Assembly (NCBI GenBank): GCA_025964675.1 | Contig: JAOPYI010000146.1 | Location: 62,001-126,000 of the forward strand | Direction: 5' to 3' | Length of the DNA: 64,000 nt | From: Sphaerisporangium sp. | Lineage (GTDB): Bacteria > Actinomycetota > Actinomycetes > Streptosporangiales > Streptosporangiaceae | Part shown: positions 1 through 64,000 of the stretch, piece after piece | Numbering within the stretch: position 1 is the stretch's first letter | Layout: each line of letters opens with the position of its first letter | Translations under genes and position numbers: made by a program | The notes under the pieces: model-generated | Databases searched by the model: none | Seen by the model: the letters and a program-made list of their open reading frames with translations, nothing else | Told to the model about the DNA's origin: nothing

Positions 1-512
1 ACCCCGTGGATCTGGACGCGGAACGGCTCGGCCCGCACCCGCCGCATCCCCCGGCTGAGCGCGCGGTAGCGGGTCTCGTCGCTGATGGCGTCGCGCGTGA
101 AGTCGAACTCGGACAGCGTGGGCAGGATGCCGATGGGCACCACCCGGCCGCCCTCGGTGCGCGCCGCCTCGTCGACCGCCAGCATCATCTCGTGCGCCTC
201 GGAGGCGAGGGCCGTGAAAGGCCGGCCGGCCAGCGGCAGCGGGGTCAGGTTGATCTCCAGGTTGAAGCTGCCGAGCTCCAGGACCACCCGGTCGTCGCCC
301 GCGGCTTCGCGGACGGCCTTGTTGCGGCGAAGCGGGCGGCCGTCCTCGTCGATCAGGAAGAGCTCCAGCTCGGCGCCGACGGTCGCGGGCCCCGCGCCGA
401 ACCCCGGCCGGCCGAGCAGCTGGCGCAGAGCGACGAGGGAGTCCTTCAGGCGCTCGCCGAAGCGCCCGTACTCCGCCTCGGAGAACCGCTCCTTGGCTAC
501 TTGCTGTCCCAT
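1..512 (-). CDS. Glutamate-cysteine ligase (GCS2) family protein, N-terminal part
   Basis: The first 170 residues of a gene that runs off the left edge. The protein begins MGQQVAKERFSEAEYGRFGE and contains the segment GAELELFLIDEDGRPLRRN, the acidic ATP/metal-binding signature of the GCS2 carboxylate-amine ligase family, followed by LELGSFNLEINLTPLPLAG, another conserved block. The family joins an amino acid to the gamma-carboxyl of glutamate using ATP; the exact substrates cannot be told from this fragment. The ATG at 512 has a GGGGG stretch upstream as ribosome site. It follows the oxidoreductase gene on the same strand after 67 bp, so co-transcription is possible. Confidence 0.72.
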   Translation of the reverse strand, partial: MGQQVAKERFSEAEYGRFGERLKDSLVALRQLLGRPGFGAGPATVGAELELFLIDEDGRPLRRNKAVREAAGDDRVVLELGSFNLEINLTPLPLAGRPFTALASEAHEMMLAVDEAARTEGGRVVPIGILPTLSEFDFTRDAISDETRYRALSRGMRRVRAEPFRVQIHG

Positions 513-579
513 CGTGTCGTCCCCCACAGGTGCTGGTCTTCCGGCTTCCCCTCCCTGTCCCCCTGGCCCCGTTTCATAC

Positions 580-3500
580 CTACGGCCTGGCCTGGCGCAC
601 CACCTCGTCCTTGGGCCCGTGCGGGTCGCGGAGCTCGGCGAGCCGCCGGTGGTAGCCGTCCACGCTGTCGAGCTTCACCTGCTCGTACCCCCTGACGAGG
701 TCGGGAAGCCCGGCGAACTCCACCGCCCGCGCGTGCGTGGCGGCGGTGAGCCCGGCGACGCACTCGTCGATCACGGCGACGTACTCGTCGACCAGTTCTC
801 TCTCGACTCTACGGACCCGGGCGCGGCCGAACGGATCCAAGGGGGTGCCCCGGAGGCGCCGCATGGCGTAGAGGAGAAGGAAGACCGGGCGGAACCACGG
901 CCCCAGCGAGATCTTGCGGCGCATGCCGAGCGCCCGCAGCACCGGCGGGTGCAGGCGCCAGCGCACCTTCGCTCCGGCGCCGAAGCGCTCGTCGATGCCG
1001 GTGAGGACCGCCGGGTCCAGGCAGAGCCTGGCGACCTCGTACTCGTCCTTGTACGCCATCAGCTTGTACAGGTGGCGCGCGACGGCCTCGGCCAGCGCGG
1101 TCTCGCCCGTCACCCCCGCCTCGGCCTCCCGGACCCGTTCCACGATCCCGGCGTACCGCGCGGCGTAGCGAATGTCCTGGTAGGCGGCCAGCTCCGGCAC
1201 CCGTACGGCGACGAGATGCTCCAGCTCGCTCCCCGGCTCCGCCTTGATCATGTCGATGAGCGACCGGGTCCCGTCCTGCGGCTGCTGTCGCGTCCCAACG
1301 TGGCCAGGACCGGCGACGGCCCGAGCCTGTGAACCGGCGCCCGGCCCCTCCGGGGTGTGGGCGGCGTACCTGCCGAGCCGGAACGCCCGCATGTTCGCCG
1401 TCACCGCGACACCGTTGAGCTCGATCGCGCGCTCCAGCGACGCGGCGGACATGGGCAGCGCCCCCATCTGGTACGCGGCGCCGAGGAGGAGCAGGTTGGC
1501 GTACTGGTCGTCGCCGAGCAGCCGCCCGGCCAGCTCCTGCGCGTCGAGCACCACAGACCCGTCGCTCCGGGACTCCGACAGCACCCGCGTCACCACGCCC
1601 CCCGCCTCGGGGAACGCGAGACCAGGATCGGCGACCATGCGCCCGGTGGGGACCTCGGCCGTGGACAGCACCGTGATGGTCCGCTCGGGCGAGGCCACCG
1701 CGAGGTTCGCGGCGTCGGCCGCCACCAGCAGGTCGGCGCCGAGGTACAGGTCGCAGCCACGCTCAGCGATCTTGTTGGACACCTCGGCAGGCTCAGCGGT
1801 GATCTTGACGTCGGAGACGACCGCTCCGCCCTTCTGCGCGAGGCCCGTCTGGTCGAGGCCCCTGACATGCTTGCCGTCCAGCATCGCGGCGACCCCCACG
1901 ATCTGCGCCAGCGTGACCACGCCCGTGCCGCCGACCCCGGTGATCCGCATGGCGAACCGGTCGGCCGGGACCCTCAGCACGGGCTCGGGCAGCTCGTCCC
2001 GCTCCCAGCGCTCCGGATCCGGCGCGCTGACCTCGGAACGGCCGGAGCCGGCCGTGCCCTTCGCACGTGCCGCGGGGGTGACCGTGAGGAACGACGGGCA
2101 GTCGCCGTCGAGGCAGGAGTAGTCGACGTTGCAGCTCGCCTGGTGGATGCGGGTCTTGCGGCCGAACTCGGTGTCCACAGGCTGCACCGACAGGCAGTTG
2201 GACTTCGCCCCGCAGTCGCCGCAGCCCTCGCAGACCCGCTCGTTGACGACCACCCGCGTGGCGGGGGCCACCGCCTGCCCGCGCCGCCGCTTGCGCCGCT
2301 TCTCCGCCGCGCACTCCTGGTCGTGCACCAGAACGGTCACCCCGTCGACGGCGGCCAGCGTTTCCTGCGCCTCGAGCAGCAGATCGCGGTGCCAGACCTC
2401 TGCCTCCCGCGCGAGCCGCACGCCCCGGTAGCGGGCCGGGTCGTCCGTGGTGACGATGATCTTCCTTACGCCTTCAGCGGCGAGCAGCCGGGTGATCTCC
2501 GGCACGGGCATCCCCCCGACGGCGCGCTGGCCGCCGGTCATGGCCACGGCCGAGTTGTAGAGCAGCTTGAAGGTGATGCGGCTCCCCGCCGCCACCGCCG
2601 CCCGTACGGCGAGGCTCCCCGAGTGCAGGAAGGTGCCGTCGCCGATGTTCTGCACGAGGTGGTCGCGGTCGAGGAAGGGCGCCATGCCGATCCACTGCGC
2701 GCCCTCGCCGCCCATCTGGGTGATCCCGCTGACCTCGCCGGCCTGGGACTCCGCCATGTAGACGACCATGGTGTGGCAGCCGATCCCCGCGCCCACCAGC
2801 GTGCCCTCGGGCACCTTGGTGGAACGGTTGTGCGGGCACCCGGAGCAGAAGTAGGGCGTGCGCGCCATGAGCGGGATGACTTCCCTGCTGGTGCGCCGGG
2901 GCGGCTCCGCGCCGAGGCGCCGGGCCAGCCGTCGCGCGATCAGGTCGGGCCCCAGCTCCCCGCCCGTGGGGAACAGCGTGCGGCCGTTCTCGTCCGACTT
3001 GCCGAGCACGGCCGGGCGCTCCCGCACCGCGTACAGCAGGTCCTTGATCTGCTGCTCGACGAACGGGCGCTTCTCCTCCACGACCACGATCTCGCGCAGG
3101 CCCTCGGCGAACTCCCTGATCGTCCGGCCGTCGAGGGGCCAGGGCATGCCGAGGCGCAGCAGGCGGATCCCCCTGCGGGCCAGCTCGTCGTCCCCGAGGC
3201 CGAGGATGGCGAGGGCCTGCCGCAGGTCGAGGTAGGTCTTCCCCGCGGCGACCAGCCCGATCACGTCACCCGGCCGTCCCGCCGTCACACGGTTGAGCCG
3301 GTTCTCGTGACCGTAGGCGCGGGCGATCTCGAGCCGGGCGTCGTACGCGGAGCGCTCCAGCTCCAGCGGCACCGGGGCGAGCATGCGGGCGGTCGGCACG
3401 TGGCGGTACGGCCGGCCGTCGAACTCGACCTCGGGCAGGACCGGTTCCGGCCTCACGGCGGGCAGGTCCACGGTCGCCGACCCGTCGGCCACGTTGGTGA

Positions 3501-4095
3501 CGACCTTCATCGCGGTCCATAGGCCGCTGTGCCGGGACATGGCGAACCCGTGCAGCCCCAGCTCGAGGATGTCGGCCGGGTCCGCCGGGTAGAGGATCGG
3601 CAGCAGGAGGTCGGCAAGCGCCGCCTCGGACGCCGAGGCCACGGTCGACGACTTCGACACCGGGTCGTCGCCGACGAGCGCCAGCACTCCGCCGCTGCGG
3701 TGGGTGCCCGCCAGGTTGGCGTGCCGGATGGCGTCCGTCGCCCGGTCGAGCCCAGGGGCCTTGCCGTACCAGATGCCGAAGACCCCGTCATGGCGGAACC
3801 CGTCGAGGGTGGCGGCGATCTGCGTGCCGCCGACCGAGGTCGCGGCCAGCTCCTCGTTGAGACCCGGCTGATGGATCACCTTGTGCTCGTCCAGAAGCGC
3901 GCGGGTGCGGCCCAGCTCAAGGTCGTAGCCGCCCAGCGGGGAGCCCTGATAGCCGGAGACGAACCCGGCGGTGTCCAGCCCCGCCCGGCGGTCGCGGCGC
4001 CGCTGGTCGAGCGGCAGCCGTACCAGGGCCTGGATGCCGGTCAGGTGGACACGGCCATCCTCACGGCCGTACCGGTCCTCGAGCCGGAAATCCAC
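580..4095 (-). CDS. Indolepyruvate ferredoxin oxidoreductase family protein (fused alpha/beta/gamma)
   Basis: A 1171-residue single-chain 2-oxoacid:ferredoxin oxidoreductase of the aerobic fused type, which oxidatively decarboxylates aryl- or branched 2-oxoacids to acyl-CoA with thiamine diphosphate. The N-terminal part (GYQGSPLGGYD near residue 28) is the pyruvate:ferredoxin pyrimidine-binding domain; the TPP/Fe-S part has CSGCPHN near 415 and GIGCHTM. A Cys-rich ferredoxin-like segment with CEGCGDCGAKSNC lies near 620, then the gamma domain GVGGTGVVTLAQ near 717, then a C-terminal DUF6537-like region. I chose the GTG at 4095 because GAGGAGG lies 5 bases upstream; a longer in-frame reading to 4302 has no ribosome site and no conserved residues. 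Length is normal for actinobacterial members. Confidence 0.9.
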   Translation of the reverse strand: MDFRLEDRYGREDGRVHLTGIQALVRLPLDQRRRDRRAGLDTAGFVSGYQGSPLGGYDLELGRTRALLDEHKVIHQPGLNEELAATSVGGTQIAATLDGFRHDGVFGIWYGKAPGLDRATDAIRHANLAGTHRSGGVLALVGDDPVSKSSTVASASEAALADLLLPILYPADPADILELGLHGFAMSRHSGLWTAMKVVTNVADGSATVDLPAVRPEPVLPEVEFDGRPYRHVPTARMLAPVPLELERSAYDARLEIARAYGHENRLNRVTAGRPGDVIGLVAAGKTYLDLRQALAILGLGDDELARRGIRLLRLGMPWPLDGRTIREFAEGLREIVVVEEKRPFVEQQIKDLLYAVRERPAVLGKSDENGRTLFPTGGELGPDLIARRLARRLGAEPPRRTSREVIPLMARTPYFCSGCPHNRSTKVPEGTLVGAGIGCHTMVVYMAESQAGEVSGITQMGGEGAQWIGMAPFLDRDHLVQNIGDGTFLHSGSLAVRAAVAAGSRITFKLLYNSAVAMTGGQRAVGGMPVPEITRLLAAEGVRKIIVTTDDPARYRGVRLAREAEVWHRDLLLEAQETLAAVDGVTVLVHDQECAAEKRRKRRRGQAVAPATRVVVNERVCEGCGDCGAKSNCLSVQPVDTEFGRKTRIHQASCNVDYSCLDGDCPSFLTVTPAARAKGTAGSGRSEVSAPDPERWERDELPEPVLRVPADRFAMRITGVGGTGVVTLAQIVGVAAMLDGKHVRGLDQTGLAQKGGAVVSDVKITAEPAEVSNKIAERGCDLYLGADLLVAADAANLAVASPERTITVLSTAEVPTGRMVADPGLAFPEAGGVVTRVLSESRSDGSVVLDAQELAGRLLGDDQYANLLLLGAAYQMGALPMSAASLERAIELNGVAVTANMRAFRLGRYAAHTPEGPGAGSQARAVAGPGHVGTRQQPQDGTRSLIDMIKAEPGSELEHLVAVRVPELAAYQDIRYAARYAGIVERVREAEAGVTGETALAEAVARHLYKLMAYKDEYEVARLCLDPAVLTGIDERFGAGAKVRWRLHPPVLRALGMRRKISLGPWFRPVFLLLYAMRRLRGTPLDPFGRARVRRVERELVDEYVAVIDECVAGLTAATHARAVEFAGLPDLVRGYEQVKLDSVDGYHRRLAELRDPHGPKDEVVRQARP

Positions 4096-4301
4096 GTGCG
4101 CCTCCTCGAATCGGCTACACCACACCATCCTCCTGATCGGCCCGAAGGCGAATCGGATGATCGACAGAAAGGTACGTGGTTCTTGGAGTCGAAGACCTCT
4201 TGACAGGCCAGGAAAGCGACAAACGCGAACGTTTTCTTGGCACCTGTCCGGTTCGAGGGGAGGCGCCCCCATCAGGGACGGGGACGACGGCTCCGAAACC
4301 A

Positions 4302-4330
4302 TTGACTCCGCCCGGCCGAGTCGGTATGTC
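4302..4330 (+). promoter_or_regulatory. Possible promoter for the TIM-barrel gene
   Basis: TTGACT (4302-4307), a 17-bp spacer and TATGTC (4325-4330) lie 50 bases before the ATG at 4380. The -35 element is good and the -10 element is poor. The 284-bp divergent region 4096-4379 otherwise shows no gene. Confidence 0.3.
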
Positions 4331-4379
4331 TGGACAACGCCATTTGTTGGGTGAGGGCCCTCCTGGGGAGGCGGTGGAA

Positions 4380-5501
4380 ATGCGCGTGCTCGTGCACGCC
4401 TACCCGTGGGATGTGATCGGTGATCCCCTGTTCACCGGACGGGTACAGGCGCTCGGCTGCCACGGGGTCAACCTCGCCGCGAGCTACCACACGGTCAGGG
4501 CCCCGACCCCCTGGCACCCCGAGCGGGCGTATCTCGACGCCCGGCACGCCGCTCTGTACCGCCCCGTCCGCGAGGACGCCTGGGCCGGCAGGCCCCTCGT
4601 GCCAGCCGAGGCCGGCTGGATGGACGAGCCCGACTCCTTCGGCACCGCCACGCGGGTCCTCACCGACGCCGGGGTTCCGGTGACGGCCTGGATCGTGCTG
4701 ACGCACAACTCCCGCCTCGGCGAGGCCAACCCCGGCGTCAGCGTGGTCAACTGCTTCGGCGAGCCCTACCCCTGGGCTCTGTGCCCCTCGCACGCCGAGG
4801 TCCGCGACTACGCCGCGACGCTGGCCGCCGAGGCCGTACGCGGCCTCCCGCTGGCCGGGGTGCTCCTGGAGGCCTGCGGGCAGCTCGGGGCCGACCACGG
4901 CGGCCACCACGACAAGACCGACGGAGCCTACGACGCGCGGGCGCGGCGCATGCTCTCGGTGTGCTGCTGCCAGGCCTGCCAGGCGAGCTGGGCCGCGAGC
5001 GGTGTCGACCCGGAGCGTACGGTGCGCGACCTGCGTGCGGCCGTGCGGTCCCGCGAGCACGAGCTCGACCCCGCCATCGCCGCCACGCTCCTCGCCGTAC
5101 GCCACGAGGCGACCGACGAGCTGCGCCACCAGGTCATCGACGCGCTGCCAGGGCTGCGGGTCAGCCTGCACGCCGGCCCCGACCCCTGGGCCACCGGCGC
5201 CAACCCCGGGCTCGGCCCGCACACCGGCAAAGGCGTGGACGCCGTCGTCGTGCAGTGCTGGCCGACCGGGCAGGAGTCCGCCGACCGGGTGCGGCTCGCG
5301 CGCCACATGCTCCCCGACCCGGTGGCGCTCGGGGCCTACGTGACCGTGCTTCCCCCGGTACGGCCGGAAGAGACGACCGCGCACGTACGGCGTCTGGTCG
5401 AGGCCGGGGCGCAGGAGATCCACCTGTACCACGCTGGTCTGGCCGGGCCTTCCCGCCACGGCCTCCTCGCCGACGCCACCCGAACCGCCATGACCCCCTG
5501 A
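4380..5501 (+). CDS. Uncharacterised TIM-barrel-like protein
   Basis: A 373-residue soluble protein with no signal peptide that I cannot assign to a named family. It begins MRVLVHAYPWDVIGDPLF, and alternating strands (GVNLAAS, PVTAWIVLTHNS, LAGVLLEACGQ, GAYVTVLPP, EIHLYHAGL) suggest a beta/alpha barrel such as glycoside-hydrolase-like or sugar-isomerase-like proteins have. A central cysteine cluster, SVCCCQACQASW near residue 190, is notable and could bind a metal. The start at ATG 4380 is preceded by GGGGAGG and GGTGG. It lies 126 bp upstream of the IlvD/Edd dehydratase on the same strand, so a role in sugar-acid breakdown is a reasonable guess from context only. Confidence 0.6.
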   Translation: MRVLVHAYPWDVIGDPLFTGRVQALGCHGVNLAASYHTVRAPTPWHPERAYLDARHAALYRPVREDAWAGRPLVPAEAGWMDEPDSFGTATRVLTDAGVPVTAWIVLTHNSRLGEANPGVSVVNCFGEPYPWALCPSHAEVRDYAATLAAEAVRGLPLAGVLLEACGQLGADHGGHHDKTDGAYDARARRMLSVCCCQACQASWAASGVDPERTVRDLRAAVRSREHELDPAIAATLLAVRHEATDELRHQVIDALPGLRVSLHAGPDPWATGANPGLGPHTGKGVDAVVVQCWPTGQESADRVRLARHMLPDPVALGAYVTVLPPVRPEETTAHVRRLVEAGAQEIHLYHAGLAGPSRHGLLADATRTAMTP

Positions 5502-5600
5502 CCCCGCGACAACCCGTTACTTGGAGTCGTCTGCTGCTCTCCGAGCACCTTGCCGGACGCCTGAGCGTCACCCTCCAGAGGGCTGATGATGCCGATCTCG

Positions 5601-5610
5601 TGATATATCA
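5601..5610. promoter_or_regulatory. Palindromic operator TGATATATCA upstream of the dehydratase
   Basis: A perfect 10-bp palindrome, TGATATATCA, sits inside a wider inverted repeat (CTCGT...ACGAG, 5597-5619) just before the GAGGAGG ribosome site of the dehydratase. Nearly the same element (TGATATACCA on the minus strand) precedes the convergent RraA unit. The shape resembles TGGTATACCA-like sites of FCD-type GntR regulators; no such regulator is encoded in the window. Confidence 0.5.
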
Positions 5611-5627
5611 GGATACGAGGAGGCCTT

Positions 5628-7352
5628 GTGCAGCGTCTGACCCCTGAGCAGTTGAGAAGCCACCGGTGGTACGGCACCGAGAGTCTCCGGTCGTTCAGCC
5701 ATCGTGCGCGGACCCGCCAGCTCGGCCTGTCCGCCGAGGAGCACATGGGCCGTCCCGTCATCGGCATCCTGAACACCTGGAGCGAGCTCAACCCCTGCCA
5801 CATCCACCTGCGCGAGCGCGCGCAGGACGTCAAGCGCGGTGTCTGGCAGGCGGGCGGGTATCCAGTGGAGCTGCCGGTGATGTCACTCTCCGAGACCTTC
5901 CAGAAGCCGACGACCATGCTCTACCGCAACCTGCTGGCCATGGAGACCGAGGAGATCCTGCGGTCCTACCCCGTGGACGCGGCGGTGCTCATGGGAGGGT
6001 GTGACAAGACCACCCCCGCCCTCCTCATGGGCGCCATCAGCATGGACCTTCCGGCGATCTTCCTACCGGCGGGTCCGATGATCCCCGGCAACTGGCGCGG
6101 CGAGGTCCTCGGGAGCGGCAGCGACATGTGGCGCTACTGGGCCGACAAGCAGGCGGGCCTCGTCGACGACGCCGTGATGAGCGGGGTGGAGGAGGGCATC
6201 GCCCGCTCCCCCGGCCACTGCATGACGATGGGCACCGCCTCCACCATGACCTCGGTCGCCGAGGTGCTCGGCATGACGCTGCCCGGCGCCGCCTCCATCC
6301 CCGCGGTGGCCTCCGCCCACAACAGGATGGCCGCCGCGACCGGCAGGCGCGCCGTCGACATGGCGTGGGAGGACCTGCGCCCGTCCGGAATCCTGAACGA
6401 CGACGCCTACGCCGACGCCGTCACGGCCGTACTCGCGCTCGGCGGCTCCACCAACGCCGTCATCCACCTCGTCGCCCTGGCCCGCCGCAGCGGCGTGGAC
6501 CTCACGCTGGACCACTTCGACGAGGCGTCACGGCGCGTGCCCGTACTCGCCGACCTCCGGCCGAGCGGCACGTACGTCATGGAGGACTTCTACCTGGCGG
6601 GTGGCCTGCCAGGCCTGCTCCACCGGATCGCCGACCTGCTCCACCTCGACCGGCCCACCGTGACCGGGCGCAGTCTCGGCGAGGTGCTCGACGGCGCGGG
6701 CGTGTACGACGACAAGGTCATCCGGACGCGCGAGGACCCCGTGTCCGCCGAGGGCGGCCTCGCCGTGCTGCGCGGCAACCTGGCACCGGACGGCGCGGTC
6801 ATCAAACACGTCGCCGCCGACCCCCGGCTACTCAAGCACACCGGGCCGGCCGTGGTGTTCGACGGGCACCGCGACCTGATGCGGCGTATCAACGACGAGA
6901 ACCTTCCGATCACCGCCGACTCGGTGCTGGTGCTACGCGGCGCCGGGCCTCGCGGGGGCCCCGGGATGCCCGAGCACGGCATGCTTCCCATCCCGGACCG
7001 GCTGCTCAAGATGGGGGTGCGCGACATGCTGCGGATCTCCGACGCCCGGATGAGCGGCACGAGCTACGGCGCGTGCGTGCTGCACGTCGCACCGGAGTCC
7101 CACGTCGGCGGGCCGCTCGCCCTCGTACGTGACGGGGACCCGATCACCCTGGACGTCGAGGCACGCCGGCTGTCCCTCGACGTGCCCGAGGACGAGCTGG
7201 CCCGCCGGCGCGCGGTCTGGCAGGCCCCCGAGACGGTGTTCCGGCGCGGGTACGGCACGCTGTACGACGCCCACATCCTCCAGGCGGACGAGGGCTGCGA
7301 CTTCGACTTCCTCACCGGCGCGGGCGGCGCCCCCGAACCCGACACGGAATAG
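5628..7352 (+). CDS. IlvD/Edd family dehydratase (sugar-acid dehydratase type)
   Basis: A 574-residue Fe-S dehydratase of the IlvD/Edd family, which removes water from 2,3-dihydroxy acids. The three cysteines that usually hold the cluster are C57 (in SELNPCH), C125 (in MGGCDKTTPA) and C198 (in SPGHCMTMGTAS). Length and sequence look closer to aldonate dehydratases such as L-arabonate dehydratase than to the amino-acid enzyme IlvD, and the flanking RraA-type aldolase supports sugar-acid catabolism. The GTG start at 5628 has GAGGAGG 5 bases upstream. The substrate cannot be fixed from sequence alone. An operator-like palindrome overlaps the likely promoter. Confidence 0.88.
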   Translation: MQRLTPEQLRSHRWYGTESLRSFSHRARTRQLGLSAEEHMGRPVIGILNTWSELNPCHIHLRERAQDVKRGVWQAGGYPVELPVMSLSETFQKPTTMLYRNLLAMETEEILRSYPVDAAVLMGGCDKTTPALLMGAISMDLPAIFLPAGPMIPGNWRGEVLGSGSDMWRYWADKQAGLVDDAVMSGVEEGIARSPGHCMTMGTASTMTSVAEVLGMTLPGAASIPAVASAHNRMAAATGRRAVDMAWEDLRPSGILNDDAYADAVTAVLALGGSTNAVIHLVALARRSGVDLTLDHFDEASRRVPVLADLRPSGTYVMEDFYLAGGLPGLLHRIADLLHLDRPTVTGRSLGEVLDGAGVYDDKVIRTREDPVSAEGGLAVLRGNLAPDGAVIKHVAADPRLLKHTGPAVVFDGHRDLMRRINDENLPITADSVLVLRGAGPRGGPGMPEHGMLPIPDRLLKMGVRDMLRISDARMSGTSYGACVLHVAPESHVGGPLALVRDGDPITLDVEARRLSLDVPEDELARRRAVWQAPETVFRRGYGTLYDAHILQADEGCDFDFLTGAGGAPEPDTE

Positions 7353-7447
7353 ATCGGCTCAAGCTGTGGCCGATGCGGTACGCGAGGCCCTGATCGGGCT
7401 GGCTCCACCGGGCTTGTCGTGATCAGTCCCAACCGCGGGGTGCCGGC

Positions 7448-8185
7448 TCAGCTGGTGGCCTCGTCTTGGTTCAGTGAGGATCGGTAGCGGCGCAGCGTGT
7501 TCTCGTCCGGAGGGTACGTGCCCCGCAGGGGGGCGCCCGCTTCGACCTCGGCCTGGATGAACTCCTCCAGGCGCTCCTGCTCCAGCGCGTCGCGGGCCAC
7601 CTCCGCCGCGAGATGGCGGGGCACGCAGACGACGCCCTCGGCGTCGGCGACGATGATGTCGCCGGGGTAGACGGGCACCTCGGCGCAGCCGATGGGCACC
7701 TGCAGGTCTACCGCATGGTGGCGCGCGAGGTTGGTGGTCGCGCAGACCCCGGCCGCGAAGGCCGGGAGGTCCAGCTCGGCGAAGAACGGCGAGTCGCGGA
7801 CCGCCCCGTCGGTGACCAGCCCGGCGGCGCCGCGCCGCAGCAGGCGGGTCGCGAGGATGCCGCCGATCGACGCCGCCCGGGTCTGGCCCCGGCAGTCCAT
7901 GACGAGCACCTGCCCCGGGCCGACCGACTCGACCGCGAGCCGCTGGGGATGGTCGTAGTCCCTGAAGACCGACAACACGTCGAGATCCTCACGCGCGGGG
8001 ATGTGACGCAAGGTGAACGCCTCCCCCACCATCCGGGTGCGCGCGTGGTTGAGCGGACGCAGTCCCGCCAGGAATGTGTTGCGCAGCCCGCGGGCGAACA
8101 ACTGCGTGGTGACCGTCGCCGTCGAGACCCGCCGCAGCGCCTCGAACACCTTCTGCCCGACCTCGTGCTCGGCCGGGTCGTTCAT
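7448..8185 (-). CDS. RraA family protein (4-hydroxy-4-methyl-2-oxoglutarate aldolase type)
   Basis: A 245-residue RraA/HMG-aldolase fold protein. The conserved metal and pyruvate-enolate site is visible as IGGILATRLLRRGAAG (from residue 107) followed by VTDGAVRD (R130, D131). Members either cleave 2-oxoacids such as 4-carboxy-4-hydroxy-2-oxoadipate or act as RNase E inhibitors; actinomycetes generally use the metabolic type, and the convergent sugar-acid dehydratase favours an aldol-cleavage role. The ATG overlaps the stop of an 18-codon upstream ORF (ATGA) and has no ribosome site of its own, so translation is probably coupled. The 95-bp tail-to-tail gap to the dehydratase shows no clear terminator. 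Confidence 0.85.
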   Translation of the reverse strand: MNDPAEHEVGQKVFEALRRVSTATVTTQLFARGLRNTFLAGLRPLNHARTRMVGEAFTLRHIPAREDLDVLSVFRDYDHPQRLAVESVGPGQVLVMDCRGQTRAASIGGILATRLLRRGAAGLVTDGAVRDSPFFAELDLPAFAAGVCATTNLARHHAVDLQVPIGCAEVPVYPGDIIVADAEGVVCVPRHLAAEVARDALEQERLEEFIQAEVEAGAPLRGTYPPDENTLRRYRSSLNQDEATS

Positions 8186-8238
8186 CCGGCACCGTGCGCA
8201 ATGACGCCACCGAGCGCCTGCCTGACGTCCTCCAGCAT
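8182..8238 (-). CDS. 18-residue leader or coupling ORF upstream of RraA
   Basis: A tiny ORF (MLEDVRQALGGVIAHGAG) with ATG at 8238, an AGGGGAG ribosome site 6 bases upstream, and a TGA that overlaps the RraA ATG. Since RraA lacks its own Shine-Dalgarno sequence, this ORF probably carries ribosomes into it. It could also be the shortened remnant of a longer gene. It has no recognisable domain. Confidence 0.5.
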   Translation of the reverse strand: MLEDVRQALGGVIAHGAG

Positions 8239-8263
8239 CGAGATCTCCCCTTCATCGGTGACT

Positions 8264-8284
8264 GTTGATGTCTGGTATATCAAC
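8264..8284. promoter_or_regulatory. Operator upstream of the leader/RraA unit
   Basis: An inverted repeat GTTGAT-N9-ATCAAC with TGGTATATCA at 8273-8282. Read on the minus strand this is TGATATACCA, which matches 9 of 10 bases of the palindrome before the dehydratase, implying one regulator for both units. Confidence 0.5.
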
Positions 8285-8483
8285 ACACCAGTCATTTCCG
8301 TGTGCCCATAGAAACGGGCATCCGACGGCCACGCGGTCGCGGTACTGGGCGGGTATCCCTCAACGGTCTCCATGCCGGACGGACTGCCGGCCGCGTTCGT
8401 CCGCGCTCGAATCGGTTTGAACCGGGTCCGGGACTGCCGCGTACCTCCGTCCGTACGCACATGCAGACGACATAGGAGGCCTG

Positions 8484-9683
8484 ATGCGGCCACGCATCGT
8501 CACGCTCTGCGCTGCGGCACTCGTCCTGGGCATTTCCACCGGCACGATCCCGGCGCACGCGATGTCAGAGTCCACGCAGTCAGCGCAGTCCAAGGAGTCC
8601 ACCAAGTCAACGACCCTCACCAGCACGCGATTCGCCGAGGTCCCCCTCATCTCGGACGTGGCAGGCAAGGCGGACGTCACCGACCCCAAACTCGTCAACC
8701 CCTGGGGTCTCGCCATGGGCAAGACGCTGTGGGTCTCCAACGCGGGCACCGGCTCGGCCACCGTGTACTCGGGCGGCGCCAGCCAGCTCACCAAGGAGAA
8801 GACCGAGGTCGCCATCCCCGGCGGCACGCCCACCGGGCAGATCTTCAACGGTGAGGACGGCTTCGAGATCTCCAGCAAGGGCGTGTCGGGCCCGGCGACG
8901 TTCATCTTCGCCAGCCCCAGCGGCGCCATCACCGGCTGGAACGCCGAGGTCAACCCGGGCAGCGCGATCATCGCGGCCTTCACCCGCAATGCGGACTACA
9001 AGGGCCTCGCGATGATGCGGACCAACCGAGGGTCGTTCCTCCTCGCAGCCGACTTCGCGCACAACCGGGTCCACGTCTTCGACGACGGCTTCAGCCGGGT
9101 ACGACTGTCGCGCTGGGCGTTCGTGGACCGCGGCCTCCCCCAGACCTACTCCGCCTACAACGTCGAGATCATCGGAAACGCCGTCTACGTCGCGTACGCC
9201 AAGCGGGACCCGCAGACCGGCAAGTCGATCGCGGGCAAGGGTCTCGGCTTCATCAGCCGGTTCACCGCCTCCGGCCGGTTCTCCGGGCGCGTCGCGGCCC
9301 GGGGCGCGCTGAACGCGCCGTGGGCGATGATCGCCGCGCCGGAGAGCTTCGGCGCCTACGCCGGAGCGCTGCTCGTCGGCAACTTCGGCGACGGCTGGAT
9401 CAACGCCTACAACCCGAGGAACGGCCGCTACCTCGGCCCGCTCCGCAAGGCCGACGGCAAGGCCATCGCGATCGAGGGCCTGTGGGACCTGGAGCAGGGG
9501 ACCGCCGCGAGCGGAGGCGAGAACGCCCTTTGGTTCTCCGCCGGCATCCAGCAGGCACAGCACGGCCTGGTCGGCCTGATCATGCCGGCCGACGCCGCCA
9601 GCACCACGGCCCAGCCGAGCGCCTCGCCGAGCGCGTCCGCCAAGCCGAGCGCGTCACCGACGTCCAACTCGAACTCCTACTAG
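8484..9683 (+). CDS. Secreted TIGR03118 family protein
   Basis: A 399-residue exported protein. The N terminus MRPRIVTLCAAALVLGIST... ending near AHA (residues 24-26) is a Sec signal peptide. The body shows beta-propeller-like repeats typical of TIGR03118: LVNPWGLAMG, VSNAGTGSATVYSG, FIFASPSGAITGWNAEV and GALLVGNFGDGWINAYNP. The last 30 residues are a Ser/Pro/Ala-rich tail (PSASPSASAKPSASP), like a wall-spanning linker, but no sorting signal or membrane anchor follows. The function of the family is not known. ATG 8484 has AGGAGG 5 bases upstream. A strong hairpin follows the gene. Confidence 0.82.
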   Translation: MRPRIVTLCAAALVLGISTGTIPAHAMSESTQSAQSKESTKSTTLTSTRFAEVPLISDVAGKADVTDPKLVNPWGLAMGKTLWVSNAGTGSATVYSGGASQLTKEKTEVAIPGGTPTGQIFNGEDGFEISSKGVSGPATFIFASPSGAITGWNAEVNPGSAIIAAFTRNADYKGLAMMRTNRGSFLLAADFAHNRVHVFDDGFSRVRLSRWAFVDRGLPQTYSAYNVEIIGNAVYVAYAKRDPQTGKSIAGKGLGFISRFTASGRFSGRVAARGALNAPWAMIAAPESFGAYAGALLVGNFGDGWINAYNPRNGRYLGPLRKADGKAIAIEGLWDLEQGTAASGGENALWFSAGIQQAQHGLVGLIMPADAASTTAQPSASPSASAKPSASPTSNSNSY

Positions 9684-9791
9684 CAGAAGGGAGGTGGGCG
9701 ACCAGCGAGCCGCTCTCTTGTGGGCTCCTTCCAACCGAGGATTCACCATCTTTCCTGAAGAACGACACGACCCGCCCGAATGAGCGGAAGT

Positions 9792-9820
9792 CGGCTGCGG
9801 GGTGGCGCGCCCCGCAGCCG
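9792..9820. terminator. Stem-loop terminator between convergent genes
   Basis: An 11-bp perfect stem CGGCTGCGGGG / CCCCGCAGCCG with a 7-base loop, followed on the plus strand by GCTTTCGGTTGTT. It lies between the TIGR03118 gene and the convergent proline-rich protein gene and may serve both. The rest of 9684-9909 shows no gene. Confidence 0.6.
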
Positions 9821-9909
9821 GCTTTCGGTTGTTCGGACATCCCGCCCGGCGAGGTGTCCTCCCCCTGTCACGCCCGGCGATTCTCCGGGAGCGGCCGGCT
9901 CGTTCACGG

Positions 9910-10590
9910 CTACCGGAACGCGCCGAACGCCACGCTCGCGACGAGGGCGATCACCAGTGACAGCACGATGAGGACCATGACCGTGGACAGGGGGTTCCGG
10001 CGGCGGGACAGCGGGCCTTCCGCCCGGAGCTGACGGGCGCGGCTCGTCGGCGAGTCCGCCGATGGTGGCGGCTGGTGCTCCACCGGAGGCGGCACCGGCT
10101 TCGGTGTACTCCGCCGCGGCTGTGTGCGGGCCGCGCCCGGGACGGCGGGCCGGGCAGAAGGCGCAGGCGCCGGTGTCCGGGACGGGGTGACAGACGGCAC
10201 GGGTGTCGGCTTCACCGTGGGGATCGCGGGCGGTGTGGGAACGGGGGCCGGAGCTGGTGTGGGGGCCGGCGCGGGTGCCGCGGGGGGGTTCGCCTGACGC
10301 CGGCAGATCGGAGGGTGTCCCCCCAAGCTGATCCCGAGGCGCAGGCTCACCACCACGTCGACGTCGAGGCAGACGGTGACGCCGTGAGCGACGGCCAGGC
10401 TCTGCCGGTCGGCATCCGTCAGGCGAAGGGCGGCGCGATCAGGACTCGGCGCCGCCCCCACCGCCACCGCCTCGGCCCTGACCGGGGTGGGGTCGTCCGC
10501 CGTGCCCGCGGAGGCGGGGGCGCCGGCCACGAGGGCGACCAGCGCCAAACCCGTGAGGAGCGCCCCCATGCGTGGAGCGGTCACGGTCAT
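9910..10590 (-). CDS. Proline-rich exported protein with C-terminal membrane anchor
   Basis: A 226-residue protein of unknown function. It starts MTVTAPRMGALLTGLALVAL, a signal peptide ending near ASA. A short conserved-looking region holds two cysteines (VTVCLDVDVVV and HPPICRRQ). Then come about 70 residues of Pro/Ala/Thr repeats (APAPTPAPAPVPTPP) and a C-terminal transmembrane helix (STVMVLIVLSLVIALVASVA). The topology suggests a surface protein tethered at its C terminus with a wall-spanning linker. The ATG at 10590 overlaps the stop of the preceding DUF4239 gene (ATGA), so the two are co-translated; an ATG at 10599 is the alternative start. Confidence 0.65.
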   Translation of the reverse strand: MTVTAPRMGALLTGLALVALVAGAPASAGTADDPTPVRAEAVAVGAAPSPDRAALRLTDADRQSLAVAHGVTVCLDVDVVVSLRLGISLGGHPPICRRQANPPAAPAPAPTPAPAPVPTPPAIPTVKPTPVPSVTPSRTPAPAPSARPAVPGAARTQPRRSTPKPVPPPVEHQPPPSADSPTSRARQLRAEGPLSRRRNPLSTVMVLIVLSLVIALVASVAFGAFR

Positions 10591-11366
10591 ACGCCCCATG
10601 GAATGCGCTGGAACTCCGTGAGCGCCGCCCGGAACGCGTCGGGCCCGACCGACAGGCCGCTGGCGAACACATGGGAGATCTGCCAGGTGAGGTAGACGCC
10701 GAACCCGAGCAGCGCCGCCATCACCAGCAGAGGCACGAGCGTCCTGCCACGAGGCCGGGCGCCCGCCAGGAACGGGAAGACGAGGACGATCGAGCCGGTC
10801 AGGATCGTCAGTGGCAGCACGCCCGCCGGAGGCGTGGACCGCGCGTCCGCCTCTCTCTGGCGGCGGGCCTGCGACAGGGCCTTCACCTCGTCGAGGACCT
10901 GGGTCTTGGCGTCCTTCGCGTCGTCGCCCTTCACGGTCAGGCCCGCCACCTGTGTGCGCAGCGCGTCCAGGCGCGAGGCGCCTTCGAGGCTGAGCCGGCC
11001 CGCCGCCATGAGAGGCCAGTCCTTGTCGAGCACGGTGCCGACGTAGTCGCGTACCTGTTGCTGCACCTGGGCGCCCGCCGGAGCGGGAAGCCGTGCGGCG
11101 GCCCAGTAGGTCTCCACGGCCGCCTGGCTCTCGGCATAGGTGTTCTGCCGGGCGGCGTCGGCCGTGGTCCACGGCACGACGATCGCGATGGCGAACACGA
11201 GCAAAAACAACGACGAGAGCATCGATCCCGCGTGACTCGCGGACGGCCCGTCCGGGACGAGGTCATCGGTGCCGTTGCCGAGCCTGCGGAACAGGAAGGC
11301 GGCTGTCGCCACCACGCCGATCGCCGCGGCCATTGCGAGTACGCAGACCAGCATGACCATCTCCAT
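10587..11366 (-). CDS. DUF4239 (bestrophin-like) membrane protein
   Basis: A 259-residue membrane protein of the DUF4239 type. Hydrophobic segments lie near residues 3-27, 48-65, 185-203 and 210-228, with a soluble helical region between (QAAVETYWAAARL, VLDKDWPLMA). The arrangement of two N-terminal helices, a four-helix soluble part and two C-terminal helices is usual for the family, whose function is unknown; a remote bestrophin-like channel fold has been suggested for it. Its stop overlaps the start of the proline-rich exported protein, which implies a joint role at the membrane. The gene is divergent from the DUF418-type gene across 223 bp without further genes. Confidence 0.72.
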   Translation of the reverse strand: MEMVMLVCVLAMAAAIGVVATAAFLFRRLGNGTDDLVPDGPSASHAGSMLSSLFLLVFAIAIVVPWTTADAARQNTYAESQAAVETYWAAARLPAPAGAQVQQQVRDYVGTVLDKDWPLMAAGRLSLEGASRLDALRTQVAGLTVKGDDAKDAKTQVLDEVKALSQARRQREADARSTPPAGVLPLTILTGSIVLVFPFLAGARPRGRTLVPLLVMAALLGFGVYLTWQISHVFASGLSVGPDAFRAALTEFQRIPWGV

Positions 11367-11589
11367 AGCTTTGTCATGACAGGGGGACCCTGCTCGTTAC
11401 CGATCGCATGCCGTCACATAGCTATCACATTAAGTAATCACCATGACGGCCATTCGGGAGATGTCCGCAGATTCATCAGTCAGGGCAGGTCCCCTGCGAG
11501 GCCGCGTCACCGAGACGGAGAGCGGAGCGACGGACTTGACGCGGCTATTTCAGAAAAAAGCCTGGTAAAGGCTCACAGCAAGTCTTAAG

Positions 11590-12822
11590 ATGCTGAATTC
11601 CGTGACCGAGATTATCCCTCCGCTCGCACAAGTCACGGACTCCCCGCCTCTGGAAGCCGGTCGATCAGGCGCCGAGCCGCCGCTCTCGCCCGCCACGGGG
11701 CGGCTGGCCGGAGTCGACCTGGCCCGCGCGCTCGCGGTCTTCGGGATGTTCGCCGTCCACGTCGGCCCCGATCCCTCGAACGTCGGAGGGATCCTCGGCG
11801 GCTTGCTGGCGCTCTTCCAGGGCCGCTCCTCCGCCCTCTTCGCCACGCTGGCAGGGCTGTCGCTGGTCCTGATCAGCGGGCGCGGGCGGCCGAAGAGCGG
11901 TCGTGAGGGACGGCGGGTGAGGGTGCGCATCGCGCTTCGCGCCGTCATCCTGATCGTGCTCGGCACGGCCATGACGATGCTGGGCACCCACATCTCGGTG
12001 ATCATCCCCTACTACGGGGTGTACTTCCTGCTTGCCCTCCCCCTGCTGCGGTGCCGCGCGGGGACCCTCGCCGTCGCCGCCGCCGCGGTCGCGCTGGCGG
12101 GGCCGTTCCTGACGTTCGCCCCCATGGTCCTGCCCGGGTCCTGGCTGGACACCTTCGCCGCGTACGACCCGGTCAACAGGCTGGACGGCCGTGGTTTCAT
12201 CGACCTTGTGCTCGTCGGGGCCTACCCGGCGGTGACCTGGATGTCGTACGTGCTCGCGGGCATGGCGCTCGGCCGGATCGACCTGGAGGCGGCGCCGGTC
12301 CGAAGGCGGCTGGCCGCGCTCGGCTGTGTGCTCGGCCTGGCCGGGTACGGCGGCTCGTGGCTGGTCCTCAACGTGTTCACCGACCTTCACGTCGCCGTCG
12401 ACGCGGCGGCGGCGGCGCGGGGGCCGGCCTCCGGAGCCGACCACGAGGGCTCCCTCACCGAGCGGCTGCTGGTGGCCTCCCCGCACAGCGGGACGGCGTT
12501 CGAGCTGGCCGGCAACATCGGCGTCGCCGTCATCGTCATCGTGGCCGCCGTCGCGGCGATGGCGGCGCTGCCCCGCCTGCGCCGGATCTCGGGTCCGGTC
12601 ATCGCCCTCGGGACCATGTCACTGAGTGCCTACGTCGCCCACATCCTCATGATCAGGCTCGTGGACCTGCAAGGACTGCTGGGATCCACGGTGGCCGTGC
12701 TCGTCGTCCTGATCGTGGCCACCACGGCCTTCGCCACCGTCTGGTCCCGCTTCTTCCGGCGCGGGCCTTTGGAGTTCCTGCTTCACGTCCTTACCGCCTG
12801 GCCGGCGCGCCTGATGCGTTGA
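11590..12822 (+). CDS. DUF418 / heparan-alpha-glucosaminide acetyltransferase-like membrane protein
   Basis: A 410-residue polytopic membrane protein with about ten transmembrane helices. The N-terminal block RLAGVDLARALAVFGMFAVH is the conserved first helix of the DUF1624/HGSNAT and DUF418 families, and FQGRSSALFATLAGLS is the usual second motif. C-terminal ISGPVIALGTMSLSAYVAHI is typical of DUF418. These proteins are thought to pass acyl groups across the membrane, but this one's substrate is unknown. The ATG at 11590 is the first in frame. It ends one base before the convergent stop of the GntR gene of the microcompartment locus and is unlikely to belong to that locus. Confidence 0.75.
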   Translation: MLNSVTEIIPPLAQVTDSPPLEAGRSGAEPPLSPATGRLAGVDLARALAVFGMFAVHVGPDPSNVGGILGGLLALFQGRSSALFATLAGLSLVLISGRGRPKSGREGRRVRVRIALRAVILIVLGTAMTMLGTHISVIIPYYGVYFLLALPLLRCRAGTLAVAAAAVALAGPFLTFAPMVLPGSWLDTFAAYDPVNRLDGRGFIDLVLVGAYPAVTWMSYVLAGMALGRIDLEAAPVRRRLAALGCVLGLAGYGGSWLVLNVFTDLHVAVDAAAAARGPASGADHEGSLTERLLVASPHSGTAFELAGNIGVAVIVIVAAVAAMAALPRLRRISGPVIALGTMSLSAYVAHILMIRLVDLQGLLGSTVAVLVVLIVATTAFATVWSRFFRRGPLEFLLHVLTAWPARLMR

Positions 12823-12823
12823 C

Positions 12824-13618
12824 TCAGCCCGGCATGTGGTGCAGGTCGATGAGGCGGCCACGGGCGCGGGCGGAGTCGGCGGTGCCGGAGGCTCCCTTGG
12901 TACGGACCAGGATCCTGGTGCGGTCGGCGCGGAACAGGTCGTGGGAGAACTCGAAGGGGTCTCCGGCCTGGTCGAAGGTAGTACGGGTGATCGCCAGCAG
13001 TGGTATGCCGACCAGCACGTTGAGCACCGCGGCCTCGTCGGGCCCCGCCGGCACCGCCTCGATGGCCTCGATCGCCTGCACGGGGCGCACGCCGTACTGG
13101 TCGGCCAGCAGATCGTAGATCGAACCGCCGAGCGGCATCTCCAGCAGGCTGGGGAAGCGCAGCGCCGGGAACCGGGCGTTCTCCAGGGATAAAGGCTCGC
13201 CGTCGGCGAGGCGGATGCGCACGATCTCGGTGACCAGGTCGCCGGGGTCCACGGCGAGCGCCGCCGCCGTCGCCTCCTCTGCCGTGACGATGCCCGCGCT
13301 CACCACCCGCGAGCCCGCGGTGAACCCCTGCTCGCGAAGCAGCGCGGGCACCCCGATGACGCTGGAGAGGTCGCGTTCGATCTTGGCCTTGCTGACGAAC
13401 GTGCCACCGCCGCGCCCCGGGACCCGGCGGACCGCGCCGAGGCCCTCTAGGGCGCCGAGCGCCTGGCGCAACGTGGACCTGCTGACGCCGAGGCGGGTCG
13501 AGAGCTCCCGCTCGGAGCCGAGCCGTTGGCCCGGCTCAAGCTCGCCGGCCGAGATGAGCGCGAGGATCTCCCGCCTGGCGGCCTCCACCGCGCTCTCATC
13601 TCCCTGGTCGCGTGACAC
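12824..13618 (-). CDS. GntR/HutC family regulator of the microcompartment locus
   Basis: A 264-residue regulator. Residues 10-75 are a GntR winged helix-turn-helix (GQRLGSERELSTRLGVSRST, then LRQALGALEGLGAVRRVPGR), and the remainder is a UTRA ligand domain, with YDLLADQYGVRPVQAIEAIE typical of the HutC subfamily. The GTG at 13618 has AAAGGTGA upstream. It is the last gene of the BMC transcription unit, 62 bp after the dehydrogenase, so it probably controls the divergent permease/aminotransferase promoter and possibly itself. A good candidate operator is the TTCGGTC...GACCGAA repeat at 20711-20737. Confidence 0.85.
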   Translation of the reverse strand: MSRDQGDESAVEAARREILALISAGELEPGQRLGSERELSTRLGVSRSTLRQALGALEGLGAVRRVPGRGGGTFVSKAKIERDLSSVIGVPALLREQGFTAGSRVVSAGIVTAEEATAAALAVDPGDLVTEIVRIRLADGEPLSLENARFPALRFPSLLEMPLGGSIYDLLADQYGVRPVQAIEAIEAVPAGPDEAAVLNVLVGIPLLAITRTTFDQAGDPFEFSHDLFRADRTRILVRTKGASGTADSARARGRLIDLHHMPG

Positions 13619-13680
13619 GTCATCACCTTTCTCGCCATGGTGCCGAACCAGAGCAGAGCCTGACGGATCGCCCGATTAGA

Positions 13681-14445
13681 TCACATGAGGCCCAGCGCCT
13701 CCTGCGATTCGGGAAGGATCTGACCACCGTCCACGACCAGGGAGTGGCCGGTGATGTAAGCGGCCTCGTCGGTGGCGAGGAACAGGCAGGCGTTGCCGAT
13801 GTCCTCGACACTCCCGAGGCGGCCCAGCGGAATCGCGGCCCTCATCCCCCGCAGGTAGTCCTCCCCGTGCTCCACGAGGCTTTCTGTGAGGATGTTGCCC
13901 GGCAGGACGGCGTTCATGGTGATGCCCTTCGGGGCCAGTTCCATCGCGGCGGTGCGCATGAAGCCGAGCTGGGCGGCCTTGCTGGCGCCGTAGTGGGACC
14001 AGCCGGGGTACCCGGTGAAGGGGCCGGTGATCGAGGAGGTCAGGATGACCCGGCCGCGCCCGGAGGCCTGAAGCGGGGCGAGGCACGCCTGGACGCACAG
14101 CATGGTGCCCTTGACGTTGACGCCGAGGACGTTGTCGATGTCCTCTTCGGTCATGTCGGTGAGCCGCTTGTCGGGGAAAATGCCGGCGTTGGCGCACAGC
14201 ACGTCCACGCCGCCGTGCCGCTCAACGGCCGTCCTCGCGATCCGCACGCAGTCCTGCGCCTTGGAGACGTCCGCGACCAGATAGGAGACTCCCAACTCGT
14301 CGGCGGCCGCACTTGCGGCCTCCGCGTCCCTGCCGACGATCAGCACACGCGCGCCGGCGCCCGCGAAGACCTTGGCGATGCCCTTGCCGATGCCCTTGGT
14401 GCCACCGGTGACGATGACCGACCGTCCAGCCACTGAGGTAAACAT
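13681..14445 (-). CDS. SDR dehydrogenase, likely 1-amino-2-propanol dehydrogenase
   Basis: A 254-residue classical short-chain dehydrogenase. The NAD(P)-binding motif TGGTKGIG starts at residue 13, NAG is at 86-88, and the catalytic residues are S138 (TSSITG), Y152 and K156 (YGASK). In RMM-type microcompartments an SDR reduces aminoacetone to (S)-1-amino-2-propanol and regenerates NAD+ for the aldehyde dehydrogenase. I assign that role from gene context, since SDR sequences alone do not define substrates. The gene follows the kinase after 9 bp. A regulatory or unrelated sugar-alcohol dehydrogenase role is the alternative. Confidence 0.78.
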
Positions 14446-14454
14446 GCGACTCCT

Positions 14455-15456
14455 TTAGAGTGATCCACTGAGGTAGCGCTCGGCCAGCTCGCAGCTTCCC
14501 CGTGTGTAGCCCGCCCCCAGTTCACGGGCGACGTCGACCGCGGAGTGGGAGCCGATCCAGGCCACGAGAAGCAGCCGGCGGAACATGATGAAGGTCCAGA
14601 TCTCGTTCTCGTCGTCGCGGGGCAGGTCGAGGACCGTGCGGTAGCCGCGGACCCATGAGTCGACCATCTGGGGGACCCGCGGGTGGTGCTCGATGAAGCT
14701 CACGGCGGCGCCGAGGTCGTAGAGGTACCAGCCGAGGCCGCAGTCGTCGAAGTCGATCACGGTGGTGCCGGCCGTGCCGTCGACGAGCAGGTTGGCCAGG
14801 CGGAGGTCGGCGTGGATGAGCCCGAAGCGCTCGGGCCCCTTGCCGAACCGCGCCAGCCGGTCGCGCAGCTCCCGCTCTAGTGTGGAAAGCACGGCGCGCG
14901 CCTCCCGGTCGACGCCGGCGCCGTCCTGCCACCTCCCCCAGCGGGGCTCGGGGCCGAACGCGGCGTCGTCGTCCCAGCGGAACCGGGTGAACGCGGCCGG
15001 CCGCGCCCAGCGGCGGGCGTGCAGGTGCATGCGGGCGGTGATCGCGCCGAGCGGCTCGAAGTGCTCGACCAGGTGGTCCTCGGACGGCTCGGCACCGGGG
15101 ACGTACTCGAACATCACGCAGTTGCGCGGCGCGGAGCCCGGGTCGTCGACGGTGACGACCCTGGATCCGTCCCGGGCGGGGAGCACCGCCGGGGTCCGCA
15201 CGCCGGCCTCGTCGCGCAGCGCCGAGAGCCAGTCGAGCTCGGAGCCGATCGCCTCGGCCGAGTGGTAGCCGAGCCGGTGGACGCGCAGGATCGTGTGGGC
15301 ACCGGCGTCCGAGACGAGGAAGGTGGCGTTCTCCGACACGTTGATGAGCGCGACATGGGCGTCCGGTGAGACGTCGTAGTGCCGCAGGGCCCGCCGGGCG
15401 ACCCGCTCGATGCGGGCGAGCACGGCGTCGCCGCCCGACAGGTCATGGACCTCCAT
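14455..15456 (-). CDS. APH-family kinase, likely 1-amino-2-propanol kinase
   Basis: A 333-residue member of the aminoglycoside phosphotransferase/choline kinase fold. The catalytic loop is IHADLRLANLLV with D217, and the metal-binding aspartate is D235 in VIDFDDCG. In RMM-type loci the homologous enzyme phosphorylates 1-amino-2-propanol, giving the substrate of the PLP phospho-lyase. It starts 8 bp after the second BMC-T gene with AGGAG upstream. No targeting peptide is obvious, although the N-terminal helix (DAVLARIERVARRAL) is amphipathic. A homoserine-kinase-II-like activity is the fallback if the context were ignored. Confidence 0.82.
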   Translation of the reverse strand: MEVHDLSGGDAVLARIERVARRALRHYDVSPDAHVALINVSENATFLVSDAGAHTILRVHRLGYHSAEAIGSELDWLSALRDEAGVRTPAVLPARDGSRVVTVDDPGSAPRNCVMFEYVPGAEPSEDHLVEHFEPLGAITARMHLHARRWARPAAFTRFRWDDDAAFGPEPRWGRWQDGAGVDREARAVLSTLERELRDRLARFGKGPERFGLIHADLRLANLLVDGTAGTTVIDFDDCGLGWYLYDLGAAVSFIEHHPRVPQMVDSWVRGYRTVLDLPRDDENEIWTFIMFRRLLLVAWIGSHSAVDVARELGAGYTRGSCELAERYLSGSL

Positions 15457-15464
15457 GAGCTCTC

Positions 15465-16196
15465 CTAGTGGTCACGGCCTTCGACCGCGGAAAGGACCGC
15501 GACGATGGCGTCGCGAGCGGTCCGTACTGACTCCGCACGGCCGCTGATGTACAGACGGCCCGCGGATCCGATCATCTGCACGTCGACGAGCGTGATGTCT
15601 GGGGCCGCCGTCTCCGCCTCGTTCGCGGCCACGGTGGCGAACAGCGCCGGGGTCATCTCGCAGACCAGGAGCGTCTCCCCTGGCAGGACCATCGAGGCCT
15701 GCCGGTTGCGGTTGATGAGCACGGCGTGCTGGTCGGTGATGTCCTCGATGACGTCGGTGTAGAGGATGCGCGGCCTGAGCTGGTCGGAGGGCGAGGCGCC
15801 GATGCCGTCGAGGATGGCCTGCCCTGCCAGCCGTACGTCCCCGAGCGAGGAGCCGTGGACCTCCAGCACGCCGAACTGCCGCTCGACGAACAGGATCCCC
15901 GGCTCGACGGAGGGCACGGCGCGCAACGCGAGGTCGATGACCCGCTCGATCGCGAGGCCGGGGGCCACCTCCACGATGAGGGCGTGCTGCCCCTCGTACG
16001 GGGGGTAGCCCCGAGCCCGGGTCGGCGCCGCCATCGCGGCGGCGAACTGCCGCCGGAGGTTCTCGATGAGCAGGTAGACCCGGAGCTCGGCCGTGCGGCT
16101 TGCCTCCGGCGCGGGCTTGGGCGCGGTCTTCGTGACGCGGGTACGCGGCCTTGGGGAGGGCGGGGTGCTGCTCACCGGTCGGGGGGTGCTACTCAC
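15465..16196 (-). CDS. BMC-T shell protein with N-terminal Pro/Ser-rich extension
   Basis: A tandem-domain (BMC-T) microcompartment shell protein of up to 243 residues, which forms pseudohexameric trimers and often gates larger metabolites. The two BMC halves are seen at HALIVEVAPGLAIERVID...VERQFGVLEVHG and at AVLINRNRQASMVLPGETLL...YISGRAESVRTARDAIVAV. It is paralogous to the BMC-T at 17216-17839 (both have an INRNR loop and LPGE[ST]L) but carries about 36 extra N-terminal residues rich in Pro, Ser, Thr, Arg and Lys. The start is uncertain: GTG 16196 overlaps the end of the BMC-H gene by 8 bases, and GTG 16175 gives a repeated VSSTP start; neither has a clear ribosome site. Confidence 0.85.
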   Translation of the reverse strand: MSSTPRPVSSTPPSPRPRTRVTKTAPKPAPEASRTAELRVYLLIENLRRQFAAAMAAPTRARGYPPYEGQHALIVEVAPGLAIERVIDLALRAVPSVEPGILFVERQFGVLEVHGSSLGDVRLAGQAILDGIGASPSDQLRPRILYTDVIEDITDQHAVLINRNRQASMVLPGETLLVCEMTPALFATVAANEAETAAPDITLVDVQMIGSAGRLYISGRAESVRTARDAIVAVLSAVEGRDH

Positions 16197-16473
16197 TGAT
16201 GGAGAGGTTGAAGCCGCGCGCCAGGTCGGCGTGCGGGCGCGGGATGACGTGCACGGAGACCAGCTCGCCGATGTTGGAGGCGGTCTCGGCTCCGGCCTCG
16301 GTCGCGGCCTTGACCGCGCCGACGTCACCGATCACCGTGACCGCGACGAGGCCGGCCCCGACCTGCTCGCGCCCGACGATGGTGACGTTGGCGGCCTTGA
16401 CCATGGCGTCGGCGGCGGCCAGAGCCGCCACGTACCCCCTGGTCTCGATGAGGCCGATCGCGTTGTTCGCCAT
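16189..16473 (-). CDS. BMC-H hexameric shell protein
   Basis: A 94-residue single-domain shell protein of the PduA/EutM/CcmK type. MANNAIGLIETRGYVAALAA is the family start, followed by AANVTIVGREQVGAGLVAV and VIGDVGAVKAATEAG. It makes the hexagonal facets of the compartment. The only sizeable gap inside the shell cluster (36 bp, AT-rich) lies just before it and provides AAGGAG 6 bases before the ATG, consistent with a higher expression need than its overlapped neighbours. Length is standard. Confidence 0.95.
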   Translation of the reverse strand: MANNAIGLIETRGYVAALAAADAMVKAANVTIVGREQVGAGLVAVTVIGDVGAVKAATEAGAETASNIGELVSVHVIPRPHADLARGFNLSISE

Positions 16474-16509
16474 TACTACTCCTTATATCGTTAAGTCGTT
16501 ACATGTGTT

Positions 16510-16758
16510 TTATGTCGGGATGTCGTCGATCGAGCCGATGATCAGGGCGTCGATCGGCGGGGATTTGTCCACGGGGAACCAGGACGCGGCCACCGACCCC
16601 TGGACGACCAGGACCCGCTCGCCGATACCGCTGCCGAGCACGTCGAAGGCGATCAGGCGCGATCCCCCTTCGAGCTCTACCTCGAGGAACGCGCCGCCGG
16701 GGATCCCCTCGATCCGCCTGGTGGCCCAGACGCTGGACTTGACGGTGCCGCGCAGCAT
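16510..16758 (-). CDS. BMC-P pentameric vertex protein (EutN/CcmL family)
   Basis: An 82-residue vertex protein. MLRGTVKSSVWATRRIEGIP matches the conserved start of EutN/CcmL/PduN, and VLGSGIGERVLVVQGSVAA is the usual central loop. Pentamers cap the twelve vertices of the shell. The ATG shares one base with the stop of the preceding 153-residue protein (TGATG), so the two are translationally coupled. It is the only BMC-P gene in the locus. Confidence 0.94.
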   Translation of the reverse strand: MLRGTVKSSVWATRRIEGIPGGAFLEVELEGGSRLIAFDVLGSGIGERVLVVQGSVAASWFPVDKSPPIDALIIGSIDDIPT

Positions 16759-17219
16759 CAGCCCTCCCTCTCCACGACGACGCCGGAGGCCCGGACCCTT
16801 TCCTTTGCCAGGGGCGTCAGCACGGCACGGCGTCCGAGCACCAGCCGGGCTCCCGCCTCGGCGGCCGCGCCGACGTGCCGCTCCGTCACGGCGCCCTTCT
16901 CGTAGCGGTGCACGGCCTCGGCCGGATGCGCCTGTACCGCCTCAGTCCCGGGTGCCGTCTGTTCGTGCCGGCGTACGGCCCGCGCGTCGTGAACGTCGGG
17001 CGGCGGGGCAGGGGGGCTCTGGAGGCGGAACCGCAGCCGTCCCGCGCGGAGGTCGGCGCCCGCCCCCGGGTCCTGGGCGAGCTCCAGAACTCGGAGCGCG
17101 AACGCGTTGAGGTCGTCGTCGTTCCTCATGACGACCGGCTCGGCGCCCGCCTGCGAAGGAAGGAGATCGCGGAGTACCTCGCGGACCAGGCCGCGCAGCT
17201 CGTCTCGGGAGATGCTCAC
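16758..17219 (-). CDS. Small microcompartment-associated protein, possibly lumenal
   Basis: A 153-residue protein not assigned to a characterised family. Residues 4-22 (SRDELRGLVREVLRDLLPS) form a strong amphipathic helix like the encapsulation peptides of BMC cargo. The middle is Pro/Ala-rich and probably disordered. The C-terminal 50 residues (GAVTERHVGAAAEAGARLV, then AVLTPLAKERVRASGV) look like the short 'I/LTPLA' module seen at the start of EutQ and in other BMC accessory proteins. GTG 17219 overlaps the stop of the BMC-T gene (GTGA). The much longer in-frame reading to 17786 is antisense-like noise through the BMC-T gene. It may organise or target lumen enzymes; that is inference. Confidence 0.7.
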   Translation of the reverse strand: MSISRDELRGLVREVLRDLLPSQAGAEPVVMRNDDDLNAFALRVLELAQDPGAGADLRAGRLRFRLQSPPAPPPDVHDARAVRRHEQTAPGTEAVQAHPAEAVHRYEKGAVTERHVGAAAEAGARLVLGRRAVLTPLAKERVRASGVVVEREG

Positions 17220-17839
17220 GCCCGGCTCCAGGATGACGCGGCGGTGCCTTCGAGCGCGCGGCGGGCGGCCTCGGCGGCCTGCCGCACATCGGACTCGCGG
17301 CCGGAGAGGTAGACCCGCCCGGTCGCGCCCATCATGCGGTAGTCGACCACCTTGATCTCGGCGGCCTTCTCGGCCTCGTTGACCGCCAGGATGGCGTACG
17401 AGGCGGGCTGGCACTCCAGCACGAACAGCGACTCGCCCGGCAGCGCGAGCGATCCGACCCGGTTCCTGTTGATCAGGAACGCGTGCTGCCCGTCCAGGCT
17501 GGACACGATCTCCGAGGCGAGGATGCGCGGCGGCACGGCGTCGGCGGCCGTGGCCCCGAGCTGGTCCAGCACCGCGCCCGCGGCGGCGCGCACCTCGCCG
17601 ATCTGCCCGTGGAACTCCAGGTAGCCGAACTGGCGCTCCACCACCAGGACGCCCGCCTTCACGTCGGCGTGCTTGAGCGCCACGTCGGTCAGCGGTTCGA
17701 TGTCCAGGCCCGGGGCGATCTCGATGATCTGGGCCGCCTGGTTGAGCCGGGGCAGCGCGCCGCGCATCCAGGTGCCGAGGTAGCACATGGTCTGTGGCTG
17801 CAACTGGTCGATGAAGATGAAGGAACGCAGCTCGGCCAT
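17216..17839 (-). CDS. BMC-T tandem-domain shell protein
   Basis: A 207-residue BMC-T protein that begins MAELRSFIFIDQLQPQTMCY. The first BMC domain holds IEIAPGLDIEPLTDVALKHA and VERQFGYLEFHGQIGEVRAA; the second holds GQHAFLINRNRVGSLALPGE and MMGATGRVYLSGRESDVRQA. It is a paralogue of the 15465-16196 protein but lacks its N-terminal extension. It starts 2 bases after the stop of the aldehyde dehydrogenase with GTGAGG upstream, and its own stop overlaps the next gene. It is probably one of the two trimeric facet or pore components. Confidence 0.92.
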   Translation of the reverse strand: MAELRSFIFIDQLQPQTMCYLGTWMRGALPRLNQAAQIIEIAPGLDIEPLTDVALKHADVKAGVLVVERQFGYLEFHGQIGEVRAAAGAVLDQLGATAADAVPPRILASEIVSSLDGQHAFLINRNRVGSLALPGESLFVLECQPASYAILAVNEAEKAAEIKVVDYRMMGATGRVYLSGRESDVRQAAEAARRALEGTAASSWSRA

Positions 17840-17841
17840 GG

Positions 17842-19434
17842 TCAGGACCTCACCAGCGACGCGAGCTCTTCGAGGATCAGCCGCCGGATCTCGTCCCGCA
17901 GCTCGCCGGTGTCCGAGGCCGGCGACGCGGGCGTCGTACGGAGGGCGGGCACGGGAGCCGTACGGGCGTTGGGTACGGGAGCCGTACGGGCGTTGGACGC
18001 GTCCGGGTAGGGCGGCACCGGCCCAGCGGGAGGGGACCACGGATCGAGCCGGTCGAAGTCGCCGAACGGCGCGTCCACGTGGTAGGCGACCCGGGTCCAG
18101 TTCACCAGGTTGCCCGGCTGGAGGTTCTCCCCCGCCGACGAGCCGCCGACGTAGCCGGTGCCGATGGTCATGGAGATCGGGAGGTTGGTGTCGATCCCCG
18201 AGCTGCCCGTGCTGTTGCCCGCGTTCACCGAGACCCTCAGGACGGGCACGGCCGCGCCGTACTCCATGATCGTCTGCGGGTCGGTGCTGTGGATCGCCGC
18301 CGAGTGACCGGCTCCCGAGATGCGGAGCACGGCTCGCGCGGCGTCGATGCCGCGCCGCGCCGAGGGCACGCGCAGCAGGCCGAGCACCGGGCACAGCTTC
18401 TCGTGGGCCAGCGGCTCCTCGGGGACGGCCATGTCGAACGGCGCGAGCAGCACCTTCGTCCCGGCGCGCACCCGGACCCCGGCCTGCTGCGCGATCCATG
18501 ACGCGTCCTTGCCGACGAACCGGGTGTCGAACGTGCCGCCGGGGAACACCAGGTCACGCACCCGATCTCGCTCGTCGGGGGTCAGCAGGTGGGCGCCGCG
18601 CATCAGCGCGACCAGCCGGTCGGCGATGGCTTCCTCGGCGATGAGCACCGACTCGTTCGTGCACAGGATGGAGTTGTCGAAGCTCTTGCTGTCCACGATC
18701 TGCCGGGCGGCCGACTCCAGGTCGGCCGTGCGGTCCACGAGCACGGGGACGTTGCCGGGGCCGACGCCGAGCGCCGGGTTGCCGGACCGGTAGGCGGCGC
18801 GGACGACCGGCGTCCCTCCCGTCGCGACGATCACGTCCACGCGGGGATCGGCCATCATGCTCTCGATCAGGGGCAGGGTCGGCTCCTCGACCACCTGCAC
18901 CACCCCGTCCGGGGCGCCCGCGGCGACCGCGGCGGCGGCGAGCGTCCTGGCGGCGTCGGCGCAGCACTCCCTTGCCATCGGGTGCGGGCTGATGACGATC
19001 GCGTTGCGCGTCATCAGAGCCAGCAAGATCTTGAAGTACACCGTGGCGACCGGGTTGGTGGAGGGGGTCAGGGCGAACACCACTCCGGCGGGCCTGGGGA
19101 TCGAGAGGATCTTCTCGGCCGCGTCGGCTCGCGGGGACACGTAGTCGTGCCCCGCGTAGGCGCCGGCGAGGCCGGTCGAGCAGGCGACGTTCTTCAGCGC
19201 CTTGTGCTCGGCGACCCCGAACCCGGTCTCCCGCACCGCCCACTCGGCGTAGCGGACGGCGTTCTCCGCCGCCACGCGGGCGACCGCCGTGACGATGCGG
19301 TCGACGGACGGCTTGTCGTAGCCGGCGAACGCCCGGGCGGCCCACCGGGCCCGCTCCAGCATGACCGGCCCCCGATCGGCCGACCGGGTCGCGGCGATGT
19401 TCCCGTGGTTACTCGTGCTGACCGGGGTGTTCAC
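17842..19434 (-). CDS. CoA-acylating aldehyde dehydrogenase with C-terminal encapsulation peptide
   Basis: A 530-residue PduP/EutE-like enzyme that converts propionaldehyde, CoA and NAD+ to propionyl-CoA. The catalytic cysteine is C258 in DNSILCTNES; the family blocks FALTPSTNPVATVYFKILLA and ALGVGPGNVPVLVD are present. After the catalytic domain comes a Pro/Ala linker with a repeated NARTAPVP unit, then a terminal amphipathic helix (GELRDEIRRLILEELASLVR), which is the hallmark of a cargo peptide that docks to the shell. The GTG at 19434 overlaps the phospho-lyase stop (GTGA). This is the key evidence that the encapsulated aldehyde is C2-C3 sized. Confidence 0.92.
   Translation of the reverse strand: MNTPVSTSNHGNIAATRSADRGPVMLERARWAARAFAGYDKPSVDRIVTAVARVAAENAVRYAEWAVRETGFGVAEHKALKNVACSTGLAGAYAGHDYVSPRADAAEKILSIPRPAGVVFALTPSTNPVATVYFKILLALMTRNAIVISPHPMARECCADAARTLAAAAVAAGAPDGVVQVVEEPTLPLIESMMADPRVDVIVATGGTPVVRAAYRSGNPALGVGPGNVPVLVDRTADLESAARQIVDSKSFDNSILCTNESVLIAEEAIADRLVALMRGAHLLTPDERDRVRDLVFPGGTFDTRFVGKDASWIAQQAGVRVRAGTKVLLAPFDMAVPEEPLAHEKLCPVLGLLRVPSARRGIDAARAVLRISGAGHSAAIHSTDPQTIMEYGAAVPVLRVSVNAGNSTGSSGIDTNLPISMTIGTGYVGGSSAGENLQPGNLVNWTRVAYHVDAPFGDFDRLDPWSPPAGPVPPYPDASNARTAPVPNARTAPVPALRTTPASPASDTGELRDEIRRLILEELASLVRS
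17951..17996. repeat. 24-bp period tandem repeat in the aldehyde dehydrogenase linker
   Basis: The 22-base block acgggagccgtacgggcgtt-gg occurs at 17951-17972 and again at 17975-17996, giving two NARTAPVP units in the linker before the C-terminal cargo helix. It is a recent in-frame duplication that lengthens the tether. Confidence 0.75.
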
Positions 19435-20696
19435 CGGGCCTCCTTCGCGGCGCGCGCGATTGCGACGGCCGTACGATCGAGCAGTTCCTCGGCCAGCGAC
19501 GGGTCGAGCAGGATGCCTGGTTTGTACTGAAGCACCCGGGGGTCCAGGGTCGAGAAGATCGCCCAGACACCGTTCTCGTACAGGTGTCTCATGACGTACT
19601 TCGCGCCTTCGGGATGGTCGAACTCCAGACCGATGACCAGACCGTTCTGCCGGATGCCGGTGAACCAGCCGGGGTTGTCGGCGCGGATGGCCTCAAGGCC
19701 CCGGCCGATGAGGTCGCTGATGTAGTGCACGATGGAGCGGGTCTCCGCGCGGTTGCAGATCTCCAGGGTCTTCAGCGCGGTCACGCACCCCAGCTCGGCG
19801 CCGCCGAAGGACGCCATGTGCGCGAAGCCATCCTCGGTCAGCCACCCCGCGCAGCGCTCGCTGACCAGCACGGCCGCGATGGGGTAGAGCCCGCCGGAGA
19901 TGCCCTTGCCCGTGACCAGGATGTCGGGGAGGATGCCGTGCTTGTTGATCGCCCACAGCTCGCCGGTGCGCATGAGCCCGGTCTGTACCTCGTCGGCGAT
20001 GTACAGCGCGCCGTAGGTCTCGCTGAGCCGCTTGACGGTCTCGAGGTAGCCGGGCTCGGGCAGCGGGAAGCCGTACGTCGCGGGGATGGTTTCCATGATC
20101 ACGGCGGCGACGTCCCGACCGCGCAGCGCCGCCTCCATGGCCTCCGGGTCGTTGAACGGCACGTGGACGAACTCCTCCGGCCGGTCGGAGAGGAACAGCT
20201 TGGAGAACCGGTCGTCACCTGTGCCGACGGCCAGTCCGGTGTGCCCGTGGTAGGCCTTGACGATCGAGACGATCTTGCGTTTCCCGGTCGCGTGGCGGGC
20301 GGTCTTCAGCGCGATATCGATGGCCTCGCCGCCGCCGCTGGCGTAGATGACCTTGCTCAGCCCCTCCGGTCCCGTGGTGATGAGCGCCTCGGCCAGGGCC
20401 GTGCGGGCCAGCGACGGGAAGTGGTGGTTGCCGATGTCGAAGTGGTCCATGGCCTGCCGCAGGGCGGCCAGGACCTCGGGGTTGCGGTGGCCGACGTTGT
20501 AGGTGCCGCCGTTGAGGTGGACGTCGATCAGGCGCTTCCCCGAGACGTCGTACAGGAAGTAGCCCTCCCTGCGGTCGATGACCAGAGGAACCCCTGAGTC
20601 GATCCAGAACTGCGTCTTCCCCGGGTTCCAGTACGTCAAGGACTTCTCGAGAACCTCGTCCTTGGACGCGTAGGAGAACAACCCGTAGTCCAGCAT
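19431..20696 (-). CDS. Class III aminotransferase-fold PLP phospho-lyase
   Basis: A 421-residue PLP enzyme of aminotransferase class III. The Schiff-base lysine is K264 in VTGKGISGGLYP; D235 in ADEVQTG binds the pyridine nitrogen; GGGEAID near 121 binds the phosphate. In RMM-type loci this fold acts as an O-phospho-1-amino-2-propanol (or phosphoethanolamine-like) lyase giving propionaldehyde, ammonia and phosphate, rather than transaminating. The co-encoded kinase and aldehyde dehydrogenase fit that role. It is the first gene of the leftward operon; the ATG at 20696 has only a weak ribosome site. Confidence 0.87.
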   Translation of the reverse strand: MLDYGLFSYASKDEVLEKSLTYWNPGKTQFWIDSGVPLVIDRREGYFLYDVSGKRLIDVHLNGGTYNVGHRNPEVLAALRQAMDHFDIGNHHFPSLARTALAEALITTGPEGLSKVIYASGGGEAIDIALKTARHATGKRKIVSIVKAYHGHTGLAVGTGDDRFSKLFLSDRPEEFVHVPFNDPEAMEAALRGRDVAAVIMETIPATYGFPLPEPGYLETVKRLSETYGALYIADEVQTGLMRTGELWAINKHGILPDILVTGKGISGGLYPIAAVLVSERCAGWLTEDGFAHMASFGGAELGCVTALKTLEICNRAETRSIVHYISDLIGRGLEAIRADNPGWFTGIRQNGLVIGLEFDHPEGAKYVMRHLYENGVWAIFSTLDPRVLQYKPGILLDPSLAEELLDRTAVAIARAAKEAR

Positions 20697-20710
20697 CCCG
20701 GTCCCATCGG

Positions 20711-20737
20711 TTCGGTCTAGTAATCGGTAGGACCGAA
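20711..20737. promoter_or_regulatory. Candidate GntR operator in the divergent BMC promoter
   Basis: A perfect 7-bp inverted repeat TTCGGTC (20711-20717) / GACCGAA (20731-20737), 13 bases apart, with inner GGTCTAG and TAGGACC half-sites. It sits 15 bp upstream of the phospho-lyase start and in the 234-bp region shared with the divergent permease. HutC-type regulators bind GGTCTAGACC-like sites, so the locus GntR is the likely ligand. Confidence 0.5.
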
Positions 20738-20930
20738 TACTTCACCAGGTCGACCTTATGCGTCAATGGTCCGACTTGTGAGGATTCGGAAACACGAAAG
20801 GTATTGCTTGGATCAGCCGTTGAATGGCAGCATTTGCGCACCTCGAGTGACTCCACCCCACGTCGAGGGCGTCCGGCGCAGGAGGCCACGGCATCCCTGT
20901 ACGACGCTGGTTCCCCGGAAGGGCACAGTT

Positions 20931-22457
20931 GTGAGCACCACAGATAACCCGGCCGCGACCTCCACCCCTCAGACCCCGGGGGTGAACCGCCTGCGCAAGG
21001 ACGCCGTCGGACTGCTCGGCGTCATCTTCATGGCGGTCGCCACCGCCGCCCCCATCACCGCCATGACCGGCAACGTCCCCATCGCGCTCGGCTTCGGCAA
21101 CGGCCTCGGCGTCCCCGCCGGCTATCTGGTCGCGACCATCGTCCTCACCGTGTTCTCCGTGGGGTACGTCGCGATGGCGAAGCACATCACCTCGGCGGGC
21201 GCCTTCTACGGCTACATCTCCCATGGCCTCGGCCAGGTGGCCGGCATGGTCGCCGGCCTGCTGGCCACCATGGCGTATGTCGTGTTCGAGGCCTCGATCA
21301 TCGGCTTCTTCGCCTACTCGGCCAACGACACATTCAAGTCGCTGGCCAAGGTGGACGTCCACTGGCTGTGGTTCGCCTTCTTCGGCCTCGCGCTGAACGC
21401 CGCCCTCACGTACTTCGACATCAACCTCACCGCCAAGGTCCTCGGCGTCTTCCTGGTCACCGAGATCCTCATGCTGGGGCTCACCGCCACCGTGACGCTG
21501 TTCCACGGCGGCGGCCCCGACGGGCTGATGGCGGACTCGCTCAATCCGGTGAACGCCTTCAGGACCAACGGCCTCACGGCCGGCGCCGTCGGGCTGGGGC
21601 TGTTCATGTGCTTCTGGTCGTGGGTCGGGTTCGAGTCCACCGCGATGTACGGCGAGGAGTCGCGCGACCCCAAGAACATCGTCCCCAAGGCCACGCTGGT
21701 CTCCGTGGTCGGAATCGGGCTGTTCTACACCTTCGTCTCCTGGATGACCGTCGCGGCCAGCGGCGTCAAGGCGCCCGAGATCGCCGCCAAGGAGTTCGCC
21801 GGGGTCTTCTTCAACCCCACCAGGGAGCTTGTCGGCGTGTGGGCCGTCGACCTGTTCAAGATCCTGATCCTCACCGGGTCGTTCGCCTGCTCGATGGCGT
21901 TCCACAACTGCGCATCGCGCTACCTGTACGCCCTCGGCCGCGAGAACCTGGTGCCCGGCACGGCCAGGACCCTCGGGCGCACCCACGCCAGGCACGGCTC
22001 CCCGCACATCGCCGGATTCGTGCAGACGGCCATCTCGGTCGTGCTGGTGCTGGCGTTCTTCTTCGCGGGCATGGACCCCTACGTTCACATGTACACCCTG
22101 CTCGCGGTGCTCGGCACCCTCGCGATCCTGATCGTGCAGTCCCTCTGCTCGTTCTCCGTGATCGGCTACTTCCACGTCAAGAAGAAGCACCCGGAGACGG
22201 CCAACGTCTGGCGCACGCTGATCGCTCCGCTGGCCGGAGGCCTGGCGATGCTCTACGTGGTCTTCCTGCTCTTCCAGAACCAGGAGGCCGCCGCCGGGGA
22301 CGCGTCCAAGTCACTGCTCTTCAAGCTCATCCCGTGGATCGTGGTGGCCTTCGCTGCGATGGGCGCGGCCCTGGCGCTGTACCTGAAGGCCAAGGACCCC
22401 TTGAAGTACGACATCATCGGCCGCGTCGTGCTGGAGGACACCGTCGAGCGCGACTGA
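20931..22457 (+). CDS. APC-superfamily permease, likely aminoacetone/amino-alcohol importer
   Basis: A 508-residue amino acid-polyamine-organocation transporter with about twelve transmembrane helices. The N-terminal RLRKDAVGLLGVIFMAVATA, AAPITAMTGNVPIALGFGNG and FSVGYVAMAKHITSAGAFYG blocks are typical of the family. It is divergent from the BMC operon and so probably supplies its substrate. The GTG at 20931 has GGAAGGG upstream; an in-frame reading reaches back to 20766 but has no conserved residues there and would cross the promoter region. The substrate is inferred from context only. Confidence 0.85.
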   Translation: MSTTDNPAATSTPQTPGVNRLRKDAVGLLGVIFMAVATAAPITAMTGNVPIALGFGNGLGVPAGYLVATIVLTVFSVGYVAMAKHITSAGAFYGYISHGLGQVAGMVAGLLATMAYVVFEASIIGFFAYSANDTFKSLAKVDVHWLWFAFFGLALNAALTYFDINLTAKVLGVFLVTEILMLGLTATVTLFHGGGPDGLMADSLNPVNAFRTNGLTAGAVGLGLFMCFWSWVGFESTAMYGEESRDPKNIVPKATLVSVVGIGLFYTFVSWMTVAASGVKAPEIAAKEFAGVFFNPTRELVGVWAVDLFKILILTGSFACSMAFHNCASRYLYALGRENLVPGTARTLGRTHARHGSPHIAGFVQTAISVVLVLAFFFAGMDPYVHMYTLLAVLGTLAILIVQSLCSFSVIGYFHVKKKHPETANVWRTLIAPLAGGLAMLYVVFLLFQNQEAAAGDASKSLLFKLIPWIVVAFAAMGAALALYLKAKDPLKYDIIGRVVLEDTVERD

Positions 22458-22495
22458 CGGCACGCGGGCCCGACCGGCCGATGAAGTCCCGGGCG

Positions 22496-23230
22496 TCAGC
22501 CGGTGACGCTGGGCCGGCCGTTCTCGATGTGCCCCATCAGCCGCCGTCCGTACGAGGGGTCCTGCTCGCAGGTGACGCGCAGGTCGTACCAGCCTTCATG
22601 GTCCTCGCAGTGCCACGTCACGTGCTTGGACCGGCCGGGCTTGAGGGTGAAGCTCCGCTCGTCGCCCGGATCGCCGTAGGCGAGAGGCGCGATCCGAATG
22701 TCGGCCTTCACACCGCCGGTGTTGGTGACGGTCAGCCTGAGGCTCCGCTGCCTCGCCTCGATCTCCGGCTCGACGACGACGCCGGACGCCGCGCCGGACA
22801 GGGCGCCCGCGAACTCGCGGCGGAACCCGTTCGGGCCGGTCAGGGTGAGGTTGTAGGAGCCCTTCTGCACCGGCACGTCCAGCGTGGTGGACCCGTGGAC
22901 GTCGACGTGGACGGGCAGCGCGAACTCCCCCGCGTACGGGTAGAGCGCCATGTGAACGCTCGCGGACCCGGTGTTGGCCAGCGTCAGCTTCAGGTTTCCC
23001 CCGGCGACGCGGCCCCAGGCGTTCGGCTGGTACGGCAGCGGCCTGGCCGGGCGGGTGCCCTCCTCCTGGACCGGCATGGACTGGTCGGCCGGCGGGGCGG
23101 GGCGCCAGCGGCCACTGAACGCCGGGACCCCCGCGGGCCGCGCCGGCGCCGGCCGCGGACCGCTCGAGGTGAAGTCGAACGCGGACGTCAGGTCGCCGGC
23201 GACGGTCCTCGCGCCACTCGGTTGGGACAT
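22496..23230 (-). CDS. Phospholipase C C-terminal domains without catalytic domain
   Basis: A 244-residue protein that matches only the C-terminal third of actinobacterial non-haemolytic phospholipase C. Residues 4-18 (PSGARTVAGDLTSAF) look like the last piece of the phosphoesterase domain, EEGTRPARPLPYQPNAWGRV is the usual link, and two DUF756 beta-sandwich domains follow (NLKLTLANTGSASVHMALYP and LRLTVTNTGGVKADIRIAPL). Full enzymes have a Tat signal and about 430 catalytic residues first; none is present, and the upstream DNA belongs to a divergent gene. The ATG at 23230 has GGAAGAG upstream, so it may still be expressed as a cytosolic protein. Either a remnant or a repurposed stand-alone domain pair. 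Confidence 0.75.
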   Translation of the reverse strand: MSQPSGARTVAGDLTSAFDFTSSGPRPAPARPAGVPAFSGRWRPAPPADQSMPVQEEGTRPARPLPYQPNAWGRVAGGNLKLTLANTGSASVHMALYPYAGEFALPVHVDVHGSTTLDVPVQKGSYNLTLTGPNGFRREFAGALSGAASGVVVEPEIEARQRSLRLTVTNTGGVKADIRIAPLAYGDPGDERSFTLKPGRSKHVTWHCEDHEGWYDLRVTCEQDPSYGRRLMGHIENGRPSVTG

Positions 23231-23398
23231 GGGATCTCTTCCGGTAAGTGAACCAAGACGCCGCAGATCATCGCAAACGGGATGATCCGTATCTTGAGCA
23301 CAAGGTTGCCTGAAGGTGACAGGCTTGCTTATTCATCGACGACCCCGGTGCGAGGACCCGTCAGTAATGTCCTCATCCGTCCTGCTATTGTCCGGTTG

Positions 23399-24145
23399 GT
23401 GAGTGCACGAGCGGTGCTGGTCACCGGAGCATCCAGGGGAATCGGACGGGCCGTCGCGACCGCCTTCGCCGCCGAGGGAGACCGCGTCGCGATCCACCAC
23501 CGGGGGTCAGCGGACATCGCCGAACGGCTCCGCGCCGAGCTGCCAGGAGACGGTCACACGGTCGTCCAGGCCGACATCGCCGATCCCGATGCGGTCCGGC
23601 GCATGGTGGACGAGGCGGCGGACGCGCTCGGCGGGATCGACGTGCTGGTCAACAATGCCGGAGTCTTCTTCGAGCACCCGATCACCGAGGTCTCGTACGA
23701 GGACTGGCAGGCGGCATGGCGCCAGACGCTCGACCTCAACCTCGTGGGCGCGGCCAACGTCACCTGGTGCGCCGTACGGCACATGTCCCACGGCGGCAGG
23801 ATCGTCAACGTCTCCTCGCGCGGCGCCTTCCGCGGGGAGCCGGACGGTCCGGCGTACGGAGCGAGCAAGGCTGGACTGAACGCCCTGGGCCAGTCGCTCG
23901 CCATCGCCCTGGCCCCCCACGGCATCGCCGTCGGTACCGTGGCACCGGGCTTCGTCGAGACCGACATGACCAGCGACCACCTCAAGCCGCCAAGGGGCGA
24001 CGCGATCCGCGCCCAGAGCCCGTTCGACAGGGTGGCACGCCCCGAGGAGATCGCCACCGCCGTGCTCTACCTGGCCTCCCCCGCGGCCGAATGGTCCAGC
24101 GGCACCATCATCGACCTCAACGGCGCCTCCTACCTGCGGAGCTGA
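23399..24145 (+). CDS. SDR family oxidoreductase
   Basis: A 248-residue short-chain dehydrogenase of the FabG type. VLVTGASRGIGRAVATAFAA is the nucleotide-binding start, NNAG follows IDVLV, and the catalytic S/Y/K are in VSSRGAF and AYGASKAGLNALG. The conserved fold begins right after the GTG at 23399, which I take as the start; there is no ribosome site, and TATTGT at 23386-23391 would allow a leaderless transcript. The longer reading from 23282 is not conserved. It is divergent from the truncated phospholipase C gene. The substrate is unknown. Confidence 0.8.
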   Translation: MSARAVLVTGASRGIGRAVATAFAAEGDRVAIHHRGSADIAERLRAELPGDGHTVVQADIADPDAVRRMVDEAADALGGIDVLVNNAGVFFEHPITEVSYEDWQAAWRQTLDLNLVGAANVTWCAVRHMSHGGRIVNVSSRGAFRGEPDGPAYGASKAGLNALGQSLAIALAPHGIAVGTVAPGFVETDMTSDHLKPPRGDAIRAQSPFDRVARPEEIATAVLYLASPAAEWSSGTIIDLNGASYLRS

Positions 24146-24279
24146 CCCGCGTACGGAAAGCCCACCGGATCAGATGACGAGAGTCAATGGCCGAGTGGAC
24201 GGCCATGTGGTGTACTCGATCGATCAAGATTCAATGCGTGAGCCGCCTTGATGGAGTCACCCCTCGTCCTGGAGACAGC

Positions 24280-25614
24280 TTGAGCAGTGATGTGCGCCGC
24301 CGGCCGTTCGTGATTTCAATCCTGATCATCTGCCTGCTGTCCGTCGGAGCGCGGGGCGGGTCGGCGTCGGCCTCCGGAGTGGGCACCGAGGCCGTGTTCA
24401 ACAACCCGAACGGCGCCGCCGCCGAGCAGGACGCGATCGTCAACAAGGTCATCGATCTGATCCATGGAGCCGGGGACGGCTCGCTGATCCGCATGGCGAT
24501 GTTCTACTGGGACGACGACCGTATCCCGGCAGCGCTGGCGGAGGCCTCCCGGGCGAACGTACGGGTCCAGGTGGTCGTGAGTTCGGGGATGAGCACGGAC
24601 AGGGCCGCCCACTGGAACGTCCTGGCCTCCGCGCTCGGCACCGACCTGAGCAAGCCGTCCTGGATCCTGGAGTGCCCCCCGGGCCGGGGCTGCGTCGGCA
24701 ACCGCACGCTCGGCACCGTCACGTCGATCAACCACAACAAGTTCTTCCTGTTCTCCAGCACCGGCGGAACCCCCGACGTGGTGGTGCAGTCCTCGGCCAA
24801 CCTGCACGTCGGCCGTGACGGCACCAAGGGGTGGAACAACGCCCTGATCCTCACCGGGAACGACGGCATCTACAACGCCTACAGCCGCTACTTCGACGCT
24901 CTGAAGACACCGCCGGCGCAACAGCCGGCGGCGTGGAAGGACAACTACTACGACAGCGGGCAGGCCCCGGTCACATCGGGGAACGCGAAGATCCATTTCT
25001 ATCCCCGCAAGGAGTCGAACGGCCTGCCTTACTCCGACCCAAGCGAGGACACGATCGCGACGGTCCTCGACCACATCGAGTGCAAGGGCAACTCGGTGGT
25101 CGGCACCGGCGACGGCACGCACCGCACGATCATCCGCGTCGCGACGATGATCTTCAGCCGGGCGTACCTGGCCCAGAAGCTGTGGGACCTGGACAACCAG
25201 GGGTGCTACGTGCAGGTCATCGACAGCTACAACCCGTCCAGCGCGGGTGAGGTGAGCGCGATGTCGAAGCTCCTCGCCGCCACCGGCAGCTCGTACGGCG
25301 GCCCGATCGTGTACTACTTCTGCGTGACAAGCGACCCGAACGTCGACCGGCAATGGGTCCACTCGAAGTACCTGACGGTCGAGGGCAAGTACTACGGCGT
25401 CCCGGACCGTAAGATCGTCTGGACCGGCAGCCACAACCTCAGCACGAACTCCCTGCGGCAGAGCGACGAGGCGATGCTCCAAGTCGAGGACGACACGGTG
25501 TTCGGCGCCTACTCCGGCAACTTCCAGGCCATGAAGAACGCCTCCGCCGCCACAGGCGTCCCCCGCCCGACCACCAACGGCCGCTCCACGGCCGGCCTGT
25601 GCCCGGCCGCCTAG
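24280..25614 (+). CDS. Secreted phospholipase-D-like (HKD) protein
   Basis: A 444-residue exported protein with two phospholipase-D half-sites: HNKFFLFS followed by QSSANLHVG, and HSKYLTVEGKYYG followed by TGSHNLSTNSL. Each HxK with its downstream N/S supplies half of the active site of a phosphodiesterase. The start is probably TTG 24280, with GGAG 5 bases upstream; GTG 24292 is an alternative. The N terminus has RRR followed by a hydrophobic stretch (FVISILIICLLSVGA), a Sec signal. Cysteine pairs (ECPPGRGC) fit an extracellular enzyme. The substrate (phospholipid, nucleic acid or other) is not determined. Confidence 0.82.
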   Translation: MSSDVRRRPFVISILIICLLSVGARGGSASASGVGTEAVFNNPNGAAAEQDAIVNKVIDLIHGAGDGSLIRMAMFYWDDDRIPAALAEASRANVRVQVVVSSGMSTDRAAHWNVLASALGTDLSKPSWILECPPGRGCVGNRTLGTVTSINHNKFFLFSSTGGTPDVVVQSSANLHVGRDGTKGWNNALILTGNDGIYNAYSRYFDALKTPPAQQPAAWKDNYYDSGQAPVTSGNAKIHFYPRKESNGLPYSDPSEDTIATVLDHIECKGNSVVGTGDGTHRTIIRVATMIFSRAYLAQKLWDLDNQGCYVQVIDSYNPSSAGEVSAMSKLLAATGSSYGGPIVYYFCVTSDPNVDRQWVHSKYLTVEGKYYGVPDRKIVWTGSHNLSTNSLRQSDEAMLQVEDDTVFGAYSGNFQAMKNASAATGVPRPTTNGRSTAGLCPAA

Positions 25615-25662
25615 ACCATGCGCGCCCCCGACGTCGACCCGGCCGACCGGTAGCACGCCGAG

Positions 25663-25722
25663 GGTGTCGCCGGGCCCGCGTCGCCGTGCGGCACGAAGTC
25701 GATGTCGATCAGGTCGCGCCGA
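25663..25722 (-). pseudogene. Remnant of a siderophore-interacting protein gene
   Basis: On the minus strand about 20 codons read RDLIDIDFVPHGDAGPATP, which resembles the DIDFVLHGDEGPA signature of siderophore-interacting (FAD-binding 9) proteins. No start, flavin domain or NADPH domain is nearby. It lies directly downstream of the UvrA-like gene within the 132-bp convergent gap 25615-25746. Confidence 0.4.
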
Positions 25723-25746
25723 GGGTGGTGGGCCCCGGGTCGAGGG

Positions 25747-28029
<2,283 letters not shown>

Positions 28030-28107
28030 CGGGACAGTCCCTGTAAGGGCGGAACGGCTGTCCGGTCCACCGCCAACGCTCGGGTACGCATTCATGCTCC
28101 TTCGGGG

Positions 28108-28179
28108 GGCACCGGCGGCATTACCGGTCATCTTGAGAAAGACGTCGTCGAGTACAGGTTTGCGCAACCCTATTCCCCA
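28108..28179 (-). pseudogene. C-terminal remnant of a DrrA-type ABC ATPase
   Basis: Directly upstream of and in frame with the UvrA-like gene, the minus strand reads LRKPVLDDVFLKMTGNAAG. This is the characteristic last segment (TLDDVFLxLTG) of DrrA-family drug-export ATPases. The rest of that gene is missing: upstream of about 28170 the sequence changes to an unrelated coding-like fragment on the other strand. It fits a former drrAB-drrC resistance operon. Confidence 0.6.
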
Positions 28180-28318
28180 CGGCCACCTGCCCGCGCTGGA
28201 GCTCTACCAGGTTCCCGGCGAGAGCCCGATCTCCCGTCCAGCCCTGCTCCAGGAGGTCGCCCCCGACTTCACCGAGCGGTTCCCGATGTTGATCTGGCTC
28301 GAGGGCGACGAGCGGTTC
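28163..28318 (+). pseudogene. Unidentified coding fragment, plus strand
   Basis: About 52 codons with strong G/C at third positions read RNPIPHGHLPALELYQVPGE, SPISRPALLQEVAPDFTERF and PMLIWLEGDERFSW. There is no start or ribosome site, the left end abuts the drrA-like remnant and the right end runs into the 3' end of the citE-like gene. It appears to be an internal piece of a lost gene; I do not recognise the family. Confidence 0.4.
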
Positions 28319-29141
28319 AGCTGGTCGTCGTGGGGGTGGTGGCCAGGGTGCGGACGGCGTCGGTGAGGACGCTTCTGGCCTGGCGGACCACGGCCTCGTC
28401 GACGAAGCGGCCGTCCGGGAGGGCGACGGCGCCGACTCCGGCCGCCGCCACGACCTCGTTGGCCGCTGTGACCTCCTTCTCGGTGGGACGGTAGGCCGCC
28501 TCGATGACCGCGAGCTGGGCCGGGTGGATGGCGGCCCGGCCGCGAAAGCCCAACGTGCGGCCGACCCGGCAGGACTCGGCGAGGCCTTCCAGGTCATGGA
28601 AGTCGGTGTAGACCGACTGGACGGGCGCGGGCAGCCCTGCCGCCCTGGCGGCGACCACGAGACGGGAACGCGCCCAGGCGAGCCCCGCCTCGTCGCTGAC
28701 GCCGAGGTCGGCCCGCAGGTCGGCCTCGCCCAAGCCGATGCTCGCGACCGCCGGATCGGCCGAGGCGATCTCGTAGGCCCGTTCGAGGCCGAGAGCGGAC
28801 TCGATGAGCGGGTGCAGCTCGACGCCGGGCACGGCCTTGGCGACGTCACGGACATCGTCGGCCGACTGGACCTTCGGCACCCGGATTCCGGCCGTGCCCG
28901 CGCACAGGCCGCTGATGGCGTGCAGGTCCACCTGGCCGCAGGCAGTGCGCACGTCGTTGATCCGGATCTGGACGCGCGGCTGCGGGGTGGCGAGCAGCGC
29001 CACCACCTCGGCCCTGGCCATGCCCTTGTTGTCCGGCGCGACGGCGTCCTCGAGGTCGACGATCACTACGTCGGCGGGCCCGGCGAGCGCCTTGGCCACG
29101 AGCGCGGGCCTGTCGGCCGGCGCGTACAGCCAGGTCAGCAT
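28317..29141 (-). CDS. HpcH/HpaI aldolase / citrate lyase beta-like (CitE) protein
   Basis: A 274-residue CoA-ester lyase-like protein. VVIVDLEDAVAPDNKGMAR is the substrate and metal-binding start, IRVPKVQSADDV follows, and GLGEADLRADLG and GRAAIHPAQL complete the family signature. Such stand-alone CitE proteins cleave malyl-CoA, citramalyl-CoA or related 3-hydroxyacyl-CoAs. The class III CoA-transferase 40 bp upstream would provide the CoA thioester, so the pair may activate and split a C4-C6 hydroxy acid. ATG 29141 has GGAG 8 bases upstream. Confidence 0.82.
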   Translation of the reverse strand: MLTWLYAPADRPALVAKALAGPADVVIVDLEDAVAPDNKGMARAEVVALLATPQPRVQIRINDVRTACGQVDLHAISGLCAGTAGIRVPKVQSADDVRDVAKAVPGVELHPLIESALGLERAYEIASADPAVASIGLGEADLRADLGVSDEAGLAWARSRLVVAARAAGLPAPVQSVYTDFHDLEGLAESCRVGRTLGFRGRAAIHPAQLAVIEAAYRPTEKEVTAANEVVAAAGVGAVALPDGRFVDEAVVRQARSVLTDAVRTLATTPTTTS

Positions 29142-29181
29142 GAGATCACTCCGTCTGCAGGCGCGTGCGGCGAGGTCGGCA

Positions 29182-30354
29182 TCAGATCACTCCCTTGTCG
29201 CGCAGGGCTTCCATGTCGGCGGGGGAAAGTCCCAGTTCTGAGAGGAGGTCGGCCGTGTCGGCGCCGTGGGCGCGGCCGGTCCAGCGGATGTCGCCGGGTG
29301 TGTCCGAGAGGCGGAACATGACGTTCTGCATCCGCAGCGGGCCGAGTTCCGGGTCCTCCACGGTGGTGACGGCGTCGAGGGCGGTCAGCTGCGGATCGGC
29401 CAGGACGTCCCGCACGTCGTAGATCGGCGCCACGGCCGCCTGTGCTTCCTCGAACGCGGCGAGGACCTCCTCGCGGGTGCGGGCGGCGACCCACGCCGCT
29501 ACGGCCCCGTCCAGCTCGGCGACGTGCTCCACCCGTCCGGCGCCGGTGGCGAACCACGGCTCGGCGATGTACTCCGGCCGCCCGACCAGGCGCATGACGC
29601 GCTCGGCGATGTTCTGCGCCGAGGTCGAGACGGCCACCCAGGAGCCGTCCGCGCACCGGTAGGTGTTGCGCGGCGCGTTGTTCACCGAACGGTTGCCGGT
29701 GCGCGGCGGCACGACCCCGAGCCGGTCGTAGATCGTCGGCTGGGCGCCGAGCACGGTGAGGATGGGCTCGATGATCGACATGTCGACCACCTGCCCCGTG
29801 CCGGTGGATTCACGCGCGCGGAGCGCCGCCATCACGGCGTAGGCCGTCGCGAGGGCGCAGATGCCGTCGGCGAGGCCGAACGGCGGCAGGGTCGGCGGCC
29901 CGTCCGGCTCGCCGGTCATCGCGGCGAACCCGCTCATCGCCTCGGCCAGCGTGCCGAAGCCGGGCCGCTTCGCGTACGGCCCGAACTGGCCGAAGCCGGT
30001 GACGCGGGCTAGGACCAGGCGCGGGTTGGCCTCGCGGAGCCGGTCGTAGGACAGGTTCCATCGTTCCAGGGTTCCCGGACGGAAGTTCTCGATCACGACG
30101 TCGGCGTCACGTACCAGTGCGAGGAGCAGGTCCTGGCCTTCGGCCGCCGAGAGGTTGAGGGTCATGGTCCGCTTGTTGCGGCCCAGCATCTTCCACCACA
30201 GACCACCGGGTCCGTGCCCTCGGGAGGGGTCCGGCTTGGCGGGATGCTCGACCTTGACGACCTCCGCGCCGAAGTCACCGAGCAGCATCGCCGCCATCGG
30301 CCCCGCGAACAGCGTGGCAAGGTCGAGCACACGGACGCCCTCCAGGGCTTTCAT
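29182..30354 (-). CDS. CaiB/BaiF class III CoA-transferase
   Basis: A 390-residue class III CoA-transferase. MKALEGVRVLDLATLFAGPM and LLGDFGAEVVKVEHP are the standard N-terminal blocks, with the catalytic aspartate expected in the ADVVIENFRPGTLERW to GRPGFGTLAEAMSG-like region (here RPGFGTLAEAMSGFAAMTGE). It moves CoA between carboxylic acids. ATG 30354 has GAGGAAC 6 bases upstream; the in-frame reading to 30459 is not conserved. It follows ribokinase by 52 bp and precedes the CitE-like lyase, so it may be part of the same LacI-controlled unit or a separate acid-catabolic pair. Confidence 0.87.
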   Translation of the reverse strand: MKALEGVRVLDLATLFAGPMAAMLLGDFGAEVVKVEHPAKPDPSRGHGPGGLWWKMLGRNKRTMTLNLSAAEGQDLLLALVRDADVVIENFRPGTLERWNLSYDRLREANPRLVLARVTGFGQFGPYAKRPGFGTLAEAMSGFAAMTGEPDGPPTLPPFGLADGICALATAYAVMAALRARESTGTGQVVDMSIIEPILTVLGAQPTIYDRLGVVPPRTGNRSVNNAPRNTYRCADGSWVAVSTSAQNIAERVMRLVGRPEYIAEPWFATGAGRVEHVAELDGAVAAWVAARTREEVLAAFEEAQAAVAPIYDVRDVLADPQLTALDAVTTVEDPELGPLRMQNVMFRLSDTPGDIRWTGRAHGADTADLLSELGLSPADMEALRDKGVI

Positions 30355-30406
30355 CGGTGTTCCTCCATGATCGTGGCCCCGCCCTGCCGGGCCAGGCGGG
30401 CAGAGG

Positions 30407-31282
30407 TCATCTGAGAGCCTTGTCGATCTCGGTACGGCCGGGCATGGAGGTGCTGGCACCCTTTCGCTGGACCGACAGGGCAGCCGCCATGGCGGCGAAA
30501 CGCAGGGCCTCTTCCTGGGGCCTCCCCTCGGCGCGGGCCACGGCGAGCGCGCCGACGAAGGTGTCCCCCGCGGCCGTGGTGTCGACGGCCTTCACCGGTA
30601 CGGCCGGCACGCGCAGCCGCTCGCCGGAACGCGACCCGTACAACGCGCCCTCCCCGCCAAGCGTGATCACCGCTTCGGGAACAAGGTCCAGCAGCGCATC
30701 GAGCGCTTCGCCAGGGTCGGCGTGGCCGGTTATCGCCTCGGCCTCGTGCTCGTTGGGCACGATCAGGTCCACGGCGGCGAGCAGCTCGCGCGGCAGCTTC
30801 TGAGCGGGGGCGGGGGTGAGGATCACGGGGACCTTCGCCTGGCAGGCGGCCTCCACCACGGCCTCCATGGGCAGCTCCAACTGGAGCAGCAATGCGCCGG
30901 AGCGGCGGATGACCGCGAGGTCGTCCTCGGAGACTCCGGTCACGGTGCCGTTCGCGCCGGGGATCACGATGATCGAGTTGCCGCCCTCGTCGTCGACGAC
31001 GATGTGCGCGACGCCGGAGGATCCCGGTACGACCCGGAGGCGGGTCACGTCGACGCCCGCCGATTCCAGCGACGCGCGCATGACCGGCCCGAACGCGTCG
31101 TCCCCCACCGCCCCGACGAAGGAGACATCGGCACCGGCACGAGCCGCGGCGATGGCCTGGTTCGCTCCCTTGCCGCCGGGGATCGTGCTGAACGCCCGTC
31201 CGGTCACCGTCTCACCCCGCTTGGGGGCTTTCGCTGTGTAGGCGACCAGGTCCATGTTGGCGCTGCCGAAAACCGAGATCAT
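30407..31282 (-). CDS. rbsK: Ribokinase
   Basis: A 291-residue PfkB-family sugar kinase. The N-terminal substrate motif is IPGGKGANQAIAAARAGADV, and the C-terminal catalytic motif is DTTAAGDTFVGALAVA with the base aspartate in AGD. Overall similarity is to RbsK, which makes ribose 5-phosphate. It lies 162 bp downstream of four ADP-ribosylglycohydrolase genes served by a sugar ABC importer, so released ribose is the obvious substrate. The kinase would feed the pentose phosphate pathway. Confidence 0.88.
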   Translation of the reverse strand: MISVFGSANMDLVAYTAKAPKRGETVTGRAFSTIPGGKGANQAIAAARAGADVSFVGAVGDDAFGPVMRASLESAGVDVTRLRVVPGSSGVAHIVVDDEGGNSIIVIPGANGTVTGVSEDDLAVIRRSGALLLQLELPMEAVVEAACQAKVPVILTPAPAQKLPRELLAAVDLIVPNEHEAEAITGHADPGEALDALLDLVPEAVITLGGEGALYGSRSGERLRVPAVPVKAVDTTAAGDTFVGALAVARAEGRPQEEALRFAAMAAALSVQRKGASTSMPGRTEIDKALR

Positions 31283-31354
31283 CGTATGTCCTCTCGCATG
31301 CCCGCCACCCGGCGGCCACCAATGGCCCGCGACCGCTGAGGCACCAAGATGATG

Positions 31355-31380
31355 GCCTGTCGCCTAGCTTGCCTGTCGCC
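31355..31380. repeat. Direct repeat upstream of ribokinase
   Basis: GCCTGTCGCC occurs at 31355-31364 and 31371-31380, 16 bp apart, with a third GGCCTGTC at 31426-31433. The 162-bp gap 31283-31444 before rbsK holds no gene, so this may be a regulator site or promoter-linked repeat. Confidence 0.3.
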
Positions 31381-31444
31381 CTGGGGCGGTCACGGAGTCC
31401 GGATCGCCAAGATACCGAGATCATCGGCCTGTCCCTGGCAGCCA

Positions 31445-32875
31445 TCACCGGTCCGCTAGCGCCAGGGTGCGGCGGGTGAGTTCGTCGAAGCCGATGCCGT
31501 CGAAGCCTCGCATGCTGCTGGACAGCCGGTTCTTCAGTGCCCATTCGCGGGGGATGCCCGAGGCGCCGAGCAGGCCGCCCGCGATCGAACCCACCGTCGC
31601 CCCCGCCGAGTCGGTGTCCCAGCCCGCGGCCACCGCGCCAGCGATCGAGGCCGTGAAATCGCCCCGCCCGTGGGTCAGGGCCGCCGCGATGAGCGCCGCG
31701 TTGTTGATCGTGTGGACCCAGTGCAGGCCGCCGTGCCGCTCGTACAACCGGTCCACGACCCGCTCGAAGTCCGGCTCGGATTCGGCGTGCGCCACGGCCT
31801 CCCGCACGGCTCGCGCCAGGCGGGACTCCACGGGCACGACGGAGAGGCCCGCGGCGACCACCTCCTCTACCGAGGAGGCCACGAGAGATCGGGCGCACAT
31901 GGCCGCGACCATCATCGCGCCGTAGACGCCGTTGGCGGTGTGGCTGAGGCGGGCGTCCCTCCAGGCGAACACGGCCGCCGTGCGCGGGTCCCCCGGGTTG
32001 GCCCAGCCGTACACGTCCGCCCTGATCAGGGCGCCGATCCACTCTCTGAACGGGTTGCGCCATGTCGCTGTGCGTGGCGGTTCCATCCCGTCCAGCAGGT
32101 TGCGGTACGCCACCCGCTCGGCGGTGAAGACGCGGCCGGCCGGTAGCTCGTCGAGCCACATCGTGCCGACGTCGGCGGTGGTGAAGTCACGGCCGAAGCG
32201 CTCCAGCAGGGAGAGGGCGAGGAGCGGGAAGTTCAGGTCGTCGTCCTCGGGCACGCCGTCGATGTTCTCCGCCAGCGAGTTGGCGGCGCTACGCCTGTTC
32301 CAGGGCCAGCGGGCGGCCACGTCGCCCGGCAGGCCGATCGCGGTGAACCAGCCACGGATCGGCCAGTTCCCCGTGGTCTCCGCGATCTCTCTGATGCCTT
32401 CGCGTGGGATCTTCTCCACCGGCTTGCCCAGCACGCACCCGGCGGCGCGCCCCAGCCAGGCCCCGAGCAGCCGATCAGGAAGCCTGCCAAAGAAATCCAC
32501 ACGGTCAGGAAGCCGCTCCCGGTCGATGGCCACCGCCGCGAATCCCCCGGCGGCGGTCGCGGAGATCGAGGGAAGGTCGGACGGCTCGGGAAGGGAGGAC
32601 TTGATCAGCGCCAGCTCGTCCAGAAGCTCCCCCGCCAGGCTGCGCAGCCGCGGCGTGACGGGCTCGGGGGAGGCGCCCGCCCGGGGTGGCGCGTCATGTC
32701 CCCCGGCGGCGTGCCAGCGCGCGGCGATCCCGGCGACCTCCGGGGAACGGCCGTCCTCGGCCGCCTGGCGCAGCTCGTGCCCGACCAGGTCCTCCGGCTG
32801 TACCCAGGTGAGCCGGATGAGGCCGTCGGGCACGCCGAGATGTCCACCGTCAGGCGCGTGAAGGGGGCCGGTCAT
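31445..32875 (-). CDS. ADP-ribosylglycohydrolase family protein, long type
   Basis: A 476-residue member of the DraG/ARH fold. An N-terminal region of about 150 residues (LIRLTWVQPEDLVGHELRQA) precedes the hydrolase domain, which starts at LLGAWLGRAAGCVLGKPVEK. The usual GDALG is GCVLG here. The first metal site reads VPEDDDLNFPLLA in place of TDDT, and the C-terminal site is AAGWDTDSAGATVGSIAGGL. This variant pattern occurs in a recognised long subgroup and need not mean inactivity. ATG 32875 overlaps the upstream stop (ATGA). It probably hydrolyses a ribosyl bond; the substrate is unknown. Confidence 0.82.
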   Translation of the reverse strand: MTGPLHAPDGGHLGVPDGLIRLTWVQPEDLVGHELRQAAEDGRSPEVAGIAARWHAAGGHDAPPRAGASPEPVTPRLRSLAGELLDELALIKSSLPEPSDLPSISATAAGGFAAVAIDRERLPDRVDFFGRLPDRLLGAWLGRAAGCVLGKPVEKIPREGIREIAETTGNWPIRGWFTAIGLPGDVAARWPWNRRSAANSLAENIDGVPEDDDLNFPLLALSLLERFGRDFTTADVGTMWLDELPAGRVFTAERVAYRNLLDGMEPPRTATWRNPFREWIGALIRADVYGWANPGDPRTAAVFAWRDARLSHTANGVYGAMMVAAMCARSLVASSVEEVVAAGLSVVPVESRLARAVREAVAHAESEPDFERVVDRLYERHGGLHWVHTINNAALIAAALTHGRGDFTASIAGAVAAGWDTDSAGATVGSIAGGLLGASGIPREWALKNRLSSSMRGFDGIGFDELTRRTLALADR

Positions 32876-34044
32876 GCCGTTTCCCCTGTCGAGGTGTCCC
32901 AGGTGAGGGAGGTGAAGGCGGCCTCGTGGGCGCGGCGGGTTGCGAGGTCGCCGGCGTGGACCCTGCGGGCGACCTCGGCGATGGACACGCCCGGAGCGAC
33001 GAGGTCGATCCTGCTGGCCTCGGCCACGGGGTCGAGCCACTCGGACGGCACCCCCTTGGCGCCGGAGAGTGCCCCGGCTATCGCGCCGCCCATGCTGGCG
33101 ATCGAGTCGGCGTCGCGGCCGTAGTTGACGCCTCCAAGGACGGTGTCGCGGTAGTCGCCACCCGAGATGAGCAGGAAGGCGAGCGCCAGCGGCAGTTCCT
33201 CGATGCTGTGCAGGCGGCTCGGCCGCCGGGCGCCGAGCCCCTGGTCACGGTAGGTATCGGCGACGGTGTCGTACGGCGCGACCGCCTCGCGCAGCGCGCC
33301 GAAGGACCCATCCCAGTGGCCGAGGCCGCGGGCCCGCTCGCAGACGGCCTCAATGGCGGCCCGCGTGCCGTCACGCGCCAGCCGCAGGCAGGTCGCGACC
33401 ACCGAGTCGGCGGTCGCGCCGGGGCGCATGGCCTCGGCGACGGCGGCGGCGAGCACCCCGGCGGCCTCCCTGCCGTAGCTGGACTGGTGGGCGCCCGCCA
33501 GGTCGATCGCCTCGGCGTACGCCGCGTCGGGGTTGGCGGCGTTCACGATGCCGACCGGTGCCATGTACATCGCGGCGCCGCAGTTGACGATGTTGCCGAC
33601 GCCGGCCTCACGCGGGTCCACGTGGCCGTAGTGCAGGCGAAGGACCAGCCACTTCTCGGCGAGGAAGACCCGGTGCAGGGGCAGGGCCTCGGCCTCCAGC
33701 TCGGGGATCCAGCGCTTCTCCCCCATCATCTGCGGCACCAGGTGCTCGGCCGCCGCGTACGCGTCGAGGTGGCCGTCCACCTTCTCGTACACGCGGATGA
33801 GCGCGTGCGTCATGAGGGTGTCGTCGGTGACGTGGCCGTCGCCCTTGTGGTACGGCGCGATGGGCCTGGCGTTGCGCCAGTCCTCGAAGTACGGCGGGAC
33901 GATGCCCGTCACGTACCCGTTGTAGCGTTCCTGGATCTGCTCGGGCGTCCAGCCCTCGGTCGCGCCGCCGAGCGCGTCGCCGACCGCCGCGCCCGTGACG
34001 CATCCGACGGCCTTGTCGGTCAGCAGGTCGTCCAGCGGCGTCAT
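32872..34044 (-). CDS. ADP-ribosylglycohydrolase family protein
   Basis: A 390-residue protein with intact family motifs: GCVTGAAVGDALGGATEGWT at the start, the metal triad HVTDDTLMTHA, and the C-terminal GRDADSIASMGGAIAGALSG. Enzymes of this fold use two Mg2+ ions to break the bond between ribose and an amino acid, nucleobase or phosphate-linked group. It is the third of four tandem paralogues in an importer operon, and is linked to both neighbours by ATGA overlaps. No signal peptide, so it acts in the cytosol on imported or endogenous substrate. Confidence 0.86.
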   Translation of the reverse strand: MTPLDDLLTDKAVGCVTGAAVGDALGGATEGWTPEQIQERYNGYVTGIVPPYFEDWRNARPIAPYHKGDGHVTDDTLMTHALIRVYEKVDGHLDAYAAAEHLVPQMMGEKRWIPELEAEALPLHRVFLAEKWLVLRLHYGHVDPREAGVGNIVNCGAAMYMAPVGIVNAANPDAAYAEAIDLAGAHQSSYGREAAGVLAAAVAEAMRPGATADSVVATCLRLARDGTRAAIEAVCERARGLGHWDGSFGALREAVAPYDTVADTYRDQGLGARRPSRLHSIEELPLALAFLLISGGDYRDTVLGGVNYGRDADSIASMGGAIAGALSGAKGVPSEWLDPVAEASRIDLVAPGVSIAEVARRVHAGDLATRRAHEAAFTSLTWDTSTGETA

Positions 34045-35012
34045 ACGAGTCCTCCAGCGATGTCGATGAGATCCGTTCCGGCCAGGTCGGGCAGGCCGCA
34101 GCCGGTCAGCGTGCGGGCGGCGGCGCGCCAGCCCTCGGGGATGGCCTGGTAGCCGGTGAAGGCCCCCGTGAGCGCCCCGGTCAGGGCGGGGGCGGAGTCG
34201 GCGAGCGACGGCAGGCACGCGGCGGCGGGCACGGCGGCGCTCAGCGCGCCGCCCGACACCTCCGCGAGCGCGAGGGCGACCGCGACCGTCTGCGCGGCGG
34301 CGACGCCGTAGCTGTAGACGTGGTCGAGCAGGGCCGCGTCAAGGGCCGGGACCGCCGCGAAGGGGTCACCCGCCTCGCGCGCCACCGCGAGCGCGGTCCT
34401 GGTCGCGTGGCCGATCGCGGTGTCCTCCGGCAGCTCCGCCAGCGCCGCCTCGACGGCCGAGGTCATCGGGCCGCCCGCGACCAGCTTGGCGACCGCCGCC
34501 GCCATCGCGACCGCGGCGTGGACGCCGTCCCCGGCGTTGGTGACCGAGGCGTCGGCCCTAGGGTCGGCCCCGATCGCCCCGAAGGCCACCGCCCGCACGG
34601 CGGCCGCGTCGTCGAAGAAGTGCGGGTTGTCGTGCCCGCTGGCCGGAGGGAGCTTGCCCGCCGCCAGGTTGTCGAGCGCCGACCGCACCGAGATCCGTAC
34701 CCGCAGGTCGGAGCGCCCCGCCAGCCTGCCGAACGCCTCGGCCCGGTCGTCGCGGATCGTCAGCGCGGTCCAGGCTAGCCACTCGGCGTCATCGGACGGG
34801 CCGATGGCCAGCGGCTCGACCGGCTGGTTCAGCGAGAACGGCACGGGCAGCGTCGTGACCCGGTGCTCCTCGGCGAAACCGTCCAGCTCCCTTTCCAGCC
34901 TCCTGCTCCACGGCGCCAGCAGCCTGGAGCGGTGCCGCGCCGACGGCCAGCCGGCCGCGTCGCCGATCGCGAGGCCGATGAAGGCGCCCCGGATCCTGTC
35001 CCCCGATGACAT
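34041..35012 (-). CDS. ADP-ribosylglycohydrolase family protein with degenerate metal site
   Basis: A 323-residue paralogue. The N-terminal motif GAFIGLAIGDAAGWPSARHR is kept, the TDDT triad reads GPSDDAEWLAWTA, and the C-terminal metal motif is reduced to LPSLADSAPALTGALTGAFT, so one of the usual DxDT aspartates is missing. A conserved-looking TNAGDGVHAAVAMAAAVA lies in between. It may bind rather than hydrolyse, or use one metal. ATG 35012 has a strong GAGGAGGG site after a 16-bp gap from the previous gene. Confidence 0.8.
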   Translation of the reverse strand: MSSGDRIRGAFIGLAIGDAAGWPSARHRSRLLAPWSRRLERELDGFAEEHRVTTLPVPFSLNQPVEPLAIGPSDDAEWLAWTALTIRDDRAEAFGRLAGRSDLRVRISVRSALDNLAAGKLPPASGHDNPHFFDDAAAVRAVAFGAIGADPRADASVTNAGDGVHAAVAMAAAVAKLVAGGPMTSAVEAALAELPEDTAIGHATRTALAVAREAGDPFAAVPALDAALLDHVYSYGVAAAQTVAVALALAEVSGGALSAAVPAAACLPSLADSAPALTGALTGAFTGYQAIPEGWRAAARTLTGCGLPDLAGTDLIDIAGGLV

Positions 35013-35028
35013 GTCCCTCCTCTATCCG

Positions 35029-35997
35029 CTATGCCGATTTCCATGAAGGGCTCGCCGCCACGAGTTCGGTGGCGGCGTCGAGTATGTGACGGCCGGCGAC
35101 CGCTGGGAGGCATCTGCCCGTGACCGGGCCGATCTCCCTGGCCCAGCGTTCCGGTACGGCGGCCTCGCCGCGCCCCGCCCCCGCGAGGGCGCCGGCGATG
35201 GCCGCGGTGGTGTCGGCGTCCCTGCCGAGGTTGGCCGCCGAGACCACGGACTCCTCCACCTCGCCGGCGCCCATGAGGTATCCGGCGAAGGCGAGCGCGA
35301 CCGCCTCGGGGGCCAGGTCCGTCCATGGGTAGTGGCGCACCACCACGGCCTCGTACAGCTCCTCGACCGAGCCCGCCGCCACGGCCGCGACGGCTGCCCG
35401 CAGGTTGCGTGAGGTCCAGGAGTCCCCGGGGACCGCGGCGATCCCGGCTTCGACCACCTCGCCGGGCAGGGCACCGGTCATCGCGACGGCCACCGCCGCC
35501 GCCACGGCCTGGCCGCCGTACACGCCCTCCCCGCTGTTGCTGACCACGCCGTCGACCGCCACCAGCCGCGCCGCCTCGCCCGGGTCCCCCGCGGCGAAGA
35601 TCCCGTACGGCGCGGCGCGCATGGCGAGGCCGTCCGACCATCCGTGCTGGTGCCACAGGCCGGACAGCGGCGGATCGATGCCCCGGCGGAGCGCCTGGAC
35701 GGCGCCGAGCTCGGAGAAGCCGGCGCCGCGCATCGGGCCGTCGATCATGGGGATGATCTGCTCGCGGTACTCCCTGGCGACGTCGGCGGAGGTCATCGCC
35801 GCGCCGTACCGGCACAGCAGCGAGGAGGCGAAGATGGTGTACTCCGTGTCGTCGGTGCCACCCTTGCCCGGCTCGATCTCGGTGAGGCGGCCCCAGCGCC
35901 GGGCGATCTCCTCCGGGGGCAGGTTCTCGGCGGGCCGCCCGAGGGCGTCGCCGGCCGCCAGTCCGAGCAGGCACCCCCGGGCGCGGGTCGGTTTCAC
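35029..35997 (-). CDS. ADP-ribosylglycohydrolase family protein
   Basis: A 322-residue paralogue with the most canonical sequence of the four: RARGCLLGLAAGDALGRPAE, metal triad GGTDDTEYT (residues 46-54) and the C-terminal LGRDADTTAAIAGALAGAGR. SNSGEGVYGGQAVAAAVAVA is another family block. GTG 35997 overlaps the stop of the sugar-binding protein (GTGA), which ties it directly to the importer. It is the best candidate for a fully active Mg2+-dependent ribosyl hydrolase in this operon. Confidence 0.87.
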   Translation of the reverse strand: MKPTRARGCLLGLAAGDALGRPAENLPPEEIARRWGRLTEIEPGKGGTDDTEYTIFASSLLCRYGAAMTSADVAREYREQIIPMIDGPMRGAGFSELGAVQALRRGIDPPLSGLWHQHGWSDGLAMRAAPYGIFAAGDPGEAARLVAVDGVVSNSGEGVYGGQAVAAAVAVAMTGALPGEVVEAGIAAVPGDSWTSRNLRAAVAAVAAGSVEELYEAVVVRHYPWTDLAPEAVALAFAGYLMGAGEVEESVVSAANLGRDADTTAAIAGALAGAGRGEAAVPERWAREIGPVTGRCLPAVAGRHILDAATELVAASPSWKSA

Positions 35998-37298
35998 TTG
36001 GTGTACCGCGCCAGAACCTTGTCGCCCTCCTCGACGAGCGTCTTGGCCGCCTGGTCGAGCGTGATCTTGTCGGCGAAGTACTGCTGGAGGGTGGGCGTGG
36101 CCACCTTGCTCTTCCACTCGTCGAACCCGTTCACCCGGAGGTAGGGCGCGACCACCAGGTTCTTGGCCGAGGCCGTCGCCACGTCCCAGCCGTTCTCCTT
36201 GGTCGTCATGGAGGGGTCGCTCGCGGCCTTCGTACTGGTCGGGAGCAGCCAGTCGCCCTTGGCGAGCTTGGCCTGGTTGGCGCTGTTCAGGAAGAAGGAG
36301 ATGAACTTGGTCGCCTGGTCGGGGTACTTGCTGTCGGCGGCGACCGACAGCGTCTGCGAGGTGGCGCCCTGATTGGTGCTGGTGCCCTTCAGCGGCGGGA
36401 TCGTGATCCACTGGAAGCCGGGAGGAGCCTGCTCTACGACCTGCTGGCGCAGGTAGACGCCCGCCGGGAGCAGGGCGTACTTGCCCGCGTAGAAGCCGGG
36501 CAGCGGGTCGGCGGTGCCCATGCCGAGCGCGGACGGGTCGGCCGACTTGTCCTTGTAGAGCTGGTCGTGGATCCGCTGGAGCACCTCGCGCTCCTCCGGG
36601 CCGACCTTGACCGTCGCCTTGGCGCCGTCGGTCTGGAAGAACGTGCCGCCGAAGTTCAGGCCGAGGTTGAGCACCTTGTTGACCGGCGACTTCAGCGGCC
36701 ACGCAACCCCGAAGCTGCCGTCCTTGGTGAGCTTCTTGCTGATCTGGGCGAACTCGTCCCAGGTCCACGGTTGGTCCGGGGTCGGGACGCGCACCTTCGC
36801 CGCGTCGAGCAGCTTCTTGTTGGCGATGATGACCTGCGACTCCTGGAGGAACGGCACGCCGTACACGCCCTTGCCGCCCTTGCCGTCGCCGAAGGTGACG
36901 GTGTCCCAGGCGGGTTGCGGGATGTCGCTCTTCAGGTCGGCGGGCAGCTTTCCTGACAGGTCCGCCAGGTAGCCGCGGGAGGCGAACCCGGCGAGCGCCG
37001 GTGAGTCGTCGTGGATGACGTCCGGCGGGTCACCGGCCTCGAACGACGTGACGAGCTGGTCGTTGACGTTGTCCCAGCTTCCCTGGACGTACTCGACCTT
37101 GGTGTTCGGGTTGGACTTGTTCCACTCGTCGACGATCTGCTTGTTGGCGGCGATGGACTCCTTCTGCCATGCGAGGCTCAGGAACTTCAGGGTCACCGGC
37201 CCGCCGGCCTTGTCGCCACCACCGGTGGCCGCCGACGAGCAGCCGGCCGCCAGCGCGACGATCGCCGCCGCCGCGGCGAGTGCGGTTCTTGTACGCAA
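35994..37298 (-). CDS. Sugar ABC transporter substrate-binding lipoprotein
   Basis: A 434-residue extracellular solute-binding protein of family 1. The TTG start at 37298 has GGAG 6 bases upstream and gives a lipoprotein signal ending ALAAGC with C20 as the lipid anchor. VTLKFLSLAW, VEYVQGSWDNVNDQLVTSFE and GDPPDVIHDDSPALAGFA are typical of the MalE-like group. It delivers substrate to the two permeases encoded just upstream. Since four ribosyl-hydrolase paralogues follow, the ligand is probably a ribosylated or oligosaccharide-like compound rather than free ribose, whose importers belong to another family. Confidence 0.9.
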   Translation of the reverse strand: MRTRTALAAAAAIVALAAGCSSAATGGGDKAGGPVTLKFLSLAWQKESIAANKQIVDEWNKSNPNTKVEYVQGSWDNVNDQLVTSFEAGDPPDVIHDDSPALAGFASRGYLADLSGKLPADLKSDIPQPAWDTVTFGDGKGGKGVYGVPFLQESQVIIANKKLLDAAKVRVPTPDQPWTWDEFAQISKKLTKDGSFGVAWPLKSPVNKVLNLGLNFGGTFFQTDGAKATVKVGPEEREVLQRIHDQLYKDKSADPSALGMGTADPLPGFYAGKYALLPAGVYLRQQVVEQAPPGFQWITIPPLKGTSTNQGATSQTLSVAADSKYPDQATKFISFFLNSANQAKLAKGDWLLPTSTKAASDPSMTTKENGWDVATASAKNLVVAPYLRVNGFDEWKSKVATPTLQQYFADKITLDQAAKTLVEEGDKVLARYTK

Positions 37299-37333
37299 GA
37301 GATTCTCCAATCGGGGGTGCTGTGGCCAGGGGG

Positions 37334-38152
37334 CTATCCCTTGACGGCGCCGGTCATCAGGCCCGATCTGAGCCGTCTCTGGATGATCGCGAAGAACACC
37401 AGGCTCGGGATCGTGGCCAGCAGCGAGGCCGCCGCGAGCGGGCCTAGACGTACGACCCCCTCCGCGCCGGTGAACTTGACGAGGGTCAGTGGCAGGGTCG
37501 CCACGCCGGGGTCCTTGAGGACGACCAGCGCGAACAGGAACTCGTTCCAGGAGGAGATGAAGGCGAACAGCGACGTGGCCACGACGCCGGGGGCGAGCAG
37601 CGGCGCCACCACCTTCACCAGCGAGCGGACACGGCCCGCGCCGTCGACCGCCGCGGCCTCCTCCAACTCGCGCGGCACCGCGCGGACGTACCCCTGGAGC
37701 ATCCACAGCGCGAACGGCAGCACGAACGTGACGTGCACGATGGTGAGGCCGGGCAGGGTGTTCACGAGGTCCAGGCGCCGCAGCACCATGAACAGCGGGA
37801 TGATGATCAGGATGAACGGGAAGACCTGGCTGACCAGCACCCAGCCGACCGCGAGCCTGCTGACGAGCGAGCGGTGACGGGCCATCGCGTACGCCGCCGG
37901 CAGCGCGAGCACCACCGTGAGCACTGAGCTCGCGACGGCGACGACCAGGCTGCGCAGGGCGCTGCCGACGAGGTCCTGCTCGGCGAAGGCGTCGGTGAAG
38001 TTCGTGAGGATCGGATGGCGCGGGATCCAGGTGGGGGTCAGGCTCGCCATCTCCTGCGAGGTCTTGAGCGCCGTGGACAGCAGCCAGACCAGCGGGAACG
38101 CCAGGAATATCACGTACCCGAGCAGGGCGAGGTACTGAAGTGGCCTGCGCAT
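37334..38152 (-). CDS. Sugar ABC transporter permease (MalG type)
   Basis: A 272-residue inner-membrane permease with six helices. The cytoplasmic EAA loop is EEAAAVDGAGRVRSLVKVVA, which contacts the ATPase, and IPLFMVLRRLDLVNTLPGL is typical of MalG-like proteins. It begins one base after the stop of the MalF-type gene. No ATPase is encoded in the locus; actinomycete sugar importers of this class commonly share one MsiK-like ATPase encoded elsewhere. Confidence 0.92.
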   Translation of the reverse strand: MRRPLQYLALLGYVIFLAFPLVWLLSTALKTSQEMASLTPTWIPRHPILTNFTDAFAEQDLVGSALRSLVVAVASSVLTVVLALPAAYAMARHRSLVSRLAVGWVLVSQVFPFILIIIPLFMVLRRLDLVNTLPGLTIVHVTFVLPFALWMLQGYVRAVPRELEEAAAVDGAGRVRSLVKVVAPLLAPGVVATSLFAFISSWNEFLFALVVLKDPGVATLPLTLVKFTGAEGVVRLGPLAAASLLATIPSLVFFAIIQRRLRSGLMTGAVKG

Positions 38153-38153
38153 G

Positions 38154-39086
38154 TCAGTTCGCCTCCCGCAGCTGCCGCCCGATGTAGAGACCCAGCACGG
38201 CGAGCACGACGATCACGAAGGCGACGCCCAGCGTGGCGGCGTAGCCGAAGAAGCCGTAGCGGAAGGCCTCCTCGTAGGCGAAGAGCATCGGCAGCCGCGT
38301 CTGCCCGCCCGGGCCGCCCTGGGTGAGCACGTACACCAGGCCGAACTGGTTGATGTTCCAGACGAAGTCCAGCGAGGTGATCGTCACGATGACCGGGCGG
38401 AGCTGCGGGAGCGTGATGCTCCAGAAGCGGCGCAACGTCGTGGCCCCGTCCATGTGACCGGCCTCGTACAGCTCCTTGGGGACGGTCTGCAGTCCCGCGA
38501 GCAGCACCACCGTGGTCTGCGGCATGCCCGTCCAGATGCCGACGACGATGATCGCCGGGAGCGCGATGGAGAAGTCGTTGAGCCAGTCGACGTTGTGGCC
38601 GATCACCCCCAGCTGCTGGAGCACGCTGTTGAGGATCCCGGCGTTGGGGTGGTAGACGAGCCGCCACATCAGGCCGATGACCACCGGCGGCATCGCCCAC
38701 GGCACCAGCACGAGCACCCGCGCGAAGGACCGGAACCGCAGGTTCTCGTTCAGCAGCAGGGCGAGCCCGAGCGAGGCGAGGAACTGCAGCACGGTGACCG
38801 AGACCGCCCAGATCAGCCCGATGCGGAACGACGCCCAGAAGTCGCCGTCGGTGAGCAGGTCGCCGAAGTTGGACAGGCCCACGAAGGACGTCACGGCGTT
38901 GCGCCCTGACCTGGCGTCGGTGAAGGCCAGGAAGATGCCGTAGAGCAGCGGGCCGACGCTGAAGACCAGCACCGGCACGAGGGCGGGGAGCATGAGGATG
39001 AGCGTCTCGCGCCCCTGCCGGCCCTTCGTTCCCCTGCGAGGGCGATCCGTGGAGGGCCTTCGAGCTCTTTCGGCCGTCAGGGTCAT
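38154..39086 (-). CDS. Sugar ABC transporter permease (MalF type)
   Basis: A 310-residue permease. After a basic N-terminal tail the first helix is LILMLPALVPVLVFSVGPLL, and the EAA loop is YEAGHMDGATTLRRFWSITL. It pairs with the MalG-type subunit. ATG 39086 overlaps the stop of the LacI gene (ATGA); the in-frame reading to 39365 lies antisense to no conserved part and is ignored. The regulator-first gene order makes the whole importer and hydrolase set subject to the LacI promoter. Confidence 0.91.
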   Translation of the reverse strand: MTLTAERARRPSTDRPRRGTKGRQGRETLILMLPALVPVLVFSVGPLLYGIFLAFTDARSGRNAVTSFVGLSNFGDLLTDGDFWASFRIGLIWAVSVTVLQFLASLGLALLLNENLRFRSFARVLVLVPWAMPPVVIGLMWRLVYHPNAGILNSVLQQLGVIGHNVDWLNDFSIALPAIIVVGIWTGMPQTTVVLLAGLQTVPKELYEAGHMDGATTLRRFWSITLPQLRPVIVTITSLDFVWNINQFGLVYVLTQGGPGGQTRLPMLFAYEEAFRYGFFGYAATLGVAFVIVVLAVLGLYIGRQLREAN

Positions 39087-40096
39087 GGAGTCTCCTCCCC
39101 CATGGTGGAGGCGCGGGTCACGAGCCGGGGTTCGACGGTGACCACCCGGGGCGGCCGCTCGCCGTGGCGCAGGCGGTCGAGCAGGAGCTCGGCCGCGGCG
39201 CGCCCGCGCTCGGCGGAGCCCAGCGAGACGCTCGTCAGCGGCGGCCAGGCGAGCGTGGCGAGGTCGGTGTCGTCCATGCCGACCACGGCGACGTCCTCCG
39301 GCACCCGCCGTCTCTCGCGCCGCAGGACGTCGAGCGCCCCGAGCGCGATCAGGTCGTTGGCGCACAGCAGGGCGTCGAGGTCCGGCGCGCGTTCCAGCAG
39401 GCGGGCGGTCGCCCTGCCGCCGTCTGCGCGGTAGAAGTCGCCCACCTCGACCAGGTCCCGGTCGTACGGCAGGCCGAGTGCTTGGAGCGCCTCGGCGTAG
39501 CCCGCGGAGCGGTGGGCGCCGGGCACGGTGTCGAGCGGGCCGTTCACGAAGCCGATGCGGCGCCGGCCCAGCCCGTGGAGGTGCTCCACGGCCAGCCGCA
39601 CGCCCCTGCGGGAGTCGGCGCGCACGTTGTCGACATGGGTGCCGTCCGGCACGGTGCCGATGATCACGATGGGCGCGCGGGCGGAGGCGAACGTCTTCAG
39701 GTGCTCGTCGGTCACGCGCAGCGGGATCATGATGAGCCCGTCGATGTACCGCTCCCCGAGGCCACGCAGCACGTCGATCTCGTCGGCCGCGTCCACGTTG
39801 GTGGAGTGCAGGACGAGCCGGTAGCCGGCCGCCTTGAACACCGGCTGGATCTCGCGGATCATCGCGAGGTACACCGGGTTGCCTATGTCGGCCATCGCGA
39901 AGCCGAGCTGGTTGCTGCGCCGCGACTTCAGTGACCTGGCGACCGAGTTCGGCACGTAGCCGAGCTCGCGGGCGGCGCTCATCACGCGGCGCTCGGTCTC
40001 CGCCTTGGTGGGGAGCCCGTTGAGCACGCGCGACACCGAGGCGATCGATACGCCCGCGCGCTGGGCGATCGTCGTGATCGTCGGCCCGTCACTCAC
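39083..40096 (-). CDS. LacI family regulator of the ribosyl-scavenging operon
   Basis: A 337-residue LacI/GalR repressor. The DNA-binding head TITTIAQRAGVSIASVSRVL and hinge helix PNSVARSLKSRRSNQLG are canonical; the periplasmic-binding-like domain follows (LDALLCANDLIALGALDVLR, EDVAVVGMDDTDLATLAWPP). GTG 40096 has GGGGTGA upstream. It is the first gene of the operon and is preceded by two GTAAACGTTTAC palindromes, so it represses its own transcription together with the importer and hydrolases. A sugar or ribosyl compound is the likely inducer. Confidence 0.93.
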   Translation of the reverse strand: MSDGPTITTIAQRAGVSIASVSRVLNGLPTKAETERRVMSAARELGYVPNSVARSLKSRRSNQLGFAMADIGNPVYLAMIREIQPVFKAAGYRLVLHSTNVDAADEIDVLRGLGERYIDGLIMIPLRVTDEHLKTFASARAPIVIIGTVPDGTHVDNVRADSRRGVRLAVEHLHGLGRRRIGFVNGPLDTVPGAHRSAGYAEALQALGLPYDRDLVEVGDFYRADGGRATARLLERAPDLDALLCANDLIALGALDVLRRERRRVPEDVAVVGMDDTDLATLAWPPLTSVSLGSAERGRAAAELLLDRLRHGERPPRVVTVEPRLVTRASTMGEETP

Positions 40097-40119
40097 GTGT
40101 CACCCCGGTCGTCCGAAAT

Positions 40120-40166
40120 TGTAAACGTTTACAGAAAGTACCGTCAAGCCGCTGTAAACGTTTACG
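40120..40166. promoter_or_regulatory. Twin LacI operators
   Basis: GTAAACGTTTAC occurs at 40121-40132 (within the 14-bp palindrome TGTAAACGTTTACA, 40120-40133) and again at 40154-40165. The centres are 33 bp apart, about three helical turns, so two repressor dimers would bind the same DNA face upstream of the LacI gene. The central CG with flanking AAA/TTT is the classic LacI-family half-site design. Confidence 0.82.
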
Positions 40167-40267
40167 GAGTAAGAACATGTAACCTGTACGACACATCCAT
40201 CGTCAAGTCACGATCGGGTAAACACGGACAAATCCGACGCATCATCCGGATCGGGCAGGCCTTGTCA

Positions 40268-40417
40268 GTGCTCGTGGACGGTGGCGGGCGCGCGGGGTGG
40301 GTCTCGACCCCGTCCACCCACGCGATCCGCGTGACCGGCCTCGGGCTCGCGGTACTCGCCGTCGTCGCGGGAGCCCGCCTGCTCCCGCTACGGCGGCGCG
40401 GACGGTCAGGTCGATGA
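40268..40417 (+). CDS. Possible 49-residue single-helix membrane protein
   Basis: From GTG 40268 a short reading frame encodes one hydrophobic segment (IRVTGLGLAVLAVVAGARLL) followed by RRRGRSGR, which would be an inside-facing basic tail. There is no ribosome site, and the frame overlaps the end of the convergent 64-residue gene by 12 bases. It may be chance. The 40167-40267 part of this gap shows nothing. Confidence 0.22.
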   Translation: MLVDGGGRAGWVSTPSTHAIRVTGLGLAVLAVVAGARLLPLRRRGRSGR

Positions 40418-40600
40418 CTGCGGGGAGGTGGGCAGCTCGTCGTCGGGGTCGTAGGGCAGGAAGGAGGTCCCCAGCTTCGCCTGCCAGCCGACCGTCAGCA
40501 GCCTCCCGTTCCGCTCGTCCGGAGCCTGCGGGAGGAAGCCGATGTCGATCGGCGTGCCGAAGGCGACGGTGAGGAAGGGGGCGGGCGTGTTGAGGCTCAT
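40406..40600 (-). CDS. Small protein coupled to the amidase
   Basis: A 64-residue soluble protein (MSLNTPAPFLTVAFGTPIDI at the start, ending in PTSPQSST) whose ATG overlaps the amidase stop (ATGA). It has no signal peptide or transmembrane helix and no domain I recognise. The overlap shows it is translated with the amidase, so it could be an accessory or stability partner, or a duplicated scrap of a longer C-terminal region. Confidence 0.5.
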   Translation of the reverse strand: MSLNTPAPFLTVAFGTPIDIGFLPQAPDERNGRLLTVGWQAKLGTSFLPYDPDDELPTSPQSST

Positions 40601-42552
40601 CGCAGCGCCGCCTTTACCTCTTCCTCGCCGACGAGGGGATCGTTGCTCGGGCCGTTGTCCTCGAACGACGGGACGGCCCGCGCGCTGGGTGAGGGGACGG
40701 GCGGCGGAGCGGGGTCGCCGGGAGCCGCGTTGTGATACTCCGGGTAGTTCGCCTGGTAGTCGATCATCGCCTGGGTGATGTCGGCCTCGGCGAACCGGGG
40801 ACCCCAGAACTGCGCCGACACCGCTAGCCCCTGCGCGTAACCGATCGGGAAGCTCACCATCGGCCAGCCGAGCGCGTTGGGCACCTGGTAGTAGGCACGG
40901 TAGACCGGGAAGCCCGGCCCCCCGGACCGCTGCCCGACGACGTCGCCGATCGCCATGACGAGCATGAAGTCGACTCCGTGGTCGCGCAGCGCCTTGGCGT
41001 AGTTGCCGATCAGCCGCCGGCGCCGCTGCTCGCCCTCGTACCGCACAGCGCCGGAGATCCCGCCGTTGAACCGGTCCGCGGCGGCGAAGCTCGCCACCGG
41101 CTCGCCGGGGGCCCGGCGGCCGTACTGGCTGGTGAGGGCGGCGACCGCGGCGGCGGACGGTATGCCGCTGGCGCAGAAGTCGGCGACCGCCGCCGCGTAG
41201 CGCACCTCGTACCGGTTGGAGTTGACGACCGCGGCGGAGGGCGACACCGGTGAGCCGTCCACGGTGGCCAGCACGTCGGACGAGGCGAAGTAGGGATTCT
41301 GGGTGCGGTCGGTCATGTCCAGGCCGGGGAAGTCGATGATCTGGGCCCCCAGGCTCCGCAACTGGCCGGCCAGTCGGTTGAAGGCCGCCAGGTGACCGGC
41401 GCCGTACGTCGACTGCGGGCTGACGCCGACCTTGATCGATCCGTTGACGTTCATCCAGTCGGTCTGCGGGATGCCGATGGTCACGCCCTGCAGCGGCCCG
41501 CGGCCTCGGCGCGGGCTCAGCGGGATCCTCGGGAACGGGTCAGGCGCGGACAGCGTCTGCAGGTCGTTGACGGGGTCGGGGCCGAGGATGGTGGCGAGGA
41601 TCAACGCGGAGTCGCGGGCGCTGCGGCTCATCGGGCCCAGCACGTCGTAGCCCGGAGACAGCGGCATCACTCCGGCGATCGAGACGGTGCCGAGCGACGG
41701 CTTGATCCCGGAGGCTCCGTTGGCGGCCGAGGGCATGATGATGCTGCCGCCGGTCTCCTCGCCGATACAGGCCGCGGCGAGCCGGGCGACCGGCGCGACA
41801 CCGGAGCCCTGGCTCGATCCCCCGGGGACGTAGGCGGTGTTCCACGCGTTGCCGGCGAAGGTGCCGGTGATGGATCCGGAGAAGGCCGAGCAGATCGTGC
41901 TGCCCAGCAGGACCACGCCGGCCGCACGCAGCCGGGACACCACGGTGGCGTCCTGGAGTGCGAGGTTCCCTGCGAAGAAGGGCGTGCCATTCTGCGCGTT
42001 GAGACCCTGGATGCCGACCGAGTCCTTGATTCCCATGGGCACGCCGCACAGCAGCGGTACCGGATCGCCGTTGCGGCGGTACGCCGCGATCCGGCTGTCC
42101 GCGGCCTTGGCGGCGGCGAGCGCGCCCGCCTGGTCGACGCGGACGAAGGCGTTGTAGAGCCCGTTGTTCCCATAGGTGTCGAAAGGGCCGTTGAACTTGT
42201 TGATCCGGTCCAGGTACGCCTGGGTCAGCTCGACGCTCGACACCTTCCCGGCGCGCAGCAGCGCCGCCAGCTCGAAGATCTCGTAGTCGACCAGCCGTGA
42301 CCGGCGTGGAATGTCCCTCACCGACGGCAGCGACGCCCGGTCGAGGTCGTCCTTGCCCGACCCGGACCCGCTCGGCGTGCCGGCGGCCGACGCCCTCGCC
42401 ACTCCGCCGCCCAGCGTCACGGCCAGTGCCGTGCCGGCGGCCGCCGTGCCCGCGCCGCCGATCAGGGATCGGCGGCTCAACGTGATCCGGTCGACGCGAG
42501 CGGCCCGCTCGGTGATCTCTCCGGCCTGGCCCGCGTCATCGTGTTGCCCCAC
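40597..42552 (-). CDS. Tat-exported amidase-signature family hydrolase
   Basis: A 651-residue amidase signature enzyme. The N terminus has LSRRSLIGGAGTAAAGTALA, a twin-arginine signal, and a Ser/Gly-rich stretch after it. The catalytic lysine is in GVPMGIKDSVGIQG, the cis-serine in YVPGGSSQGSGVAPVA, and the serine nucleophile region reads EETGGSIIMPSAANG, where the usual D before TGGS is E. It would cleave amide bonds outside the membrane. A long C-terminal tail (APPPVPSPSARAVPS) is probably disordered. GTG 42552 has GAGG 7 bases upstream. Confidence 0.88.
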   Translation of the reverse strand: MGQHDDAGQAGEITERAARVDRITLSRRSLIGGAGTAAAGTALAVTLGGGVARASAAGTPSGSGSGKDDLDRASLPSVRDIPRRSRLVDYEIFELAALLRAGKVSSVELTQAYLDRINKFNGPFDTYGNNGLYNAFVRVDQAGALAAAKAADSRIAAYRRNGDPVPLLCGVPMGIKDSVGIQGLNAQNGTPFFAGNLALQDATVVSRLRAAGVVLLGSTICSAFSGSITGTFAGNAWNTAYVPGGSSQGSGVAPVARLAAACIGEETGGSIIMPSAANGASGIKPSLGTVSIAGVMPLSPGYDVLGPMSRSARDSALILATILGPDPVNDLQTLSAPDPFPRIPLSPRRGRGPLQGVTIGIPQTDWMNVNGSIKVGVSPQSTYGAGHLAAFNRLAGQLRSLGAQIIDFPGLDMTDRTQNPYFASSDVLATVDGSPVSPSAAVVNSNRYEVRYAAAVADFCASGIPSAAAVAALTSQYGRRAPGEPVASFAAADRFNGGISGAVRYEGEQRRRRLIGNYAKALRDHGVDFMLVMAIGDVVGQRSGGPGFPVYRAYYQVPNALGWPMVSFPIGYAQGLAVSAQFWGPRFAEADITQAMIDYQANYPEYHNAAPGDPAPPPVPSPSARAVPSFEDNGPSNDPLVGEEEVKAALR

Positions 42553-42665
42553 GTCCGTACCTCATCTCTGCCGTGGTTCTCGCACGCGACAGGGGCACCG
42601 CCGGGCGCTGACCCGTCGACACCCCAGCACGTCTGGCGAGATGATAAGGAGAGATCATTTCTTCT

Positions 42666-42707
42666 AGGTACATAGATCATGACGCGGACATTTCGGATGA
42701 TCTACCT
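42666..42707. terminator. AT-rich inverted repeat downstream of the GNAT gene
   Basis: AGATCAT (42674-42680) pairs with ATGATCT (42697-42703), and AGGT/ACCT extend the stem around a 4-base bulge. It follows the stop of the minus-strand GNAT gene by 17 bases and on the plus strand is followed by GTTTTT. It may terminate GNAT transcripts. The 172-bp gap is unusually AT-rich for the window and also carries the amidase promoter. Confidence 0.4.
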
Positions 42708-42724
42708 GTTTTTCCCACGAAAAG

Positions 42725-43669
42725 TCAGAGTGTTCGGCGCCACACATCGATGGCCTGCACCGGACGCATGCCGACCGACAGGTAGAGATCCAGCGCCGGG
42801 GAGCTGTTGCCCGCGTCCACGTGCAGGTACGTACCGGCCCTCCCCCGGCTCACGTCGGCGGCGAAGGCCCTCTTCAGCAGCAACCGTCCGAGGCCCCTCC
42901 CGCGGAACCCCGGAAGCACCGACAGGATCCGGACATACCCGCAGTTCTCATCGGAGACGAACATGTCGCTGCCGAGCAGCATCGCCGCCGGCCGGCCGTC
43001 CACCTTGGCCAGAAGGAGCTGCGACCAGTCGTGGGTGCCAGAGGAGTCGAAGTCCTCCTTCCACCGGTCGTACTCCTTCGGCACGAACCCGAAGTGCTCG
43101 GCGAAGCCCTCCTGGTGGATCCGGTGGGCGGCACGCGTCATCTCCTCGGACCCGGCCGCCTGGTGGACGGTCACCCCGGGGAGGGAGCCCGGGTCCACCT
43201 CGGCGTGGTCGGCCCTCAGGCGGTGGAAGCTGGTGGCCGCCTCGAAGCCGTACTCCTTGGCCAGCGCCTGCTTGGCGTGGTCCTGGCGGTAGATCCCGAT
43301 GCCGGCCACCGCGTGCGGGTGGCCGAGCTCCCCGGCGACCTCCCGGGCGCGCTCGAGCACGGCGTCCCACAGCCAGGGGGTCACCTCGGGTTCGCTGGAA
43401 CAGACCTCGATCTCGACGTCGGGGGTGTCGCCCTGCCGGCAGGCGTAACCCCATCCCACCGGCGCCCTGTCGTCGCCGCGCCGGTACACCAGCCAGCCGT
43501 CACGCCCGAGGTCGAACCCCGGCGCGGCCAGCCCGTCGGCCACGTCCTCCTCGGTCATGTCAGGGTGGCCGAGTACCTCGGTGTCACAGCCGGACACCAG
43601 CCCGTAGACGGCAGGGACGTCCTCCATCGCCGGCCGCCTGACGTCGTATGCGTTCATGATTGCGTTCAT
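42725..43669 (-). CDS. GNAT family N-acetyltransferase with two GNAT domains
   Basis: A 314-residue protein with a degenerate first GNAT half (residues 5-150, with APVGWGYACRQGD) and a complete second half with the acetyl-CoA motif ILSVLPGFRGRGLGRLLLKR near 245-265. The two-domain layout resembles mycothiol synthase MshD but the sequence is not clearly MshD. It likely acetylates a small amine. The start may be 43669 or the second ATG at 43657 (MNAYDVRRP). It is monocistronic between the amidase gene and a divergent GerW gene. Confidence 0.75.
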   Translation of the reverse strand: MNAIMNAYDVRRPAMEDVPAVYGLVSGCDTEVLGHPDMTEEDVADGLAAPGFDLGRDGWLVYRRGDDRAPVGWGYACRQGDTPDVEIEVCSSEPEVTPWLWDAVLERAREVAGELGHPHAVAGIGIYRQDHAKQALAKEYGFEAATSFHRLRADHAEVDPGSLPGVTVHQAAGSEEMTRAAHRIHQEGFAEHFGFVPKEYDRWKEDFDSSGTHDWSQLLLAKVDGRPAAMLLGSDMFVSDENCGYVRILSVLPGFRGRGLGRLLLKRAFAADVSRGRAGTYLHVDAGNSSPALDLYLSVGMRPVQAIDVWRRTL

Positions 43670-43775
43670 GTCTTCGTTCTAGCGGCGGCCACTTGCCGGG
43701 CACTGGGCCGGCACTTGGCGCCCGCCGACTGAGGCATGATGGCGTCGATCACACGACTCCTGAACGGAGGCCGAC

Positions 43776-44120
43776 ATGGAACTACGCGAATTCTTCGAGA
43801 ACCTGTCCGGGGCCCGGCGGGTGTACGGCGACCCGTACGAGAAGGACGGCGCCACGATCATCCCGGCGGTCACGGTGTACGCCGGTGGCGGGTTCGGCAC
43901 GGGCGAGGTGAGAGGCGAGACGCCCAGCGGCACGGGAGGCGGCGGGGGCGCGATAGCCCGCCCCGTCGGCGCGTACGTCATCAGGGAGGGCAAGGTGTCG
44001 TGGAAACCCGCCATCGACGTCACCCGCATGGTGCTGGGCGGCCAGATCCTCTGCGGGCTCGCCCTGATCATGTACGGGCTCCGCTCAGGAAGCCGCGCGG
44101 AACGCCGTCATGGCGGGTGA
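43776..44120 (+). CDS. GerW (YtfJ) family spore protein
   Basis: A 114-residue GerW/YtfJ-like protein. The family features are TIIPAVTVYAGGGFGTGEV, the Gly-rich TGGGGGAIARPVGAYVI and VSWKPAIDVTR. In Bacillus GerW supports lysozyme-sensitive germination of spores; actinomycete versions are of unknown role. Here a C-terminal hydrophobic segment (VLGGQILCGLALIMYGLR) may be a membrane anchor. ATG 43776 has GGAGG 6 bases upstream. It ends 24 bp before the CorA start. Confidence 0.78.
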   Translation: MELREFFENLSGARRVYGDPYEKDGATIIPAVTVYAGGGFGTGEVRGETPSGTGGGGGAIARPVGAYVIREGKVSWKPAIDVTRMVLGGQILCGLALIMYGLRSGSRAERRHGG

Positions 44121-44144
44121 GACGGGCCACTATTCTTGGCAGCT

Positions 44145-45125
44145 ATGGCCCGCACCCGCCTCTACCGCAACGGTGTCCTGGAAGCCGAGGGCTTTCCCAT
44201 CGCCGACGTCTCCGACCACATCAAGGACCCTTCGGCCACGGTGTGGTTCGACCTGCTGGCCCCGAGCCCCGAGAAGCTCGCCGTCATCAGCGAGGAGCTG
44301 GGGCTGCACCCGCTGGCCGTCGAGGACGTGCTCCACCCGCACCAGAGGCCCAAGCTCGACGTCTACGACAGCCACCTGTTCCTGACGGTGTACGCCGTCA
44401 GGCTGGGCGAGGGGGAGGATGCCTCCGCCCTCGAACTGACCGAGGTGTCGATCTTCGTCACCGGCAACGCCGTGGTGACCGTCCGCTCGGACGACACGTG
44501 CGACATCGACGCGGTCGTGGCGCGCTGGGACGCCAGCCCGGGGCTCACCAAGCACGGGGTGTCGTTCCTGCTGCACTCACTGCTCGACTACGTGGTGGAC
44601 GGCCACTTCGACGTCGCCCAGATGCTGGACGACCGGGTCGAGGCGCTTGAGGACCAGCTCTTCACCGACCACCCGGGCAACGGCCGCGAGATGCAGCGCC
44701 AGATGTTCGACCTGCGCCGCACCACGGTGCGGTTCCGCCGGGTCGTCGTGCCGATGCGCGAGGTGGTGAACAGCCTCCTTCGCCGGGACCTGGGCGTGGT
44801 CGAGGAGGAGATGTCGCCCTACTACCAGGACGTCTACGACCACGTGCTCCGGGTCTCAGAGTGGACCGAGTCGCTGCGCGACCTGGTGGGCAACGTCTAC
44901 GAGACCCACCTGAACCTCCAGGGCTACCGGATGAACGACATCATGAAGCGGGTGACGAGCTGGGCCGCCATCATCGCGGTCCCCACCCTGATCACCGGCT
45001 TCTACGGGCAGAACATCCCGTTCCCCGGCTTCTCGCAGACGGTCGGCTTCTGGTCCTCCAGCCTGCTGATCCTGGTCGCCTCGTCCATCCTCTACGTCGT
45101 CTTCCGCAAGAAGGACTGGATCTGA
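44145..45125 (+). CDS. corA: CorA-family divalent cation transporter
   Basis: A 326-residue CorA-type magnesium/cobalt channel. The N-terminal cytosolic domain contains WFDLLAPSPEKLAVISEELG and HPLAVEDVLHPHQRPKLDVY; the C terminus has two helices joined by the pore loop. The pore-entry motif is YGQNIPFPGF, GQN in place of the textbook GMN, a variant also seen in other actinobacterial members. The ATG at 44145 lacks a ribosome site, and TATTCT (44131-44136) would permit a leaderless transcript. The C-terminal RKKDW tail is typical. Confidence 0.9.
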   Translation: MARTRLYRNGVLEAEGFPIADVSDHIKDPSATVWFDLLAPSPEKLAVISEELGLHPLAVEDVLHPHQRPKLDVYDSHLFLTVYAVRLGEGEDASALELTEVSIFVTGNAVVTVRSDDTCDIDAVVARWDASPGLTKHGVSFLLHSLLDYVVDGHFDVAQMLDDRVEALEDQLFTDHPGNGREMQRQMFDLRRTTVRFRRVVVPMREVVNSLLRRDLGVVEEEMSPYYQDVYDHVLRVSEWTESLRDLVGNVYETHLNLQGYRMNDIMKRVTSWAAIIAVPTLITGFYGQNIPFPGFSQTVGFWSSSLLILVASSILYVVFRKKDWI

Positions 45126-45156
45126 CGCTCGCGAGAGGGCCCGGTATCCAGATGAC

Positions 45157-46314
45157 TCAGGAGCGGCCGACGGCCTCGTCGACCCAGCCGCCGGCGAGCA
45201 CCGCGTCGAGCAGCAGAGATCCCGCGCCGAGGATGGCGGCGTTCGGCCCGGCCCGGGTGACGTCGATCTTGAGGTCGCGGGTGGCCAGGGGCAGGCACCG
45301 CTCGTAGACCGCGCCCCTGATAGCGGCGATGAGCTGCTCGGCGGCCGACAGGCTGCCCCCGATCACCACCGCGTCCGGATTGAAGAAGTTGACCAGCGGG
45401 ATAAGCACGTCGCCGATGAGCCGTCCGGCTCCGCGTACCAGGTTGGTGGCCTGCGGAACGCCGTCGGCCACCAGCCCGACGATACGTGCGGGATGTTGGA
45501 CCTCGATGCCCTGCTCGGCGAGGGCGGCGATCAGCGCGGCGCCGCTGGCGTAGGCCTCCAGGCAGTCGGAATGCCCGCACGAGCACATCACCGAACGGTC
45601 GCCACGCACGCGGACGTGGCTGATGTCGCCGGCCGCCCCGCGCCCGCGGTGCAGCCGGCCGCCCGCGATGATGCCGCAGCCGATGCCGGTGCCGACCTTG
45701 AGGACCATGAGGTTCTCGCAGCCGGGCCAGGCGAGGTACTCCCCCGCGGCCATCAGGTTCGCGTCGTTCTCCACCAGGATCGGGACGTCGAACCGGGTGG
45801 CCAGGTGCGCGCCGACGGGGTACTCGTTCCAGCCCGGCATGCGCGACGGCGAAATGACCGTGCCGTCGGCAGGGTCGACCGGGCCGGGGACGCCGATGCC
45901 GACTCCCCGCACCGGGAGGCCGCCACCGCGTGTCTCGACGAGCTCCTCCAGCCGGGTGGCGAGCCAGTCGAGCGTGGCCTCGGCTCCGCCCCCTATGTCG
46001 CAGGCGTGCTGGACGATGGCGACCGGCGTGCCGCTGAGGTCTACCAGGCCCAGCCGGGCGTGGTGGCTGCCGAGGTCGGCGACCGCGAGCAGCCCCGCCT
46101 CCGGGGCGAGCTTGAGACGCCGGGGGCGCCGACCGCCCCTGGACAGCCCCGCGCCCTCCTCCTGCAGCAGACCTGCGTCGATCAGCTCCTCGACCCGCAG
46201 CGACACGCTCGACGGGGCGAGGCCGGAATGCCTGGCCAGTTCGGCTCGCGACTCGGCGTGGCCCCGCGCGACGAGACGGATGAGCTCACCTTTGCCTGAC
46301 ACAGGGAGATGCAT
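45157..46314 (-). CDS. ROK family transcriptional regulator
   Basis: A 385-residue repressor/ORF/kinase protein. The N-terminal winged helix (ARGHAESRAELARHSGLAPS, SVSLRVEELIDAGLLQEEG) is followed by an ROK sugar-kinase-like domain with GVGIGVPGPVDPADG, ENDANLMAAGEYLAWPG and the zinc motif MCSCGHSDCLEAY. The DNA-binding domain shows it acts as a regulator. It is divergent from the amino-acid-type ABC operon and probably controls it. The ATG at 46314 begins the conserved domain; its ribosome site is weak, and the reading up to 46446 is not conserved. Confidence 0.87.
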   Translation of the reverse strand: MHLPVSGKGELIRLVARGHAESRAELARHSGLAPSSVSLRVEELIDAGLLQEEGAGLSRGGRRPRRLKLAPEAGLLAVADLGSHHARLGLVDLSGTPVAIVQHACDIGGGAEATLDWLATRLEELVETRGGGLPVRGVGIGVPGPVDPADGTVISPSRMPGWNEYPVGAHLATRFDVPILVENDANLMAAGEYLAWPGCENLMVLKVGTGIGCGIIAGGRLHRGRGAAGDISHVRVRGDRSVMCSCGHSDCLEAYASGAALIAALAEQGIEVQHPARIVGLVADGVPQATNLVRGAGRLIGDVLIPLVNFFNPDAVVIGGSLSAAEQLIAAIRGAVYERCLPLATRDLKIDVTRAGPNAAILGAGSLLLDAVLAGGWVDEAVGRS

Positions 46315-46337
46315 ACCACGTCCCCACTTAGTGCGGC

Positions 46338-46396
46338 AATCAATTGACTTAAGCCGACATCGACCTCTATCGTCCGTAAAAAATTCGAATCCGAAT
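46338..46396. promoter_or_regulatory. AT-rich palindromes between the ROK and ABC genes
   Basis: The 157-bp divergent region holds TCAATTGA (46340-46347), CTTAAG (46348-46353) and ATTCGAAT followed by CCGAAT (46383-46396). These short palindromes are rare in this GC-rich window and are likely the ROK operators and -10 regions, but no single site can be chosen. Confidence 0.4.
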
Positions 46397-46471
46397 GAAG
46401 TCGGATGGTAAACGATGGTCGAGGCGCGCCGGCCCGGCCCCAGCAACGCTCATCAAAGAATGGAGTTGGTG

Positions 46472-47428
46472 ATGGTGCACGCTCCCGCACTGTCACGCAG
46501 GCGCCGCGCGGCGCTGACCGTGGTCACCGTGTTGTCGCTGGCCGGTGTGGCCGCCTGCTCGGGAAGCGGCGGCTCGGCCGCCGTGCCTCCCGGTGCTCCG
46601 GGCGACTCGGGCAAGAAGGCCGACGACGCCTTCGCAAAGGCCCCGGTCGCCGCGGCGTCCGAGATCCTGCCCGGCTCGACGATGGAGAAGATCAAGAAGC
46701 GCGGCGAGCTCATCGTCGGCGGCTCGCTCGACGCGCCGCTGCTCTCCCAGCAGAACCCGGTGACGGGCCAGGTGGAGGGCTTCGACGCCGACCTCGGCAA
46801 GCTGCTGGCGAAGTACATCATCGGCGAGCCCAAAGTGAGGATCGTGAACTCGGCGTCGGAGACCCGGGAGGCGCTGCTGTCCAACGGCACCGTCGACGTG
46901 GTGTTCCAGACCTACACGATCACGCCGGAACGCGCCAAGCAGGTCGCCTTCGCCGGGCCGTACTACACCTCCGGCCTCGCCGTGGCGGTCAAGAAGGGCA
47001 CCACCGGCATCGCCAAGCCGGAGGACCTCGACGGCAAGACCGTCATCGCGGGCGCGAACACCCCGGCCATCCCTGCCATCAAGAAGGTCGCCCCGAACGC
47101 CAAGATCGTCACCTTCGGCAGCGACCCCGAGTGCGTCCAGGCGCTCAAGCAGGACCGGGGCGTCGCCTACGTCCAGGACCAGTCGCTTCTCGTCGCCGAC
47201 GGCAAGACCGAGCCCGAGCTGCAGGTGGTCGGCGAGCCGTTCACAACGGACCCGTACGGCATCGGCCTCAAGCACGGCGACGACCAGATGAAGAAGTTCG
47301 TGAACGACTGGCTGAAGAAGGCGCAGGACGCCGGCCTGTGGCAGCAGGCGTGGAAGAACTCGATCGGCACGGTCGTGCAGGGCGACGCCCCCGCGCCGCC
47401 GGCCATCGGCTCGGTCCCGGGCTCGTAG
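46472..47428 (+). CDS. Polar amino acid ABC transporter substrate-binding lipoprotein
   Basis: A 318-residue family-3 solute-binding protein. The signal ends SLAGVAACSG, with the Cys as lipid anchor. The lobe sequences IKKRGELIVGGSLDAPLLSQ, GFDADLGKLLAKYIIGEPKV and TYTITPERAKQVAFAGPYYT are typical of glutamate/polar amino acid binders; the usual arginine that holds the ligand carboxylate is found in ASETREALLSNGTVD. ATG 46472 has GGAG 6 bases upstream. Two permease genes follow in the same direction. Confidence 0.88.
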   Translation: MVHAPALSRRRRAALTVVTVLSLAGVAACSGSGGSAAVPPGAPGDSGKKADDAFAKAPVAAASEILPGSTMEKIKKRGELIVGGSLDAPLLSQQNPVTGQVEGFDADLGKLLAKYIIGEPKVRIVNSASETREALLSNGTVDVVFQTYTITPERAKQVAFAGPYYTSGLAVAVKKGTTGIAKPEDLDGKTVIAGANTPAIPAIKKVAPNAKIVTFGSDPECVQALKQDRGVAYVQDQSLLVADGKTEPELQVVGEPFTTDPYGIGLKHGDDQMKKFVNDWLKKAQDAGLWQQAWKNSIGTVVQGDAPAPPAIGSVPGS

Positions 47429-47441
47429 GTCGTCACTCCCG

Positions 47442-48086
47442 ATGGACGCCCTGCTCGGCAACCTCCCGGCGCTGCGTGAGGGCCTGGTCGTCACCCTGCA
47501 GCTCACGCTGCTCGCCTTCGCGGGCGCGTTCGTGGTCGGCATCCTCGTGGCCACGGCGCGTGTGAGCCCGGTCCCCGTGCTGCGCGCCGCCGGGACGTTC
47601 TACGTCGAGACGCTGCAGAACATCCCCCTCCTGGTCCTGCTGATCCTGGCCGTCTTCGGGCTGCCGGAGATCGGTGTCCAGGCGGAACTGTTCACGACCG
47701 CGGCGATGGTGATCGCGTTGTACCAGGCCGCCTACGTGGCGGAGGCGCTGCGGTCGGGGATCAACTCGGTCCCCGCCGGGCAGGGCGAGGCGGCCCGGGC
47801 AATGGGGCTGGGCTTCACGGGGTCGCTGCGGCATGTGGTGCTGCCCCAGGCGCTCGGCACGGTCGTCCAGCCGCTCGGCAACATCTTCATCATGCTCACG
47901 ATGAACACCTCCCTGGCGGCGGCCGTCGGCGTCGTCGAGCTCACCGCCGCCGCCAACCGGGTCAACCTCATCGAGGCACAGCCCATCCCGATCTTCGTGG
48001 GAGCAGGTGTGGCGTACATGCTGCTGTCGTCGGTGGTCGGGTTCGTCACCGGCGTGCTGGAGCGAAAGCTGGCGGTGGCCCGGTGA
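47442..48086 (+). CDS. Amino acid ABC transporter permease (HisM/GltJ type)
   Basis: A 214-residue permease with about five helices. LPALREGLVVTLQLTLLAFA is the family start, YVETLQNIPLLVLLILAVFG the conserved central helix, and AEALRSGINSVPAGQGEAAR with AMGLGFTGSLRHVVLPQALG the EAA loop. It follows the binding-protein gene by 13 bp and overlaps the next permease by 4 bases (GTGA). Confidence 0.91.
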   Translation: MDALLGNLPALREGLVVTLQLTLLAFAGAFVVGILVATARVSPVPVLRAAGTFYVETLQNIPLLVLLILAVFGLPEIGVQAELFTTAAMVIALYQAAYVAEALRSGINSVPAGQGEAARAMGLGFTGSLRHVVLPQALGTVVQPLGNIFIMLTMNTSLAAAVGVVELTAAANRVNLIEAQPIPIFVGAGVAYMLLSSVVGFVTGVLERKLAVAR

Positions 48087-48871
48087 GCGGCGGCCGCCTG
48101 CTCTTCGACGAGCCCGGGCCGCGCGCCCGCAGCCGTATCCGCGTCGCCACCGTCGTCTTCTCGCTCGTGGCGCTCGGCCTGGTGGCTCTGGCCGTACGCC
48201 AGTTCGCCGCCAACGGGCAGCTCGACGCGGCGCGGTGGCAGCCGTACGCCACCTGGCCGATGTGGCGCTACCTGCTCAACGGGCTCTGGTCGACCGTCCT
48301 CGCGGCCGTGGTCTCCGCCGCGCTGGCCATGGCCGGCGGCCTGGGACTCGCGCTCGGCCGGCTGTCCCCGCGGCGCCCGGTGCGCTGGACGTCGGGAGCG
48401 TACGTCGAGATCGTACGGACGATCCCGGCGTTGCTGCTCGTCTACGTGGTGCTGTTCGCGCTGCCGAGGTACGGCCTGGACCTGCCACTGTTCTGGAAGC
48501 TCACGGTGCCGCTCTCGGTGTCGAACGCGGCGTCGTTCGCCGAGATCTTCCGCGCGGGCATCCTGTCGATCGAACGCGGCCAGACCGAGGCGGGCCTCGC
48601 CGTCGGACTGACGCGCGGCCAGACGCTGCGGGCGATCGTGCTTCCCCAGGCGGCCCGGCGCGTGCTGCCGTCGATCGTCAGCCAGTCGGTCGGCCTGCTC
48701 AAGGACACCTCGCTGGGGTTCGTAGTGAGCTACGCCGAGCTGCTCTACAGCGGCAAGGTCCTGGCGAACTACAACCACCTGTTGATCCAGACCTACATCG
48801 TCGTGGCGCTGATCTATCTGGTGGTGAACGCGTCGCTGTCCAAGCTCGCCCGCACGCTGGAAGCCCGCTAG
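48083..48871 (+). CDS. Amino acid ABC transporter permease (GltK type)
   Basis: A 262-residue permease partner. A long N-terminal tail and an extra helix (VATVVFSLVALGLVALAV) precede the conserved core: YVEIVRTIPALLLVYVVLFA, then AEIFRAGILSIERGQTEAGL and GLTRGQTLRAIVLPQAARRV as EAA loop. GTG 48083 overlaps the upstream permease. No ATP-binding protein gene follows, which is unusual for this transporter class, where the ATPase is normally part of the operon. Confidence 0.9.
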   Translation: MSGGRLLFDEPGPRARSRIRVATVVFSLVALGLVALAVRQFAANGQLDAARWQPYATWPMWRYLLNGLWSTVLAAVVSAALAMAGGLGLALGRLSPRRPVRWTSGAYVEIVRTIPALLLVYVVLFALPRYGLDLPLFWKLTVPLSVSNAASFAEIFRAGILSIERGQTEAGLAVGLTRGQTLRAIVLPQAARRVLPSIVSQSVGLLKDTSLGFVVSYAELLYSGKVLANYNHLLIQTYIVVALIYLVVNASLSKLARTLEAR

Positions 48872-49004
48872 GCGAGAGCGGAGCGGCGCGCCGGGGCCAC
48901 GGCCGCGACGCCACCGGGTCCCCCGGCGGCTCCGGAGGCGACGCTCCATGCCTGACGGCTCAGCGGGCCCCGGCCACAGTTCCATGATCAAGAAAGGCAA
49001 CGGC

Positions 49005-49943
49005 ATGTACGCGCGTCTCGCGGAGGTCCTCCGGTCAGGCTTCACCGAGAGCGTCCACTTCGGCAGCGTCGCCGGCCTGGCGCCGGACGGGACCCTGGCG
49101 CTCTCGCGCGGCGCCGTGGACGAGCCGATGCTGCCGCGCTCTTCCGCGAAGCCCTTCCAAGCCGTCGCCTGCCTCGCCTCCGGCGCGGCCCTCTACGGCT
49201 CGCGCCTCGCGATCGCGGCGGGAAGTCACACAGGGGAGGACTTCCACGCCACGCTCGTCGGCAAGATGCTGGAGGAGGCCGCGCTCGGCCCGGACGCGCT
49301 GCGCTGCCCCGCCGACTGGCCGGAGGACGAGCCCACGCGGCACGCGCTGATCCGGGCGGGTGAGGACCGGACCCCGGTGCGAATGAACTGCTCTGGCAAG
49401 CACGCGGCGATGCTGCTCGCCTGCGTCGCGTCGGGCTGGGAGACCGCGTCCTACCTCACCATCTCCCACCCGCTGCAGCGCCGCGTCCGTTCGGTCATCC
49501 AGAGGCTGTCCGGCGAGAAGAGCACGCACACGGCCGTGGACGGCTGCGGCGCTCCGCTGTTCGCGCTGTCCCTCACGGGGCTGGCGCGGGCGGTGCGGGC
49601 GCTCGCGACCGCCGCGCAGGACACCCCGGAGCGAGCGGTGGCCGACGCGATGCGGTCGTTCCCCGAGTACGTCGGGGGCAGCGGGCACCTCAACACCGAG
49701 CTGATGCGCGCGCTGCCGGGGTCGATCGTGAAGGGCGGCGCGGAGGGCGTTCTCGTCGCCGCCACGCCTAGAGGCCACACGGTGGCCGTCAAGGTCATCG
49801 ACGGCGGCCCGAGGGCGACGTCCGCGATCGCCCTTGCCGCGCTCGCCGAGCTGGGGGCGGACCTCACCGGCACTGAGGCGTTCACCACGGTCCCGATCCT
49901 CGGTGGCGGCCGTCCCGTCGGCGAGATCCACGCTAGCCACTGA
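49005..49943 (+). CDS. Asparaginase II family protein (Rhizobium type)
   Basis: A 312-residue member of the asparaginase II family (PF06089 type), distinct from the bacterial EcAI/EcAII enzymes. Conserved blocks are LPRSSAKPFQAVACLASGAA, AAGSHTGEDFH, RMNCSGKHAAMLLACVASGW and TAVDGCGAPLFALSLTG, which carry the catalytic Ser, Lys and Cys residues. It would deamidate asparagine to aspartate. ATG 49005 has AAAGG 7 bases upstream and is preferred over ATG 48984. It lies 133 bp after the permease genes, suggesting the importer brings in asparagine or a related amide. Confidence 0.83.
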   Translation: MYARLAEVLRSGFTESVHFGSVAGLAPDGTLALSRGAVDEPMLPRSSAKPFQAVACLASGAALYGSRLAIAAGSHTGEDFHATLVGKMLEEAALGPDALRCPADWPEDEPTRHALIRAGEDRTPVRMNCSGKHAAMLLACVASGWETASYLTISHPLQRRVRSVIQRLSGEKSTHTAVDGCGAPLFALSLTGLARAVRALATAAQDTPERAVADAMRSFPEYVGGSGHLNTELMRALPGSIVKGGAEGVLVAATPRGHTVAVKVIDGGPRATSAIALAALAELGADLTGTEAFTTVPILGGGRPVGEIHASH

Positions 49944-49952
49944 GAGAACCAG

Positions 49953-50033
49953 ATGAGCCTGACGTACGAGATCTGCGTCGACAGCACCGAAGCCGCTCTC
50001 GCGGCCGAACGGGCGGGCGCGCAACGGGTGGAG
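49953..50033 (+). pseudogene. cutC: Truncated cutC remnant
   Basis: ATG 49953 opens a frame reading MSLTYEICVDSTEAALAAER and then AGAQRVERG, matching the first 27 residues of CutC-family TIM-barrel proteins (EICVDS...AAERAGAxRVEL). After codon 27 the similarity stops and the frame continues only by chance to a TAG at 50121-50123, inside the 3' end of the opposing TetR gene. About 210 codons of cutC are missing. The gene would have been the next member of the asparaginase operon. Confidence 0.75.
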
Positions 50034-50074
50034 CGGGGCGCCGGGACGCCGGACCCCCAGTGCGCCGGCGCGAC

Positions 50075-50755
50075 TCAACCGGTGCAGGTGCTGGACCCGC
50101 CGAGGCTCACCATCGCCTGGTAGACCTCTTCGGGCCGCATGGGGGGTTCGGGCAGCGGGTGAGCCCGGCCGGCGCGGAAGGCGTCGAGCATCAGGCCGAG
50201 GTGGCGGCGCCACGCGTTGGGGCAGACGGCGCTGGTCGCCTCGGTGATGCGGGTGTGGGACCAGATCACGAAGGCCAGGTCCTCCGCGGTGACGTCGGAC
50301 CGGACCGCGCCCTCCTCCTGCGCCCGTTCGACGATGCGGCGGCTCAACTCGTTGATGCTGCCCTGGGTGCGCTCCATGCACTCCGCGTGGGGGAAGCGCA
50401 TCGAGGCCAGATCGTTGAAGCCCCGGTCGTCGGCCTGGAGCTCGCACAGCTTCTCGAGGTAGAAGGCGAACGCCTCCCAGGCGTCGTCCATGCTCAGGGC
50501 CTGCTCCGCGCGCTCCAGCCAGGTGCGGAGCTTGTCGACGAATATCGCCTCGACCAGGTCCATCCGGGTCGGGAAATTACGGTAGAGCGTGCCGATGGCC
50601 ACGCCGGCCTTCCTGGCGATCTGTTCGAGCGGAGCGTCGAGCCCTTCTGAGGCGAAGACGGCCCGGGCGGCGGCCACGACGGCGTCACGGTTGCGCTGCG
50701 CGTCGCGGCGCAGGGGCCGGGCGGCCCTGGTGGGCGTGAGCTCTTCGGACGGCAT
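50075..50755 (-). CDS. TetR family regulator
   Basis: A 226-residue TetR-type repressor. The helix-turn-helix is LEQIARKAGVAIGTLYRNFP following AARAVFASEGLDAP; the C-terminal domain contains TAEDLAFVIWSHTRITEAT. It is divergent from the DoxX gene across 193 bp that contains two similar operator-like repeats, so it probably represses that gene and itself. The start at 50755 is preceded by AAGGAT. Its 3' end covers the break point of the cutC remnant. Confidence 0.88.
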   Translation of the reverse strand: MPSEELTPTRAARPLRRDAQRNRDAVVAAARAVFASEGLDAPLEQIARKAGVAIGTLYRNFPTRMDLVEAIFVDKLRTWLERAEQALSMDDAWEAFAFYLEKLCELQADDRGFNDLASMRFPHAECMERTQGSINELSRRIVERAQEEGAVRSDVTAEDLAFVIWSHTRITEATSAVCPNAWRRHLGLMLDAFRAGRAHPLPEPPMRPEEVYQAMVSLGGSSTCTG

Positions 50756-50773
50756 CCTTCCAGTGTAACGAAC

Positions 50774-50826
50774 TTGAGACTGCCCTCGACTTTTGTGCTA
50801 CGCTCCCAACTCGAGGTGGCCCTCGA
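50774..50826. promoter_or_regulatory. Twin TetR operator-like repeats
   Basis: TCGAGG-N4-CCTCGA (50811-50826) is a perfect inverted repeat and TTGAGA-N4-CCTCGA (50774-50789) is a near copy; the wider units AACTYGAG...CCTCGACTT repeat 37-38 bp apart. Between them lies TGCTACGCT, a plausible -10 region. They lie between the divergent TetR and DoxX genes. Confidence 0.65.
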
Positions 50827-50948
50827 CTTACTGGTGACGTATCCCGTACCAGGTCAGAGCCGTGTCGACACGACTTTCCAGACGGTGACGGCCGGGCCCG
50901 CCTGGACCCACTCTCCCCCGCCAGTCCCGGCCCTAGAAGGAGACCCCC

Positions 50949-51320
50949 GTGAACGTCTTCCTGTGGATACTTCAGGTGCTTCTCGCCCTGGCGTTCGGCA
51001 TGGCAGGTGTCCTGAAGACCACTCAGCCGAAGGAGAAGCTCGCCACGAACATGGGATGGGTCGAGGACTTCTCGCCCGGCACCGTGAAGCTCATCGGCGG
51101 CGTGGAGTTCCTCGCCGCGCTCGGCCTGATCCTGCCCGCCGTCACCGGCATCGCGCCCGTGCTCACGCCGCTCGCTGCCGCCGGGCTGGTCGTGACCATG
51201 ATCGGCGCGATCATCGTGCACGCGCGGCGCCACGAGCCGCAGGGCTTCGTCGTCAACATCGTCCTGCTGGTCCTCTCCGCCCTGGTCGCCTGGGGCCGCT
51301 TCGGCCCGTACCACTTCTGA
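50949..51320 (+). CDS. DoxX family membrane protein
   Basis: A 123-residue four-helix membrane protein of the DoxX family. LQVLLALAFGMAGVLKTTQP is the conserved first helix, and GGVEFLAALGLILPAVTGIA the second. DoxX proteins are tied to redox and thiol stress in mycobacteria and to quinone oxidoreductases in archaea. GTG 50949 has AGAAGGAG upstream. It is likely under control of the divergent TetR regulator. The 184 bases after it (51321-51504) hold no gene. Confidence 0.87.
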   Translation: MNVFLWILQVLLALAFGMAGVLKTTQPKEKLATNMGWVEDFSPGTVKLIGGVEFLAALGLILPAVTGIAPVLTPLAAAGLVVTMIGAIIVHARRHEPQGFVVNIVLLVLSALVAWGRFGPYHF

Positions 51321-51504
51321 GCCCCGCTCCCGCGCCCTCGGATCGCCGGTGGCGCGGTGTAGAAGGTGGGTGTGTGTCCGCGGCCGCTGATCACGGTAGG
51401 GCGTAGTTCGAGCAGGCGTGCGCGGCTCGGCGAGGTCCCCGGCCACGGGGTCTCGTCGGGGCTCGTCGGGCAACGTGATGGGATGGTCTGCGGGAGGTAT
51501 TGAA

Positions 51505-52479
51505 ATGGACTACGTCAGGCTTGGTTCCACCGGTATGAAGGTGTCACGGATCTGCCTCGGCATGATGAGCTACGGCGACCCGGCCAGGGGGCAGGACTGG
51601 GTGCTCGACGAGGCACAGAGCGAGCCCCTGGTGCGCGGGGCCGCCGAGGCGGGGGTGACGTTCTTCGACACCGCCGACGTCTACTCGGCCGGCAGCAGCG
51701 AGGAGGTCACCGGGCGGCTGCTGCGCAAGATCTTCCCCAACAGGGAAGACTACGTGCTGGCCACCAAGGTCTTCTTCCCCGTGGGGCAGGCGACCAACGA
51801 CAGCGGCCTGTCTCGCAAGCACGTGCACGCCGCGATCGACGCCTCGCTCAGGCGCCTGGGCACCGACTACGTCGACCTCTACCAGATCCACCGCTGGGAT
51901 GACCACACCCCCATCGAGGAGACCATGGAGGCGCTTCACGACGTCGTCAGATCGGGCAAGGCCCGCTACATCGGGGCCTCCACGATGTACGCCTGGCAGT
52001 TCGCCAAGGCGCAGCACGTCGCCGAGGTCAACGGCTGGACCAAGTTCGTCTCCATGCAGAACCACTACAACCTCCTGTACAGGGAGGAGGAGCGCGAGAT
52101 GGTCCCGCTCTGCCTTGACCAGGGGGTGGGGCTGATCCCGTGGAGCCCGCTGGCGCGTGGCCTGGTGGCCCGGGCGGGCTCGGACGACCAGGGGACGACC
52201 CGCGCGAGCAGCGACGGCCGGATCACCTCGCTGTACGGAGGGCCGGGTGACGCGGCGATCCTCGACCGGGTCGCGGGGGTCGCTTCCGAGCTGGGCGTCT
52301 CCCCGGCGCAGGTGGGCCTCGCCTGGTTGCTCGCCCAGCCGGGCGTGAACGCGCCGATCGTCGGGGCGACCAAGGAGCGCCACCTGGACGACGCCGTCGC
52401 CGCCGTGGGCCTCTCCCTGTCCGACAAGGAGCTCGCCGCCCTCGCCGAGCCGTACGTGGACCGCCTCGTGGCCCACTGA
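51505..52479 (+). CDS. Aldo/keto reductase
   Basis: A 324-residue NADPH-dependent aldo/keto reductase. The catalytic tetrad is visible as D and Y in FFDTADVYSAGSSEE, K in ATKVFFPVG and H in LYQIHRWDDHTP; the cofactor-binding IPWSPLARGLVAR and APIVGATKERHLDDA follow. It resembles the YajO/Tas-like group that reduces varied carbonyls. ATG 51505 has GGGAGG 8 bases upstream; the longer frame from 51418 is not conserved. It is transcribed with PolX possibly, 35 bp downstream. Confidence 0.88.
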   Translation: MDYVRLGSTGMKVSRICLGMMSYGDPARGQDWVLDEAQSEPLVRGAAEAGVTFFDTADVYSAGSSEEVTGRLLRKIFPNREDYVLATKVFFPVGQATNDSGLSRKHVHAAIDASLRRLGTDYVDLYQIHRWDDHTPIEETMEALHDVVRSGKARYIGASTMYAWQFAKAQHVAEVNGWTKFVSMQNHYNLLYREEEREMVPLCLDQGVGLIPWSPLARGLVARAGSDDQGTTRASSDGRITSLYGGPGDAAILDRVAGVASELGVSPAQVGLAWLLAQPGVNAPIVGATKERHLDDAVAAVGLSLSDKELAALAEPYVDRLVAH

Positions 52480-52514
52480 GCGGGATACGCGGCGGTTTCC
52501 GTAAGCTGATCCTC

Positions 52515-54200
52515 ATGGGGCGGGCGAACGACGACGCGGCGGCGGCGCTGGAGGAGTACGCCGATCTCTTCGCGATGACCGGCGGTGACGCCTTCCGGGT
52601 GCGCAGCTACCAGAAGGCCGCCAAGGCCATCGCGGGCTACCCGGAGGACATCTCCCGGGCCGACGTGCGCAAGGTGCCGGGCGTAGGCGAGGCCATCGCG
52701 AAGAAGGTCGAGGAATTCCTCCAGCGGGGTGGCTTCCGCCAGCTCGACGATCTGAGGATGCAGGTGCCCGAGGGGGTGCGGATGCTCACGCGCATCGCCT
52801 CCCTCGGGCCGAAGAAGGCCGTCTTCCTCTACCGCGAGCTGGGCATCGACTCCCCCGAGGCGCTGGCCGAGGCGATCGGCGAGGGCAGGCTCGCCGGGCT
52901 CAGGGGGTTCGGGGCGAAGACCGAGGAGAACCTCCTCAAGGGCATCGAGCAGCTCAAGCAGGCGAGCGAGCGGGTGCACCTCGGCGTGGCCATGAACCTC
53001 GCCGAGCTGATCATCGCCTCGCTCCCGGCCGAGAAGATCGCCTACGCCGGGTCGCTGCGCCGCATGAAGGACACGATCGGCGACATCGACATCCTGGCCG
53101 TCGGGCCGGCGACGATCATGGAGGAGTTCAAGGGCCTGCCGTACGTCGCCGAGGTGATCGCTAGCGGTGGGCTGAAGACGTCGGTCCGCACCACGCGGGG
53201 CCTGCAGGTGGACCTTCGCGTGGTGCCGGCCGAGTCGTGGGGCGCGGCGATGCAGTACTTCACCGGCTCCAAGGAGCACAACGTGCGGCTGCGCGAGATG
53301 TGCGTGAAGCGCGGCTGGAAGCTGTCGGAGTACGGCTTGTTCGAGGGCGAGACCGTGATCGCCTCGAAGACGGAGGAGGAGATCTACGAGGCTCTCGGCA
53401 TGCAGTGGGTGCCTCCGCCGCTGCGGGAGGACGGCGGCGAGGTCCAGGCGGCCCTGCGCGGCGAGCTTCCCGAGCTGGTGACCCTCGCCGATCTCCAGGG
53501 CGACCTGCACACCCACACGAACCTCACCGACGGCATCGCCACCCTTGAGGAGATGGTCGAGGCGGCCGCCCGCCACGGCTACGCGTACTACGCGGTGACC
53601 GACCACGCGCCGAACCTGTTCATGCAGCGCATGACCCTGGAGAAGGCCCTGGAGCAGCGAGCACAGCTACACCGACTTCAAGACGAATATCCGGACATGC
53701 GGTTGCTGCACGGCACCGAGCTCAACATCGCCCCGGACGGTTCCGTCGACTGGCCGGCGGAAATCCTCGAGGGCTTCGACGTCTGCGTGGCATCCGTGCA
53801 CTCGCACTTCTCCCAGCCCCGCGACGAGATGACCAGCCGGTTCATCACGGCATGCGAGAACCCGAACGTCCACATCATCGGCCACCCCACCACCCGCAAG
53901 ATCGGCAAGCGCCCGCCCGTGGACGCCGACTGGGAGGCCGTCTTCGAGGCGGCGGCGCGCACGAACACCGCGCTGGAGATCGACGCCTACCCCGACCGCG
54001 CCGACCTCCCCTCCGATCTGGTGCGGCTCGCGCGCCACCACGGGGTGAAGTTCTCCATCGACAGCGACTCGCATGCCGTGCCGCATCTCGGCAACCTTCG
54101 CTTCGGCGTCGGCATCGCCCAGCGGGCCTGGCTGACCCGCGACGACGTCATCAACGCCTGGCCGCTCGAGCGCCTTCTGGCCTTCCTCGGCCGGGGCTGA
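52515..54200 (+). CDS. polX: PolX DNA polymerase / 3'-5' exonuclease
   Basis: A 561-residue bacterial family X polymerase. Helix-hairpin-helix motifs lie in VRKVPGVGEAIAKKVEEFL and GLRGFGAKTEENLL; the nucleotidyltransferase motif is GSLRRMKDTIGDIDILAVG with the third aspartate in GLQVDLRVV. A C-terminal PHP exonuclease domain starts at DLHTHTNLTDG and keeps TDHAPN, HSHFS, IIGHPTTR and DSDSHAVP metal ligands. It fills short gaps in base-excision and end-joining repair. Length and domain order are standard. ATG 52515 lies 35 bp after the aldo/keto reductase. Confidence 0.94.
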   Translation: MGRANDDAAAALEEYADLFAMTGGDAFRVRSYQKAAKAIAGYPEDISRADVRKVPGVGEAIAKKVEEFLQRGGFRQLDDLRMQVPEGVRMLTRIASLGPKKAVFLYRELGIDSPEALAEAIGEGRLAGLRGFGAKTEENLLKGIEQLKQASERVHLGVAMNLAELIIASLPAEKIAYAGSLRRMKDTIGDIDILAVGPATIMEEFKGLPYVAEVIASGGLKTSVRTTRGLQVDLRVVPAESWGAAMQYFTGSKEHNVRLREMCVKRGWKLSEYGLFEGETVIASKTEEEIYEALGMQWVPPPLREDGGEVQAALRGELPELVTLADLQGDLHTHTNLTDGIATLEEMVEAAARHGYAYYAVTDHAPNLFMQRMTLEKALEQRAQLHRLQDEYPDMRLLHGTELNIAPDGSVDWPAEILEGFDVCVASVHSHFSQPRDEMTSRFITACENPNVHIIGHPTTRKIGKRPPVDADWEAVFEAAARTNTALEIDAYPDRADLPSDLVRLARHHGVKFSIDSDSHAVPHLGNLRFGVGIAQRAWLTRDDVINAWPLERLLAFLGRG

Positions 54201-54232
54201 CGGGGCCCACCGCGAAAAGGGATCAGGAAGTA

Positions 54233-54262
54233 CCCTAGCCAAGTAACCTGTTTTCTTGGTAG
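54233..54262. promoter_or_regulatory. Inverted repeat upstream of the sulfite-oxidase-like gene
   Basis: CCTAGCCAAG (54234-54243) and CTTGGTAGG (54255-54263) form an imperfect inverted repeat around TAACCTGTTTT, followed by the AT-rich GAAATATATAGAAGG. It lies 40 bp before the start codon and could be an operator, or the end of the PolX transcript. Confidence 0.4.
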
Positions 54263-54302
54263 GAAATATATAGAAGGATCGACCGGACCCTGGGGGTGCC
54301 GC

Positions 54303-55445
54303 ATGGACCTCGATGACGCCATCCGGGAAGCCTCTGTCCCGCGCCCGCGCCGCGCGGCCATCACGCCGTCCCCGATCGTCAAACCGCTGCCGCCCGGCCT
54401 GTTCGTCGTCCACGGCACCAGCGCGGAGACCCGCTGGGAGGCCATGCAGGGGCAGGGCTACCACACCCCCAATGACCGGTTCTTCGTCCGCAACCACACC
54501 GCGACCCCGCTCATCGACGCCCCCACCTGGCGGCTTTGGTTGCACGGGTCCGGCCTGCGAACCCCGAGGAGCCTGTCGTACGAGGAGCTGCTGGCCTTGC
54601 CGTGTACCACCGTGGACGCGGCGATCGAGTGCGCGGGCAACGGGCGCGCGTTCTTCGAGTCCCAGCAGGGCGAGCGCACCCCCGGCATACCGTGGCGGCT
54701 CGGGGGCGTCGGGGTGGCCCGCTGGCGCGGCGTGCCGCTGTCGACGGTCCTCGGCCTGGCCGGGGTCACGACCGACGCCGTGGACGTCATGCCACGGGGC
54801 CTCGACGCCCACTACGTGGAGAACGGCGTCGACCTCGGGCCGGTCAGGCGCCCGCTCCCCATCGCGAAGGCCCTGGACGACGTGCTGATCGCCTACGAGA
54901 TGAACGGCAGGCCGCTGCCACCGGACCACGGCTTTCCGGCCCGCCTGGTGGTGCCCGGGTGGAGCGGGATCGCCTCGATCAAGTGGCTGGGCGGCATCGA
55001 AGTCTCCGCCGCCCCCCTGTCCTCGCCGTGGAGCACGCGCCTCTACCGCATGCACGGGCCGGGGTATCCCGCCGAGGGCGGCGACCCGCTGACCGGCCAG
55101 GTCGTCAAGAGCGCCTTCGAGCTGCCATGGGAGGCGACGCTCCAGGCCGGACGCCAGCACGTCCTGCGCGGGCGCTCCTGGTCGGGCGGCGGACACATCG
55201 TGAAGGTCGAGGTCAGCGTGGACGGCGGCCGGACCTGGCCGGCCGCCCAGACCCGTGGCCCCCGGCTCGCCCGGGCCTGGGCGCCCTGGCACGTGGCGTG
55301 GGCGCCCGAGCGCCCGGGCCCGTACGTCCTGATGGCGCGGGCCACCGACGAGACCGGCGCGACCCAGCCCATCGAGGCCCGGTACAACAGGCTGGGCTAC
55401 CACTTCGACGGCGTCGTCCGCCACCCGGTGACGGTGGTCCCGTGA
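54303..55445 (+). CDS. Sulfite oxidase family molybdopterin enzyme
   Basis: A 380-residue protein with the sulfite oxidase fold. The molybdenum-binding cysteine is C110 in DAAIECAGNGRAFFE; PNDRFFVRNH, WRLGGVGVARWRGVPL and PARLVVPGWSGIASIKWLG line the cofactor, and a C-terminal dimerisation domain follows (VKVEVSVDGGRTWPAAQ). No Sec or Tat signal is present, so the protein should be cytosolic, and no cytochrome partner is adjacent. It may oxidise sulfite or reduce an N- or S-oxide. The ATG at 54303 has GGGGGTG upstream. Confidence 0.87.
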   Translation: MDLDDAIREASVPRPRRAAITPSPIVKPLPPGLFVVHGTSAETRWEAMQGQGYHTPNDRFFVRNHTATPLIDAPTWRLWLHGSGLRTPRSLSYEELLALPCTTVDAAIECAGNGRAFFESQQGERTPGIPWRLGGVGVARWRGVPLSTVLGLAGVTTDAVDVMPRGLDAHYVENGVDLGPVRRPLPIAKALDDVLIAYEMNGRPLPPDHGFPARLVVPGWSGIASIKWLGGIEVSAAPLSSPWSTRLYRMHGPGYPAEGGDPLTGQVVKSAFELPWEATLQAGRQHVLRGRSWSGGGHIVKVEVSVDGGRTWPAAQTRGPRLARAWAPWHVAWAPERPGPYVLMARATDETGATQPIEARYNRLGYHFDGVVRHPVTVVP

Positions 55446-55575
55446 GGCCATCGCGCACGCCCCGTGCCGGCGCCCCGGGGCGGGGTCCGGTAGGACGCCA
55501 GGAGGAAGATGGAGATCCGGGCGCACGCCTCGGCCGAGCGGCAAGTGCCGCCCCAACCAGTCATAGGTTTACGTC

Positions 55576-56511
55576 ATGAGAAGAATCGATAAATCGGACC
55601 TGACCGTTTTCCCGCTGTGCCTGGGCGGCAACGTCTTCGGCTGGACGGCCGACCGTGACGCGTCCTTCGCGGTGCTGGACGCCTACCACGAGGCGGGCGG
55701 GAACTTCGTGGACACGGCCGACTCCTACTCCGCGTGGATCCCCGGCAACCGCGGGGGCGAGTCCGAGACGATCATCGGCGAGTGGATGGCCGAGCGCGGC
55801 AACCGCGACTCCATGGTCGTCGGCACCAAGGTCGGCCAGCAGCCCGGCGCGAAGGGGCTGTCGGCGGCGAACATCCGCACCTCGGCCGAGGGGTCACTGC
55901 GGAGGCTGGGCACCGACAGGATCGACCTCTACTACGCCCACTCCGACGACAGGGACACCCCGCTGGAGGAGACCCTGACCGCCTTCGACGATCTGGTGCG
56001 CGAGGGCAAGGTGCGCCACATCGGCGCCTCGAACTACGACGCCGACCGGCTGAAGGAGGCGCTTGCCGTCTCCGAGCACCTGGGCCTCGCCAGGTACGTC
56101 GCCCTCCAGCAGCACTACAACCTCGTCGAGCGCGACAAGTACGAGGGGCGGCTGGAAGAGGTGGTCGCCCGCCATGGCCTGTCCAGCGTGCCGTACTTCG
56201 CCCTCGCCAAGGGATTCCTGACCGGGAAGTACCGCCCGGGCGTCTCCGTCGACTCCCCGCGCGCGGGCGGCGCGGCGCCGTACCTCCAGACCGAGCGTGG
56301 CCGCCAGGTGCTAGAGGCCCTCGACAAGGTCGCCACGGCCCACGGCGCCGAGCCGGCGACCGTGGCTCTCGCGTGGCTGCTGACCCGGCCCACCGTCGCC
56401 GCGCCGATCGCCAGCGCCAGGACGCCGGAGCAGGTTCCCGCGCTGGTCGCCGCCGCGGACCTGGTCCTCGCCCCGGAAGAGGTCAGGCTGCTGGACGAGG
56501 CCTCCGCCTAG
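55576..56511 (+). CDS. Aldo/keto reductase
   Basis: A 311-residue aldo/keto reductase. The tetrad residues are in NFVDTADSYSAWIPGN, VVGTKVGQQPG and DLYYAHSDDRDTP; VPYFALAKGFLTGKYRPG and PIASARTPEQVPALVAAADL bind the cofactor. It is a distinct paralogue of the 51505-52479 enzyme. It follows the sulfite-oxidase-like gene after 130 bp and is convergent with the acetate symporter gene. Substrate unknown. ATG 55576 has no clear ribosome site. Confidence 0.86.
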   Translation: MRRIDKSDLTVFPLCLGGNVFGWTADRDASFAVLDAYHEAGGNFVDTADSYSAWIPGNRGGESETIIGEWMAERGNRDSMVVGTKVGQQPGAKGLSAANIRTSAEGSLRRLGTDRIDLYYAHSDDRDTPLEETLTAFDDLVREGKVRHIGASNYDADRLKEALAVSEHLGLARYVALQQHYNLVERDKYEGRLEEVVARHGLSSVPYFALAKGFLTGKYRPGVSVDSPRAGGAAPYLQTERGRQVLEALDKVATAHGAEPATVALAWLLTRPTVAAPIASARTPEQVPALVAAADLVLAPEEVRLLDEASA

Positions 56512-56609
56512 AGTCGCCCGAGCCCGGCCGCGGGGCCTCTGGAGGTGAGGGTGGCCCGCGACCGGGCGGCTGACGGCGGGCGTCACCTACGACGTCGGGC
56601 GACGCCTTC

Positions 56610-58220
56610 TCAGTGGTAGACCGCCTTCTCGGCGCCGGCGCCGGTGAGCGAGCGGACCTCGATCTCGGCGTACTTCTGGGCGTTGAACTCCTTGCTCAGC
56701 ACCGTCCCGAGGTACCCGGCGAGGAAGCCGATCGGGATCGACACCAGGCCGGGGTTCTCCAGCGGGAACCAGTTGAAGGACGCGTTCGGGAACAGCGAGG
56801 TCGGCGTGCCCGAGACCACGGGCGAGAAGATCACCAGGAGCACGGCCGACACCAGGCCGCCGTAGATCGCCGAGACCGCTCCCGCGGTGTTGAACCGCTT
56901 CCAGAACAAGCTGTAGAGGATGGCGGGCAGGTTGCCCGACGCGGCGACCGCGAAGGCCAGGGCCACGAGGAATGCCACGTTGAGGTTCTGCGCGAAGATG
57001 CCGAGGACGATCGAGACCGCGCCGATGGCGAAGGCGGCGATCCGCGCGACCCTGATCTCCTGCTGGTCGGTGGTGTTCCCCCTCTTGAAGACGTGCGCGT
57101 AGAGGTCGTGGGCGAAGCTCGACGAGGACGCGAGGGTGAGGCCCGCGACCACCGCGAGGATCGTCGCGAACGCCACCGCGGCGATGACCGCGAGCAGGAT
57201 CGTGCCTCCGACGTCGCCGAAGATGAGCTGGCCCACCTTCTGCGCGAGCTGCGGAGCCGCCGTGTTGCCCGCCTTGTTCTGCTCCGCGATGGCCTTGCTG
57301 CCGACCAGGGCCGCGGCGCCGAAGCCGAGGACCAGGGTCAGCAGGTAGAACACGCCGATGATGCCGATGCCCCAGATGACCGACTTGCGGGCCTCCCTGG
57401 CCGTCGGCACGGTGTAGAAGCGGATCAGGATGTGGGGCAGGCCCGCCGTGCCGAGCACGAGGGCCAGTCCGAGGCTGATCAGGTCGAGCTTGCTCGTGAG
57501 CCCCTTGGCCTCGACGCCGTACTTCAGCCCCGGGTTCAGGAACGCGTCTCCCTTGCCGCTCTGCTGGGCGGCGGTGCCGAGCAGGGTGGAGAGGTTGAAG
57601 CCGAAGTGCCCGAGGACGAGCAGCGTCACCAGGGCGGCGCCCGTCATCAGCAGCACGGCCTTGACGATCTGCACCCACGTGGTGCCCTTCATGCCGCCGA
57701 CGACCACGTAGACGATCATCAGCAGGCCGACGACCACGATGGTGCCGGCCTTGCCCGCCGGGGAGGTGATGCCGAAGAGCAGGCCGACCAGCGCGCCCGC
57801 GCCGACCATCTGGGCGAGCAGGTAGAAGATGCTGACCGTGATGGTCGACACGCCCGCCGCCGTGCGCACCGGGCGCGGGCTCATCCGGAAGGCCAGCACG
57901 TCGGCCATCGTGTACTTCCCGGAGTTGCGCATCAACTCGGCCACGAGCAGCAGCGCCACCAGCCAGGCGACCAGGAACCCGATCGAGTACAGGAAGCCGT
58001 CGTAGCCGGACAGGGCGATGATGCCCGCGATGCCGAGGAACGACGCGGCCGACATGTAGTCGCCGCCGATGGCCATGCCGTTCTGCAGGCCGCTGAACGA
58101 CCGGCCGCCCGCGTAGAAGTCGGTGGCGTTCTTGGTGTGACGGCTCGCCCAGAACGTGATGCCGAGGGTGGCGGCGACGAAGATCACGAACAGCGTGATC
58201 GAAAGCGCGTGATTACTCAT
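56610..58220 (-). CDS. actP: Cation/acetate symporter (ActP-like)
   Basis: A 536-residue solute:sodium symporter with about thirteen helices. DFYAGGRSFSGLQNGMAIGG, DYMSAASFLGIAGIIALSGY and YTMADVLAFRM are the ActP N-terminal blocks; GTAGLPHILIRFYTVPTARE is the conserved middle. It takes up acetate and perhaps other short monocarboxylates. ATG 58220 overlaps the stop of the DUF485 gene by 8 bases, the standard actP partner arrangement. It lies downstream of a LytS/LytTR two-component system and a second symporter. Confidence 0.91.
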   Translation of the reverse strand: MSNHALSITLFVIFVAATLGITFWASRHTKNATDFYAGGRSFSGLQNGMAIGGDYMSAASFLGIAGIIALSGYDGFLYSIGFLVAWLVALLLVAELMRNSGKYTMADVLAFRMSPRPVRTAAGVSTITVSIFYLLAQMVGAGALVGLLFGITSPAGKAGTIVVVGLLMIVYVVVGGMKGTTWVQIVKAVLLMTGAALVTLLVLGHFGFNLSTLLGTAAQQSGKGDAFLNPGLKYGVEAKGLTSKLDLISLGLALVLGTAGLPHILIRFYTVPTAREARKSVIWGIGIIGVFYLLTLVLGFGAAALVGSKAIAEQNKAGNTAAPQLAQKVGQLIFGDVGGTILLAVIAAVAFATILAVVAGLTLASSSSFAHDLYAHVFKRGNTTDQQEIRVARIAAFAIGAVSIVLGIFAQNLNVAFLVALAFAVAASGNLPAILYSLFWKRFNTAGAVSAIYGGLVSAVLLVIFSPVVSGTPTSLFPNASFNWFPLENPGLVSIPIGFLAGYLGTVLSKEFNAQKYAEIEVRSLTGAGAEKAVYH

Positions 58221-58545
58221 TGGACGTCCCCTCGATCTCACCGCGAAGCCTGCCGGACAGCGGGTCGAGCTTCTTGCCCGCATGCCGGGCGTACGCCCAC
58301 GCGATCAGGAACGTCGACACGAACTGCAGGACGCCGAAGATCAGCGCCACGTTTATCTCACCGAAGACCTTGGTGCCCATGAAGCCACGTGCCCAGCCGG
58401 ACAGGACCACGTACAGCAGGTACCACACAAGGAAGGCGACGGTCACCGGGAACACCCAGTTGCGGTAGCGCCTGCGCAGCTCCTGGAACTCCGCACTGGC
58501 CTGCACCTGTTCGTACGCCGATGACTCGTCTTGCTGAGTGGTCAC
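58213..58545 (-). CDS. DUF485 membrane protein (ActP partner)
   Basis: A 110-residue protein with two transmembrane helices (NWVFPVTVAFLVWYLLYVVL and VALIFGVLQFVSTFLIAWAY) typical of the YjcH/DUF485 family encoded next to actP. The FQELRRRYRNW segment is the family signature. The GTG at 58545 has GGGAGGT 5 bases upstream and is preferred over 58557. It probably assists or modulates the symporter. The 164-bp gap upstream (58546-58709) shows no gene and likely holds the promoter. Confidence 0.87.
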   Translation of the reverse strand: MTTQQDESSAYEQVQASAEFQELRRRYRNWVFPVTVAFLVWYLLYVVLSGWARGFMGTKVFGEINVALIFGVLQFVSTFLIAWAYARHAGKKLDPLSGRLRGEIEGTSNE

Positions 58546-58709
58546 GAGACCTCCCACGTTGTGATCTGGATCACGCTAACCGTAGGAGGTGGCGGGCCGT
58601 CGCGGAGAGGTGCGGGCACGGTCGTCGCCAAGCCGCCCCGACCGGTCGCTCACGTGGAAGAGCCCTGCGCCGAATGGCCCGATCCGCGCGACGAGTGGTC
58701 GGGCGGCGC

Positions 58710-60440
58710 TCAGGTCGAGCGTGGCCGCCAGTCACCCCTGTTGAGGTTGAGCGTCTCGGGCGTGTGGAGCCGCACCATCGTGCGCGCGACCCCCCGGGGC
58801 ACGCGGCCGGGGGTGAGCAGCGATATGCCGATCATCACGGCGAAGGAGATCGGGACCGTCCAGGCCGCCGGCTGCGCGAGGAGCGCGCCGGTCCAGCCGG
58901 TGTACGGGCCGCCGGTGATGACCGCGATCACCGCGACGCCCGCCAGGCCGCCGCCCACGACCAGCCCGGCCATGGCCCCCGTGGTGGTCAGCCGCCGCCA
59001 CCAGATGCCGAGCACGAGCAGAGGGCAGAAGGACGAGGCGGCCACCGCGAACGCCAGCCCCACGACGTCCGCGACGGCGATCGACCGGGCCATCATCGCC
59101 AGCACGAGCGGCACGGTCACGGCCAGCAGCGTGGCCGCCCGGAACGACGGCACTCCCCCGCGCAGGATGTCCTGCCCGATGACGCCGGCCACGGACACCG
59201 CGAGCCCGGAGGAGGTCGACAGGAAAGCCGCGAAGGCCCCGGCGGTTACCAGGGCGCCGAGCAGGTCCCCCGCCATCCCGCCGACCAGGCGGCCTGGCAG
59301 GGTGAGCACGACCGCGTCCGTACGGCCCGTCATGAGCAGCTCGGGCGTGTAGAGACGGCCGAGGGAGCCGTAGATGGCCGGGAGCAGGTAGAACGCGCCG
59401 AGCAAGGTCAGCACCACGAGGGTCGTACGGCGGGCAGCCCGTCCGTCGGGGTTGGTGTAGAACCGGACGAGCACGTGCGGCAGCCCCATGGTGCCGAGGA
59501 ACGTGGCGAGGATCAGCGAGTACGTCGCGTACAGCGGGTGCTCGCGGCCGTGCAGCGGGAGCGCCCACTGGTGGTCGGTGAGCACGGGCAGGCTCTCGAC
59601 GTGCGGCACCCGCGCGCCCGCCGGGAAGCTGACGGTGGTGTCGTGCGCTATCGAGTGGTTCCCGGGCTGGAGCGTGAGCCGCTCGCCGCTAACCGAACGG
59701 CCGTCCACGCGACCGGTCGCCGTTACCTCGACCCGCTGCTCGAAACGGACGGTCACGTCGGCGCTCACCGCCACGGTGACCGGGTCGGTGAAGACGGGAG
59801 GGGCGTCACGTCCCAGCTCCGGCCTGCCCTGCCCGTGCCAGGCGAACAGCAGGAACGCCACGGGCAGCGCCAGCGCGGTCAGCTTCAGCCAGTACTGGAA
59901 CGCCTGGACGAAGGTGATCGAGCGCATCCCGCCGGACAGAACGTTGACCGCGACGACGACGGCCACGAGCAGCCCGCCGACCCAGGAGGGCGCCCCCGTG
60001 ATCGTACGGAACACCAGGCCGGCGCTCTGGAACTGCGGCATCAGGTAGAGCCAGCCGATCAGCACGACCAGCACGCTGGCCATCCGCCGCACGGCCATCG
60101 ACTCCAGCCGGGCCTCGGCGAAGTCCGGCAGGGTGTAGGCGCCCGACCGGCGCAGCGGGGCCGAGACCAGGACGAGCAGCACCAGGTAGCCGCCGGTCCA
60201 GCCCACCGGCAGCCACAGCATGTCGGCCCCGTAGGCGAGGATCAGCCCGGCGATCCCGAGGAAGGACGCCGCCGAGAGGTACTCCCCGCCGATCGCCGAG
60301 GCGTTCCACAGGGGTGAGACCGTGCGTGAGGCGACATAGAAGTCCGAGGTCGTCCGCGACAGCCGCAGGCCGAACGCGCCGATGAGGATCGCCGCCACCA
60401 CCACGACCAGCACCGCCGTGAGCCCAAGCGCCGCGTTCAC
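58710..60440 (-). CDS. Solute:sodium symporter with extracellular insertion
   Basis: A 576-residue paralogue of the acetate symporter. DFYVASRTVSPLWNASAIGG, EYLSAASFLGIAGLILAYGA and GTMGLPHVLVRFYTNPDGRA match the ActP/MctC group. Between roughly residues 200 and 295 there is a hydrophilic beta-rich insert (VTVAVSADVTVRFEQRVEVT, LTLQPGNHSIAHDTTV) that standard ActP lacks; it should face outside. GTG 60440 overlaps the small upstream membrane protein (GTGA). It probably carries a monocarboxylate such as pyruvate or propionate. Confidence 0.87.
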   Translation of the reverse strand: MNAALGLTAVLVVVVAAILIGAFGLRLSRTTSDFYVASRTVSPLWNASAIGGEYLSAASFLGIAGLILAYGADMLWLPVGWTGGYLVLLVLVSAPLRRSGAYTLPDFAEARLESMAVRRMASVLVVLIGWLYLMPQFQSAGLVFRTITGAPSWVGGLLVAVVVAVNVLSGGMRSITFVQAFQYWLKLTALALPVAFLLFAWHGQGRPELGRDAPPVFTDPVTVAVSADVTVRFEQRVEVTATGRVDGRSVSGERLTLQPGNHSIAHDTTVSFPAGARVPHVESLPVLTDHQWALPLHGREHPLYATYSLILATFLGTMGLPHVLVRFYTNPDGRAARRTTLVVLTLLGAFYLLPAIYGSLGRLYTPELLMTGRTDAVVLTLPGRLVGGMAGDLLGALVTAGAFAAFLSTSSGLAVSVAGVIGQDILRGGVPSFRAATLLAVTVPLVLAMMARSIAVADVVGLAFAVAASSFCPLLVLGIWWRRLTTTGAMAGLVVGGGLAGVAVIAVITGGPYTGWTGALLAQPAAWTVPISFAVMIGISLLTPGRVPRGVARTMVRLHTPETLNLNRGDWRPRST

Positions 60441-60820
60441 TGGCGTTCGACCAGGTCGGCGAAGTGGCGCTCGTTGCGCTCGGCCTGCCGTACGTACAGC
60501 CACGCGCCGACGACGAACGCCGGGTAGAGCAGCCCGGCGAGGATTACCCAGGGCAGCGGCAGCCCGAGGACGCGAACCTCGCGCAGGTCCGGGACCAGCA
60601 GGAACAGCATGGGCAGGCCGCCGACCACGCAGCCGAGCACCGTGCAGACGAACAGTGCCAGCCGGAACTGGGTGCGGACCAGCGAGCGCATGTAGACCTC
60701 GCCGAGGCGCGTCTGCTCGTCGATCTCCATGGTGACCGGGTAGCGGGGCCTGCGGGCGGCCGTCGTACGGGGGCTTGTGACCACCTGCCGCCTCGGCCGC
60801 TCCGGCGTCTTCGGCGTCAT
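60437..60820 (-). CDS. Small DUF485-like membrane protein (symporter partner)
   Basis: A 127-residue protein with two helices (LALFVCTVLGCVVGGLPMLF and LPWVILAGLLYPAFVVGAWL) and a charged cytosolic end (VRQAERNERHFADLVER). Its position before a symporter gene, with a GTGA overlap, mirrors the DUF485-ActP pair, but the sequence is only loosely alike. ATG 60820 overlaps the LytTR stop (ATGA); ATG 60730 (MEIDEQTRLGEVY) is an alternative that drops a basic, unconserved-looking tail. Confidence 0.75.
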   Translation of the reverse strand: MTPKTPERPRRQVVTSPRTTAARRPRYPVTMEIDEQTRLGEVYMRSLVRTQFRLALFVCTVLGCVVGGLPMLFLLVPDLREVRVLGLPLPWVILAGLLYPAFVVGAWLYVRQAERNERHFADLVERQ

Positions 60821-61590
60821 TCCGCGCGGCCCTTCCTGGCGCGGCGTACCAGCAGGTCGCGAAGCTCGCGCGTGTGGCGGCGGCTGACCGGGATCTCGGT
60901 GTCGCCGATGCGCACCGTGCAGCGGCCGGAGTCGATGTGCAGTTCGTCGATGTGCTTGACGGCCACCAGGTGGCTGCGGTGCACCCGGATGAACCCCCCG
61001 GCGGCCCAGCGCTCCTCCAGGGCGGCGAGCGGGATGCGCACCAGGTGGCTGCCCGTGGCGGTGTGGAGCCGGGCGTAGTCGCCCTGGGCCTCGACGTACC
61101 GCACGTCGGAGCTCGCGACGAACCGGGTGACCCCGGCCAGCTCGACCGGGATGGTCTCCGCGTCCGGCCCCGTACGGGATGCGTCCTCCACGGACTCGAG
61201 GGCGTCCGGTACGGCGGCGCAGACCCTGCGGATCGCCTCGGCGAGCCGCTCAGGCCGTACCGGCTTCAGCAGGTAGTCCTCGGCCTTGATCTCGAAGGCG
61301 TCCACCGCGTGCTCTTCGTAGGCGGTGACGAACACCACCCGGGGCGGCCGGGAGAACTGGGCCAGCAGGCGCCCCAGCACGACGCCGTCGAGGCCGCGCA
61401 TCCGGATGTCGAGGAACACCGCCTCGACGGGCCTGCCGTCGGCCATGGCACGGTCGAGCATCTTCAGCGCCGACGCGCCGTCACGGGCCGTGGCCACCTC
61501 GCCGATGCGCGCATCGGCCCGCAGCAGGTACGCCAGATCCTCCAGCGCCGGCTGCTCGTCATCCACCGCCAGCACGCGCAGGCCGGTCAC
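60817..61590 (-). CDS. LytTR family response regulator
   Basis: A 257-residue response regulator. The receiver has the acid pocket AVDDEQ, the phosphorylation site D61 (VFLDIRMRG), T in VTAYEEHAVDAF and K in YLLKPV. Residues about 150-250 are a LytTR DNA-binding domain (FIRVHRSHLVAVKHIDELHI, IPVSRRHTRELRDLL). It is the partner of the LytS-type kinase 94 bp upstream and overlaps the symporter-partner gene, so it most likely turns on monocarboxylate uptake. The GTG at 61590 is the start. Confidence 0.91.
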   Translation of the reverse strand: MTGLRVLAVDDEQPALEDLAYLLRADARIGEVATARDGASALKMLDRAMADGRPVEAVFLDIRMRGLDGVVLGRLLAQFSRPPRVVFVTAYEEHAVDAFEIKAEDYLLKPVRPERLAEAIRRVCAAVPDALESVEDASRTGPDAETIPVELAGVTRFVASSDVRYVEAQGDYARLHTATGSHLVRIPLAALEERWAAGGFIRVHRSHLVAVKHIDELHIDSGRCTVRIGDTEIPVSRRHTRELRDLLVRRARKGRAE

Positions 61591-61684
61591 ATCACGTCCA
61601 TTCGCCCGATCGCACTCCTGAATCCACTCGAGAGTGATGAATCAGGCGGTGGAAGTCAACGGGTCGCGTGGTCCGCGGTGGTAA

Positions 61685-62878
61685 CTATACGGAGACGCCT
61701 TGGCGGTACTTGGGGAGGCGGACGCTGACCTTGGCTCCGGCTCCCTGGGCCGTCTCGACCACGAGGCCGTACTCGTCGCCGTAGACCTGGCGGAGCCGCT
61801 CGTCCACGTTGGCGAGGCCGACGCCGCCCGCGCCCGAGCGCTCGTCGGGGTCGCCGGACAGGATGCGCCGCAGCCGCTCGGGGTCCATGCCGATGCCGTC
61901 GTCCTCCACGCTGATCAGGCACTCCGCGCCCGCGTCCTCGGCGATGATCGAGATGCGGCCGACCCCGTCCTTGCTTTCCAGGCCGTGCCGCACGGCGTTC
62001 TCCACCAGCGGCTGGAGGCAGAGGAACGGCACGGCCACGGGCAGGACCTCCGGCGCGATGCGCAGCGTCACCCGGAGCTGGTCCCCGAAACGGGCGCGCT
62101 CCAGGGTCAGGTAGCGGTCGATCGAGCGGAGCTCCTCGGCGAGCGTGGTGAACTCGCCGTGCCGCCTGAAGGAGTAGCGGGTGAAGTCGGCGAAGTCCAG
62201 CAGCAGCTCACGGGCGCGCTCGGGATCGGTGCGGACGAAGGAGGCGATCGTCGTCAGCGAGTTGTAGATGAAGTGCGGGGAGATCTGCGCCCGCAGCGCC
62301 CGTACCTCGGCCTCCATGAGGAGGGTGCGCGACCTGTCGAGCTCGGCCAGCTCGAGCTGCGAGTCGACCCAGGTGGCGACCTCCTGCGTGGCGCGCACCA
62401 GGCCCGCCGAGGCGTGGTCGCCGTACGCCGCCAGCGAGCCCACCACCCGGTCGTCGGTCGTCAGCGGCACGACCACGGCGTACCTCACCGGGCACTCGGG
62501 CAGGTCGCAGGAGACCGCGTCGGGGCCGAGCACCTGGATGCGGCCGTCTCGGAGGGTCGCTGCGGCGTGGGCGAAGGCGTTCCTCGCGTGGTGGTCACCG
62601 GCGCCGTCGTAGACCAGCAACTCCTCGCCGTTGGTGATCGCGATGGCAGGTGAGCCGAGCAGCTCCCGCAGGTAGCGCGAGGCCTTCAGCGCCCCGGCGG
62701 CCGTCAGCCCGGCCCGCAGCGGCGGCGCGGCGAGTGAGGCGGTGTGGAGGGTCTCGAAGGTGGCGCGCTCGGCGGGGCTGGTGCCGAGCTCGCGCCGCCC
62801 GCGCAGCACGCGCCAGAGCACCACCGCGGGCACCCCGACGAGAACGAGGAGCACGGGCACGGCCAGCAGCGGTTCCAC
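61685..62878 (-). CDS. LytS-type sensor histidine kinase
   Basis: A 397-residue kinase. One N-terminal helix (LAVPVLLVLVGVPAVVLW) is followed by a GAF-like domain with a conserved-looking cysteine pair (VSCDLPECPVRYAVVVPL, C124 and C129), then the HisKA_7TM-like dimerisation motif AQISPHFIYNSLTTIASF with H202, and an HATPase domain with PLVENAVRHGLES and ISVEDDGIGMD. The multi-helix LytS input domain is missing, so sensing is probably cytosolic, with the cysteines as possible redox or metal ligands. GTG 62878 begins the membrane helix; the longer frame to 63427 is noise antisense to the HIT gene. Confidence 0.88.
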   Translation of the reverse strand: MEPLLAVPVLLVLVGVPAVVLWRVLRGRRELGTSPAERATFETLHTASLAAPPLRAGLTAAGALKASRYLRELLGSPAIAITNGEELLVYDGAGDHHARNAFAHAAATLRDGRIQVLGPDAVSCDLPECPVRYAVVVPLTTDDRVVGSLAAYGDHASAGLVRATQEVATWVDSQLELAELDRSRTLLMEAEVRALRAQISPHFIYNSLTTIASFVRTDPERARELLLDFADFTRYSFRRHGEFTTLAEELRSIDRYLTLERARFGDQLRVTLRIAPEVLPVAVPFLCLQPLVENAVRHGLESKDGVGRISIIAEDAGAECLISVEDDGIGMDPERLRRILSGDPDERSGAGGVGLANVDERLRQVYGDEYGLVVETAQGAGAKVSVRLPKYRQGVSV

Positions 62879-62940
62879 GCCGCCGGAGCCTACTCCACGA
62901 ATCCGATCTCGAGAGCCCTCCGAACCCGGCCCCGCCCGGC

Positions 62941-63405
62941 CTAGTCCACGGCGTCGTCGAGGGTTTTGCGGATCTTTGTGGCGTAGGACTCCGCCTCGGC
63001 CTCGCCGGCGTACTTCACGCGGGGCCAGAAGAAGCCGCGCAGGCCGTCCTTCCGGTTGCGGGGGACGATGTGGGCGTGAAGGTGCGGGACGCTCTGGCTG
63101 ATCCGGTTGTTGATCGCCACGAAGGTGCCCGCCGCCCCGAGGCCGTCCTCGACGGCGCGGGCGATCGCCTGGACCCGCGCGAAGTACGGCCCGACCGCCT
63201 CCGCCGGCAGGTCGGCGAGGGTCTCGACGTGCTCCCTCGGGATGACGAGCACGTGCCCCTTGAACACCGGGCGGGCGTCGAGGAAGGCGAATGCCACATC
63301 GTCCGCCAGCACGACGTGCGCGGGCAGGGCGCCCGCGGCGATCCCGCAGAACAGGCACGATCCGGCGTGGGCCTCCTGCACGGTCAACGCCGCCACCTCT
63401 CTCAC
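62941..63405 (-). CDS. HIT family hydrolase
   Basis: A protein of up to 154 residues with the histidine triad fold. SCLFCGIAAGALPAHVVLAD is the usual start, KGHVLVIPREHVETLADLP the middle, and HLHAHIVPRN the catalytic HxHxH triad. It hydrolyses or transfers nucleotidyl groups from AMP-linked substrates. The start is unsure: GTG 63405 gives 17 residues and GTG 63381 gives 9 residues before CLFC, and neither has a well-placed ribosome site. It lies 62 bp upstream of the LytS kinase gene on the same strand. Confidence 0.87.
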   Translation of the reverse strand: MREVAALTVQEAHAGSCLFCGIAAGALPAHVVLADDVAFAFLDARPVFKGHVLVIPREHVETLADLPAEAVGPYFARVQAIARAVEDGLGAAGTFVAINNRISQSVPHLHAHIVPRNRKDGLRGFFWPRVKYAGEAEAESYATKIRKTLDDAVD

Positions 63406-63551
63406 GTTCGCCGTGACATTGAAGCATGGCCCCGTGCCCGGATCCATGCCGGGCCAGGGGTGGCGATCCACGAGAGCGAAAAACCCGTGCCGCTGGACTT
63501 CGCGGGGCGTCCCGGACAGGCGTCGCGGCCGGGTGGGAAGGGACAGGGGGC

Positions 63552-63911
63552 TCAGCCCGAGGCGGGGGCCAGGTGGAGCGTCACGATCGTCTGGTTCCCC
63601 TCGGCGTCGAAGACGTCGAACGCCCGGATCGTGCCGTTGACCGTGTCGGCCAGGATCCTCTGCGGACGGTCGATCGCATGACGCAACACCACCGGATAGC
63701 GCCCGTCGCGGCCTCCCATCCCGACGGAGAACTGGTCGTCCTTGGGGTCGTACTCCAGGTAGGCCAGCGGGATCCTCTCCGCTTCGAACAGGTCGCCGAA
63801 CTCCTTGGTCACCAGTTCGACGGTCGCATCGGCCCCCTCATAGTTGCGCGTCATCGCGTCAAAGAACTCACGCCATTCCTCACGCGGAAGCTCCGGCCGC
63901 TCCTGATCCAT
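63552..63911 (-). CDS. DUF5335 family protein
   Basis: A 119-residue soluble protein. MDQERPELPREEWREFFDAM, LAYLEYDPKDDQFSVGMGG and VLRHAIDRPQRILADTVNG are in line with the actinobacterial DUF5335 family of unknown function. ATG 63911 has AGAGGGG 9 bases upstream; the in-frame reading to 63962 is not conserved. The gap 63406-63551 upstream of the HIT gene and the last 89 bases of the window show no gene. Confidence 0.72.
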   Translation of the reverse strand: MDQERPELPREEWREFFDAMTRNYEGADATVELVTKEFGDLFEAERIPLAYLEYDPKDDQFSVGMGGRDGRYPVVLRHAIDRPQRILADTVNGTIRAFDVFDAEGNQTIVTLHLAPASG

Positions 63912-64000
63912 GTCATGGCCCCTCTCACCGGCCACAGCCCGGCAAGGCCGCGTCGTCACCATGCTTGACGAGCCCGTGACCGGGCCACATCACCCGATCG

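What the first reader, a model, noticed from the sequence alone, without database searches (positions are those of the whole stretch)
30407..40166. Four different ADP-ribosylglycohydrolase paralogues built into a sugar-importer operon with ribokinase
A LacI regulator, two permeases and a binding protein are joined by 1- to 4-base overlaps or short gaps to four tandem ADP-ribosylglycohydrolase-fold genes (322, 323, 390 and 476 aa), followed by ribokinase. The fold breaks bonds to ribose and ribokinase would trap the freed sugar. Four divergent members in one importer unit suggest stepwise or parallel breakdown of a family of ribosylated compounds taken from outside. I know of no described pathway with this exact composition; that is a statement of my knowledge, not a database result.
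Basis: partly seen in the sequence, partly recalled or inferred. Interest (0 to 1): 0.85.

Follow-up and report, generated by a model that had tools for sequence, protein, structure and literature searches.

The report
Conserved four-hydrolase sugar-conjugate catabolic operon
A soil actinomycete carries one tightly regulated set of genes that probably imports a sugar-linked molecule and takes it apart with four relatives of ADP-ribose-removing enzymes, a ribose kinase and two acid-processing enzymes; much of the set is shared with other actinomycetes, including Streptomyces, but what it feeds on is unknown.

Summary
In detail: four divergent PF03747 genes (322, 323, 390, 476 aa) follow a LacI regulator and a CUT1-type importer and precede a ribokinase. 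They are the genome's only four PF03747 matches. Two corrections. And the importer is optional: most Streptomyces loci examined keep hydrolases, CoA-transferase and lyase between gltB and lgt, which by synteny and numbering is S. coelicolor SCO2028-2033. Each hydrolase is its own clade. Three keep both metal motifs; ARHB lacks the first Asp of the second (69 of 69) yet accompanies ARHA in 63 of the 64 loci that have either. Two GTAAACGTTTAC operators bracket a promoter-like site and occur nowhere else in the 7.8-Mb genome. Best reading: a dedicated catabolic operon for an imported ribosyl conjugate; ribose goes to ribokinase, an acid aglycone is cleaved via CoA. The dedicated unit is well supported; the ribosyl chemistry rests on fold and kinase only. 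SCO2028 and SCO2030 were reported inactive on one ADP-ribosylated substrate. New variant of a known kind; substrate unknown.

The parts
40154..40165 (.). Operator 1, perfect palindrome GTAAACGTTTAC, upstream of the -35-like hexamer
   Evidence: 2 matches in the window against 0.01 expected; only two places in the own genome, both here
40121..40132 (.). Operator 2, same palindrome, overlapping the -10-like hexamer
   Evidence: an AAACGTTT-centred palindrome lies upstream of LacI in 57 of 58 distinct loci
40118..40147 (-). Promoter-like site TTGACG-18-TACAAT
   Evidence: consensus scan of 28000-40600: 2 sites found against 0.5 expected; not evidence of function by itself
39083..40096 (-). LacI-family regulator (GTG start), 337 aa
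   Evidence: PF00356, PF13377; no NCBIfam equivalog cut-off reached
38154..39086 (-). ABC importer permease 1, 310 aa
   Evidence: PF00528, 86.9 bits
37334..38152 (-). ABC importer permease 2, 272 aa
   Evidence: PF00528, 70 bits
35994..37310 (-). Family 1 extracellular solute-binding protein, 438 aa (434 from 37298)
   Evidence: PF01547 135.5 bits; among its 52 solved relatives are chains named as arabino-oligosaccharide-, maltose- and acarbose/maltose-binding
35029..35997 (-). ARHA, ARH-fold protein, 322 aa, both metal motifs (TDDTE; GRDADT)
   Evidence: PF03747 189.0 bits; D260 and D262 in 71 of 71 aligned, D49 and D50 in the 69 of 71 that reach there
34041..35012 (-). ARHB, ARH-fold protein, 323 aa, second metal motif lacks its first Asp (LADS)
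   Evidence: PF03747 94.7 bits; V, L, A or T at that position in 69 of 69
32872..34044 (-). ARHC, ARH-fold protein, 390 aa, motifs VTDDT and GRDADS
   Evidence: PF03747 165.2 bits; D311 and D313 in 81 of 81
31445..32875 (-). ARHD, ARH-fold protein with an N-terminal extension of about 130 aa, 476 aa, motifs EDDDL and GWDTDS
   Evidence: PF03747 172.0 bits from residue 138 on; AlphaFold2 mean pLDDT 79.5; Foldseek best matches MJ1187, DraG, later ARH3; D420 and D422 in 81 of 81
30407..31282 (-). Ribokinase, 291 aa
   Evidence: TIGR02152 306.2 bits, cut-off 299.65; the only one of 21 matches in the genome over the cut-off, two others score 291.5 and 274.4
29182..30354 (-).
   Evidence: PF02515 415.9 bits; in 46 of 67 loci
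28317..29141 (-). CitE-like acyl-CoA C-C lyase, 274 aa; last conserved gene
   Evidence: best NCBIfam model RipC_Ccl at 183.1 bits, below its cut-off of 375; with the CoA-transferase in 46 of 46

Best explanation
A dedicated, substrate-induced catabolic operon. Without substrate the LacI regulator sits on two GTAAACGTTTAC operators at the promoter. The binding protein and two permeases (with an ATPase encoded elsewhere) import a ribose-bearing conjugate. In the cytoplasm metal-dependent ARH-fold enzymes cleave its ribosyl bonds; ARHA would work with ARHB, a partner that lacks one metal ligand, and ARHC with ARHD. Ribokinase phosphorylates the freed ribose into the pentose phosphate pathway. 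The freed acid aglycone is loaded onto CoA by the family III CoA-transferase and cleaved by the CitE-like lyase to acetyl-CoA and an oxo-acid. Shown by computation: gene order, conservation, near-exclusive operator, family assignments, metal motifs. Inferred: repression and induction, direction of flux, ribosyl chemistry, the pairings, the acid aglycone, the order of steps.
For: Family assignments. The gene order recurs in named loci of Sphaerisporangium, Streptosporangium, Nonomuraea, Microbispora, Jiangella, Nocardiopsis, Micromonospora and Streptomyces among others, in many with 4-base overlaps through ribokinase, CoA-transferase and lyase. Counts (n = 67): ARHA with ARHB 63, ribokinase 51, CoA-transferase with lyase 46, never one without the other. 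Control: 0 of 27 other ARH loci give a ribokinase, CoA-transferase or lyase hit. Operator: two places in 7.77 Mb, both here; in 11 relatives 18 of 20 exact sites are at this operon; palindrome upstream of LacI in 57 of 58. Four clades with supports 0.984 to 1.0. Metal motifs of ARHA, ARHC and ARHD kept; lyase acidic residues E114 and D141 invariant in 15 of 15. Patchy presence, 5 of 10 same-genus genomes with a close ARHD, fits a catabolic trait.
Against: Ribokinase is absent from 16 of 67 loci and CoA-transferase/lyase from 21; two loci (L090, L092) lack all three. The importer is missing beside the cluster in 26 of 67, and no AAACGTTT-centred operator precedes ARHA in 28 loci without LacI. 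The genome has two more strong ribokinase homologues (291.5 and 274.4 bits) and three more lyase homologues (34 to 39 percent). SCO2028 and SCO2030, presumed ARHA and ARHC orthologues, were inactive on U-alpha-ADP-ribose (PMC13036486). Binding-protein relatives point to oligosaccharides. The 162-base gap before ribokinase might hold another promoter, although the scan saw none.
Confidence: 0.45

Rival explanations
1. The operon degrades a glycoside whose sugar is not ribose: the ARH fold has been adapted to other sugars, and the ribokinase acts on a related sugar or serves a side branch.
For: Binding protein related to oligosaccharide-binding proteins; ribokinase missing in 16 of 67 loci; the loop near the active site differs from DraG's in all four; ARHD-like genes elsewhere follow a CUT1 importer, in L045 with a GH36 alpha-galactosidase gene near by.
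Against: The kinase passes a curated ribokinase cut-off and overlaps ARHD by 4 bases in many relatives. The characterised ARH enzymes in the review passages I saw (DraG, ARH1, ARH3) act on ADP-ribosyl bonds (PMC7050489).
Confidence: 0.27
2. The four proteins are ADP-ribosylation erasers acting on proteins or nucleic acids, as the S. coelicolor homologues have been listed, and the operon context is incidental.
For: PF03747 membership. PMC9411070 lists SCO2028 to SCO2031 as uncharacterised DraG/ARH homologues, PMC5087735 lists SCO2028 to SCO2030 among putative ADP-ribosyl protein hydrolases (passages). Another S. coelicolor ARH protein, SCO5809, is active on phosphate-end ADP-ribosylated RNA (PMC11833690, passages).
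Against: Conserved company of importer, ribokinase, CoA-transferase and lyase under a local operator. DraG and Tri1 equivalog cut-offs missed widely (best 60.2 against 337.05 and 47.2 against 490). SCO2028 and SCO2030 inactive on U-alpha-ADPr, the only test of them in the passages I saw.
Confidence: 0.13
3. Salvage of extracellular ADP-ribose, NAD or poly-ADP-ribose fragments as a carbon source.
For: Fold and ribokinase.
Against: The eleven conserved genes include no Nudix hydrolase, phosphatase or nucleotidase; CoA-transferase and lyase stay unexplained; DraG's adenine motif is not seen in ARHA.
Confidence: 0.06

Closest known systems
E. coli yegTUV with yegW
   Same: Transporter, one ARH-fold protein (YegU) and one sugar kinase (YegV) overlapping by 4 bases, beside a regulator gene (annotation). 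[quoted passage not shown]
   Different: One ARH instead of four; a predicted nucleoside:H+ symporter, not an ABC importer; GntR-type regulator; no CoA-transferase or lyase. YegU falls outside the ARHA-ARHD clades (in a group of 10 others, support 0.939; its exact place is poorly supported) and is 23 percent identical to ARHC over 328 residues and 29 percent to ARHA over 153.
S. coelicolor SCO2028-SCO2031 (presumably with SCO2032-2033)
   Same: In a Streptomyces relative (L114) the cluster lies between gltB-VIT1 and lgt-thioredoxin-trpA-trpB; numbering then makes SCO2028-2033 the four hydrolases, CoA-transferase and lyase.
   Different: No LacI, importer or ribokinase by that count. Treated in print as ADP-ribosyl hydrolase candidates. 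The S. coelicolor sequence itself was not read here.
DraG, Tri1, ARH1 and ARH3 ADP-ribosyl hydrolases
   Same: Fold (ARHD model) and, in ARHA, ARHC and ARHD, both acidic metal motifs.
   Different: Far below the DraG and Tri1 equivalog cut-offs; changed loop at DraG's GNGAAMR; different gene company.
Itaconate degradation operon (CoA-transferase, hydratase, C-C lyase RipC/Ccl)
   Same: A CoA-transferase next to a CitE-like lyase; the lyase's best NCBIfam model is RipC_Ccl and its best solved relatives are a citrate lyase-type chain 3qll and acyl-CoA lyase chains 8khl, 9nzb.
   Different: Lyase far below the RipC cut-off (183.1 against 375); no hydratase among the conserved genes; here the CoA-transferase is family III, in the itaconate operons it is of another family (recalled).

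Membership tests
ARH/DraG superfamily (PF03747) | Profile match over the curated cut-off | tested here: met
   All four, 94.7 to 189.0 bits against 26.2
ARH/DraG superfamily, ARHA, ARHC, ARHD | Both acidic motifs of the binuclear metal centre | tested here: met
   Second-motif Asp pair in 71 of 71, 81 of 81 and 81 of 81; first motif kept in the sequences that reach it
ARH/DraG superfamily, ARHB | Both acidic motifs of the binuclear metal centre | tested here: not met
   First Asp of the second motif is V, L, A or T in 69 of 69; first motif kept in 67, 2 gaps
DraG equivalog TIGR02662 | Equivalog cut-off 337.05 bits | tested here: not met
   ARHA 60.2, ARHC 50.2, ARHD 27.9; ARHB not listed at E 0.01
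Tri1 ADP-ribosylarginine hydrolase NF041672 | Equivalog cut-off 490 bits | tested here: not met
   ARHA 39.6, ARHB 24.3, ARHC 47.2, ARHD 25.4
DraG-type adenine recognition | ExxA motif contacting adenine | tested here: inconclusive
   No Glu in ARHA where DraG's aligned chain reads SEG-DAGNGAAMR. That this stretch is the ExxA of PMC7050489 is my reading of the chain letters; ARHB, ARHC and ARHD not settled
ADP-ribosyl hydrolase (activity) | Removal of ADP-ribose from a substrate | not testable with these tools
   Published for presumed orthologues only: SCO2028 and SCO2030 inactive on U-alpha-ADPr (PMC13036486, passages)
Ribokinase TIGR02152 | Equivalog cut-off 299.65 bits | tested here: met
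   306.2 bits
CUT1-type ABC importer | Family 1 binding protein with two BPD_transp_1 permeases | tested here: met
   PF01547 and two PF00528; no ATPase among the operon genes (that such actinomycete importers share an ATPase is recalled)
Family III CoA-transferase | PF02515 match over cut-off | tested here: met
   415.9 bits against 23.3; none of 7 specific NCBIfam models over its cut-off
Itaconate C-C lyase RipC/Ccl NF038242 | Equivalog cut-off 375 bits | tested here: not met
   183.1 bits
YegU group | YegU within one of the four clades | tested here: not met
   Groups outside ARHA-ARHD

The most novel reading that the evidence does not exclude
An undescribed catabolic pathway, widespread in actinomycetes including Streptomyces, in which ARH-fold enzymes have left ADP-ribosylation altogether. 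They work as two pairs, ARHA with ARHB (a partner that has lost a metal ligand) and ARHC with ARHD, and dismantle an unrecognised environmental riboside whose beta-hydroxy-acid aglycone is finished off by CoA-transferase and lyase. SCO2028-2031 would then be misfiled as de-ADP-ribosylating enzymes.
Probability: 0.33. Interest if true: 0.75.

Novelty: new variant of a known kind. Interest (0 to 1): 0.55.

Why it matters
ARH-fold proteins in Streptomyces have been counted among ADP-ribosylation erasers. A conserved gene set with ribokinase, CoA-transferase, lyase and often an importer with its own operator says that these four are more probably metabolic enzymes. It gives a defined operon in culturable soil bacteria, a ready inducer screen through a two-operator LacI system, and a test of whether a catabolic pathway uses a hydrolase-like protein without a full metal site as an obligate partner.

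Tried and rejected
Chance clustering: rejected by the own-genome count and conservation. Recent tandem duplication: rejected, each paralogue is its own clade with its orthologues. The UvrA-like gene (25747-28029) and the amidase (40597-42552) as operon members: no such gene stands beside the cluster in the relatives listed. A fixed gene after the lyase: the following genes vary between the 14 loci looked at, 12 of which have a lyase. The FGE-domain protein of some relatives was modelled, poorly (pLDDT 51.3), so no fold search was made on it; Pfam saw its FGE domain in 7 of 7 and a chance-level GH97 hit (E 0.21) in 1 of 7. Orphan importers in 5 of 12 genomes of an unnamed genus that I take for Streptomyces stand without LacI-operator or hydrolases; in 4 of the 5 glycogen- or trehalose-type genes are near by my own reading of their first residues; they did not reveal the substrate. 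First presence counts missed overlapping genes for ARHA and ARHB and were replaced by tblastn counts. A first regular-expression look at metal motifs was too strict and was replaced by alignments.

Literature: (ADP-ribosylglycohydrolase, ribokinase, ABC transporter, operon) listed one paper, on iron in Bacteroidetes, not opened. Searches listed no paper whose title or shown abstract start describes this operon; the lists of 15, 33, 50 and 80 were capped. Papers looked into, passages only: PMC10819704, PMC13036486, PMC9411070, PMC5087735, PMC5036795, PMC11833690, PMC7050489.

ARHD is therefore present in all by selection. 13 of the 80 were left out of the counts for short flanks. Gene calls in relatives are my own script's.
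Full report
What is there. The window lies in a 7.77-Mb genome of 313 contigs. Two same-genus genomes with close copies of the cluster, G003 and G007, have contigs of exactly the lengths of Sphaerisporangium perillae and S. corydalis contigs, so the host is most likely a Sphaerisporangium or close kin. On the minus strand eleven genes follow one another: LacI regulator, two permeases, binding protein, ARHA, ARHB, ARHC, ARHD, ribokinase, CoA-transferase, CitE-like lyase.

Why those two belong. In relatives the same order continues through them, often with 4-base overlaps: ribokinase/CoA-transferase/lyase in many Streptomyces loci, ribokinase/CoA-transferase in L066 and L081. Of 67 loci with enough flank, CoA-transferase and lyase occur in 46, always both. 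After the lyase the neighbours vary. In the window itself the gaps are 162, 52 and 40 bases, and no terminator-like site was found between 28000 and 40600 (shuffles give 2.4, so this is a weak negative).

Regulation. Two perfect palindromes GTAAACGTTTAC stand at 40121-40132 and 40154-40165, before the LacI start. A promoter-like TTGACG-18-TACAAT lies between them and overlaps the lower one. The palindrome occurs at no other place in the own genome. Of 11 relatives searched, 10 have exact sites, 20 in all; 18 are at this operon, one each lies elsewhere in G005 and G019, and G015 has only near-matches. An AAACGTTT-centred palindrome precedes LacI in 57 of 58 distinct loci; L043 has none. None precedes ARHA in 28 loci without LacI. 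So LacI looks like a local repressor with one main target.

The four ARH proteins. In a tree of 63 sequences each of ARHA, ARHB, ARHC and ARHD is its own clade (9 of 9 each; supports 0.984, 0.999, 1.0, 0.991). They are old, not recent copies. ARHA, ARHC and ARHD keep the Asp pair of the second metal motif in 71 of 71, 81 of 81 and 81 of 81 aligned sequences, window copies included. ARHB keeps the first motif but has V, L, A or T for the first Asp of the second in 69 of 69. ARHA and ARHB occur together in 63 loci, ARHB alone in 1, ARHA alone in 0, neither in 3. More distant ARHA/ARHB-like pairs sit by another LacI gene and CUT1-type importer in L050 and L054. This suggests, without showing it, that ARHB is a partner of ARHA; vertebrate ARH2 is likewise suspected to be inactive (PMC7050489, passages). 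ARHD has an N-terminal extension without a Pfam name; its model has mean pLDDT 79.5, and Foldseek's first matches are MJ1187 and DraG, with ARH3 from rank 7.

Are they ADP-ribosyl hydrolases? By superfamily they are relatives; by the curated DraG and Tri1 models they are not members. Where DraG reads GNGAAMR, ARHA to ARHD read SDGLAMR, DDAAAVR, NCGAAMY and WIGALIR. DraG's adenine-contacting ExxA (PMC7050489) seems to lie just before that loop, and ARHA has no Glu there; placing the motif is my reading. In a Streptomyces relative (L114) the cluster lies between gltB-VIT1 and lgt-thioredoxin-trpA-trpB, and the same gene lengths flank most other Streptomyces loci. That is where SCO2028-2033 must lie, since the trpCXBA locus contains SCO2038 (PMC5036795, abstract start) and SCO2028-2031 are four DraG homologues (PMC9411070, passages). 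The orthology is thus by synteny and numbering; the S. coelicolor sequence was not read. SCO2028 and SCO2030 were purified and showed no detectable activity on U-alpha-ADP-ribose (PMC13036486, passages). [quoted passage not shown]

Distribution. All 80 best named loci are from actinomycetes. Among 60 relatives 22 have a match to ARHD at E 0.001, some of them other ARH proteins; of 10 same-genus genomes 5 have a close ARHD, 77 percent or more, so presence is patchy. In an even sample of 198 genomes of the phylum, the own one included, 10 have an ARHD-profile match at 1e-40; 7 exceed 700 bits, all of them in the own class; the other three lie outside it and are weaker. Patterns among the 67 loci: importer, four hydrolases and ribokinase without CoA-transferase/lyase in 19 (mainly Nonomuraea); hydrolases, ribokinase, CoA-transferase and lyase without importer in 15 (Streptomyces); everything but the FGE protein in 12; hydrolases, CoA-transferase and lyase in 9 (Streptomyces); the remaining 12 in seven smaller patterns. 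In 12 genomes of one unnamed genus, which I take for Streptomyces because three of them show the same flanks, ARHD matches are found in 11 (10 at 59 to 64 percent, one at 50), and an orphan importer orthologue, away from the cluster, in 5.

Control. In 27 other ARH loci BLASTP with the window's proteins finds no ribokinase, CoA-transferase or lyase. Of these, L152 looks like a cluster cut by a contig end, L146 and L157 are short (6.5 and 12.8 kb), and the ARH gene of L150, a PF03747 match, was too divergent to be hit itself.

What it does. The most economical reading is uptake and breakdown of a ribose-bearing conjugate. The kinase passes the curated ribokinase cut-off; it is the only gene in the genome to do so, though two others come close. 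An acid part would pass through CoA to C-C cleavage: the lyase keeps E114 and D141 in 15 of 15 and resembles RipC/Ccl-type lyases most, but three other lyase homologues exist in the genome. That ribosyl bonds are cut is inferred from fold and kinase. The main rival is a non-ribose glycoside, which the oligosaccharide-type binding protein favours. Seven named loci add a protein of 625 to 658 aa with a C-terminal FGE-like domain; in L042 one is fused to ribokinase. Its N-terminal part could not be assigned.

Compared with what is known. E. coli yegTUV has the same logic in miniature and is itself unsolved, but YegU belongs to none of the four clades. None of the searches named in Tried and rejected listed a description of this operon; they cover one open-licence library, and I saw mostly titles and abstract starts. 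I rate it a new variant of a known kind, a sugar-conjugate catabolic operon, with an unusual enzyme set and a well-defined test.

Noticed in passing
window 14455-22457: A bacterial microcompartment locus: two BMC-domain proteins, a EutN/CcmL protein, aldehyde dehydrogenase, class III aminotransferase, APH-family kinase and an amino acid permease. It resembles the RMM-type amino-alcohol compartment (recalled, not tested).
   Followed up: partly
L084, 14414-15415: In Microbispora corallina the gene after the lyase begins like the window's APH-family gene at 14455-15456 (by reading the first residues), so the two loci may be neighbours there.
   Followed up: no
L039:11096-13174, L042:2648-5638, L043:6971-8914, L099:12210-14126: An uncharacterised family of about 650 aa with a C-terminal FGE-like domain lies downstream of ARHD or ribokinase, and is fused to ribokinase in L042. 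The rest of the protein has no significant Pfam match.
   Followed up: partly
L161-L165: Five genomes of an unnamed, probably Streptomyces genus carry an orphan orthologue of the importer (binding protein 50 to 55 percent identical) without ARH genes or operator near by.
   Followed up: partly
L045, L046: An ARHD-like protein (47 percent) directly follows a CUT1-type importer near a ROK regulator; in L045 a GH36 alpha-galactosidase gene is close by, hinting at ARH-fold proteins in other sugar operons.
   Followed up: no
L044:1-2057: An ARHD gene overlaps a nitrilase-superfamily (CN_hydrolase) gene by one base where others have ribokinase, which could hint at an amide in the aglycone.
   Followed up: no
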